Shown: positions 1 to 34,554 of the stretch, in pieces | How the letters are laid out: every line of letters begins with the position of its first letter | How positions within the stretch are numbered: the stretch's first letter is position 1 | Assembly: GCA_937858435.1 (NCBI GenBank) | Contig: CALLZJ010000236.1 | Span: 1-34,554, forward strand | Direction of reading: 5' to 3' | Source of the DNA: an uncultured bacterium | GTDB taxonomy: Bacteria > Planctomycetota > Planctomycetia > Gemmatales > HRBIN36 | DNA length: 34,554 bases | Notes under the pieces: model-generated | What the model was told of the DNA's origin: nothing | The model's input: only the letters and a program-made list of their open reading frames with translations | Databases searched by the model: none | Program-made: the position numbers and the translations under genes

Positions 1-952
1 ACTCGGCCAGGGCCTGGGTGCTGACTTGGACATTGCCGAACAGACACAGTTGCGGCACCTCGGCGAGCGGCACGTCGCCGAGTCGTTCGTCCTTGCGTTC
101 GACCACCAGGCGATCGCCGGACTTGCCGACGCGGGCACCCTGTTCGAGGACATGGAGCGGTCGCGCATGCTCGTGGGGCACGAGCAGGAGCCGAGGCGAT
201 GCCGAACTCTCCGCCGCCTTGTGGGCCAGGAAGTTGGTCTCGTCGGGCAGGCAGATGCCGACGAGGGAGCAGCGTGGACACTTGGGACTGTCGACAAGAG
301 GCGGTGGAATCTGTCCCCCGGCGGCGACTTGGCGAAACTCCGCGGCCAGGCTCTTGGTGCGGGTGATCAACTCCTCGGTGAAGGGGATGACGACGCGGCG
401 GCGTGAGGCGGCATACCAGATTACGCCTTCCTGGCAGGTGAAGCCGGCAGCCCGGAGGAGCAATCCCTGGGCGCAGAGTTGCACGCGCTCCGGCTCCCAG
501 GCCCCCTCGGGCACGTTGGGCACCCTGCCCTTCTTGTAGTCGACTGGTGTGGCGCTGGCGCCCTCGAGTTCGACCACGTCCACGACGGCGACCAGTCCCA
601 GCTCGGCGTTCTCCAGACGCAGCGATCGGGCGTGCAGCACTACTTCTTCCACGGTATCGGCGGCGACGGGCCGCTGGTCCTTTTGGTCCACGTTGCGATG
701 GACGAATTCGCCCTGGGCGGTGTCGGGATTGTCGGCCCATTCGCCTTGGACCCATTCGAGGTATCCCAGCCGCGGGCAGTAGGTGAACTCGTTGAGCATG
801 CGGGCCGGGATGAGTTCGCCCTGCCCCGGCGGTTCGGCGACCTGGGGCAACGTCACCCGCGTAGGAGGTTCCGCAAGTGGAACGGCCGCCGAGGTGGCGG
901 ACGACGCGGCGAAGTGAGCATCGGCGACGGGGGCCAGGGAAGTCGGGACCAT
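1..952 (-). CDS. cas4-cas1: CRISPR-associated Cas4-Cas1 fusion (3' end outside window)
   Basis: Adaptation protein: a Cas4 nuclease fused to the Cas1 integrase, the arrangement known from type I-G systems, where Cas4 selects and trims PAM-bearing prespacers for Cas1-Cas2. Reading the minus strand from ATG at 952 gives 317 codons with no stop before the window edge. Cas4 spans about residues 48-260. It shows the first Fe-S Cys in TYCPRLGYLEW (C59), His85, Asp125, a VDYKKG motif (D138, K140), a QLCAQGLLLR helix and the CPRCSLVGIC cluster (C225, C228, C234). From about residue 265 the Cas1 N-terminal beta domain starts (LHVLEQGARVGKSGDRL). The Cas1 active site would lie beyond position 1. The ATG has no clear Shine-Dalgarno; in-frame TTG and CTG codons lie just upstream. 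A 108-nt gap separates it from csb2. Confidence 0.93.
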   Translation of the reverse strand, partial: MVPTSLAPVADAHFAASSATSAAVPLAEPPTRVTLPQVAEPPGQGELIPARMLNEFTYCPRLGYLEWVQGEWADNPDTAQGEFVHRNVDQKDQRPVAADTVEEVVLHARSLRLENAELGLVAVVDVVELEGASATPVDYKKGRVPNVPEGAWEPERVQLCAQGLLLRAAGFTCQEGVIWYAASRRRVVIPFTEELITRTKSLAAEFRQVAAGGQIPPPLVDSPKCPRCSLVGICLPDETNFLAHKAAESSASPRLLLVPHEHARPLHVLEQGARVGKSGDRLVVERKDERLGDVPLAEVPQLCLFGNVQVSTQALAE

Positions 953-1007
953 AACACGCTCCAGCAAGAGGTGGAGCGTCCGTGCGTTGTGCGATCCTGG
1001 GAAGAGA

Positions 1008-1025
1008 GTGACAGTATGATGTCAC
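1008..1025. promoter_or_regulatory. Inverted repeat GTGAC-N8-GTCAC upstream of cas4-cas1
   Basis: A perfect 5-bp inverted repeat with an 8-nt spacer sits about 56 nt upstream of the cas4-cas1 start, inside the only gap of the cas operon. It could be an operator or part of a separate promoter for the adaptation gene. It is a single copy and short, so chance occurrence is possible. Confidence 0.25.
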
Positions 1026-1060
1026 AATCAGAGTCTAGGCCGTAGTCCGAGTCAAGCCCT

Positions 1061-2563
1061 CTAAGCCACCATCAGCCCGAAACCCCGGTAACGCAGCGCC
1101 CCGACGGCGATCGGGCCGGGAAGGGCGTGCGGGAAGCGCACCTGCACGTGATAGCGTGGGCCCTTCACCTTGGGTTGCTCCGGCAACTCGTAGCGGTCGG
1201 CGTGATCGACGCCGGGCAGGAAGCCGACCTTACGGAAGTCGATCTGCGTGGCCCGGAGCAGCTCGGGAGCGAAGCCAGCCTGGCGAAACGCTCTGGCGAT
1301 CAACTCGGCCGCCTTGTCGGGATCGCGGTCATCGTGGCCCGGCAGCACCACCGGTGTGACGGTCGACCAGGAGGTGGCCGGCTGCGTATACTGTCGCAAA
1401 ACCCAGTCCGATTTGGACAGGAGATTGAGCACGCCACGGATTTCGCCTTCCATGTCGACCAACTCAAAGCCCGCGAGCCGTTTGCGAGCGTAGTCGAGTT
1501 GCCGTTCGCAGCCAGGCGGGGCAACGAGCAGGACGCGACGGATGGCTCCGACATAATTTCCACGCTCGCCCCGCCGCTCGATGCTCGGCAACGGCAGAAA
1601 CATGAACCGCCGCTCGGCCCGTTGGCCCTTGATGGGTTTACTTTGCCCATCGTGGCCGTGAACGAAGGCCTCAACGGGATCCTGAGATTCAAAAGGCCAG
1701 CCATCACAGACCTGGCCGACGGCATGCCGCAGCCAAGCGGCGACGTCACGGACACGCCGAGGCGTGTCGAAGCTGCGGTTACCGACCAGCTCGGGCTTGA
1801 GGATTTGGAAGGCGGCGTAGGGACAGAGGTCGCTTTCCGTGGCCTTGCGGTAAGAAGTGACGCGGAAGGCAGAAAGTGGCGGAACGGGTAGGAACGACTC
1901 GTTGCCCCGTGCATCCCGCTGAAGTCGACTTAAAAAGGCCTGGTGCTTTGCCATTAAGTCAACAAGTGTGCCGTGCGTAGGAGTGCGAAGCTCTTCTCCT
2001 AATTCTTCTCCGGGAAGCCACCGATCTCCCGGGAGCCGTGCGGCCTCTTCTTTACTCAATAGGGCCGCATGCCCAACAACGTGGTCTATTCCCCAGCCCA
2101 GATGGGTGACGGCACGAGCCGCGGTCGGGAGGGTTTCTTTGTGCTGGTGGAATTCTGGATCGTCGTCCCGGATGGTGAACAGGTAATTGATCGCTTCCCC
2201 CTGTAAGTTTGCGGGCCAGACATCTTTCTCCGTTCGGAAGCTAGCGATGTCTTCGCTACCGCCACGACTCCAAGACTTGCCAACCTTGTCCCCCACGTTG
2301 TCGGGGACGTAATGACGCCTGCGCGTCGAGGCTGGGGTGGCTGGCGCCGCGATCACCTCGGGCGAAGGCTGGCGCTCAAGCCATTCCAAAGCCGGTACGG
2401 CATAGGCGAGGCGCATGCGTTCGTTCCAATAGCCGGCTGCGGCGGCGGCCAGGGCCTGAAAGAGCCGCAAGGGCGAGGGCGGCCACTCCGGCTCCCCGCG
2501 ATCGCCTCGCGCGTGGCTGTAGGGCTGAAGGAAGCGGATGGTAAAGCAGAGGCTACTCGGCAT
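1061..2563 (-). CDS. csb2: Type I-G Cas5-Cas6 fusion protein Csb2 (GSU0054 family)
   Basis: Cascade subunit of type I-G systems in which Cas5-like and Cas6-like RAMP parts are fused. It is expected to process pre-crRNA and hold the crRNA 5' handle. The protein is 500 aa from ATG 2563, starting MPSSLCFTIRFLQPYSHA. Family-like features are the N-terminal RAMP strand, a WPPSPLRLFQALAAAAA helix near residues 27-43, and a Gly-rich C-terminal strand (ALRYRGFGLMVA). The frame stays open upstream to 2626, but ATG 2563 is preferred because AAGGAGG lies 6 nt before it and the family starts with this strand. The gene overlaps the end of csb1 by 11 nt. I cannot assign the catalytic His of the Cas6 part with certainty. 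Confidence 0.92.
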   Translation of the reverse strand: MPSSLCFTIRFLQPYSHARGDRGEPEWPPSPLRLFQALAAAAAGYWNERMRLAYAVPALEWLERQPSPEVIAAPATPASTRRRHYVPDNVGDKVGKSWSRGGSEDIASFRTEKDVWPANLQGEAINYLFTIRDDDPEFHQHKETLPTAARAVTHLGWGIDHVVGHAALLSKEEAARLPGDRWLPGEELGEELRTPTHGTLVDLMAKHQAFLSRLQRDARGNESFLPVPPLSAFRVTSYRKATESDLCPYAAFQILKPELVGNRSFDTPRRVRDVAAWLRHAVGQVCDGWPFESQDPVEAFVHGHDGQSKPIKGQRAERRFMFLPLPSIERRGERGNYVGAIRRVLLVAPPGCERQLDYARKRLAGFELVDMEGEIRGVLNLLSKSDWVLRQYTQPATSWSTVTPVVLPGHDDRDPDKAAELIARAFRQAGFAPELLRATQIDFRKVGFLPGVDHADRYELPEQPKVKGPRYHVQVRFPHALPGPIAVGALRYRGFGLMVA

Positions 2564-3653
2564 TGGGCGCCTCCTTCTCCGCAGGCTTCTTGCCCTTCTT
2601 TCCCTTAGTCTTGGTGTCGCCCTCACCCTTCACATCGCGCACTGCCCGCTCCTTGTCGAATGGCACTGTCTCGCTCTTGCCGACACCGAAAGCCTTGGCG
2701 GCGGCCGTGGCAAACTGCAACGCATCGTTGTGTGTGAGTTTGATGGGCCTACGTTCGCCACTGGCATAGACTTCGACGAACTCGTTCTCCTGGATCCTTT
2801 CAGGATCGAGCACGAGTAGGCAGCCCTGGCGAAGGTAGCTCGATGGGCTGTGCGTGAAGGCGACCAGAGCGAGACCGAGGATGTAACGGCGCAGGGTTAT
2901 CGTCTTCTCCTGGTCCTTCGCCGCGTGAAGATGCCGGAGGGCGGCAAGTCCCAGAACCGCATCGCGACGTACGCCACCCGTCGCGATGACGCCACCGTGT
3001 GAGCCGGTCGCAGGTACATGGACGAAGCCACGCTCTGCATACGCGTCCTTGGTGGCCTTGTCGGTTGGCTCGTCGAGCAGCTTGTCGTTTACGTATTCAG
3101 TGGCGGGATTGAATTGAGCGGAACGCGTCAACTTCCGCACATTGAAGGCGCGAATCGTTGACGATACTAGCCGTGGCAGTTTGGCCTGAGTGTCGCGGGA
3201 ATCCCAAACGCCGAACACCAGCGACGTTGGCGCGATCTTGGCCAGGGCCGTTGCATCGCCCTTGAGCAGGCTCTTGAAGGCATCCTGAAGTTCTTGCTGT
3301 AGAGAGGAGCAGCGCACGATGGCGTCACCTGCGCGGTGCCCAGCTTCGAGAAGGTTGACTTCCTTCTCGCCAGCCTGAACGACTACTTGCGGGACCAAAT
3401 CCCTGTGCTTCTCGTCCGCGAAGAGTGGTTCGATGCGGTTCGCCTGGGCGCCCACGCTGTCGATTAGGCAGACGTTGGTGCCATTCGGATCGCCGTCAAT
3501 GTTGTACCCGCCGGGAAACCCGTCGCCAGCGGCGTAGGTCGCGGGAAAGAACACCCCATCCTTCCCCTCCACGGGCATGAGGTGCTCGCGGATGACGAGG
3601 GCCGCCGGGCCATCATCGGAGAGGTACTTGTCGAACTTGTTAAGGTCGCTCAT
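2553..3653 (-). CDS. csb1: Type I-G Cas7 backbone protein Csb1 (GSU0053 family)
   Basis: Backbone RAMP protein that polymerises along the crRNA in the type I-G effector complex. It is 366 aa. Family-like stretches are FFPATYAAGDGFPGGYNIDG near residues 36-55, CLIDSVGAQANRIEPLF near 62-78, and a central SLVFGVWDSRD followed by RLVSSTIRAFNVRKLTRS. The last 30 or so residues are a charged, low-complexity tail rich in Lys, Glu and Gly, probably disordered. Start ATG 3653 overlaps the stop of the upstream cas8 gene in an ATGA, with a GAGGTGA Shine-Dalgarno just before. Its end overlaps csb2, so the whole effector set is probably translated in a coupled way. Confidence 0.93.
   Translation of the reverse strand: MSDLNKFDKYLSDDGPAALVIREHLMPVEGKDGVFFPATYAAGDGFPGGYNIDGDPNGTNVCLIDSVGAQANRIEPLFADEKHRDLVPQVVVQAGEKEVNLLEAGHRAGDAIVRCSSLQQELQDAFKSLLKGDATALAKIAPTSLVFGVWDSRDTQAKLPRLVSSTIRAFNVRKLTRSAQFNPATEYVNDKLLDEPTDKATKDAYAERGFVHVPATGSHGGVIATGGVRRDAVLGLAALRHLHAAKDQEKTITLRRYILGLALVAFTHSPSSYLRQGCLLVLDPERIQENEFVEVYASGERRPIKLTHNDALQFATAAAKAFGVGKSETVPFDKERAVRDVKGEGDTKTKGKKGKKPAEKEAPNAE
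2570..2576 (-). promoter_or_regulatory. Ribosome binding site of csb2
   Basis: The minus-strand sequence AAGGAGG ends 6 nt before ATG 2563, inside the last codons of csb1. It is the strongest Shine-Dalgarno in the operon, and it fixes the csb2 start downstream of the longer open frame. Confidence 0.7.
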
Positions 3654-4453
3654 GCATCACCTCGGGCGGAAAGGGGAACAGCGGATCGGAAGGCCTTGTG
3701 TTTGCGTTGTCCGGTGCGGAACCAGTTCTCAAAGCGGAAGCCCAGTGATGTCGGGTCCGCGATATGGCCTGTCACTGCTGCGGGGAGCACCACTGGCGGT
3801 AGCGGCACCGTCCAAGTGAAGTAGTTGAAGACGCGCGGTTTGTCAGTTCGTGGCGGTAATGCTCGTTGCAGGCCGATCAAGCACATCAGTTCAACGGCAG
3901 GATGCGCGAGAGTCGTAAACTGCAGGTCGTTGGCCGAGAACCCCACGTCCCGAGAGTGTGCGTTGGGGCAACGACGCGCATCAAAGTAGTACGGTTCAAC
4001 CTTCTTGGACGGGTTCTCGGGGTCGTAGGCAATCAAGCCAACGTCGAAAAGACTCTCCGTCAAGCAGCGAGGCTCAACTAGGCTCTGCCTTAGCGCATCA
4101 GCAATGCGGAAACTCTCCATCGTACCAGCCCACGGCTTGAGTTCCTTGCCGCCAGCCACTTCATCTTGCCACCAGTCCAAGGTCAACGTGCGGAACGGCT
4201 GGCCAATCGAAATCCGCGTTGATGTCGCATTTTCACTATCAAGAGGCTCCATTTCTGCCTGGAGAAGTGACCTCACGAGAACCTCCAACGTCCCCCCGCA
4301 CTTCATCCGAAACTCCCGTCCGTCTTCCGCGAACCAGCCTTCCGCTCCCGGCCAGAGGCGGTCGGCAAGTTCCAACAGCCCGCAGCAGGCGAAAAACTGG
4401 CCGGGGTTGGTCGGGTCCACGTTCACCCGGATGCTCGGTTCAGGTAGGTTCAT
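3650..4453 (-). CDS. csb3: Type I-G Cas8-like protein (Csb3/GSU0052 family)
   Basis: Small large-subunit-type Cas8 of type I-G systems, 267 aa, found between cas3 and csb1 exactly as in the GSU0051-GSU0054 order. In the effector it is expected to recognise the PAM and contact the target. The N-terminus carries the family signature VDPTNPGQFFACCGLLELAD (residues 12-31), followed by a LTLDWWQDE segment near 90-98 and YYFDARRCPNAHSRDVGFS near 155-173. Both ends overlap neighbours by ATGA (4450-4453 with cas3, 3650-3653 with csb1). Assignment rests on recognised motifs plus conserved gene order. Its exact biochemical role is inferred from other type I systems. Confidence 0.88.
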   Translation of the reverse strand: MNLPEPSIRVNVDPTNPGQFFACCGLLELADRLWPGAEGWFAEDGREFRMKCGGTLEVLVRSLLQAEMEPLDSENATSTRISIGQPFRTLTLDWWQDEVAGGKELKPWAGTMESFRIADALRQSLVEPRCLTESLFDVGLIAYDPENPSKKVEPYYFDARRCPNAHSRDVGFSANDLQFTTLAHPAVELMCLIGLQRALPPRTDKPRVFNYFTWTVPLPPVVLPAAVTGHIADPTSLGFRFENWFRTGQRKHKAFRSAVPLSARGDA

Positions 4454-6939
4454 GCGTCACCCTCCGTCAGGTACTGCGAAGGCGCAGCGCTGGCGGCCCA
4501 GTCGGCGGCCCGCAGCAGCGACTCCAGATAGGCCAGCCCCCACCGGCCGTACTTCCGCTGGAGGCGGGCGAACCGCCGCGGCGTCTCGACAGCGAGGTGG
4601 TCGGCATCGGCCTGCGGCCGCTCCGGGTCGAATGCTTCTTCTTGCGAAAAGTGCGGCCGGCCTCGGCCATGATGGGCGGCGATCAGATGCAACACGAGGT
4701 CTTGCTGATCTTCACTGAGGTTCTTGAGTTCAGGTTGGGTCATCACGTCCAAGAGCGATCCAAATTCGTGGCGATAAGTCTCGTCCAAGCGGCCGCCACG
4801 CTTCCGGCCCGACTTGGCCAGCTTGACTTGCGGGTAATCTGAATTGCCGAGTACTCTTTGGAATGCCTTGCGATCCTTGCCGTGGTCGTGGAACTGGGCA
4901 GCCATGCGAAGCGCAACCTCTAGATCGTTGGAAAGCGACAAGTTGTCCAGGATGCGGTCACATGCGTTGACCACGTCGTTGACGTGAACGTCCCAAAGCA
5001 CCGGCAGCTTCGCAGACTTGTCGCCCTCGTTCCGCAGGGCGAACCACTCCCACATCTTCTCCTCGGCATCCTCGTCCGCACCGGGGAATGTGATCGTGAA
5101 GACCGAATGCAAGCCATCGGTCTTCTCATCGAACCGCTCATCGCCGCTCCACACCCGCGCCCGCTCGGCGGTGTCGGCCACGTCCAACTCCGGCCGGCCC
5201 TCGACCGTCCCGTTCAGCATTCCGCCTTCCAACCCGCCGGCCGACGGCGGGAGCAGTACCGTCATGCCCTCGATTCCATCCCTGTTGTCCTTTTCGGCGA
5301 GTTCCTTCAGCGTCGTCACTTCCACCTTGCCGTTGTCGTCAACGAACCAGACGGGAACGGTCGCGCCAGCCAAGCGCTTCGCCATCGCCTCGAACTGCTT
5401 GAACGCCCGATAGCTCGGCTCCTTTAGCAACTCATGTGGCTTGAGCGGGTAAGCTTCGAGCAATTCCATCGGTTTGTATTTGTCCAACAGGTCGCCGGTG
5501 ATCTTCTCCACCTCTTCCCGCCAGGCGACCTGCGTTTCCGGTGGTTGCCATTCCGCAATGCCGTGAAGGTACGGTTCGACCGGTGGGCGGCCTGGCAGTT
5601 TGCCCTTGATGCTGGTGAGCGCCCAGGCGTCGAACAGGATGTCAGTGGCCGGCAAGATGGTCGGCGTCGGGGCGAAGGCTGCTTGGCGGGCGACGGGATC
5701 GAGATTGCCGAGCGCTGTCGGGCTGCCGTTGCCCTCCAGTTGTTGAAGCAATGGGAGCGTGCGCTCCAAACGTTCTTGGTAGGCAGCGTCCTTGTGCTCC
5801 GTCGAGCAGATGACGTAGATCTCGCTGTCGTTCCGAAGGCCAAAGCGATTCACCCGGCCGAACCGCTGGGCCATACTGTCGAGCGTGGAAAGATCGCAGA
5901 CGAGGTGGTCCGCTGAGATGTTCACACCAACCTCGCCGGCGGCGGTGCAGACGAGGTAGGTCGTCGCTTCGTCGGACTGCCCGCCGGGCAGAAACCGCTT
6001 GAAAAGCGCCTGCTCGGTTAGTTCATCCCGCTCCTTGCCCCGCATCGTGCCGGTGAGGGTGACGACGCGATCCTTCGGCAGCTTGCCTGCGATCTTGAGC
6101 ACGTCATCGACCGTGCGAGCGAATACCAGCACGGCCCGGTTCCTATTGGCCAGCTCGAGAGCCTTGGCCGCGAGCTGGTCGGCCAACTTCTTCGCATCCT
6201 GCGTTAGCTCCAGGTGAAGCTTTTTCCTCGCCGCGACCCGCTCCTTCACGACGGTGTTCTTGTGGTCTTCGTCGGACAAGCCGAACGGCGTTACCTTACC
6301 CCGGCTGGTGGCGGTCAGTTCCATCACCCGCAGCGGTTTGAAGTCCTTGCAGCGGTCTTGCTCGTCGCGGATGGCTTCGATGAGTGTCTGGAACGCCGGT
6401 TCGAGGTGCGCCTCGTCGTGGACGAGCAGCGCGTCCTGGCCGAGGAAGCCGGCGTGCAGCGGCTTCGCCCTGAAGCCAACGCCATAGCCGCTGAACAACA
6501 GCCGCGAACCGATCATGTCCACCGTGCCGCAGATGACCGCTGGACGGGACGGGTCGGCGGACCACTCGCGGTTGTCGGCGAACTGGCCGCGCAGGGTGCT
6601 CAGTGCCAGGCCTCGGCCACCGAGCCAGTTTCGCAAAGACTCTAATTCAGGTGTTGTTTCAATGGCTTCCCGATACTTCTTCACTTCCTCTGTCGTCTGA
6701 TCGACCACCGTACGCCGATTGACGACGTAGACCAGTCGCTTCGGCAGCTTGTTCTGGGTGTTCGCCAGGGCGATCAGCCAAACGGCAATGACGGACGTCT
6801 TCCCCAGCCCCGTCGGCAGATTGCAGCAGGCCACCTTCTCCCATTCCCCCGCCAGAAGATGCTCGTACATCTTCTCCTGCCAGGGAAACGGCGCATGGCC
6901 CGTCAGATGCTCGAAAGTGCTCCCGAACGCTGCGTTCAT
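4450..6939 (-). CDS. cas3: Type I-G Cas3 helicase-nuclease with C-terminal HD domain (GSU0051 family)
   Basis: Effector nuclease-helicase recruited by the crRNA complex to unwind and degrade target DNA. Translated from ATG 6939 it is 829 aa. SF2 helicase motifs come first: Walker A LPTGLGKT (residues 41-48), motif II HDEAH (174-178), motif III ELTATSRG, and motif VI MAQRFGRVNRFG. The HD nuclease follows at the C-terminus with FHDHGKDRKAF (HD at about 684-685) and HLIAAHHGRG downstream. Helicase-then-HD is the reverse of most type I Cas3 proteins and fits the type I-G family. The open frame extends to a TTG at 6969, but ATG 6939 has GAGG about 8 nt upstream and starts just before the conserved FPWQEKMYEHL segment. 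It is the first gene of the operon, transcribed away from the RHS array. Confidence 0.95.
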   Translation of the reverse strand: MNAAFGSTFEHLTGHAPFPWQEKMYEHLLAGEWEKVACCNLPTGLGKTSVIAVWLIALANTQNKLPKRLVYVVNRRTVVDQTTEEVKKYREAIETTPELESLRNWLGGRGLALSTLRGQFADNREWSADPSRPAVICGTVDMIGSRLLFSGYGVGFRAKPLHAGFLGQDALLVHDEAHLEPAFQTLIEAIRDEQDRCKDFKPLRVMELTATSRGKVTPFGLSDEDHKNTVVKERVAARKKLHLELTQDAKKLADQLAAKALELANRNRAVLVFARTVDDVLKIAGKLPKDRVVTLTGTMRGKERDELTEQALFKRFLPGGQSDEATTYLVCTAAGEVGVNISADHLVCDLSTLDSMAQRFGRVNRFGLRNDSEIYVICSTEHKDAAYQERLERTLPLLQQLEGNGSPTALGNLDPVARQAAFAPTPTILPATDILFDAWALTSIKGKLPGRPPVEPYLHGIAEWQPPETQVAWREEVEKITGDLLDKYKPMELLEAYPLKPHELLKEPSYRAFKQFEAMAKRLAGATVPVWFVDDNGKVEVTTLKELAEKDNRDGIEGMTVLLPPSAGGLEGGMLNGTVEGRPELDVADTAERARVWSGDERFDEKTDGLHSVFTITFPGADEDAEEKMWEWFALRNEGDKSAKLPVLWDVHVNDVVNACDRILDNLSLSNDLEVALRMAAQFHDHGKDRKAFQRVLGNSDYPQVKLAKSGRKRGGRLDETYRHEFGSLLDVMTQPELKNLSEDQQDLVLHLIAAHHGRGRPHFSQEEAFDPERPQADADHLAVETPRRFARLQRKYGRWGLAYLESLLRAADWAASAAPSQYLTEGDA

Positions 6940-7054
6940 GGCCGACCTCGCCAAGAGGACAATCGTCAAGAGTGTACGTCCGCATCCTGGTGCGGTCTAG
7001 GAAAATCGCCATCCAATTCGAAAGGGCTTGGTTGCGTGACACAACTCGCCGACG

Positions 7055-8503
7055 ATGACGCTGGGCAGCGGCGTCGACGGGGCGGTGCGGCGGATCGAGA
7101 CGGCCTACGATACGGCCGGCCGGGCGTTCCGCTTCACGAGCTACGACGCCGCCTCGGCAGGAAATATTGTGAACGAAGTGGAACGGAGCTATAATGGCCT
7201 GGGTCAGTTGATCACCGAATGGCAGGCCCACGGGGGCGCTGTGAATACGAGCACGGCACCCAAGGCGCGGAGTTCAGGCCTAGGCATCCAGAGGCCCCGG
7301 ATGGCTGATGCTGCCTGGCCCGTCGACCGTCCACGCCGACTCATCCGCCGCCCTTCCTGGCGCAGCAGGCGGATCAAACAAGGCGGCACGGCGCTGTACT
7401 ACTCGGCCGACTGGCAAGTGCTGGAAGAGCGCGACGGCGGCGGCATCGCCCGTGTCTCTATGGTCTGGAGCCCGGTCTACATCGATGCGATGATCGCCCG
7501 GGACCGCGATGCGGATACTAACGGTTCGCTGGAAGAACGCCTCTACGTCGCCCATGATGCGAACTTCAATGTCAGTTCCATCATCAACACCAGCGGCTCG
7601 GCCCTCGAACGCTTCATCTTCGACCCCTACGGCTCGCCCACGTTCCTGAACGGCAGTTGGAGTGTGATTGGCTCTTCCGCCTATGCGTGGACGCACCTGC
7701 ACCAGGGTGGACGGCAGTCCTCCGCCAGTAGCCTGTATCACTTCCGCCACCGGGAGTTGTCCTCCACCCTCGGCCGGTGGAACCGGAATGATCCGATCCT
7801 CTTCCGCGGTGATGATACTAGTCTTCTGCGGTATGTGGGCTCGAGCCCCCTCAACCTCACTGATCCTTCTGGCACGCAGCCTCCGCGCAAAGTCATCTAT
7901 CCGGAACGTCCGCAGCGCGCAATTGCCGAGGGCGGCGACGAGCGCGGGTGGCGACTTGAAGGCCCAAGTGATTGCTTCTTCATGGGAAACGATTGTCCAG
8001 ATGATTGGTATGGAGACCACGATCCTAATAACCAACCAAAGCAACTTCCTGGTGGCGTTCCAAGCCTGTGCAGGGTCCATGGGATGAGAATCTGTCGAGG
8101 TAACGACGACAAGGTCATTAGGTATCGAACTGTCAAGGCTCTGTGTGATGCCTTTGAGGATTCACGCAGGGACTGGCGCGTATGTAGTCGGATTACGGTT
8201 TTTGGCCACGGATGTGGCGATGGAGTCGGGCTTGGCGAAGGCAACTTGGTTCCTGGCGCGATCGCTGCACACTGCGCCAGAGCGATTCGCTCCCTCCTTT
8301 CAGGAGGCGGCGTCTTTCGGATTTGCGGATGCCAGGATGCATCTAGTCGGCAACAAGTAGAAGAGGGTGTGGCCTCCTGGTGGAGAGCGATCGGCAGCAT
8401 TCCTGGCATCTCTGTCTGCATGTGTCTCGGCTTAGCCCAACCTCAGGAAGGCAAGGCATGCGTATGCCGGGGCGAGTGGATTTGTCATCCGGCGAAGAAG
8501 TGA
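7055..8503 (+). CDS. RHS orphan-tip cassette 1: RHS-core fragment with Cys-rich C-terminal toxin-like tip
   Basis: 482 aa from ATG 7055. Residues about 1-70 match the RHS/YD core piece called segment A here (VERSYNGLGQLITEWQAHGG). A basic linker at 71-108 replaces some 270 residues of core present in cassette 3. Segment B (LYYSADWQVLEERDGGG through GRWNRNDPI) runs to about 250, ending at the RHS hallmark DPSG (270-273). The tip, 274-482, is Cys-rich. It has a strand ending FGHG (His385), a strand ending RICGC (Cys426), then VCMC and the ending GEWICHP. It shares this pattern with tips 2 and 3. I infer a Cys-His enzyme of caspase/CHAT-like type; the family is not one I can name. No N-terminal RHS, PAAR or export signal is present, so it is an orphan tip, not a complete toxin. 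A partner gene follows after 9 nt. Confidence 0.8.
   Translation: MTLGSGVDGAVRRIETAYDTAGRAFRFTSYDAASAGNIVNEVERSYNGLGQLITEWQAHGGAVNTSTAPKARSSGLGIQRPRMADAAWPVDRPRRLIRRPSWRSRRIKQGGTALYYSADWQVLEERDGGGIARVSMVWSPVYIDAMIARDRDADTNGSLEERLYVAHDANFNVSSIINTSGSALERFIFDPYGSPTFLNGSWSVIGSSAYAWTHLHQGGRQSSASSLYHFRHRELSSTLGRWNRNDPILFRGDDTSLLRYVGSSPLNLTDPSGTQPPRKVIYPERPQRAIAEGGDERGWRLEGPSDCFFMGNDCPDDWYGDHDPNNQPKQLPGGVPSLCRVHGMRICRGNDDKVIRYRTVKALCDAFEDSRRDWRVCSRITVFGHGCGDGVGLGEGNLVPGAIAAHCARAIRSLLSGGGVFRICGCQDASSRQQVEEGVASWWRAIGSIPGISVCMCLGLAQPQEGKACVCRGEWICHPAKK
7169..7267 (+). repeat. RHS segment A repeat (first of six copies)
   Basis: A stretch of about 99 bp coding for VNEVERSYNGLGQLITEWQA and a following GGAVNTST recurs at 7169-7267, 9346-9444, 11264-11346 (partial), 13984-14082, 16175-16291 (with an 18-nt insertion) and 17733-17799 (partial). 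All are on the plus strand. Copies are highly similar at the DNA level and mark the left homology arm of each cassette. Confidence 0.85.
7379..7798 (+). repeat. RHS segment B repeat (first of five copies)
   Basis: A block of about 420 bp from QGGTALYYSADW to GRW..NDPI, just before the tip, recurs at 7379-7798, 9559-9978, 12163 to about 12540 (divergent end), 14194-14613 and 16444-16702 (5' part lost). It could act as the right homology arm for exchanging tips. The first, second and fourth copies are equally long without indels. Confidence 0.85.
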
Positions 8504-8512
8504 ACCAGCCAC

Positions 8513-8983
8513 ATGAGAATGCGTACACTATTATGGGCGGTCCTACTCCTGGCCGCAGTGTCGGGAATATGTGTCCTTTATTGTCGACAATACACTAGAC
8601 CAGTCTTTGACTCAAGAGTTGACCTCAGTGCTCTATTGCAGTGTACGGAGATTACCGTTGAACTTAGCGCTGCAACTAGGGAAAAGTACAATGCAACACT
8701 GAAGCTTGCTGACAACATTCGCCGTGTTCACCGAACTCTTTCACACCATATTATAGTAGATACTCGCAGCCGATCCTTGTACTGGCGCGGGAATATTACT
8801 GGTATTACAAGAACGGGTGAGACCGTGGTAATTGATATTTTCGGGCCATCGTATGGCAGGTACCGCGGCATCCATTTTGTTTTCGAGTTGGGCCCGTTGC
8901 TCGAAGATCTCAAGGTGCTAAAATGGTTCGGCCGTGAAGTGGATCTCGGAGAGGTCGATAGGAAACTGGGAAAGCCTCCGTGA
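8513..8983 (+). CDS. Putative immunity partner of tip 1, membrane-anchored
   Basis: 156 aa starting MRMRTLLWAVLLLAAVSGIC, a signal-anchor or signal peptide (residues 4-22), then a soluble domain of probable beta-strands, including GETVVIDIFG and RGIHFVFEL. It starts 9 nt after the stop of tip 1 on the same strand, the usual toxin-then-immunity order of polymorphic toxin loci. I do not recognise its family, so the immunity role is inferred from position. An in-frame ATG at 8519 is an alternative start. The N-terminal membrane segment suggests it works outside the cytoplasm. Confidence 0.68.
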   Translation: MRMRTLLWAVLLLAAVSGICVLYCRQYTRPVFDSRVDLSALLQCTEITVELSAATREKYNATLKLADNIRRVHRTLSHHIIVDTRSRSLYWRGNITGITRTGETVVIDIFGPSYGRYRGIHFVFELGPLLEDLKVLKWFGREVDLGEVDRKLGKPP

Positions 8984-9010
8984 TTGGTCTAGTTGTTTAC
9001 AATAGCGACT

Positions 9011-9196
9011 GCCCGAGGCGGAACCGCGTCGTCAGCACCTGGATCGGCACCAACGATACGCCCGCCAGCGGCTCCTGGTTGCCGAGCAACATCACTTCTC
9101 CCGCGAACATGGTCCAGGTGGCGGAGTACGAGTACGACGGCGGCGGCGACTCGGGCGGGTGGCATGGTCTGGCGGTACTCCGCCTGACCATGTGAG
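9011..9196 (+). pseudogene. Displaced remnant of an upstream RHS-core segment
   Basis: The frame around NRVVSTWIGTNDTPASGSW and NMVQVAEYEYDGGG matches a segment I know from the middle of planctomycete RHS repeats, normally well upstream of segment A. Here it stands alone between immunity gene 1 and cassette 2, with no start codon or ribosome binding site, and stops at TGA 9193-9195. The following bases, 9197-9345, hold no clear gene. They contain a second similar short GACGGCG...GACTCGGGC stretch (about 9258-9275) before cassette 2 homology begins at 9346. Confidence 0.55.
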
Positions 9197-9231
9197 CCTT
9201 GAGGTGACGTGATGCTCTGCTTTCTGGGCGC

Positions 9232-10665
9232 TTGGCTTCCTCGGTCCACCGTCACGACGGCGATGGCGACTCGGGCTGGAGCGATGCGTTCAGCGTCGCT
9301 GGCGATGCCGTGCCCGAACAGGTCGAGCTCGCCTGCAATGGCATTGTGAGCGAAGTGGAACGAAGCTACAATGGTCTGGGTCAGTTGATCACCGAATGGC
9401 AGGCCCACGGGGGCGCCGTGAATACGAGCACGTCACCCAAGGTGCTGACTTCAGGCCGGGCAACCCGGCGGCCTTGCGCGCCCAGTGCTGGCTGGCCCAT
9501 TGACCGACCTCGCCGACCTCGAGTCCGTCGTTCTTCGTCGTTGGGTCGCCGCGTGCAGCAAGGCTCCACGGCCCTCTACTATTCAGCTGACTGGCAAGTG
9601 CTCGAAGAACGCGACGGCGGCGGCATCGCCCGTGTCTCCATGGTCTGGAGTCCCGTCTACATCGATGCCGTGATCGCCCGGGACCGCGATTCGGACAGCA
9701 ACGGCTCCCTCGAAGAACGGCTGTACGTCGCCCATGATGCGAACTTCAATGTCTCGTCGATCCTGAACACCAGCGGCTCGGCCGTCGAGCGCTTCCTCCT
9801 CGATCCCTACGGCAGCCCGACGTTCCTGGACGCCGCATGGAGTGTGATTGGCTCTTCCGCCTACGCCTGGACGCACCTACACCAAGGTGGATGGCAGTCC
9901 GCCGCCAGCAGCCTCTGCCACTTCCGGCATCGGGAGTTTAGCCCTACGCTGGGCCGGTGGATGACGAATGATCCGATTCACTTTCGTGCAAAGGATTTCA
10001 ATCTCTACCGCGCGTACTCGGGGAATGCTCTGAGCTTCAACGATGCGTCGGGGCTTGCGGCGTATCATGGCGACCCAAAGCCCAAGCCCGGAACGGGAAG
10101 CGGAAATCCGAACATCGATTGTGGGCCTGACGCAAGTGCGCCCGTTCCGCCAGATATTGGACATCCGCCGAGGCCAAGGGTTGGCTTTTGCTATTGGTCA
10201 ATCGCAAGCATTCACGGTGAGGGCTACGAGTGCGGCGGTAGTTGGCTCACTCAGGATCATGGCATCAGAAATCTCGAGGCTGCATGCGAGAGACTAAGGA
10301 CCACTTGCAATCAGCGTTGTCAACGACTTGTCATCTCAGGCCACGGAGCATTGCCCCTCGTTGGTTTCAGTGAAATTGCCCAAGGATGTTGGATGAATCC
10401 GGGCTTCCCGCCAAGACTCGTTGTCACTCCTGATCTGCAACGAGCGGCTCGCTGCCTGCAAGCCATTCTCCCGGGTGACGCTTATGTGCAGATGGGTGCC
10501 TGCCACACTTTTCCTGGCAATCCCCCTGCGTACTTTGGAGCCTGCTTGAAGGCGCTTGCTCGGCTGATGGACCGCAAGGTCTGTGCTTGTGTGGGTTGCG
10601 GCCTGATTTCTGAGCCAGACTGTCGAACGCGATGTACTGGTAAATGGTGTTGTGCGCAACCATGA
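9232..10665 (+). CDS. RHS orphan-tip cassette 2: RHS-core fragment with Cys-rich tip
   Basis: The open frame gives 477 aa from a TTG at 9232, but RHS homology begins only at 9346 (segment A), and no ribosome binding site supports the start. A linker (9445-9558) stands where core sequence is missing. Segment B (9559-9978) ends in GRWMTNDPI, and the RHS hallmark is weakened to NDASG (about residues 271-274). The tip, 275-477, has at least 13 Cys. It contains QRLVISGHG (His371), a strand ending QMGAC (Cys424), KVCACVGCG and the ending GKWCC. This aligns with tips 1 and 3 and most clearly resembles the His...Cys layout of caspase/CHAT-type peptidases. That enzyme class is an inference. The partner gene begins 48 nt downstream. 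Confidence 0.78.
   Translation: MASSVHRHDGDGDSGWSDAFSVAGDAVPEQVELACNGIVSEVERSYNGLGQLITEWQAHGGAVNTSTSPKVLTSGRATRRPCAPSAGWPIDRPRRPRVRRSSSLGRRVQQGSTALYYSADWQVLEERDGGGIARVSMVWSPVYIDAVIARDRDSDSNGSLEERLYVAHDANFNVSSILNTSGSAVERFLLDPYGSPTFLDAAWSVIGSSAYAWTHLHQGGWQSAASSLCHFRHREFSPTLGRWMTNDPIHFRAKDFNLYRAYSGNALSFNDASGLAAYHGDPKPKPGTGSGNPNIDCGPDASAPVPPDIGHPPRPRVGFCYWSIASIHGEGYECGGSWLTQDHGIRNLEAACERLRTTCNQRCQRLVISGHGALPLVGFSEIAQGCWMNPGFPPRLVVTPDLQRAARCLQAILPGDAYVQMGACHTFPGNPPAYFGACLKALARLMDRKVCACVGCGLISEPDCRTRCTGKWCCAQP
9883..9978 (+). repeat. Near-identical 96-bp block shared with cassette 5
   Basis: Positions 9883-9978 and 16607-16702 differ at only three bases, all within the first 11; the rest is identical. 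Cassettes 1 and 4 differ from it throughout. This indicates recent recombination or gene conversion between cassettes 2 and 5 immediately upstream of the tip junction. Confidence 0.8.
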
Positions 10666-10713
10666 TAGCTGGTGTAGCGCAACTACACGTGTGTCTTGCT
10701 ATGGAGGCGTCCA

Positions 10714-11232
10714 ATGCTTAGATTATGCATGGCAGCCCTGCTCTCTTGTGCCGCTGCTCACGACGAGCAAGAACGGCTGTGGCAATTGCCAAAGAAGGAG
10801 GACATCAAGAACATCACCGTCAACGAATTGGCCGGCGGCCTTCATCATTTCGGCGTCAAGTTGAAGGAGCCCGAATTCTTTCGCCTTCCTATGCGATTGG
10901 ACCCGCGAGTTCACGGGATGCTCATGGAGTCCTTCTTCGACTCTCAGGCAATCGAGCCACGGCCCCAAGTAGTCGTCCAATGGTCATCCTGGGCGAAGCT
11001 GACCATTGAAACTCGTTCAGGAGAGACGACGACAGTCTTTCTCTTCTTTACTCGAGAGGAGAAAGGCGCCTATGCGGTCCATGGACATGGAGGCCGCACC
11101 AAGTACCGCGGGGGGAATCCTCTCGTATCGATTGCGGTGCTTTGTGCTTGTGTTGACTTTACCAATCAGTCCGGCGGGGCAACACGCCCCGAGGGTGCGC
11201 CCAAAGGGCCTGGGGAGCCGCGGAAGCCGTAA
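10714..11232 (+). CDS. Putative immunity partner of tip 2, exported or lipoprotein
   Basis: 172 aa from ATG 10714, chosen because GGAGG lies about 8 nt upstream; the open frame reaches 10696. The N-terminus MLRLCMAALLSCAAAHDEQ is a short signal sequence, and LLSC could be a weak lipobox. The body contains QVVVQWSSWAKLTIETRSG and TTTVFLFFTREEKG, probable beta-strands. A second hydrophobic stretch (LVSIAVLCACVDF) precedes a Pro/Gly-rich tail, which may reflect a fusion or frameshift at the 3' end. The family is not recognised. Position directly after tip 2 suggests immunity. Confidence 0.65.
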   Translation: MLRLCMAALLSCAAAHDEQERLWQLPKKEDIKNITVNELAGGLHHFGVKLKEPEFFRLPMRLDPRVHGMLMESFFDSQAIEPRPQVVVQWSSWAKLTIETRSGETTTVFLFFTREEKGAYAVHGHGGRTKYRGGNPLVSIAVLCACVDFTNQSGGATRPEGAPKGPGEPRKP

Positions 11233-11280
11233 GCCATTTTCAGGTTCCCACCGCCGCAGCGGCGGAGCTATAATGGCCTG

Positions 11281-11637
11281 GGTCAGTTGATCACCGAATG
11301 GCAGGCCCGCGGGGGCGCTGTGAATACGAGCACTTCACCCAAGGCGCAATACGCCTACTCGGAGATGCCGAGCGGGGCGAATCATCCGCGCCTGTCTTCG
11401 ATCACGTATCCCAATGGCCGGGTCATCACGTACAACTACGCCGCCGGCTTGGCGAGCGACATCTCGCGGCTCTCCTCCATCAGCGACGGCGGCACGACAC
11501 TCGAAGGCTTCGACTACCTCGGCCTGGGCACCATCGTCCGGCGAGCACACCCCGAAGCGGGCGTCGACCTAACCTACATCAGGCAGGGCATGGAGTCGGA
11601 CGGTGACGCGGGCGACAAGTACACGGGCCTGGACCGC
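11281..11637 (+). repeat. Near-identical 357-bp RHS core block shared with cassette 6 remnant
   Basis: Positions 11281-11637 and 17733-18089 align without gaps and with few substitutions. Because the copies flank cassettes 3 to 5 in direct orientation, recombination between them could excise or duplicate about 6.5 kb. Confidence 0.8.
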
Positions 11638-13203
11638 TTCGGCCGGGTTGTGGATCAGCGCTGGCTCAAGACGAGCAACGGCAGTCACGTCGACCGGTTC
11701 CAGTACGGTTATGATCGCAACGGCAATCGGCTCTACGAGCAGAACCTCGTCGACGCGGCGTTCAGCGAGTTGTATCACGCTAACGGTGCGTCGAATGGTT
11801 ATGACCAGCTGAACCAACTCACGGCCTTCCGCCGGGGTGTGTTGTCGGATACCAACAGCGACGGTATCCCCGATACGGTCAGTTCGCCGAGCCGGACGCA
11901 GGAATGGCTCTTCGATCCGCTGGGCAACTGGACGACGTTGACGACGAATGGCACGGCCCAGAGCCGGACGCATAATCGGCAGAACCAGATTACGTCGATT
12001 ACCAGTCTCACCACGCCGAGTTATGATGCCAATGGCAACATGACGGGTGATGAGAATGGCAAGACGCTGGTCTATGATGCCTGGAACCGGCTGGTCGACT
12101 ACAAGAACGGGTCCACGTCGCTGGAAGCGTATCAGTACGATGCCCTGGGCCGACGCGTGCAGCAAGGCTCAACCGCTCTCTACTACTCCGCCGACTGGCA
12201 AGTGATCGAGGAGCGCGACGGCGGCGGCATCGCCCGTGTCTCCATGGTCTGGAGTCCCGTCTACATCGATGCGATGATTGCCCGCGACCGCGATGCCGAT
12301 GTTAACGGTTCGCTGGAAGAACGCCTCTACGTCGCCCATGATGCGAACTTCAATGTCTCGTCGATCCTGAACACCGGTGGCTCAACCCTCGAACGCTTCA
12401 TCCTCGCCCCCTACGGCAGTCCGACGTTCCTGAACGGCAGCTGGTCCGCCATCGGCGCCTCGGCGTACTCCTGGACGCACCTGCACCAGGGCGGGCGCTT
12501 TAGCAGTGGTAGCGGCCTGTATGTGCAGAACGAAGGGAGCTTCTCGGCTACTCTTGGATATCTGGTCGCCGCAGCAGCATCTCCAGGCGGGAAGCCCGCC
12601 CTCGCACGCTATCGGAACCAAGGTGGCCCCAAAGATCCGCTCGGCGATCACGAAGACGCGTACATGCCTCCAAGGGAGGGTGATCTGATAATCCGCGGCT
12701 GCGACTACCAAGGAGCCAAGCCACTTCCGTGGAAAGAAATCCACGAGTACTGCAAGAAGCGAGGCGCGACCAGTCCGGACAAGCAATTCTGTGATCACAA
12801 GAGCTTGTGTGACTATCTAAGCACCGTCGAAGGCAATGGCGCATTTGGCCGCTTGTTCCTTGTTGGTCATTGCGGCGGCAAGCTCCCGCCTGGCGTTCGG
12901 ATCGGCAACCAATCTCGCCTCACTTGCGACTCCCTAAGTGAAGAGTGCAAGAGAGAGATCAAGCGCCTTGTGCGGCCTGGAGGTACAGTAGTCCTATGCG
13001 CTTGTGGGTATCGCAATGAACTCCCTCCAGGCGACTTCGACAAGGAGCTGAGTTGCTGGGCCAGAGTACTTGGCTTGCGCGTGTGCGCTTGCGACTCCAA
13101 GATGGAGGTGTACAATCCCGCGCGAGGTGGCAACCGCGAGGGCATTTGTGCTTGCTACAAGGGCATCGATGGCACGCGAGGCCGTTGGCACTGCAAGCCA
13201 TAG
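11287..13203 (+). CDS. RHS orphan-tip cassette 3: longest RHS core in the array with Cys-rich tip
   Basis: 638 aa from a TTG; core homology already starts at 11264. This is the only cassette keeping the full core between segments A and B, with many YD-type repeats such as YAYSEMPSGANHPRLSSITY, FQYGYDRNGNRLYEQNLV, YDANGNMTGDENGKTLVYD and YQYDALGRRVQQGSTALYY. Segment B then diverges. The usual HFRHRE...LGRW(x)NDP block is replaced by YVQNEGSFSATLGYL, although DPLG survives at residues 450-453. The tip (454-638) has GRLFLVGHCGG (His528), TVVLCACG (Cys573), LRVCACDS and the ending GRWHCKP, so it belongs to the same family as tips 1 and 2. The partner gene starts 15 nt downstream. No ribosome binding site or true start is visible. 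Confidence 0.8.
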   Translation: MITEWQARGGAVNTSTSPKAQYAYSEMPSGANHPRLSSITYPNGRVITYNYAAGLASDISRLSSISDGGTTLEGFDYLGLGTIVRRAHPEAGVDLTYIRQGMESDGDAGDKYTGLDRFGRVVDQRWLKTSNGSHVDRFQYGYDRNGNRLYEQNLVDAAFSELYHANGASNGYDQLNQLTAFRRGVLSDTNSDGIPDTVSSPSRTQEWLFDPLGNWTTLTTNGTAQSRTHNRQNQITSITSLTTPSYDANGNMTGDENGKTLVYDAWNRLVDYKNGSTSLEAYQYDALGRRVQQGSTALYYSADWQVIEERDGGGIARVSMVWSPVYIDAMIARDRDADVNGSLEERLYVAHDANFNVSSILNTGGSTLERFILAPYGSPTFLNGSWSAIGASAYSWTHLHQGGRFSSGSGLYVQNEGSFSATLGYLVAAAASPGGKPALARYRNQGGPKDPLGDHEDAYMPPREGDLIIRGCDYQGAKPLPWKEIHEYCKKRGATSPDKQFCDHKSLCDYLSTVEGNGAFGRLFLVGHCGGKLPPGVRIGNQSRLTCDSLSEECKREIKRLVRPGGTVVLCACGYRNELPPGDFDKELSCWARVLGLRVCACDSKMEVYNPARGGNREGICACYKGIDGTRGRWHCKP

Positions 13204-13218
13204 TGGAGAAGCGAAGCT

Positions 13219-13797
13219 ATGTCCCAGGTCGATATACACAAAGGACGCTGGAGCAAGCTGGCTTGGCCGGCCAGCACTTTGGCTGCATTTGCGCTGGGCG
13301 CCCTTGGCACGGGCTTGATCGCCCAATTCTTCAGGACCGATCCACCGGAGCTTCCTTGGTTGTCTAAGCGTCTCCGCGACATGCTCGGAATACGTTTCGA
13401 GGATGTCGCAGAAATCCACTTTGACGTGAAGCTCGACGCGCTCGTGTCTAGTGGAGAGCACAAGCGGTACGAAGAAAGACGGTATGTATGGAAGTTAACT
13501 CCTGAGGATTTCCGCACCAGTCCCGAGACTAGCACTGCAAAGGAGAATCGCCGCCGAGAGGAGTGCAGACTGGCGGTTACTTCATTGCTTGAAGCCGCAC
13601 CCATATCGACACAAGGCGCGACCGAAGGCGCCGGGACTATCACGCTGGTGATGCGCGATGGCAAGCGTTACCAAGTCTGGTGGGACGTCATGGGGTATCT
13701 CGCCTGGATTGACGAACATGAGAAGCACTGGTCGTTCGTTTTTGACGCTCCACTGATTCGCGGCGTTCTCATGGGATGGGGCACAGAAGTCAAGTAG
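13219..13797 (+). CDS. Putative immunity partner of tip 3, membrane-anchored
   Basis: 192 aa with one N-terminal transmembrane segment (about residues 15-38, ASTLAAFALGALGTGLIAQF) and a soluble domain after it. The domain includes FEDVAEIHFDVKLDALVSSG, a charged middle (TAKENRRREE) and ITLVMRDGKRYQVWWDV before HWSFVFDAPL. It starts 15 nt after the stop of tip 3. The family is unknown to me. The layout, a membrane anchor plus a beta-rich domain, is like the partner of tip 1, although direct sequence similarity is weak. From 13798 to 13941 no gene is evident. Confidence 0.67.
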   Translation: MSQVDIHKGRWSKLAWPASTLAAFALGALGTGLIAQFFRTDPPELPWLSKRLRDMLGIRFEDVAEIHFDVKLDALVSSGEHKRYEERRYVWKLTPEDFRTSPETSTAKENRRREECRLAVTSLLEAAPISTQGATEGAGTITLVMRDGKRYQVWWDVMGYLAWIDEHEKHWSFVFDAPLIRGVLMGWGTEVK

Positions 13798-13923
13798 AGT
13801 ACCATGTCTGAACAGTACATTATTGCGAGCGTCTGGTGAAAGCCAATCATCCACACGTAGAGTCGGTTTCAAAACTCCATGCAGGTCCAGTGTTCGCCGT
13901 GATTCTGAAGACTAAGACCGGTT

Positions 13924-15141
13924 TTGCAACCAGTTCCAGCCTTCCGCTTCACCAGCTACGACGCGGCCGGCTCGGGAACTATTGTGAACGAGGTGGAGCG
14001 GGGGTACAATGGTCTGGGTCAGTTGATCACCGAATGGCAGGCCCACGGGGGCGCTGTGAATACGAGCACGTCAACGAAGGTGCGGAGTTCAGGCCGTGCG
14101 GGCCAGCGACTGCACGCCGATGGTGCTGCCTGGCCCGTCGACCGTCCACGCCGACCCATGCGCCGCCCTTCCTGGCGCAACCGCCGGACCAAACAAGGCG
14201 GCACGGCGCTGTACTACTCGGCCGACTGGCAAGTGCTCGAAGAGCGCGACGGTGGCGGCATCGCCCGCGTCTCCATGGTCTGGTCGCCGGTCTACATCGA
14301 TGCGATGATTGCCCGCGACCGCGATTCGGACAGCAACGGCTCCCTCGAAGAACGGCTGTACGTGGCCCATGACGCGAACTTCAATGCCAGTTCCATCATC
14401 AATACCAGCGGCTCGGCCGTCGAACGCTTCATCCTCGACCCCTACGGCAGCCCGACGTTCCTCGACGGCAGTTGGAGCGCCATCGGCAGTTCCGCCTATG
14501 CTTGGACGCACCTGCATCAAGGCGGCCGACATTCGAGTGCGAACAACCTCTACCACTTCCGTCATCGCGACCTGAACCCCACCCTGGGCCGGTGGATAAC
14601 GAATGACCCGATTGGATTTGCTGCGGGCGACGAGAACTTCCTGCGAGTGGCCGGAAATCAACCGGTCGACAATGTTGATCCGCTCGGCCTAATGCTGTGT
14701 CCAGAAGGCAAGCGCCTAGCCCATGTACAATACTGCCTAATTGAACATTCTGAGTATCGAGGGACTGGCTGTCAAATCACGCAACGTCCTGGTCCAGCCC
14801 CCGAACCGGATGGCTGTTCGCTCCCGGATTGGCTAAACTGGGGTTCACAAAGCGTCGGAAGGCGAATCTTCCTGGACTGCTGCAACAAGCACGACGAATG
14901 CTACTCCACATGCTCGAGGGGTAACAGGCAATCAAACTGTGACACGGCGTTCTTGCAGTGCATGCTCAAACGGTGCCAACTTGAGAAGCGCTGGCAAGGT
15001 TTTTGGTTCAGCTTGTCTGGATGCTATGAAATTGCCCTAGCGTTTTATGATGCAGTTCGACTATTTGGTGACAGCAGATACGTTGCCGCAAAAAACCAAG
15101 CCTGCGTCTGCTGTTGCTCCGACTTCGGGTGTCGCCTATGA
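13924..15141 (+). CDS. RHS orphan-tip cassette 4: RHS-core fragment with phospholipase A2 tip
   Basis: 405 aa from a TTG at 13924. RHS homology begins about 13942 with FRFTSYDAAGSG, then segment A, a basic linker like that of cassette 1, and segment B ending GRWITNDPIGF. The hallmark VDPLGL lies near residues 251-256. The tip (256-405) carries the phospholipase A2 signature CCNKHDECY (residues 319-327, catalytic His323 with Asp324 binding Ca2+). CDTAFLQCMLKRC follows, and LPDWLNWGS sits upstream where the Ca2+ loop belongs. It would hydrolyse the sn-2 ester of phospholipids, a membrane-damaging activity. The many Cys residues suggest disulfides and function outside the cytoplasm. The partner gene overlaps its stop by ATGA. 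No convincing start or ribosome binding site is present. Confidence 0.85.
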   Translation: MQPVPAFRFTSYDAAGSGTIVNEVERGYNGLGQLITEWQAHGGAVNTSTSTKVRSSGRAGQRLHADGAAWPVDRPRRPMRRPSWRNRRTKQGGTALYYSADWQVLEERDGGGIARVSMVWSPVYIDAMIARDRDSDSNGSLEERLYVAHDANFNASSIINTSGSAVERFILDPYGSPTFLDGSWSAIGSSAYAWTHLHQGGRHSSANNLYHFRHRDLNPTLGRWITNDPIGFAAGDENFLRVAGNQPVDNVDPLGLMLCPEGKRLAHVQYCLIEHSEYRGTGCQITQRPGPAPEPDGCSLPDWLNWGSQSVGRRIFLDCCNKHDECYSTCSRGNRQSNCDTAFLQCMLKRCQLEKRWQGFWFSLSGCYEIALAFYDAVRLFGDSRYVAAKNQACVCCCSDFGCRL

Positions 15142-15995
15142 ACGGGCGAGTCGAGCTTGATTCCTGGCCAGGCTGGGGGCTTGTCACCCTGGCAACCATG
15201 GCCATGCTTTTGACTGGGATGGTTACTCCCTTTATCCCCGTCGCCGCTCCGTTTTTTGTTGCTGCGGCGATCCTGGTCGTCGGCGCATTCAGGGGTTGGC
15301 GCGGCACACGCTGGGTGGGCATCGGGCTAGGAATCTCAATGGTTCTGCCAGGTGTGCTGCTCTTGAAGCCCGCTTGGGAGGCATTCTCGACTGGCGGTGC
15401 GCAACCGGGTGGCGTCGGCGAACCCGTGCATGCCGGCATGGGCGGCCTTGCCTTCCTGCTGGCGGTTCTTGGCATGGTGAACGGGGCCTTGATGCTCTTG
15501 GCGTGCGCAGTCGCGCCGAGTCGAGCCCCATCCTGCCACCGAGCAGCCGAACGGCGGGAAGCTTCCCACGGCAGGGTAAGCAACGGCGGCTCGGTTTTCG
15601 ACCTGAGCGACTCGTCAAGGCATGTGCCAGTTTACAGAAAACCTGGGATACTGGCGCTGGGGTGTGTGATCGCAACAAGTCAATGTATAGTGGGTATATA
15701 CTTGAGTTCGTTTTTCATGTGGCCATTTCTGGCAGCATACTTCTTAGTGGCGGCTTGGCATGGTGCACGCACAATCATATCACCGGACGGATATGCGGTG
15801 CTCATGGTCTGGCCGCCAATGGTAGCGCACATTACCGCCGCGCATGCCTCGTTTGCGATGCCAGTGCATCCTTTTAGTGTCGTGGTGTACTTTGTGGTGT
15901 ACTTTGTCGTGAGCTGGCTTGGGTGCACTCTTGGCGCCCGGGGGCGGCTAAAGTCGGATGGATCCGTTGTCGCCACGCGTGCGCAGGAGCCATGA
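15138..15995 (+). CDS. Putative immunity partner of PLA2 tip 4, polytopic membrane protein
   Basis: 285 aa from ATG 15138, which overlaps the TGA of tip 4, so the pair is translationally coupled. Hydrophobic segments (about seven) include LVTLATMAMLLTGMVTPFIP, VAAPFFVAAAILVVGAF, GIGLGISMVLPGVLLL, GLAFLLAVLGMVNGALMLLA, a pair around IVGIYLSSFFMWPFLAAYFL, and FSVVVYFVVYFVVSWLGCTL. A hydrophilic loop of about 45 residues splits it in half. A multi-pass membrane protein is a sensible partner for a toxin that attacks phospholipids. That link is inference, and the family is not recognised. From 15996 to about 16130 there is no gene. Confidence 0.75.
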   Translation: MNGRVELDSWPGWGLVTLATMAMLLTGMVTPFIPVAAPFFVAAAILVVGAFRGWRGTRWVGIGLGISMVLPGVLLLKPAWEAFSTGGAQPGGVGEPVHAGMGGLAFLLAVLGMVNGALMLLACAVAPSRAPSCHRAAERREASHGRVSNGGSVFDLSDSSRHVPVYRKPGILALGCVIATSQCIVGIYLSSFFMWPFLAAYFLVAAWHGARTIISPDGYAVLMVWPPMVAHITAAHASFAMPVHPFSVVVYFVVYFVVSWLGCTLGARGRLKSDGSVVATRAQEP

Positions 15996-16130
15996 TAAGT
16001 GCTAACGGCATACCACCGGCTTCATACCCGTCTGCCAAAGACGAAATAGGCAGGCACGAAGCAGTGAAGTATTGGTAAAGGTGGGCGTGGCGTTCATGCC
16101 GCACCCGCAGCCGGCGGGAGTGTGCAGCCA

Positions 16131-17299
16131 GGCCGGCGTTTGCTCCACGACCTACCGCCGCAGATGGAGATCTAGTGAACCAAGTGCAGCGCGGGTACAA
16201 TAGCTTGGGTCAGTTGGTCGTGGACTGGAAGGCCCAAGGCGGCGAGCACTAAACCGGGGGCGCCGTGAACACGAGCACGTTAACGAAGGTGCGGAGTTCA
16301 GGCCGGGCGGGTCATCCGCTGCGGGTGGCGGCTGCCCAGCCAGTTCAGGCGGCTGGCGGTCAGCCAGTTCGGAAGGCTGATGTTTCTAGGGTCATTAACC
16401 CACTTCGCGGAGGATACCGGCGGCGAGATACCATGGAGAAACGCCTCTACGTCGCCCATGATGCGAACTTTAATGTCTCGTCGATCCTGAACACCAGCGG
16501 CTCGGCCGTCGAACGCTACGTCCTCGATCCCTATGGCTCGCCCACGTTCCTGAACGGCAGTTGGTCCGCCATCGGCACTTCCGCCTATGCGTGGTCGCAC
16601 CTGCATCAAGGCGGCCGGCAGTCCGCCGCCAGCAGCCTCTGCCACTTCCGGCATCGGGAGTTTAGCCCTACGCTGGGCCGGTGGATGACGAATGATCCGA
16701 TTGGGTTCCACGGATGGGATCTATCCCTTTACCGAGCATTCGCAGGCACTCCGCGTAGCATACGCGACCCCGAGGGTCTCCTGGCTTGCCAGGGTCAACA
16801 AGTCGAGGCGCCTCAGCCCTTTGATCCGTGCAAACGCATCAGAGACATTCTGGAAGCCTATGCGCGCGCCATTACACTTAAGCAAGGAATAGACGCAGTC
16901 CAGTCAGTACTCAGAGTGAGGATGGTGTTTCGCATTGCAACCTCCACCATCTGGGAGCCACGAAATGTCGGTCTCCCTCGACCCGGCGAAAAGTAGGGAG
17001 AGCTTGTTGCCCGTCCAATCTTTTTCCCTGGGTTCGTTATCAATCTCGTCAATAGCTTTCTAGTTGAACAGATAATTGCAGACATGGTGCGACGCGGCAA
17101 AGTGAAGCCCGAGGACTTCTGTCGCCAGCTGGCCAACTGCGAGGCTGTTTTCAACGGTAGAAGGCAGGGTGTGTTCATCATTGGCAATGCGGATTGGGCG
17201 GGCGGAGGACAGCGATTCAAGTGCGAGTGGGGCAAGGACGGTGGCTATATGTGGAAGGAGTGGGGTTGGAGATATGCATTGGGACTTGACACGTGGTGA
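16131..17299 (+). pseudogene. Decayed RHS orphan-tip cassette 5
   Basis: Segment A (16175-16291) carries an 18-nt insertion that includes an in-frame TAA at 16250-16252. A frame change lies just upstream, where the FTSYDAA-like stretch is split. Segment B is shortened: the linker joins straight to KRLYVAHDANFNVSSI, then continues to GRWMTNDPIGF and RDPEG. The tip is interrupted by TAG at 16994-16996, and the same frame stays open past it to TGA 17299, through GFVINLVNSFLVEQIIADM, FCRQLANCEAVFNGR and WKEWGWRYALG. Pieces readable as separate proteins are 16265-16996 (243 aa, GTG) and 17084-17299 (71 aa). The tip does not align with tips 1-4 and I do not recognise its family. The partner gene downstream is intact. 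Confidence 0.72.
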
Positions 17300-17327
17300 A
17301 GGGCAAGTTCTTCAGAGGAGAAGCGGT

Positions 17328-17726
17328 ATGAGTCAGACCAGAGTCGTAGCAGTAGCCATGATGTTTGGAGTGCTTGCCATATTCGTAGCAGGCTGCAAGT
17401 ACGATCCCGTGTGGACCTGTCTCGTCGGAGTTAATGATGTTCCATCACTCGCACCAGGGGAAACGACCAATCTCAAAGTGGAGATCGAAGTCCGCCCACC
17501 AAAGGCGGGCAATTCTTTACTTCTTCGACTTGTTAGCAATGACCAAGGTGTAACGGTGAAGCCACAGGAACTATCTTTGGCGACTGACGACCAAGGCAAT
17601 GCTGTTGCGGAGTTTCGCATTGCTGTGAGCCGGGACCAGCGCCCGGGACAAAGGACGCTAAAGCTGTATCACGCTTTGAATCGGAGACCTACCGGTGAGT
17701 TGGCGATTGCAATTCAAGTGCGATAG
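17328..17726 (+). CDS. Putative immunity lipoprotein of cassette 5
   Basis: 132 aa from ATG 17328, with AGAGGAG 7 nt upstream. The N-terminus MSQTRVVAVAMMFGVLAIFV followed by AGC is a lipoprotein signal with a lipobox-like end (Cys22). The mature part is a single beta-rich domain (ETTNLKVEIEVRP, SLLLRLVSNDQGVTVKP, GNAVAEFRIAVSRD, RTLKLYHALN). This pattern resembles an immunoglobulin-like fold, although that is only a guess. It sits 28 nt after the end of the broken tip and is itself undamaged, which would fit selection to keep immunity. The family is not recognised. Confidence 0.7.
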   Translation: MSQTRVVAVAMMFGVLAIFVAGCKYDPVWTCLVGVNDVPSLAPGETTNLKVEIEVRPPKAGNSLLLRLVSNDQGVTVKPQELSLATDDQGNAVAEFRIAVSRDQRPGQRTLKLYHALNRRPTGELAIAIQVR

Positions 17727-17732
17727 GGCGAC

Positions 17733-18092
17733 GGTCAGTTGATCACCGAATGGCAGGCCCACGGGGGCGCTGTGAATACGAGCACTTCACCCAAGGTGCA
17801 GTACGCCTACTCGGAGATGCCGAGCGGGGCGAATCATTCGCGCCTGTCTTCGATCACGTATCCCAATGGCCGGGTCATCACGTACAACTACGCCTCCGGC
17901 TTGGCCAGCGACATCTCGCGGCTCTCCTCCATCAGTGACGGCGGCACGACGCTCGAAGGCTACGACTACCTCGGCCTGGGCACGGTCGTGCGGCGGACGC
18001 ACCCCGAAGCGAGCGTCGACCTGACCTACATCAAGCAAGCTCGGGAAGCGAACGGCGACGCGGGCGACCAGTACACGGGCCTGGATCGCTGA
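17733..18092 (+). pseudogene. Truncated RHS-core fragment (cassette 6 remnant)
   Basis: Begins abruptly 6 nt after the stop of the cassette 5 partner, in the middle of segment A (GQLITEWQAHGGAVNTST), and follows the cassette 3 core collinearly. It ends after YTGLDR at a TGA (18090-18092). Positions 17733-18089 match 11281-11637 without gaps and with few mismatches. It has no tip, no start codon and no partner gene. The next features are tRNA genes, so this marks the right end of the array. Confidence 0.75.
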
Positions 18093-18141
18093 TGGAACGC
18101 GGCAAACGGGAAGATATCCGATCTATCCGTGAAGGGCTGAG

Positions 18142-18223
18142 TGCGAGAGGGGGGAGTCGAACCCCCACGGGTTGCCCCACTGGATCCTAAGTCCAGCGCG
18201 TCTGCCAGTTCCGCCACTCTCGC
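18142..18223 (-). tRNA. tRNA-Leu (anticodon UAG)
   Basis: 82 nt including the discriminator base, without encoded CCA. The acceptor stem pairs GCGAGAG with CTCTCGC, the anticodon stem CTGGA/TCCAG encloses CTTAGGA (anticodon TAG, forward-strand 18187-18189), and the T arm is GGGGG-TTCGACT-CCCCC. The extended variable arm (TGGGGCAACCCGT) is the class II feature expected for Leu. It lies 49 nt beyond the end of the RHS remnant. Confidence 0.96.
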
Positions 18224-18303
18224 GGTCGCGTGGCCATTCCATCATAACGGGACGCCGGTCAGGGCCCCCGGGTTCGGGGTCAGGGCCTCCGGCTGGCCGG
18301 CAG

Positions 18304-18375
18304 TGGGCGCTGCAGGTTTCGAACCTGCGACCCCCTCGGTGTAAGCGAGGTGCTCTACCGCTGAGCTAAGCGCCC
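18304..18375 (-). tRNA. tRNA-Val (anticodon UAC)
   Basis: 72 nt including the discriminator, without encoded CCA. The acceptor stem is GGGCGCT/AGCGCCC, the D arm GCTC...GAGC, the anticodon stem CCTCG/CGAGG around CTTACAC (anticodon TAC), and the T arm GCAGG-TTCGAAA-CCTGC. It lies 80 nt from tRNA-Leu on the same strand, so the two may be cotranscribed. The 226 nt between it and lspA show no gene. Confidence 0.96.
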
Positions 18376-18601
18376 GTCCTGGAAGGATACAGGCCAACCT
18401 CGGGGCCTCCAAGGGGCCAGCGGTCCCATGTTCTTAAGGCTTGGCGAAGGGGCCGGGGCAACGGCAGGGCTGCCGGCCTGGCGGCAACTGACCTGGACAT
18501 GATCTGGGGAACCCGGCATCATCAATCTGGGGGAGTTGGTGTCGACCGACGGCTAGCCGTCCTGCGCGGGCTTCCGCGCGCTGCAAGCGAGGATGAACGT
18601 G

Positions 18602-19171
18602 ATGACGGCGACGGCGCGGCAGAGCATGACCTGGTTCTGGATCTTGGCCGCCCTTGGTTTCGTGATCGATCAAGTCTCCAAGTTCGCGATCTTCGCCTGG
18701 CTGCAGTTGGGCGAGCACGTGACGCTCATCGACAACTTCCTGCACATCCCCCACAACCGCCTGAACCACGGGGCCCTCTTTGGCATGGGGGGCGAGTTCG
18801 GCCCCGCCGCCAGCCTGGGCTTCGCCGCCTTCAGCGTGGTGGCCATCGTGGTCATCATCATCTGGACCCGGCGGTCGTCGGTCGCCCAGGATCGCTGGCT
18901 CATGACGGCCCTCGGACTGATCGTGGCCGGAGCCGCGGGCAATCTGGTCGATCGGCTGCTTTACCAAGGGGTTCGCGACTTCATCTGGATCTTCCATGAA
19001 TTCACGTGGATTGCTCCCGAATCGCGGCCCAGACCCTTCAACTACGCTGTCTTCAATTTCGCGGACACCTGGCTGGTGATCGGAGCGATCATGCTCCTGC
19101 TCCACACGTTCTGGGTGAAGGAGCCCGCGCGCACCACTGGGCCGGCGCCGATGGCGCCAGCCCAGGAGTGA
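18602..19171 (+). CDS. lspA: Lipoprotein signal peptidase (signal peptidase II)
   Basis: Inner-membrane aspartyl protease that cleaves prolipoproteins before the lipidated Cys. 189 aa from ATG 18602, chosen because GAGG lies 9 nt upstream; ATG 18593 in the same frame is an alternative, but its GAGG is directly adjacent. Four membrane segments are visible. Conserved motifs are DQVSKFAIF near the N-terminus, RLNHGALFGM (NxxGA.F), GNLVDRLLYQGVRDF with the first catalytic Asp, and FNFADTWLVIG with the second. Between the Asp motifs, HEFTWIAPESRPRPF is a slightly long periplasmic loop. The C-terminus ends in a Pro/Ala-rich tail. It stands alone, with genes of the opposite strand downstream. Confidence 0.95.
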   Translation: MTATARQSMTWFWILAALGFVIDQVSKFAIFAWLQLGEHVTLIDNFLHIPHNRLNHGALFGMGGEFGPAASLGFAAFSVVAIVVIIIWTRRSSVAQDRWLMTALGLIVAGAAGNLVDRLLYQGVRDFIWIFHEFTWIAPESRPRPFNYAVFNFADTWLVIGAIMLLLHTFWVKEPARTTGPAPMAPAQE

Positions 19172-19194
19172 ATTCGCACGCTAGTGCCCGTCGT

Positions 19195-20961
19195 CTAGAA
19201 GCGCCACTCCAGCCCGGCCGTCACGCCCTGGGCCCAGAACGTCGTCGTCGAGGGGCGGAAGAAGGTCTGCTCCGCACCGATGGCCGGCGCCGGCACGCCA
19301 TTGACGGACCGCTGCAGGTAGGTCCCGTTCACCGCGCGGGGGATGGCCGCCCCGGGCCGCTGGACGTTGGTCCAGACGAGCAGGTTGTAGCCGACGAAGA
19401 CCCGCATGTGATCGGTAACCTGGAGTCCGAGCTGCACGCCGAACTCCGGGGCGATGCTGAAGACGTTGCGATTGTAGTTGCCGATGTTGGAGGGCCGAGC
19501 CAACAGGCCGCCGTTCAGTTGCTGGTTTCCGCCCAGACCCGGCGGCGCGGCCACCACCGTCTGGCCTTCGATCTCCACTCGCTGCGAGGTGGCACCGAAG
19601 GCGAACTTGAGGCTGGAGTTCATGAAGAGCCGCCGCCAGCGAATTTCGGCCAAGAGGCCCAACTGAGCACCATAGAAGTTGTTGATGCCCGAGAAGCGAT
19701 CCTGGACGAAGAAGCGGGCTCCCGGAGCGGGGCCGCCCGCCAGGCCGACGAGGTCCTCGGTGATCGTGATTGACTCATCGAGCCGCAAGTAGCGGAAGCC
19801 AGCCAGGCCGTCGACCGACCAGTTGGACCGGCAGCCGGCGCCCTGCCAGATGTGCTTGCGGAAGTTGAGATCGGCACCCAGCAGGCGGGTGGAAGCCCGC
19901 ACGTCGACGCTGCCTGCCAGAATGCCCGGCAAGGCGACGAGTTGGACGTCCTCGGTCGGCACGAAAGCGCCGAGGGCGGGGTCGAACGCATTGGTGTTGT
20001 AGAACGGCCGGAAGATCGGCGGGTTGCCGGCCGAGTTCGATCCGACGAAGAAGTTCTTGTTCCGCTGCTGGAGCATGAAGAAGCTGCCATCCATGCCCAG
20101 CCGCTCACACGAGTCCCACCACCAGCCCAGGGAAACCCGGCCGCCGCTGAAGAAGCCCATGTTCACGTCGTCGCCGAACAGGACGACCGTGCCCGGTACG
20201 CCCAAGGCACCCGGGATGCTGCCCGGCGGCACGGCCCCGAGGTCGGTGGAGGTGACGAGCGGCGGGACCTTGTCGGCCTTGAGCACCCAGCCCAGGTACT
20301 CGAAGCGCATCCACACGCGTCCCGTGGCGCCGTAGGGCCCCATGCCGCCGACGAAGTAGCCTTCGCCGTCCCAGTCGGCGCCGATCGGAGCCCCGGCTTC
20401 GTCCAGGCCCTGCCAGCCGAAGAGCGTGGGATCGCCTTCGACGACGTGTCCCGGACCAGCAGGCGCCGGCATGGGCAGGACGGCCTCACCCGGCGCCGGA
20501 GCGCTGGGCTGAGCGGTCGGGCTGGCCGGCGGCGGCTCGGCAGCAGCGGGTGCTTCGGTGGGCGCAGCGCCCGGCTTCTGATCACTGGGCTTGGGAGCGT
20601 CGGCAGGCGGGGGCGGCTGCGGCAGGGGCAGCGGCGTGTCCCAGGCCGAGGCCGGGGCGACACCGAATCCTTCATCGCGAACGACGCGCTGCGGCGCGCC
20701 CAGGACCGGGACGGGCCGGCCAAGCGTGATGCGGACCGGCTCGGCCGGTTCGGAGGCGACGACCAGCCGCTCCTCGGCGTCGGCGCCGCGCGGCGCCTTG
20801 ACCGCGATGGGCCGAGCCAAGGTGGGCCCGGCGGCTCCGCGTGGTCCGTCGGTCGCATAGGCCGGCCAGGCCATAGCACCGCCGCACAGCAGTGCCAAGG
20901 CGAGCCGGCGCAGAGAGAGCTTGGATTCGAATCCGGAGTGGGCGTGCATCGTTCGCTTCAT
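19195..20961 (-). CDS. BBP7-family outer-membrane beta-barrel protein
   Basis: 588 aa from ATG 20961 (AGGTGAT just upstream); the frame continues to 21018 without a better start. The N-terminus MKRTMHAHSGFESKLSLRRL followed by ALALLCGGAMAWPAYA is a signal peptide. Residues about 40-180 are Pro/Ala-rich, low-complexity and probably unstructured. From about 190 (GYFVGGMGPYGATGRVWMRF) to the C-terminus is a porin-like domain with many amphipathic strands (GGRVSLGWWWDSCERLGMDG, MNSSLKFAFGA) ending in GLEWRF, an aromatic C-terminus typical of outer-membrane barrels. BBP7 proteins are widespread, often multicopy, in Planctomycetota; their substrate is unknown. The next gene on this strand ends 63 nt upstream of its start. 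Confidence 0.85.
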   Translation of the reverse strand: MKRTMHAHSGFESKLSLRRLALALLCGGAMAWPAYATDGPRGAAGPTLARPIAVKAPRGADAEERLVVASEPAEPVRITLGRPVPVLGAPQRVVRDEGFGVAPASAWDTPLPLPQPPPPADAPKPSDQKPGAAPTEAPAAAEPPPASPTAQPSAPAPGEAVLPMPAPAGPGHVVEGDPTLFGWQGLDEAGAPIGADWDGEGYFVGGMGPYGATGRVWMRFEYLGWVLKADKVPPLVTSTDLGAVPPGSIPGALGVPGTVVLFGDDVNMGFFSGGRVSLGWWWDSCERLGMDGSFFMLQQRNKNFFVGSNSAGNPPIFRPFYNTNAFDPALGAFVPTEDVQLVALPGILAGSVDVRASTRLLGADLNFRKHIWQGAGCRSNWSVDGLAGFRYLRLDESITITEDLVGLAGGPAPGARFFVQDRFSGINNFYGAQLGLLAEIRWRRLFMNSSLKFAFGATSQRVEIEGQTVVAAPPGLGGNQQLNGGLLARPSNIGNYNRNVFSIAPEFGVQLGLQVTDHMRVFVGYNLLVWTNVQRPGAAIPRAVNGTYLQRSVNGVPAPAIGAEQTFFRPSTTTFWAQGVTAGLEWRF

Positions 20962-21023
20962 GGTTATCACCTGGAGGTCGCCGCTAGTTGTCGATTGAAT
21001 CCGAGGGAGCCGCCCCACGGAAG

Positions 21024-22736
21024 TTATTTCCGGAACCAGGAACCGAGGAAGTTGCCTTTGCCGACGCCGGTTCCCAGGGCTTCGATGCCAAAGTTGTAAT
21101 CGCGGCCGAAATCGCCCACGGCGAGGGCCACGCTGCTGGTTGAACTGGCGACCTGGTTGCCGCCCAGGGAGCCGACGTTAATCGCACCCCGGCGCCAGCC
21201 CAGCGGAATGACGAGGTGAGTCACGTTGTACAGACCCGGCCGCAGGCCAGCGAAGGCGTAAGCGCCGTTGATGCCCGTCCAGGCCACGCGCTGGACCTGT
21301 ACGCCCCGGTCGTCGACGCCGGTGAGTAGCACCCACGTGCTGAAGATGCCGCGGTCACCTTCGTCAAAGAGACCGTTGCGGTTCTGGTCGGCATAGACGT
21401 AGCCCGTGATGGTTGCGGGCTTGAGCCAGCCGAAGTTGTAGTTCGCGCCGGCAGCGCCCGAGAAGAGCTGGATGCCGGTGAAGCGGTTGGCCTGGGCCGA
21501 ACCGCCCAGCGTGCCGGGTGCGTTGATCTTGCCCGGGAGCATGCCCACCGCGGCACCTTGCACGATCTGGTAGCTGCCCGGCCGGAGGTTTTCGAAGGCG
21601 TAGCTGCCGTCGGCCGCGGTCAACCGGGTGATGTTGACGAGCTGGCCGCGGTCGTTGTAGCCCTGCAAGGTGACAGCCACGCCGCCGATGCCCACCGCGC
21701 CGGAGAAGATGGCGCCGGCGTTCGGCACGTCGATGTAGACGACGCCGCCGATCTGAGCGGCCAGCAGGTGGGCGAAGTTGTTGTTCGGCGCGCCTTGCGG
21801 TCCAAGCACGACGGTCATCGCCCGATTGTCAAAGCTGTTCGGGATGACGGTGCCATTACGGCTCAACAAGCCGTTGATGTAGCCAGGCGGCAGGCCCATC
21901 TGGCGGACGATGTAAGTGCCGGGCTTGAGGTTGTTGTTGGGCACATAGCGGTAGGTGACGACGATCTGGGCGCCACCCATGCTGCTGATGGCGGCCTGGA
22001 GGTTGCCGCCGCCCGAGGCCGAGGAGGTGGCGATCGGCGTGACCGTGATGTTGATCGTGCCGGTGCCGACGTAGGCGGAGAGGTTGGCGTTGCTCACGGT
22101 GCCCTGGCTGGTGCCGGTCACCGTCTTAGGGGCAAAAGTGACGCCGCTGGCCCCGGCGTAGTCGGTCAGGCCGTCATAGGCGCCCGCCTGGTAGTTCTGG
22201 TGGTTGGATCCGGTGTTAACCGTGACGGAAAGCCCGGCCCCCGTGACCTGGATGCTGCCCTGGACCGTGGCCGTGATCTGAGCACCCACGTCGTCCAGGT
22301 TCTCGGCCCGAATTTGGCTTGTGATCTTGCCCAGCACCTGAATGTCCACGCCCACCAACTGGCCCAGGGCCGGGTTGAACTGCGGCAGCGCCTGCAGGAA
22401 CGGGGAGTTGGTCGGACGGTCGGCAACGGTGAACGAGTGGGTCTGGGTGAGCGGCGTTTGCGGGATCGTGTTGTCTTGCGAAAACTCGTAGTAGCCCTGG
22501 GCATTGGAGACCGTCGTGCCGATCAGTTGGCCCGCGGCGTTGAAGAGGCTCACGGCCGAATTGGCGATGACCGGCTCACCCGGGTCCCGCAAGCCGTTGG
22601 CGTTGAGGTCGTTGAACACATAGCCGCTGATGGTCGTGCCACTGGGCACGCACCGATCCTCGAGCTGTTCGACGCCCAAGAGCGAAGGGCGGCGCGTCCG
22701 CCGCTGAGAAGAGCCTTGCGAGAGCATCAAAGACAT
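21024..22736 (-). CDS. Secreted surface protein with SdrD-B/Cna-B-like repeats and a choice-of-anchor E-like domain
   Basis: 570 aa from ATG 22736 (GGAGG 6 nt upstream); the upstream open frame to 22874 has no such site. Residues 13-33 contain RRPSLLGVEQLEDRCVPS, the N-terminal motif seen on many planctomycete exported proteins. An SdrD-B-like domain follows (ISGYVFNDLNANGLRDPGEP, Ca2+-binding type, ending GYYEFS). Next is a middle domain with LPQFNPALGQLVGVDIQVLG and YRYVPNNNL, resembling choice-of-anchor E. Two more prealbumin-like repeats end DGSYAFENLRPGSYQI and GAYAFAGLRPGLYNVTH. The third SdrD-like unit has YADQNRNGLFDEGDRG. The protein is probably a structural or adhesive surface component. 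No sortase motif is seen. Confidence 0.82.
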   Translation of the reverse strand: MSLMLSQGSSQRRTRRPSLLGVEQLEDRCVPSGTTISGYVFNDLNANGLRDPGEPVIANSAVSLFNAAGQLIGTTVSNAQGYYEFSQDNTIPQTPLTQTHSFTVADRPTNSPFLQALPQFNPALGQLVGVDIQVLGKITSQIRAENLDDVGAQITATVQGSIQVTGAGLSVTVNTGSNHQNYQAGAYDGLTDYAGASGVTFAPKTVTGTSQGTVSNANLSAYVGTGTINITVTPIATSSASGGGNLQAAISSMGGAQIVVTYRYVPNNNLKPGTYIVRQMGLPPGYINGLLSRNGTVIPNSFDNRAMTVVLGPQGAPNNNFAHLLAAQIGGVVYIDVPNAGAIFSGAVGIGGVAVTLQGYNDRGQLVNITRLTAADGSYAFENLRPGSYQIVQGAAVGMLPGKINAPGTLGGSAQANRFTGIQLFSGAAGANYNFGWLKPATITGYVYADQNRNGLFDEGDRGIFSTWVLLTGVDDRGVQVQRVAWTGINGAYAFAGLRPGLYNVTHLVIPLGWRRGAINVGSLGGNQVASSTSSVALAVGDFGRDYNFGIEALGTGVGKGNFLGSWFRK

Positions 22737-23056
22737 CGAACGCCTCCATGGTTCGAGAGCAGCCGGCGCCAAGCCGTGGCCGTTATTTGGTCGGTTCTGC
22801 CGGTGTTCCAAGTGGAATCGGATGGCAATGCCGGAACGGGGTTGTTGCCGCCGTCCGCTTCGCAACCTGCACAACCCGTACGAGAGGGCAGTAGGGTCCG
22901 CCTGATCGGCAATCTGGGTGCCATGCGAAAATCCGTCAGAATCTCGAGAGTTGGGGTTGTTTCAAGCGGGGAATCGGTCATCATGAAGTCGAGTCGACCG
23001 TGCTCGGACGCCCCGGTGAGGAGCCAGGACACGGCCTGCTCGCATCAGGCTTCCGC
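22737..23056. other. Divergent intergenic region
   Basis: 320 bp between the surface-protein gene (leftward) and the coiled-coil gene (rightward). It must carry a promoter for the leftward gene, but I see no clear promoter pair, hairpin with a T-run, or small gene. If the rightward gene starts at GTG 23000, the gap shrinks to 263 bp. Confidence 0.4.
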
Positions 23057-25324
23057 ATGGTCGATCGTCCACTCACTATCCCCGTGGTTGCCGAGCCAAG
23101 TCGCGGCGTTGCCTCGACCTTGGCTACCGTGCCGGAAAACGGCGTCGGCCCCACGCTCGGGTCGCTGTGGCCCACGCTTCTCACCACGCTGCCGCCCCCC
23201 GAACGCCAGCGCCTAGTCGACCAGGCCGCGGAGGCCGGGTTCATCGTCACCCAGCCCTGGCCCGATCACGCCGGCAGCGCCGCCGCTTTGACCCCCGCTC
23301 AGTGGCTGCTCGATGAGCTTGCGGCCGGCTTTCTCGAGGGGCTCCACCAGCGTCAGCCCCCGCCGCCGCCTGGCGATCCTGCCCTGCTTTCGGTCCCGCG
23401 CGCCGATCAGACCGTCGCCGCGGCTCTCGCCAGCCCGGACCTTTTCCTCCTTGTTCATGGAGCCCATGCCGACCCGCTCCCCTGGATCGCACGCTGCCTC
23501 GAAGCCGCCGTGCGCGCCGGCGAGCGTCTCCTGGTGCTGCTCCCGCCTGCCGCCGCCAGCGATGGCCGCTGGTCCACCTGGCTCGAACATCAGGAACTTT
23601 TCACAACGGTCGTCGCGGCGCCCGAGCTTCTCGGAGCAGCGGACAGTGCCTGGTCTCGCGTTGCGCTCGGCCGACGGATCGAAGCGATGCATGCCCACCT
23701 GGCCGCGGATGTGGCCCGCCGCCAGGAGTTGCTCCAGGCCGTGGTCCAGAGCGCGGAAGCCAGGGTGTGGGCCGCTCAGGACTGGCGGGGCCGCTGGCTG
23801 CAACTCGGGGAGATGCGGGCAGCGATCGAACAGCAAGTGCAGTCGCTCGCCGGTATCGCCAAACAGGTCAAGGGCATCCTCATGGGGTCGGAGCGGGAAC
23901 CGACTCTGGAAGTGGCCCATCGCCACCTGGCCGAGGAGCAAGAGCGGCACGAGGCGGCCTATCTCGATCTGCAGACCAGGCTGAACGAAGCGGAAGCCAA
24001 GCGCCATGAGCTTTGGCTGCAGGTCGAGAAGTGGCGGCAGCAAGTGAAGCAACAGGAGGAGTTCCTGGCACAACGCAGCGCTTTGAAGCCCTGGCATCCG
24101 CGCTGGTGGACGTCGCTGTTCCAGGGCCGTGGCAAGCAGCGGCTCGAAGAGTTCCGCACCCGTTGTGCCGAAGCCAAGGAGGCTCTCGAGCAGGCCGAAG
24201 AGGGGGTCCGCGATGCACTCAATATGCTCGAGATCGAAACGCAGCGCCACACGGCCGCCCGCGATCAGATCATCGCCGATGCGGTTCGCCAGCGGCAGGA
24301 GTCGGTAAACCAGGAGCTGGCGGAAGTGCGTGGCCGAATCGCCGAGGCCGAGCGTGATTGGGCCGAACTCGTGGCCGCGCTCGATGGTGCGGGCCAGGTG
24401 GAAGTGTGCCCCCAGGAAGCCGACCTGGAGCCGCTCATCGATCTGGCCAACCGGCGATTGGCAGAAGCCCAGTCGGCCCTGGCCCGGCATCACGCCAAAC
24501 TCCCCGATGAAGCTCAGTTGCGCGACCTGCTCCTGGATCGTTATTCGGGCCTGGTCATCGTCCTGGCTCCTGGTGCCGAAGCAGTGATGCCCGAACTGCT
24601 CGGCAAGCGGCCCTTCGATCGCCTGATCGCCACGACCACGGAGACGCGTCCAATTGCTGCCCTGCGCGGCTGGCTCGGGTTGGCACGGCGCGCGATCCTG
24701 GTCGGGGCCGACGGCGGGGACAGCGAGTTTGCTCGTTGGCTGGGGCTGTTGAAGACCGGCGCGCTCACCACGACGTTGACCTGGCATTCCAGCGGCGACC
24801 GGCTGCGGTGCGTGTGGGACGCGGAACGGCACAAGAGCGGAACCGACGTCCAAATGGAAAACCTGGTCACGCATCCGGATGTGGAGTTGCAGATCGCCAC
24901 CGATGCCGCGGGGGAGCCAAGGCTGGTCGCGGTCGAATTCCCCGCCGAACGCTTCTCGATCGTCGAGGCCAAGCGGATTCTGTACGAGGAACTCGGTGAG
25001 TTGACGCTGGCGCCGGGATGGGCCCTGCCCCACTGGCAGTTGACCCCGGCGGGCTGGGTCTGGGCCCTGGGTGCCGACGCTGGCGAAGGAGCGGGCACGG
25101 CCGTAGAACTCGAACCGGGCCTGCGTGAAGTCATGTCTCAGGAGGCTGACGGAGTCTGGCAGACGCGGCGGCTGGAATTCTCCTTGGCGCACGAGTGGAA
25201 CTGGGACAGAATCTGGGAGTGGATGATGCAACACCTGGCCGGCTCGGCGCTGGCCCGGTTTGCGTCTCTCGAGGCTGTCGACCATGCGCCCGAAGTCCGC
25301 TCCGAGGCCCCCAGGGGCCGGTGA
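23057..25324 (+). CDS. Large coiled-coil protein resembling an SF1 helicase with degenerate ATPase motifs
   Basis: 755 aa from ATG 23057; GTG 23000 (774 aa) is equally open and neither has a strong ribosome binding site. A hydrophobic strand then VHGAHADPLP, followed by a helix and GERLLVLLPPAAA, matches where SF1 helicases of the DNA2/NAM7 type have GPPGTGKT and motif Ia, but the Walker A residues are missing. About 250 residues of charged coiled coil follow (EEQERHEAAYLDLQTRLNEA and similar). Then come FDRLIATTTETRPIAALRGW and RRAILVGADGG, which sit like motifs II and III (DEA..., VGDPxQ) without their acidic residues. The C-terminal 200 aa are unrecognised. I infer a non-catalytic helicase-like scaffold. 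The next gene starts directly after its stop. Confidence 0.7.
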   Translation: MVDRPLTIPVVAEPSRGVASTLATVPENGVGPTLGSLWPTLLTTLPPPERQRLVDQAAEAGFIVTQPWPDHAGSAAALTPAQWLLDELAAGFLEGLHQRQPPPPPGDPALLSVPRADQTVAAALASPDLFLLVHGAHADPLPWIARCLEAAVRAGERLLVLLPPAAASDGRWSTWLEHQELFTTVVAAPELLGAADSAWSRVALGRRIEAMHAHLAADVARRQELLQAVVQSAEARVWAAQDWRGRWLQLGEMRAAIEQQVQSLAGIAKQVKGILMGSEREPTLEVAHRHLAEEQERHEAAYLDLQTRLNEAEAKRHELWLQVEKWRQQVKQQEEFLAQRSALKPWHPRWWTSLFQGRGKQRLEEFRTRCAEAKEALEQAEEGVRDALNMLEIETQRHTAARDQIIADAVRQRQESVNQELAEVRGRIAEAERDWAELVAALDGAGQVEVCPQEADLEPLIDLANRRLAEAQSALARHHAKLPDEAQLRDLLLDRYSGLVIVLAPGAEAVMPELLGKRPFDRLIATTTETRPIAALRGWLGLARRAILVGADGGDSEFARWLGLLKTGALTTTLTWHSSGDRLRCVWDAERHKSGTDVQMENLVTHPDVELQIATDAAGEPRLVAVEFPAERFSIVEAKRILYEELGELTLAPGWALPHWQLTPAGWVWALGADAGEGAGTAVELEPGLREVMSQEADGVWQTRRLEFSLAHEWNWDRIWEWMMQHLAGSALARFASLEAVDHAPEVRSEAPRGR

Positions 25325-26314
25325 ATGACCGCTGCCGCCCGCGGCCTGCCCGCCAGTGTTGCCCTCGGTCGACTCGCTCGCCTGCTCCCCGAGCCGCCCT
25401 CTCACGGCATGTGGCTCGGTTGGCTCGACTTGCTCAACCTCGAACTCCTCGTGGACGTCGCCGTCCGTGAACCTCTCGATCCCCTGGAGTCCTGGCTCCT
25501 GGCCGCTGCCGCTCCGCCCGCGACGCTGCCCTCGCCTGACGCCATGGCGAACAACGCAGGCCTCGTCCATCGCCTTAGGCAGCGGGCCGTGCAGCGTAGC
25601 TGGCTTGAGCCCATGGGCGATTCGTGGATTCTTACCCCGGCAGGAGCGGCAGCGCTGGTCTCGGGTCAGCACCGAAACACCCGCCAGGAACGCCGGTCTT
25701 TCGCCTCCCTGCCCTCACCCACGGGCGGCCAGATCGGCTACATCCCCGTCCCCGCGTCCACTCCGATCAAGTTGCGGCCAGCACTGGTGGACCTCAAGGA
25801 CCTCCGGGGACGACTCGAGCGCTGCCTGGCCGAGAATGAGGATTGGAAGACCCGGCATGGCTTTCCCTTGGAAGTCGCGGGCATCGTCGCGGCGGCTCCG
25901 GAGCCCTGGCAAGCTGTCCCGCTCGGCTGCACGGTGGAAGTCTGCTTCCTCTTGGCTGTCGGCGAGCGCTGGCGGCTCTATGCGGCCGACCCGGCTTACG
26001 GCCGGCTGATGCCCTCGACGCCCATCATGGAGTGCGCGAGTCTGGACGAGTTTAAGGAAGTCTTCGGCGAGCATCTGCCGCAGGCGCTGCTGTCGTCGGA
26101 CTGGCAGCGAGCCTGGGAGCGGGGGGCCCGGAGCAATCGCTGGCCGGCGGGCAAGGCCGTGCGGAGCCCTCGCTTCGGCCAAGAGGTAACGCTCCGGATC
26201 GAACTCGATCGGCTAAGTACGGCTCCAGCCGAGGAGCAATGGTTGATGGCCGGACATGGTCCTTGGCATGCCGTGGCTCGACTCGAGTTTCTGCCCCCGA
26301 GCCGGAATCCATAG
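25325..26314 (+). CDS. Unknown protein cotranscribed with the helicase-like gene
   Basis: 329 aa. The ATG follows the TGA of the preceding gene with no gap, so translation is coupled and the two products probably act together. The first 125 residues are helical and rich in Leu and Ala (LPEPPSHGMWLGWLDLLNLE), with LEPMGDSWILTPAGAAALVS resembling the end of a winged-helix unit. From about 150, a mixed alpha/beta domain includes IKLRPALVDLKDLRGRLERC, VEVCFLLAVGERWRLYAADP and WLMAGHGPWHAVARLEF. No catalytic motif, signal peptide or membrane segment is seen. I do not recognise the family. Confidence 0.7.
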   Translation: MTAAARGLPASVALGRLARLLPEPPSHGMWLGWLDLLNLELLVDVAVREPLDPLESWLLAAAAPPATLPSPDAMANNAGLVHRLRQRAVQRSWLEPMGDSWILTPAGAAALVSGQHRNTRQERRSFASLPSPTGGQIGYIPVPASTPIKLRPALVDLKDLRGRLERCLAENEDWKTRHGFPLEVAGIVAAAPEPWQAVPLGCTVEVCFLLAVGERWRLYAADPAYGRLMPSTPIMECASLDEFKEVFGEHLPQALLSSDWQRAWERGARSNRWPAGKAVRSPRFGQEVTLRIELDRLSTAPAEEQWLMAGHGPWHAVARLEFLPPSRNP

Positions 26315-26421
26315 CCGGGCAATCGAAATCGCCAGGCTCATCGTCTATGCTGTAGGCTGGCGCACCGACCCGAGCCAGCGGCGCTCGTTCCTTCCATGAA
26401 AACAATCTCAAGGAGCAGGCC

Positions 26422-28572
26422 ATGAAGAATTGGCGACTCATGATGATGGGCATCGGCATCGGTGCCCTCCTCCCGGCCCTGGCCGCGAGCGTCCTGCCGT
26501 TGGCCTCGGCCCAGCCCGGCGGCGGCCCCCCGACCGGCACCGCTCCCCAGCAGCAGTCCCTGCCCGTTGTCCGCGTCGTCCTGTTCAGCAGCGGCGTGGG
26601 GTACTTTGAGCACTTCGGCACGGTCGCGGGCAACACGACCACCGAACTGCGCTTCAAAACCGCACAAATCAACGACATCCTCAAGAGCCTCGTCCTCCAG
26701 GACATGGACGGCGGCAAGGTGACCACCATCACCTATCCGTCGCAAGACCCCATCAGCAAAACCCTGCGCAGCTTTCAGGTCGACATCACCGACAACCCCA
26801 GCCTCGCCGACCTGCTGAACCAGCTTCGCGGGGCGAAGGTGAAAGTCTCGGTCGCGACGACCGAACTCGCGGGCACCATCCTCGGGGTGGAAACCAAGCA
26901 GAAACCCATCGGCGATGGCAAGTTCGTGCCCACGCCGGTGCTGAACCTGCTCGCGGGCGCGACGATCCGGTCGGTCGAACTGCCCGACGTCCGGGAACTG
27001 TCGCTCGAAGACCCGCAACTGCAAGCGGAGCTGACGCAGGCGCTTGTCGCGCTGGCGGCGGCGCGGGATCAGGATAAGAAGCCCGTCGGGATCAACTTTC
27101 TCGGCGAGGGTGAGCGGCGCGTGCGCGTCGGGTACGTCGTCGAAACCCCCATCTGGAAGACCAGCTACCGGCTGATCCTCGACGACCCCAAAGCCGTCGG
27201 CGAAGACGGCAAACCCAAGCCCGGCGGAAACTTGCAGGGATGGGCCATCGTCGAAAACCAGACCGACAACGACTGGACGAACGTGCAGCTCAGCCTGGTG
27301 TCGGGTCGGCCGATCAGCTTCGTGCAGGATCTGTATCAGCCGCTGTACCTGCCGCGTCCGGTGGTGCAGCCGCAACTGTACGCGAGCCTGCGCCCGCAAC
27401 AGTATGAAGGCGGATGGGGCGGCGGTGGCGCTGGTGGTACGGACGACCGGGCCATGAACGCCCCCGCGCCGGCCTCTCCCATGCCGTCCGCCGCCCGCGC
27501 CCGTCGTGAGGCCGGTGCAGCCGGCGGACGTCTCGGCACCGCCGCCGAAGCCGATGAGATGCAAGCCCTCGACGCCGCCAAGAGCATCGAGTCCGTCGCA
27601 TCCGCCGCCCAGGTGGGTGAGCTGTTCCAATACACCGTCGGCAACGTCAGCCTGCCGCGTCAGAAGAGCGCGATGATCCCGATCATCACCGATCCGCTCA
27701 GCGTCGAGCGCGTCAGCATCTTCAACCTGCAGGTGCTCGCGAAGCATCCGCTGAACGGCGCGATCCTCACCAACACGACCGACAAGCACCTGCTGACCGG
27801 CCCGATCACCGTCTTCGACGGCGGCGGGTATGCCGGCGACGCGCAGATCGACAACGTGCCCCCGGGTCAGCAGCGTCTGCTCAGCTACGGGATCGACCTG
27901 CAGGTCGTCGCCGACGCCGCCAAGAACGAGCAGACCAACACGATCCAGACCGGCAAGATCGTCCGCGGCGTGCTGAACGTGCAGCGAAAGGTTGTCCACA
28001 AGCACACCTACGCATTCGAGAACAAGTCGCCGACGAACAAGACGATCGTCGTCGAACACGGCCGATTTGGTGGGGATTGGACGCTTGTCGATACCCCCGA
28101 ACCGTTCGAGAAAACCGACGACGTCTACCGCTTCAAGCTGCCCGTCGAAGCGAACAAGACCAACGAGATCGCGATCACGCAGCAAATCGTGCAGAGCGAA
28201 GGCTTTGCGATCCTCAATGCCGACGTCGGGCAATTGCAGTTCTACTCGCGCCAAGGCGCCATCCCGCAAAACGTGCGCGATGCCCTGATCGAGGCGATGA
28301 ACCGTAAGGTGGCGCTGGTGGAGGTCGAGCGCAAGATCAACGAGGTCGATCGGCAGTTGCAGTCGATCACGCAGGAACAGACCCGCATCCGCGAGAACGT
28401 CCGCACGATCAACGACCGCAACGACGCCTACTACAACCGGCTGCTCAAGAAGCTCGATGAGCAGGAAAGCCAGATCGAGAAACTGCAACAGGACCGCGCC
28501 AAGCTCGTCGCCGAGCGCGAGCAGAAGCAGGCGGAGTTGGAGAATTATCTCCAGAACCTGAACGTCGGATAA
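26422..28572 (+). CDS. Secreted DUF4139 domain protein
   Basis: 716 aa with AAGGAG 6 nt before ATG 26422. A signal peptide covers residues 1-30 (MMMGIGIGALLPALAASVLP). The mature N-terminus has VVRVVLFSSGVGYFEHFGTV and RFKTAQINDILKSLVLQDMD, typical of the DUF4139 family in planctomycetes. The core contains VRVGYVVETPIWKTSYRLIL and GWAIVENQTDNDWTNVQLSL, the hallmark beta-sandwich portion. A Gly/Ala/Pro-rich linker (about 330-370) splits the domain. The C-terminal 100 residues form a coiled coil (VEVERKINEVDRQLQSITQE...). Members are cell-envelope proteins of unknown biochemical function; some are annotated mucoidy inhibitor-like. No gene fills 26315-26421. Confidence 0.88.
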   Translation: MKNWRLMMMGIGIGALLPALAASVLPLASAQPGGGPPTGTAPQQQSLPVVRVVLFSSGVGYFEHFGTVAGNTTTELRFKTAQINDILKSLVLQDMDGGKVTTITYPSQDPISKTLRSFQVDITDNPSLADLLNQLRGAKVKVSVATTELAGTILGVETKQKPIGDGKFVPTPVLNLLAGATIRSVELPDVRELSLEDPQLQAELTQALVALAAARDQDKKPVGINFLGEGERRVRVGYVVETPIWKTSYRLILDDPKAVGEDGKPKPGGNLQGWAIVENQTDNDWTNVQLSLVSGRPISFVQDLYQPLYLPRPVVQPQLYASLRPQQYEGGWGGGGAGGTDDRAMNAPAPASPMPSAARARREAGAAGGRLGTAAEADEMQALDAAKSIESVASAAQVGELFQYTVGNVSLPRQKSAMIPIITDPLSVERVSIFNLQVLAKHPLNGAILTNTTDKHLLTGPITVFDGGGYAGDAQIDNVPPGQQRLLSYGIDLQVVADAAKNEQTNTIQTGKIVRGVLNVQRKVVHKHTYAFENKSPTNKTIVVEHGRFGGDWTLVDTPEPFEKTDDVYRFKLPVEANKTNEIAITQQIVQSEGFAILNADVGQLQFYSRQGAIPQNVRDALIEAMNRKVALVEVERKINEVDRQLQSITQEQTRIRENVRTINDRNDAYYNRLLKKLDEQESQIEKLQQDRAKLVAEREQKQAELENYLQNLNVG

Positions 28573-28656
28573 GCGTCAAACATGCTTGCCGCGAGACGGG
28601 GCGTCGCTCGATGGCGACGCTCCGATTTCGTAATGCTCCATCCCGAGGAGGCTCGT

Positions 28657-29736
28657 ATGTGGCGGATGATCTGCGCGTTGCTGGTGTCGATGTCGCTAAT
28701 TCATGGATGCACAAAGAAGGAACCGCAATCCATCACGAACGAGGGTCCAACCAACCCAGTCGCGAGCGTGGCGCTTGAGGATGGCCAAACCCTCAGCGGG
28801 CCTTACACGAGCGGCAATCTCGCGGTCTACCTCGTGCACGGCCCGGATCGCACCGGCGGGCGGCGCTATCTCACGCTCGCCGAGGCGATGGAGCAGAACA
28901 AGCTGATCGTGCATGAGACGGGAGACGTTAACACGCTTGCCATCGAATGTGTCAGCGACGACATCGTCTTCATCCCCGCCGGCTCGGTCGTGAAAGGCGG
29001 CAAGCAGGATCGCACGCTCGGCAGCGACGTGATCATCACGCGCGACGATGGGAAGATGCCGATCGACGCGTTCTGCGTCGAGCAAGGCCGCTGGCGCCAG
29101 CGCGGCGGGGAGACGGTCGCGCACTTCGCCTCCGCGCCGTCCATGGTCGCGGGGCGTGAACTGAAGATCGCCGCCAACGCGAACATTCCCGGGCTGAACA
29201 AGCAAGGCGAGGTCTGGGAGAACGTCGCCCGGGCGCAGGTGCGTCTCAGCACCGCGCTCAACGCCGACGTGCGTGACGAAGCCTCCGCCAGCAGTTTCCA
29301 GCTCACGATGGAAAATCAGAAGCTGCGTGCCGCGATGGAAACGCGCCAGCGCGGGCTCGTGAGCGTGATCGATGGGCGCGACGACGTCGTCGGCTGGGTC
29401 TACGCGATCAACGGCCAGCCGGTGTCGGGAAATGTGTACGCATCGCCCGACCTCTTTCGCAAGCTCTGGCCGAGGCGGCGGGGGCCGGCGGCGGGCGAGG
29501 CGCGCGCCGGGGGGTCCGGGCCGCCCCCCCAGCCCGCCGGCGAGATCGTCGAAACCCCCGCCCCCGCGCTCGAAGACGCCGCCGCCCTGCTCGCGACTGC
29601 GCGCACCGAAGGCGCGCAGCGTGAAGTCAACGGCCGAACCACCGTCAACACCTACGACTCCTCCGACACGGTCCATCTCGAAACCGAAGACCGCGCCAAC
29701 GGATACATCCTGCATCGCAGCGTGCTCAGAAAATAG
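28657..29736 (+). CDS. Lipoprotein with DUF6569 (ARPP-1) domain
   Basis: 359 aa from ATG 28657, with GGAGG 7 nt upstream; the frame stays open to 28582. The N-terminus MWRMICALLVSMSLIHGC is a lipoprotein signal with Cys18. The domain at about 40-260 has NLAVYLVHGPD, YLTLAEAMEQNKLIVHE, DIVFIPAGSVVKGGKQDRTL and DAFCVEQGRWRQRGG, the conserved landmarks of DUF6569. The family was described by association with ADP-ribosylglycohydrolase and phosphatase genes; its activity is unknown. A Pro/Gly/Ala-rich linker (about 275-310) leads to a polar C-terminal segment. It follows the DUF4139 gene by 84 nt on the same strand, and both products are exported. Confidence 0.8.
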   Translation: MWRMICALLVSMSLIHGCTKKEPQSITNEGPTNPVASVALEDGQTLSGPYTSGNLAVYLVHGPDRTGGRRYLTLAEAMEQNKLIVHETGDVNTLAIECVSDDIVFIPAGSVVKGGKQDRTLGSDVIITRDDGKMPIDAFCVEQGRWRQRGGETVAHFASAPSMVAGRELKIAANANIPGLNKQGEVWENVARAQVRLSTALNADVRDEASASSFQLTMENQKLRAAMETRQRGLVSVIDGRDDVVGWVYAINGQPVSGNVYASPDLFRKLWPRRRGPAAGEARAGGSGPPPQPAGEIVETPAPALEDAAALLATARTEGAQREVNGRTTVNTYDSSDTVHLETEDRANGYILHRSVLRK

Positions 29737-29752
29737 CGCCGACGGCCCAGCG

Positions 29753-30301
29753 TTACTTCAGTTCCGCCAGCGCCTTGATCGGCAGATCCTTGATCAGCGC
29801 CTGGAACTCGTCCTTGCTGATCCCGCTGGCCGAGAAGTTGAGCACGAAACGCTCCGCGACATAGAGCTGCAGCGAGCCTTCCTTGTCCTCGGAGTTGTAG
29901 CGCTCGATCCCCGGCGCGCCCTCGACCTTGACGGAACGTTCGTATTCGTTCTCGGTTTCGCGATCGATCTCGACCTGCCCGAGATGCGCGAACATCGCCG
30001 CGGCGGGGTTGTTCGGGCCGTAGTCCATCAGTTGGATCGAGGCGTTCTTGTCGTCGTCCTTGCCGTAGAGGCTCTCGGCCTGGCTGATCGAGAACTCACC
30101 GACGCGGTTGCGCGATCCCTCCCGGCCGGTGCGCGCCAGGTCGCCGAGCTTCTCCGGGAGAATGTCGCGCAGCTTGCGGAAATCGATCGACTCCTGCTTC
30201 GGTGCCTCCTCCCGGGTCGCGGGCTCTTCCGCAAAGACGGGCAACGTCACCGCGCCTGCAAGCGGAATCACCACGACGATCGACTTGACCCAGTTGTTCA
30301 T
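29753..30301 (-). CDS. Small secreted protein of unknown function
   Basis: 182 aa from ATG 30301, with AAGGAG 6 nt upstream; the open frame to 30367 lacks such support. Residues 1-24 form a signal peptide (MNNWVKSIVVVIPLAGAVTL, cleavage after FAEE or close to it). The mature protein is acidic and mixed alpha/beta: IDFRKLRDILPEKLGDLAR, SRNRVGEFSISQAESLYG, SIQLMDYGPNNPAAAMFAHL, then SLQLYVAERFVLNFSASGIS. No Cys is present. It is convergent with the DUF6569 gene (16 nt apart) and divergent from the Gln-rich membrane protein. I do not recognise the family. Confidence 0.75.
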   Translation of the reverse strand: MNNWVKSIVVVIPLAGAVTLPVFAEEPATREEAPKQESIDFRKLRDILPEKLGDLARTGREGSRNRVGEFSISQAESLYGKDDDKNASIQLMDYGPNNPAAAMFAHLGQVEIDRETENEYERSVKVEGAPGIERYNSEDKEGSLQLYVAERFVLNFSASGISKDEFQALIKDLPIKALAELK

Positions 30302-30523
30302 CTCATTCTCCTTCCAGAAACACATGTGCCGACCCATCGGCCGGCCCGGTAACGACATCCCCGCCACGTAGACAGCGAGGAATCGCCGACGTTAGACGGG
30401 TTGGGCGGCAGCGTCAAACCCGCTTCGGATGCAGAGAATTGTGTTCCCTCCGCCTACGATTTGTGGAACAATGCCGTCGGCCGGGCGTCATTGCCGATAT
30501 GCCCGAATGAAAGGGGCCGCGAC

Positions 30524-32350
30524 GTGAACAGCATCCTTGAGAAAGTCCGACGCGTCCGATCGCTTCTCACGCTGCACGGGTTTATCCACGCGCTGGCGTG
30601 GATGGTGACGATCGCGCTGGTCGGTGTGCTGCTGGCGATGATCGTTCAGCGGGTCAGCGGATATGCCCTGCCCGGGCGCGCGATCTACTGGCTGACCGGC
30701 GCGGGCGCGGCGGCGGTGATCGCGGCGATGGCGCTCGCGATCGCGCGTCGTCCCTCGCAACTGGATGCCGCGATCGCCATCGATGCCGCGCTGGGCACGC
30801 GCGAAAAACTCTCGACCGCGCTGTTCGTCGGATCAAGCACCGACCCGTTCGCGATCGCCGCCGTCAACGACGCCGAGCAGGCCGCCCGATCCCTCGATAC
30901 GCGTCGTCATTTCAAGCTCGCGACCCCGCGCGGGTTGCCCTACGCGCTGACGACCGGCGTGGTCGCACTGCTCACCTGGGCGATGCTTCCGCAGATCACC
31001 TGGGGACAAGACGAGCCGGCCGACGAGCTGGCGGTGGTCGATCCCAATCAGCCCAACGCCGTCAAGCAGCAGATTGAAGCGCTCGCCCGCGCGATCGACG
31101 AAGCGCCCGACATCGCCGAGCAGTCCGAAGCGCTTCAGGAAGCGAAGCGCGATCTCGAGAACCTCCGCGCGCTGGCGGAACGCGATCCGGATGCGGCCCG
31201 TCGTGAGGTGCAGTCCGTTCAACGCAACATCGAACAGGAAGTGCAGCGGCAGATCCAGGAAAACCAGGCGATCGCGCGCGCCCGCGAGGATCAGCGGCAG
31301 TTCCAGAACAATCTCGACGCCCCCACCAAGCAAGGCGAAGTCGCCGACGCGCATCGCGCGGTCGCGAAAGGCGACTTCCAGGAAGCGATCGCCAGCCTGC
31401 AGGAAGCGGTGGACAAATTCGAGCAGAAAGATGACGAACAGAAGCAGGAAACCGCCAACCAGATGCAGGAGCTGGCGCGTCAGCTCGAGCAGGCCGCCAA
31501 CGACCCGCAGCAGCAGAAGCGGATGGAAGAACAGCTCAATCGCATGGGCATGAACAAGGAGCAAGCCCAGCAGGCGATGGACGCGCTCCAGCGCGCCGCG
31601 CAGGGAGACCCCCAGGCCGCCGAGCAACTGCAGCAGATGGCGCAGAATGCCATGCAGCAGATGAACAACGGCCAGGGCCCGACCCCCGAGCAACAACAGC
31701 AGATCGAAAACATGCTCCAGCAGTTGCAGGCGCAAGCGAGCAGCCGGGAACAGGCCGAGCAACTCGCGCAGGCGGCGCAGAAGCTTGCCCAGGCGATGCA
31801 GCAGGCATGCAACAACCCCGGACAAGGCGGCAACCCCCAGCCGGGACAGGGCAACCAGGCCGGCAACGCGCCCGGCGGGAACATGGGCGACGCGCTGGCG
31901 GGCATGCAGGACGCGCTCGACCAGATGGACGCGATCCAGCGCGACGCCCAGCAGATGCAAGCCCTCGCCGGCGCCTGCAAGGGCGGCGGAGACGGTAACA
32001 ACCCCGGGCAAGGCATGGGTCAGGGACAGTGGAAAGCCGGCGACCCCAAAGGCCAAGGCGCCGGCATGGGCGGTCCGGGCATCGGCGCCGGCGGGGAAGG
32101 TCAGCGCGCCCCCGCGCCCTTCACCAGCCGAGCCGAGCGAAGCCAATCCCACGACAACCCCGAAGGCCGAGTCCTCGCCCGCACCTTCGTCCGAGACGGA
32201 CAAATCATCACCGGCGAAAGCAAAGCCGGGCTGCGCCAGACCTTGCAAGCCGAAGAAGAACGCGCCGCCGAGGAAGTCGACCAGCAACGCATCAGCCCCG
32301 AAGCCCGCCGCGCCCAACGCGAATACTTCAAGGCGCTGGAGAGTCAGTAA
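30524..32350 (+). CDS. Membrane protein with Gln-rich coiled-coil domain
   Basis: 608 aa from GTG 30524 (AAAGGGG about 8 nt upstream). The longer open frame from 30401 encodes an unlikely N-terminus. Three membrane segments occur near residues 15-40, 50-70 and 135-155 (LTLHGFIHALAWMVTIALVG; GAAAVIAAMALAIARRPSQL; PYALTTGVVALLTWAMLP). They are followed by about 300 residues of Gln-, Glu- and Ala-rich coiled coil, a Gly/Asn/Pro-rich linker, and a C-terminal helix with VLARTFVRDGQIITGESKAG. The layout recalls DUF4175-type planctomycete proteins, but I cannot confirm the family. No enzymatic motif is visible. Confidence 0.75.
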   Translation: MNSILEKVRRVRSLLTLHGFIHALAWMVTIALVGVLLAMIVQRVSGYALPGRAIYWLTGAGAAAVIAAMALAIARRPSQLDAAIAIDAALGTREKLSTALFVGSSTDPFAIAAVNDAEQAARSLDTRRHFKLATPRGLPYALTTGVVALLTWAMLPQITWGQDEPADELAVVDPNQPNAVKQQIEALARAIDEAPDIAEQSEALQEAKRDLENLRALAERDPDAARREVQSVQRNIEQEVQRQIQENQAIARAREDQRQFQNNLDAPTKQGEVADAHRAVAKGDFQEAIASLQEAVDKFEQKDDEQKQETANQMQELARQLEQAANDPQQQKRMEEQLNRMGMNKEQAQQAMDALQRAAQGDPQAAEQLQQMAQNAMQQMNNGQGPTPEQQQQIENMLQQLQAQASSREQAEQLAQAAQKLAQAMQQACNNPGQGGNPQPGQGNQAGNAPGGNMGDALAGMQDALDQMDAIQRDAQQMQALAGACKGGGDGNNPGQGMGQGQWKAGDPKGQGAGMGGPGIGAGGEGQRAPAPFTSRAERSQSHDNPEGRVLARTFVRDGQIITGESKAGLRQTLQAEEERAAEEVDQQRISPEARRAQREYFKALESQ

Positions 32351-32402
32351 ACGCGCTCTATCTCAACATGTGAACAGCCCATGCGGTTGATATCATGCTG
32401 GT

Positions 32403-32849
32403 GTGACGCGCATCTATCTGGACATGTGCTGCATCAAGCGCCCGTTTGACGATCAAACGATGCCGCGAATCCGACTTGAGACGGAGGCGGTGTTGGCGCT
32501 GCTCAGTCTCGAACCTGATCCCGTTCAGTTCGTCCGATCCACCGCCCTGCTGCTGGAGAATGCCGCCAATCCGCTTCCTGAACGTGCGGCCCGTGTCGAT
32601 GCGTGGCTGAACGCCCAGCCGGTGTGGACCACCACGGACCGCCCTGCCCTCGCGGCCCGCGTCGATGAGCTAATGGGCCGGGGGTGCCGAGCGTTCGACG
32701 CGTTGCACGTTGCTTGTGCCGAGCAAGCGCAAGCCGATTTCTTCGTGACCGTAGACTCGCGACTGCTGCGAAGGCTCAAGCAGCACCAAGCCCAGATTCG
32801 GGTTCGGGCGTGTTCGCCGATCGATTGCCTGATGGAGGTTTCCCCATGA
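32403..32849 (+). CDS. PIN-domain ribonuclease toxin (VapC-like)
   Basis: 148 aa from GTG 32403. It is a PIN-domain RNase of the type II toxin-antitoxin kind. Acidic residues fit the metal site: Asp7 in RIYLDMCC, Glu52 in LLENAA, Asp99 in AFDALHVACAEQA and Asp118 in FFVTVDSRLL. The N-terminal LDMCCIKRPFDD is characteristic of one PIN subgroup. The downstream gene overlaps its stop by ATGA, so this toxin gene comes first, the reverse of most vapBC pairs. The start codon lacks a good ribosome binding site. Confidence 0.85.
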   Translation: MTRIYLDMCCIKRPFDDQTMPRIRLETEAVLALLSLEPDPVQFVRSTALLLENAANPLPERAARVDAWLNAQPVWTTTDRPALAARVDELMGRGCRAFDALHVACAEQAQADFFVTVDSRLLRRLKQHQAQIRVRACSPIDCLMEVSP

Positions 32850-33067
32850 GCGATACACTTCTCGCCCCCGCAGAACTCAGATCACGCGGCTTCAAAGCAC
32901 TGGTGGATTCACTCGGATGGGTCAATGCAGTCCGATACATCCAGCAGTTCGAGCGGAGCGAACTGGACTACACGCGCGAGCGTGACGTCATTCTGAAGGA
33001 CGCTAGTCCGCGTCAGATGATGGACCGTCTTGCAGACCTTGAGGACAAACTCCGAAAGCTGCCATGA
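32846..33067 (+). CDS. Probable antitoxin partner of the PIN toxin
   Basis: 73 aa, overlapping the PIN gene by ATGA at its start and the next gene by ATGA at its end. It is mostly helical: LRSRGFKALVDSLGWVNAVR, YIQQFERSELDYTRERD and a charged C-terminus MMDRLADLEDKLRKLP. No ribbon-helix-helix or AbrB motif is obvious. The antitoxin role is inferred from overlap and size; such short proteins are often found next to this PIN subgroup. Confidence 0.72.
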   Translation: MSDTLLAPAELRSRGFKALVDSLGWVNAVRYIQQFERSELDYTRERDVILKDASPRQMMDRLADLEDKLRKLP

Positions 33068-33528
33068 TCCTCGACACCCTCGCGAACGCCTCGCTCTATC
33101 GCTCGATCAGCCCGACACTTGCGCGCGCGCTCGACGCCCTCCTCGCCGGCGATCTGCCGACCCGTGCGGATGGCAAATTCCCGCTCGACGACGAGCGCGT
33201 GTTTGCGATCGTTCAGCGGTACACCACCAAACCTCCCGCCGACTGCATCTGGGAATCGCATCGCAGGTACATCGATGTGCAGTTCATCGGTGCGGGCGTC
33301 GAGTGCATCGATGTCGTGCCGATTGAAGCAGTTACGACAAAAACCCCCTATGACCCCGATCGCGACGCAACGTTCTACCATCCGCCGGTCACCGCGATCC
33401 CCGCGCGGCTGGTGTTGCCGGCCGGGACGTTTGCGGTGCTGTTTCCGCACGATGTGCACAGCCCGTGCATCGCCCCCGCCGCCGGGCCGGGGGAGGTCGT
33501 GAAGGTCGTGATCAAGGTCGCGGTTTGA
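33064..33528 (+). CDS. YhcH/YjgK/YiaL family protein (DUF386)
   Basis: 154 aa, ATG overlapping the stop of the upstream small gene. The family is a beta-barrel of cupin-like type; E. coli members are linked to sugar and sialic acid metabolism. Landmarks visible here are MILDTLANASLYRSISP at the N-terminus, WESHRRYIDVQFIGAGVECI (conserved E-H and IDVQ), YDPDRDATFY, and FAVLFPHDVHSPCIAP with the metal-binding-like His pair. The C-terminal KVVIKVAV is the usual end. The overlap with the toxin-antitoxin pair suggests it is read from the same transcript, but no functional link is known. Confidence 0.9.
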   Translation: MILDTLANASLYRSISPTLARALDALLAGDLPTRADGKFPLDDERVFAIVQRYTTKPPADCIWESHRRYIDVQFIGAGVECIDVVPIEAVTTKTPYDPDRDATFYHPPVTAIPARLVLPAGTFAVLFPHDVHSPCIAPAAGPGEVVKVVIKVAV

Positions 33529-33574
33529 CCGCCCCTGCCGGGTGCCGTATCTTTCCCCGCCCCTGGAGATGCCT

Positions 33575-33967
33575 ATGAGCCTGCAATGTGAGATCGTGAC
33601 CCCGGACAAGCAGACGTTCAGCCAGCCGGTCAACGCGGCGGTGCTGCCGGCACACGACGGGTACATCGGCATCCTCCCCGGCCGCGCCCCCCTGCTCGTC
33701 AAGCTCGGCGCCGGCGGGCTTGCGGTCGATGTCGCCGGCGGGAAGCGCATCACCTTCTTCATTGAAGGCGGGATCGCGCAGGTCAAGGACGACAAGATCA
33801 CGGTGCTGACCAACGAAGCCCTCGGCGCCGAGGAACTCGACGCCGACTCCGCCCGCGCCGAACTCGCCGAAGCGACCGCGCGTCGCATCTCCGACGACGC
33901 CAGCTTCAACGAGCGTCAACGCCTCATCGCCCGCGCGAACGCCAAGCTCTCCCTCGCGAAGCACTGA
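33575..33967 (+). CDS. atpC: F-type ATP synthase epsilon subunit
   Basis: 130 aa from ATG 33575, with GGAG 7 nt upstream; the open frame to 33542 is not needed. It is the central-stalk epsilon subunit of F1, regulating ATP hydrolysis. The beta-sandwich domain is clear: LQCEIVTPDKQTFSQPVNAA, LPAHDGYIGILPGRAPLLVK and FFIEGGIAQVKDDKITVLTN. A helical C-terminal hairpin follows (RAELAEATARRISDD, RLIARANAKLSLAK). It stands alone: upstream is a YhcH-family gene and downstream a toxin-antitoxin pair, with no atpD nearby in the window. Confidence 0.93.
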   Translation: MSLQCEIVTPDKQTFSQPVNAAVLPAHDGYIGILPGRAPLLVKLGAGGLAVDVAGGKRITFFIEGGIAQVKDDKITVLTNEALGAEELDADSARAELAEATARRISDDASFNERQRLIARANAKLSLAKH

Positions 33968-34018
33968 TTTGCTGAATTGCGTTGACGCGACGCGGGACGG
34001 TTTGAGACCGTTCGGTTA

Positions 34019-34246
34019 ATGGACTACCGCGATCTGATCACCATCTCGCCGGACCGCCGATCGGGCCAGCCCTGCGTCCGCGATCTGCGGATCACGGTGA
34101 CCGATGTGCTGGAGTATCTTGCGTCGGGGATGACGGTGGAACAGGTGCTCCGGGACTTCCCGGACTTGACGGACGAGGATATCCGCGCCTGCCTGGCATA
34201 CGCCGCGGATCGCGAGCGGCAGCTCCGAAACGTCCCGGCCGCATGA
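34019..34246 (+). CDS. DUF433 domain antitoxin
   Basis: 75 aa from ATG 34019. It is a DUF433 protein, a winged-helix-like family that usually serves as antitoxin to DUF5615 PIN-like toxins. The whole family signature is visible: ISPDRRSGQPCVRDLRITV, DVLEYLASGMTVEQVLRDFP and LTDEDIRACLAYAADRE. The start codon lies just after the small inverted repeat 33997-34011. The next gene overlaps by ATGA, so the two form one operon. Confidence 0.93.
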   Translation: MDYRDLITISPDRRSGQPCVRDLRITVTDVLEYLASGMTVEQVLRDFPDLTDEDIRACLAYAADRERQLRNVPAA

Positions 34247-34554
34247 GAGTTCTGCTCGACCACAACCTCTCACCACGACTGGTCCGATTGCTGCGGCCCG
34301 CTTTTCCCGATGTGGTTCATGTCACTCAGCTTGGGATGGCGCGGGCATCCGACACTGATATCTGGGAGCATGCTCGATCGTTCGGACAGACAATTATTTC
34401 TAAAGACAGCGATTTCGTTGCTCGGGCGCTGCTGCGGGGCGCGCCTCCGCATGTGGTCTGGATCCGAATAGGAAACTGCACAACGACTGAAATAGCACAG
34501 TGGACTTCCCCACGAATGGTGGGCGCGCCGGAAGACAGGATAATGCCTGTCAGA
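34243..34554 (+). CDS. DUF5615 PIN-like toxin (3' end outside window)
   Basis: 104 codons from ATG 34243 run to the window edge without a stop. The protein starts MRVLLDHNLSPRLVRLLRP, with Asp6 as the first acidic residue of the PIN-like (Mut7-C) fold, then DVVHVTQLGMARASDTDIWE and TIISKDSDFVARALLRGAPP with the SKDSDF metal-site motif. It is expected to be an RNase held by the DUF433 antitoxin upstream (ATGA overlap). The end after about residue 85 departs from the usual family length of about 110-120 aa only because the window ends. Confidence 0.9.
   Translation, partial: MRVLLDHNLSPRLVRLLRPAFPDVVHVTQLGMARASDTDIWEHARSFGQTIISKDSDFVARALLRGAPPHVVWIRIGNCTTTEIAQWTSPRMVGAPEDRIMPVR

Follow-up and report, generated by a model that had tools for sequence, protein, structure and literature searches.

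Predicted caspase-like, cysteine-rich toxin domains at the C-termini of orphan Rhs cassettes in a planctomycete genome

The window, i.e., the whole stretch of 34,554 nucleotides analysed from an uncultured planctomycete of the Gemmatales, contains an array of orphan Rhs cassettes, three of which end in domains (tips 1-3) that are probably toxins belonging to a cysteine endopeptidase family of the caspase-like (clan CD) type, accompanied by candidate immunity genes. C-terminal caspase-like toxins have already been described, while the family of tips 1-3 and its cysteine-rich form are new; the tips probably represent an uncatalogued, disulfide-rich branch of the caspase-type cysteine proteases. 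An uncatalogued toxin family would thereby gain a specific predicted function, with its putative catalytic residues named, and the uncharacterised DUF4347 family would be linked to Rhs warfare in planctomycetes.

The cassette array and its partner genes

Each of the three tips is directly preceded by a Rhs core and forms a variable C-terminal domain, with the sequences of ORFs 1-3 diverging once the core ends. The Rhs-associated core was recognised by TIGR03696 in ORFs 1, 2 and 4, and RHS/YD repeats were found in ORF3. The features of the array are the following:

7055-8503, + strand: ORF1, truncated Rhs core, then tip 1
7055-7870, + strand: truncated Rhs core of ORF1 (272 aa, ends DPSG; TIGR03696 Rhs_assc_core, E=7e-10; repeat families D1-D3 and D5)
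7871-8503, + strand: tip 1, predicted caspase-like domain at about 8063-8500 (shared motifs; AF2 model, pLDDT 81, pTM 0.81)
8207-8209, + strand: codon of tip 1 His385 (GHG), predicted catalytic, at the end of strand 43-50 in the AF2 model
8330-8332, + strand: codon of tip 1 Cys426, predicted catalytic, directly after strand 84-89 in the AF2 model
8513-8983, + strand: candidate immunity gene of tip 1 (156 aa, N-terminal membrane segment; 9 bp past the tip stop; maximum KD19 2.47 at residue 6)
9232-10665, + strand: ORF2, truncated Rhs core, then tip 2
9232-10056, + strand: truncated Rhs core of ORF2 (TIGR03696, E=5e-11)
10057-10665, + strand: tip 2, domain at about 10171-10662 (His371 at 10342-10344, Cys424 at 10501-10503; shared motifs)
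10714-11232, + strand: candidate immunity gene of tip 2 (172 aa from ATG 10714, signal-like N-terminus MLRLCMAALLSCAAA; sequence and position)
11287-13203, + strand: ORF3, Rhs core, then tip 3
11287-12609, + strand: Rhs core of ORF3, the longest of the array (RHS_repeat PF05593, E=3e-8)
12610-13203, + strand: tip 3, domain at 12670-13200 (His528 at 12868-12870, Cys573 at 13003-13005; AF2 model, pLDDT 78, pTM 0.82; Foldseek)
13219-13797, + strand: candidate immunity gene of tip 3 (192 aa, N-terminal membrane segment; 15 bp past the tip stop; KD19 1.63 at residue 20)
13924-15141, + strand: fourth cassette, Rhs core with a Cys-rich phospholipase A2 tip at 14689-15138 (PLA2G12 PF06951, E=5e-12; 11.3% Cys)
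16255-16996, + strand: degraded core of the fifth cassette (repeat families D1 and D5; core sequence)
17733-18101, + strand: 5' core fragment without a tip at the array end, adjoining two tRNA genes (D4 repeat)

The cores are truncated at the 5' end, which makes the cassettes orphan, and three of them carry a large internal deletion; a full-length Rhs carrier with the same core was not found in the assembly, and the last core motif of ORF3, preceding tip 3, is degenerate. Such features speak for decayed, non-functional Rhs relics, whose shared motifs would be inherited remnants. This reading is nevertheless distinctly unlikely, for the three tips and their partner genes are all intact open frames, and the predicted dyad is kept in tips of about 25% identity. 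Moreover, the second Rhs array of the genome reaches the contig end, and the carrier may, therefore, be unassembled; the orphan tips of rhs loci usually serve as silent reservoirs, which also counts against decay. According to the preferred toxin reading, recombination via the repeated core would fuse a tip onto an exported, full-length Rhs protein, from which it would be released by cleavage and then delivered.

Small genes with signal-like or membrane N-termini lie 9-48 bp downstream of tips 1-3, and a segment of this kind was present in the downstream genes of all the cassettes examined (8/8). As candidate immunity genes, they may encode membrane- or signal-bearing partners that would block the tip in kin. 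A single immunity family for the three partners was not supported, with no mutual similarity by BLASTP.

Shared motifs and relatives of the tips

An ordered pattern had been described for the three tips in the original prediction, and this observation was partly confirmed by the translations. The strand ending in GH is present as GHG, GHG and GHC at His385, His371 and His528 of tips 1, 2 and 3, respectively, and is followed by Cys426, Cys424 and Cys573 at a spacing of 41, 53 and 45 residues (the 42-54 given earlier, counted inclusively), by VCxC (VCMC, VCAC and VCAC) and by the C-terminal GxWxC (GEWIC, GKWCC and GRWHC). The proposed Leu-x-x-hydrophobic-Cys element did not hold, since the segments read VKALC, LEAAC and HKSLC, with Leu in tip 2 only; the pattern common to all three is instead [KE]-[AS]-[LA]-C-[DE]. 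In leave-one-out HMM comparisons, where each tip was set against 1000 composition-preserving shuffles, tip 1 (16.2 bits; best shuffle 9.3) and tip 3 (14.7 bits; best shuffle 6.7) scored above all 1000, and tip 2 was the weakest of the three (7.1 bits; 1 of 1000 shuffles higher). At the sequence level, motif sharing among the tips is thus more than chance.

When 398 genomes of the class Planctomycetia were screened with the three-tip profile, the best matches outside the window were Rhs C-terminal tips of other genomes of the class, namely L010 (E=3.7e-10) and L011 (E=1.5e-4), followed by L012 and L013, both assigned to DUF4347 by Pfam. Both Rhs relatives keep the His and Cys, yet they have almost no other Cys. 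Among the five family members, with identity of about 25%, invariance is restricted to the columns of R, G, H (of GH), C and V, and the His and Cys of the predicted dyad are therefore two of the five invariant residues. Weak matches in the same genome (L002-L004) were rejected on inspection, and a GHG...GCN stretch with an in-frame stop (L041, genome G557) was excluded from the family as possibly broken.

Relatives were found neither in genome contigs, which were searched with tip 1, nor in viral contigs and plasmids, and a scan of genome contigs with the L010 tip returned its own genome only. The inspected matches of the phylum-wide profile searches were chance only, e.g., an aminoacylase, and the tip profile found nothing among the PDB sequences. 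Likewise, the tips had no match among the Pfam and NCBIfam domains or among the peptidase families of Pfam, NCBIfam and PADLOC.

Relation to DUF4347 and the predicted fold

A strand ending in GH followed by a strand ending in Cys had originally been compared with the caspase, CHAT and DUF4347 folds. The DUF4347 part of this proposal was borne out by hhalign, in which the tips scored 42.6 against the DUF4347 alignment (E=2.4e-6), compared with at most 17.9 for 200 column shuffles and 15.3 for the reversed alignment; the GH and C columns line up, and the homologous core contains the HG/GH and GC columns. CHAT (PF12770) was rejected as the closest family, its score of 19.3 being not significant against shuffles of up to 17.2, although it has the same broad fold and the GACHTF of tip 2 recalls the SACxT of CHAT. 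The Pfam DUF4347 model (PF14252) itself, judged by its gathering score, did not detect the tips: all five lacked a hit at E<=1, and tips 1 and 3 lacked one even at E<=10. The tips are thus probably a distant sister of Pfam DUF4347, a family that is rare in the class (5/59 genomes).

AF2 models were built for tips 1 and 3 on four-sequence alignments, and tip 2 was assessed by alignment only. In both models, the His ends a strand and the Cys stands after the next core strand, and the secondary structure is consistent with the alpha/beta core and His/Cys placement of clan CD. Among the best 50 PDB matches of Foldseek to tip 3, about 37 were clan CD-type, including caspases, legumain, the cysteine protease domains of TcdB and RTX toxins, separase, SAVED-CHAT and Tce1; all TM-scores were below 0.5, and the single top match was an aminotransferase. 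Tce1 (9qpe) gave the best target-normalised TM among these first 50 (0.47/0.47). For tip 1, the structural comparison suggested in the original prediction gave matches that were not significant (best E=0.06). Taken with the DUF4347 profiles, the predicted folds and clan CD matches support the proposed layout.

Tce1 is PA0256 of P. aeruginosa and carries DUF4347 (PMC8262886); it is a putative cysteine protease, loaded into the T6SS, whose dyad is His186/Cys240 (PMC13323088). DUF4347 and Tce1 share with the tips the GH...C layout, the strand order and the LG/G loop after the His, and Tce1 is a delivered effector, as is proposed for the tips. The tips differ from DUF4347 in being C-terminal in Rhs proteins, dense in Cys and missed by the Pfam model, and Tce1, unlike them, is extended at the N-terminus and lacks an evident immunity gene (PMC13323088). 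The secreted clan CD peptidases and toxin protease domains (legumain, gingipain, clostripain, TcdB/RTX), several of which act outside the cytoplasm, resemble the tips in predicted fold and dyad placement; however, they have no detectable sequence similarity to them, are not Rhs tips and are less Cys-rich.

It is unlikely, though the next reading to consider, that the tips are not proteases and that the caspase/DUF4347 fold is retained for a binding or structural role, or for another Cys-His reaction. DUF4347 is uncharacterised in Pfam and can be located close to the N-terminus in large proteins of the surface type (e.g., L060), Tce1 showed no toxicity in yeast (PMC13323088), and Zhang et al. 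2012 report catalytic residues missing in some polymorphic-toxin caspase repeats (PMC3482391). The retention of His and Cys among the few invariant residues of highly diverged tips, and the toxin-tip position followed by partner genes, argue against this reading; the active-site mutation of Tce2, the companion of Tce1, relieves yeast toxicity (PMC13323088). In the preferred protease reading, the His and Cys would form a dyad cutting a target protein.

A caspase-like domain may also process rather than intoxicate, as it does in the RTX and the large clostridial toxins, and the Foldseek matches include such processing domains; caspase-like domains often free a neighbouring toxin in polymorphic toxins (PMC3482391). 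Autoprocessing is, however, very improbable here, as the domain is last in the protein in 5/5 members, with no protein downstream, and the C-terminal-most position in polymorphic toxins marks a toxin, not a processing peptidase (PMC3482391). The tips, with a fold known by prediction, thus agree with Tox-Caspase, a caspase-like domain with H and C residues placed C-terminal-most in a polymorphic toxin (Zhang et al. 2012, PMC3482391). The Tox-Caspase row of that paper is without planctomycetes, its text names bacteroidetes, gammaproteobacteria and actinobacteria, and the passages covered do not mention a Cys-rich, DUF4347-like form.

Cysteine enrichment of the tip repertoire

The many extra Cys residues had been called unusual for such a fold, and they are indeed missing in the relatives with the same core, yet all Rhs tips of the genome contain them. 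The Cys content is 6.3-11.3% in 6/6 Rhs tips, irrespective of family and including unrelated folds such as phospholipase A2, as compared with a maximum of 4.8% in 28 other planctomycete Rhs tips. Because the same-core relatives lack them and every tip of the genome has them, the extra Cys, by this sequence comparison, are not part of the caspase-like fold. Tips 1, 2 and 3 contain 15, 17 and 15 Cys, respectively. Six to eight disulfides may stabilise a tip outside the cytoplasm, with the catalytic Cys staying free, so that a single free Cys is predicted for each tip; the search of the genome and its family for VKOR, one of the enzymes that form disulfides, as their source was negative. For Ssp2 and Ssp4, dependence on DsbA is reported (PMC5792426).

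It is possible, if rather doubtful, that all Rhs tips of this bacterium (caspase-like, phospholipase A2 and unclassified) have become Cys-rich and disulfide-hardened, inactive in the reducing cytoplasm of the producer and activated by oxidation after delivery. If true, the three tips would be oxidation-activated caspase-like toxins. The enrichment across folds offers the testable idea that the redox environment, not the fold, shapes a toxin repertoire.

The dense CxC and CxxxC pairs, the short sequence distance between two VCxC/CxC strands of the tip 1 model and the missing VKOR would also suit toxins that bind zinc or are stabilised by another metal, with CxC...CxC...WxC and GHG/GHC as the ligands and no more than a superficial resemblance to caspases. 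This appears quite improbable, given that L010 and L011 retain H and C after losing nearly all other Cys and that tips of unrelated fold, including the secretory phospholipase A2, are equally Cys-rich. The DUF4347 similarity is, furthermore, independent of the Cys-rich tail, because the aligned region of the tips stops at the VCxC strand.

Kinship and predicted fold of the tips

The His, Cys, VCxC and GxWxC elements of tips 1-3, the variable C-terminal ends of the Rhs proteins ORF1 (7055-8503), ORF2 (9232-10665) and ORF3 (11287-13203), lie where the original prediction had placed them; the leucine of its first element, Leu-x-x-hydrophobic-Cys, is not common to the three. The tips share about 25-29% pairwise identity in the alignment, and leave-one-out profiles gave clear support for tips 1 and 3 and bare support for tip 2.

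Of the proposed caspase, CHAT or DUF4347 layout, the DUF4347 part was borne out by profile-profile comparison. The profile of tips 1-3 (A2) scored 42.6 (E=2.4e-6), and alignment A3 44.1, against seven DUF4347 members (A8), a set not wholly independent of the tip profile, with which two of them (L012, L013) were first found, yet identified by Pfam on its own in all seven cases. The GH column of the tips was paired with HG and the Cys column with GC, while the best of 200 column-shuffled versions reached 17.9 and the reversed alignment 15.3 and 17.2. Run on twelve CHAT domains, the same comparison with the tips yielded no significant score. The Pfam DUF4347 cut-off was reached by no tip, and so the tips are relatives of this family rather than filed members.

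The AlphaFold2 models, built from four-sequence alignments, are in keeping with the proposed placement of His and Cys. In tip 1 (pLDDT 81, pTM 0.81), His49 ends the strand 43-50, Cys90 follows the strand 84-89, and the C-terminal strands carry VCxC, CVC and WxC; in tip 3 (pLDDT 78, pTM 0.82), His67 ends the strand 59-67 and Cys112 follows the strand 101-111. The best 50 PDB matches of tip 3 all have TM-scores below 0.5 and are headed by an aminotransferase; about three quarters of them are caspases, legumain, separase, CHAT and toxin protease domains, along with the Pseudomonas aeruginosa effector Tce1 (9qpe_G). The match list of tip 1 was not significant, its first ten including 1k88, 7d5y, 3fzy and two TcdB entries. 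On these models and lists, the predicted caspase-like fold is well supported, not proven.

By analogy with Tce1/Tce2 (PMC8262886, PMC13323088) and with the C-terminal caspase-like toxins described in PMC3482391, the tips would be cysteine-protease toxins delivered by an Rhs carrier; whatever goes further than homology, the predicted fold and the order of the genes is our inference. This kind of toxin is already known. The tip family is absent from Pfam and NCBIfam, and none of the papers found describes it, its DUF4347 link or its Cys-rich form.

Relatives in other planctomycetes

The A2 search of 398 genomes of the class retrieved two Rhs C-terminal tips, L010 (E=3.7e-10) and L011 (E=1.5e-4), from families other than that of the window genome, followed by L012 and L013, DUF4347 proteins by Pfam (Pfam E values 1e-23 and 4.5e-8). 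L010 and L011 retain R-x4-GH and (T/S)CGYY with a total of just two or three Cys per tip, and R, G, H, C and V are invariant in all five tips (tips 1-3, L010 and L011). No more than 10 bp 3' of each lies a gene with a membrane segment. A WD40-type beta-propeller is encoded downstream, clearly in L010 and in L041 (a GHG...GCN stretch with an in-frame stop) and weakly in L011:

L010, 1685-2737: propeller gene, N-terminal membrane segment
L011, from 1970: putative propeller gene (weak), N-terminal membrane segment
L041, 2278-3165: propeller gene

These downstream genes possibly encode immunity proteins of another kind than the window's. A further Rhs tip in the order, L090 (G488:C1), combines GHG...ICSQA with weak similarity to DUF4347 (E=0.018), so that a repeated origin or diversification of such tips is possible.

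The Rhs array and its surroundings

The source genome (4.1 Mb, 92% complete, 473 contigs, the 34554-bp window being contig C236) belongs to an order, presumably Gemmatales, with genomes mostly of 4-12 Mb. The plus strand from 7055 to about 18100 carries 5'-truncated Rhs cores in tandem, mostly with differing 3' tips, as delineated by repeat families D1-D5 and TIGR03696, PF05593 and TIGR01643 matches. The window also encodes BBP7, in line with a planctomycete as its source.

1061-6969, minus strand: CRISPR operon adjoining the array on its left, encoding Cas3 (its helicase preceding the HD domain), GSU0053 and GSU0054
7264-7370, 9440-9550, 14080-14180: large internal core deletion shared by ORFs 1, 2 and 4 relative to ORF3
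14689-15138: fourth Rhs tip, 150 residues of which 17 are Cys, matching group XII secretory phospholipase A2 (PF06951, E=5e-12)
15114-15995: multi-pass membrane protein gene after the phospholipase A2 tip
17733-18375: 5' core fragment without tip, last array element, directly beside the tRNA genes
right of the array: tRNA-Leu and tRNA-Val
L057 (G000:C263, same genome), 4786-5793 and 6512-7777, minus strand: second Rhs array with the same core, reaching the contig end

The tip-less fragment beside the tRNA genes is a possible island boundary. The deletion is read through via a conserved Arg/Pro-rich junction, found also in the C263 tip-A cassette. The C263 array holds two more Cys-rich tips (6.3 and 7.6% Cys), neither with a Pfam match, and downstream of each lies a small gene encoding a membrane segment. 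Third-position G+C is lower in the tips (0.52-0.64) than in the cores (0.73-0.79), the usual pattern when tips have been acquired.

The extra cysteines

Cysteine makes up 7.1, 8.4 and 7.6% of tips 1, 2 and 3 and 11.3% of the phospholipase A2 tip, against 0-1.1% of the Rhs cores, 0-2.2% of eight other window genes, and 0-4.8% (median 0.9%) of 28 Rhs tips with a similar core in other planctomycetes. Since the six tips of the window genome do not overlap with these 28 (exact Mann-Whitney p=7e-7, ignoring relatedness), the Cys-richness belongs to the tip repertoire of this genome, overlaid on different folds. The counts in tips 1-3 (15, 17 and 15) become even once the predicted catalytic Cys is set aside, which is weak evidence for paired cysteines, with a chance of 1 in 8. 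Zinc binding by the extra cysteines may be an alternative; disulfides are the simplest reading in view of the tip resembling phospholipase A2 and of the signal or membrane N-termini of the partner genes. VKOR was not found in the family of the window genome, and DsbA of the target can oxidise delivered effectors (PMC5792426).

Follow-up and report, generated by a model that had tools for sequence, protein, structure and literature searches.

Why does a member of the Gemmatales keep an intact gene for a helicase-like protein whose ATPase residues have been lost, and keep it coupled to a second gene? The locus that raises this question lies on the + strand of the 34,554-nt stretch of DNA analysed here (the window), where P1 (P0001) is followed head to tail by P2 (P0002) (Table 1). 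The first-pass annotation had given the two genes zero spacing, and this is the arrangement found: the TGA of P1 is followed on the very next base by the ATG of P2 (GGCCGGTGAATGACC). Each is present as a single copy in the source MAG (4.1 Mb in 473 contigs). An antisense ORF of 819 aa (23213-25672, - strand) overlaps P1 and is longer than it, and codon-position GC gives no choice between the two frames; we prefer the + strand frame for P1 because of its homology. At many f2 loci a transglutaminase-like gene lies upstream of P1 (a group of 37 loci in 17 genera, three members of which were scanned by Pfam). It is absent upstream of P1 in the window and carries no clue to function.

Table 1. Features of the P1-P2 locus; nucleotide positions are those of the window and residue numbers those of each protein.
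Feature	Position	Strand	Basis or remark
P1, pseudo-helicase: RecA1 with two insertions, without RecA2	23057..25324	+	755 aa, stop TGA included
Walker A position, P1 residues 133-142, VHGAHADPLP	23453..23482	+	GxPGTGKS in full-length relatives
Coiled coil, P1 residues 204-444, in place of subdomains 1B/1C	23666..24388	+	model; position relative to IGHMBP2
Motif II position, P1 residues 523-532, LIATTTETRP	24623..24652	+	alignment with relatives (e.g. VIEQAD, ILEEAH)
Motif III-like strand, P1 residues 546-555, AILVGADGGD	24692..24721	+	relatives: WVLIGEP
A3 domain, P1 residues about 557-740, last RecA1 strand at its end	24725..25276	+	alignments, profile, model
P1/P2 junction TGA-ATG, 0 nt	25322..25327	+	relatives mostly share ATGA (4-nt overlap)
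P2, winged-helix partner of P1	25325..26314	+	329 aa
Winged-helix part, P2 residues 49-115	25469..25669	+	MarR E. coli 4jba, Z 8.8, rmsd 2.6 over 67 residues
Conserved C-x6-WK-x4-F(P) stretch, P2 residues 167-181	25823..25867	+	12-row alignment

Anatomy and predicted fold of P1

P1 had been described at first pass as a helicase of the coiled-coil-insert SF1 type in which other residues occupy the Walker A and motif II blocks, and alignment with relatives bears out both placements. The consensus GxxxxGK[ST] is not matched by the aligned HGAHADPL, and TTTE stands in place of the acidic DE pair of motif II. Descent from such a helicase is likewise supported. The further claim of a preserved SF1 helicase order holds for RecA1, which is present, but not for RecA2: this domain, with motifs IV, V and VI, is absent, which goes beyond mere degeneracy. 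The protein stops about 15 aa past A3, about where the RecA1 fold ends, and neither AAA_11 nor AAA_12 matches P0001. Full-length relatives, about 1000 aa long, continue for another 220-350 aa after A3, and it is this extension that bears motifs IV-VI. One of them, L213, matches IGHMBP2 (E 1.8e-17) and also Upf1, the alignment running in order through motif I and the regions of motifs II/III and IV-VI. This order of motifs places the coiled coil at the 1B/1C position, and A3 after motif III and ahead of the last RecA1 strand.

Of the two insertions, the coiled coil is modelled as three long helices (residues 204-277, 285-341 and 359-444), and A3 is a domain of about 170 aa that contains all 12 invariant columns of a 14-row P1 alignment. 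Every one of these residues is kept in the window P1: W576, E601, L611, F628, P629, K639, G688, E691, T703, F708, W714 and W722. Compared by sequence with solved structures, the A3 profile found no relative (three matches, best E 0.17). Matches of P1 to PIN_8 and Rad50 were set aside as coiled-coil matches below cut-off. We also rejected an identity with PLuB: the NCBIfam model PLuB_AAA matched 10 of 14 family members, but as a generic helicase-core match, with no genome over the model cut-off and with matches in E. coli and B. subtilis, run as controls, as well; no paper on a PLuB system was found.

An AlphaFold2 model of P1, built from a 20-row alignment that included helicase relatives (mean pLDDT 74.8, pTM 0.48), has RecA-type strands around three long helices, together with an alpha/beta A3 domain. 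Foldseek alone returned a list dominated by coiled coils. With VIA-align the best match was IGHMBP2 (Z 16.2, rmsd 6.8 over 227 residues, model residues 74-740 on chain residues 158-440), followed by Dna2 (Z 15.1, rmsd 3.6 over 209 residues) and, lower in rank, Upf1 (Z 14.0, rmsd 4.8 over 218 residues); all three matches cover RecA1 only. A predicted fold without RecA-like domains would have told against the first-pass annotation, but one such domain is predicted. On this model P1 is a single RecA1-type domain into which the coiled coil and A3 are inserted.

Recurrent motor loss in the Gemmatales

Relatives of P1 with 26-30% identity occur in five of the six other examined genomes of the same family; the best identity to the window copy among all the genomes examined is about 28-30%. 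P0001 finds matches at E<=1e-3 in 14 of 61 near genomes, and the A3 profile (E<=0.001) finds 76 places, mostly one copy each, in 74 of 102 Gemmatales genomes, or 60 of the 71 good ones; P1 is therefore not a chance ORF. Across the phylum, with only 5-8 candidates scored per genome, the A3 profile matched one of 392 genomes (the source genome itself) and the P2 profile two of 392, and both A3 and P2 are likely to be rare outside the Gemmatales.

Motifs were tabulated for the 76 A3 loci, and a tree was calculated from 69 rows after dropping five fragments shorter than 500 aa (L158, L160, L163, L179 and L180) and two far rows, L200 and L201. The family exists in two states, to which L201, with RecA2-like motifs but without Walker A, is an exception. 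RecA2 is present in 30 of the 69 tree rows (proteins of about 1000 aa), and wherever the P-loop can be read in them (27 rows) GK is kept, the other three being cut at contig ends. The 39 remaining rows are short and have no RecA2; Walker A is missing in 37. The two short rows that keep Walker A, the g23 pair, represent an intermediate state, implying that loss of RecA2 precedes loss of the P-loop. Motif II is DEA in four of the 30 RecA2-bearing rows and EDA, EEA, EQA or another variant elsewhere, so that the ATPase activity of even the full forms is only putative. What is kept across living and dead forms alike is the A3 domain and the coiled coil.

How often was the motor lost? The P1 tree, from which the motif I and motif II columns were left out, largely tracks taxonomy and requires at least six changes in the presence of RecA2, four of them on starred branches, and the AU test rejects a single clade holding every short row (p-AU 2.4e-6). 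We conclude that RecA2 was lost separately at least twice, and probably six times, within the Gemmatales. The loss of ATPase residues from an intact gene, which had been noted for this one protein, is a recurrent event in its family. The window P1 groups with five full-length f1 rows (97*), and the window P2 with genus g2 of f1 (93/79) in a P2 tree from which L210 and L212 were dropped beforehand. A truncation of the window P1 independent of the large short clade of 33 rows is favoured by the trees and by taxonomy but not by the AU test: forcing the window P1 into that clade is not rejected on the P1 gene tree alone (p-AU 0.154).

Within f1 the motifs erode by degrees, from GAPGTGKS or GEPGTGKS with EQAD in g2, through GPPASGK[KT] with L[QD]AH in g3 and GLPATGKR with LEAE in g5, to HGAHADPL with TTTE in the window. 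The branches leading to the window P1 and the window P2 each have a length of 1.68. In seven pairs of RecA2-less relatives dN/dS is 0.16-0.31; six of the seven pairs have no Walker A, and their dead P-loop half taken separately gives 0.11-0.33. These low values imply that the dead form is under purifying selection in the relatives.

The partner P2 and a proposed role

P2 had been placed in no known family, but it belongs to a winged-helix family of the Gemmatales, usually coupled to P1 by a 4-nt overlap. Its model (pLDDT 83.8) places a MarR-like fold at residues 49-115, the structure-comparison list holding no match for the other residues, and its relatives give weak matches to the MarR, IclR and ArsR families; Pfam gives no match to P0002 at E<=1. 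Residues C167, W174, K175 and F180 are invariant in 12 rows. P2 relatives were found in 31 of the 102 Gemmatales genomes (E<=0.001), among them three (G008, G018 and G051) with a more distant type that adjoins another helicase and two (G474 and G479), 74-75% complete, without a P1 match. The two genes stand together in 19 loci. Fifteen of these overlap by 4 nt (14 ATGA, one GTGA), in the window the spacing is 0 nt, and three have gaps of 65-244 nt, including both g23 loci that lost RecA2; seven further genomes have both P1 and P2, not together within the stretches read. By raw counts P2 accompanies 21 of the 30 full rows but five of the 39 short ones. A tie between loss of P2 and loss of RecA2, suggested by these counts, was nevertheless rejected, as it loses significance once descent is controlled for (4 independent pairs). 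Since most short relatives are without P2, the partner is not needed everywhere.

What, then, might such a pair do? We put at about an even chance the reading that P1 is an ATPase-dead, Upf1/IGHMBP2-derived scaffold for nucleic acid or nucleoprotein that acts independently of ATP, with P2 as its coupled subunit. The ancestor of the Gemmatales-specific P1 family would have been a helicase of the Upf1/IGHMBP2 type (SF1B). Its RecA1 shell would have been kept in P1, with a long coiled coil growing into the 1B/1C position and A3 inserted, and RecA2 would have been lost entirely, together with Walker A and motif II. P1 could then use its RecA1/coiled-coil/A3 surface to hold a target, nucleic acid or nucleoprotein, without ATP, and P2, presumably made from the same message, could bind either P1 or the same target. 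With neither Walker A nor motif II nor RecA2, P1 is by its anatomy most probably no motor, and PriA and Utp25 provide precedents for a motor-less role. A putative P1-P2 complex that binds nucleic acid and acts without ATP is the most likely arrangement. A structural or regulatory role, proposed at first pass, is the natural reading of the loss of the ATPase residues.

A wider reading is possible but doubtful. The P1 family may be a near-universal single-copy helicase that can spare its motor: A3 and the coiled coil would do the work, and lineage upon lineage would have shed RecA2 before the P-loop. The helicase/winged-helix pair at its origin would then be a Mokosh-like module, since domesticated and given a housekeeping task. 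For a part in DNA repair or defence, also suggested at first pass, these data hold no direct evidence. P1 looks more like a housekeeping gene because its inheritance is near-universal and single-copy in one order, unlike that of a patchy defence system.

Alternatives and comparison with known systems

Several other explanations must be weighed against an ATP-independent scaffold. That the locus is an assembly or gene-calling artefact might be suspected from the 473-contig MAG and from the longer antisense ORF, but it has next to no probability, being refuted by short relatives without Walker A on named scaffolds, those of Gemmata sp. IIL30 and the complete Limnoglobus roseus PX52 chromosome among them; homology, moreover, backs the + strand frame. 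It is also improbable that P1 is a gene in decay and soon to be lost, which survives in the source MAG by chance. The graded loss of motifs and domains in the window's family, the long branches and the want of a close relative would suit such a fate, but 755 and 329 codons remain open in exact coupling, the invariant residues of A3 and P2 are kept, and the short form is under constraint in the relatives and persists through the 33-row clade.

Could the pair instead be the remnant of a Mokosh-type anti-phage pair, MkoA-like and MkoB-like proteins that became fixed in the order, shed the kinase and the PLD nuclease, and are now decaying or have a sensing or regulatory part in defence? We consider this unlikely, somewhat more so than domestication for housekeeping. 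In type I Mokosh, according to Table 1 of the published account (PMC10952713), MkoB carries a PLD-like nuclease domain. The resemblance lies in the two-gene layout, an SF1B helicase with a partner, and in a bridging protein. The PADLOC MkoA models match 10 of 14 P1 family members (best E-value of the list 2.3e-43), although through the generic SF1B core, and at L211, L212, L238 and L239 an MkoA-like or other SF1B helicase has a P2-like protein directly behind it (the helicases of L211 and L238 were scanned by PADLOC). The P2-like protein of L211 matches both MkoB (PADLOC, 6.8e-12, residues/profile positions 10-102 of 610) and the P2 family (99.6% probability). Through this bridge to about the first 100 positions, the nearest named kin of P2 appears from sequence to be the N-terminal module of MkoB, and this relationship to Mokosh proteins is a counterpoint to the housekeeping look of P1. 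When an MkoB-like protein is compared directly with the P2 family, however, the match is weak (17%, E 1.4e-3). PADLOC gives no match to P0001 at E<=0.1 or to P0002 at E<=0.01, neither protein has a kinase or PLD domain, and the A3 family is inherited largely vertically, mostly as a single copy.

Less likely again is an accessory factor of the HelD kind, which would remodel transcription or nucleoprotein complexes without ATP, the coiled coil entering RNA polymerase or another large machine while P2 gives the contact with DNA. HelD, too, has a helicase-like core with a coiled-coil arm, and the long coiled coil within the helicase core of P1 and the MarR-like winged helix of its coupled partner are consistent with such a function. 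The core of HelD is UvrD-like, however, compared with the Upf1-like SF1B core of P1. As described (PMC7749165), HelD is a helicase-like NTPase whose arm enters RNA polymerase, a precedent for the proposed contact, and whose release needs ATP. No link to RNA polymerase was seen for P1.

The closest likeness is to the Upf1-like SF1B helicases (IGHMBP2/SMUBP-2, UPF1, SETX and Dna2), with which P1 shares its predicted RecA1 fold; full-length relatives match them at motifs I, II/III and IV-VI and through AAA_11/AAA_12. The window P1 differs in having neither Walker A, motif II nor RecA2, and in its long coiled coil for 1B/1C and its additional A3 domain. The P1 family is thus a kind of SF1B helicase/pseudohelicase, for which we found no papers in the open-licence literature, and what sets it apart is recurrent loss inside one order. 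This order provides a natural series, from an intact-looking helicase to a motor-less protein, in which one can ask what a helicase core does once its motor has gone, and also whether a defence-like two-gene module became a core cellular part.

To our knowledge, pseudohelicases are few and mostly single cases. The PriA protein of D. radiodurans keeps both helicase domains. According to the published accounts, this PriA still binds DNA and contacts its partner without ATPase activity, and yeast Utp25, which also keeps both helicase domains, is essential even without its DEAD-box motifs. They resemble P1 in that the helicase fold is kept while the motor residues are lost or dispensable. They belong to other helicase families, however, and it is in the P1 family that RecA2 has been lost as well, and recurrently.

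Alternative frame across the P1/P2 pair

The pseudo-helicase P1 and part of its winged-helix partner P2 are overlain on the opposite strand by a long open reading frame, whose codon-position GC is on par with that of P1. Homology supports P1, rather than this antisense frame, as the probable coding sequence.

Features in the window and at related loci
Feature	Location	Strand
CRISPR-Cas genes: Cas_GSU0054, Cas_GSU0053, one unnamed ORF, Cas3-like helicase with HD domain	window 1061-6969	-
ORF with RHS repeat match (3.4e-8)	window 11287-13203	+
ORF with group XII secretory phospholipase A2 (PLA2G12) match (5e-12)	window 13924-15141	+
819-aa antisense ORF that overlaps P1 and extends into P2	window 23213-25672	-
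DUF4139-like protein, downstream of P2	window 26422-28572	+
ARPP-1 domain protein (2e-46), next after DUF4139-like gene	window 28582-29736	+
Second SF1B helicase/P2-like pair (genome G048)	L238 4664-13079	
Far P1 relative, 1458 aa	L201 1119-5492	+

Gene neighbourhood

A group of 37 loci spanning 17 genera carries a transglutaminase-like gene 5' of P1 on the same strand, about 30-620 nt upstream (L020, L021, L027 and relatives); none lies upstream of P1 in the window. The CRISPR-Cas genes of the window are presumably of type I-U/I-G. The PLA2G12-type match is uncommon for a bacterium.

Unusual relatives and related pairs

P1 relatives that have RecA2 and a readable P-loop keep Walker A, and the far relative at L201, which lacks Walker A despite its RecA2-like motifs, is an exception to this rule. 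A Gemmatales-type P1 is also present in a record titled Bacteroidales bacterium UW1SPNA076 (L231), a label that is probably wrong. The second pair in G048 adjoins ORFs that, on reading, resemble phage portal and terminase genes and are putatively such. For the Mokosh type I partner MkoB, the C-terminal, PLD-side part of the model finds a match (3.1e-16) in the window's own genome, on another contig (L245, G000:C303).
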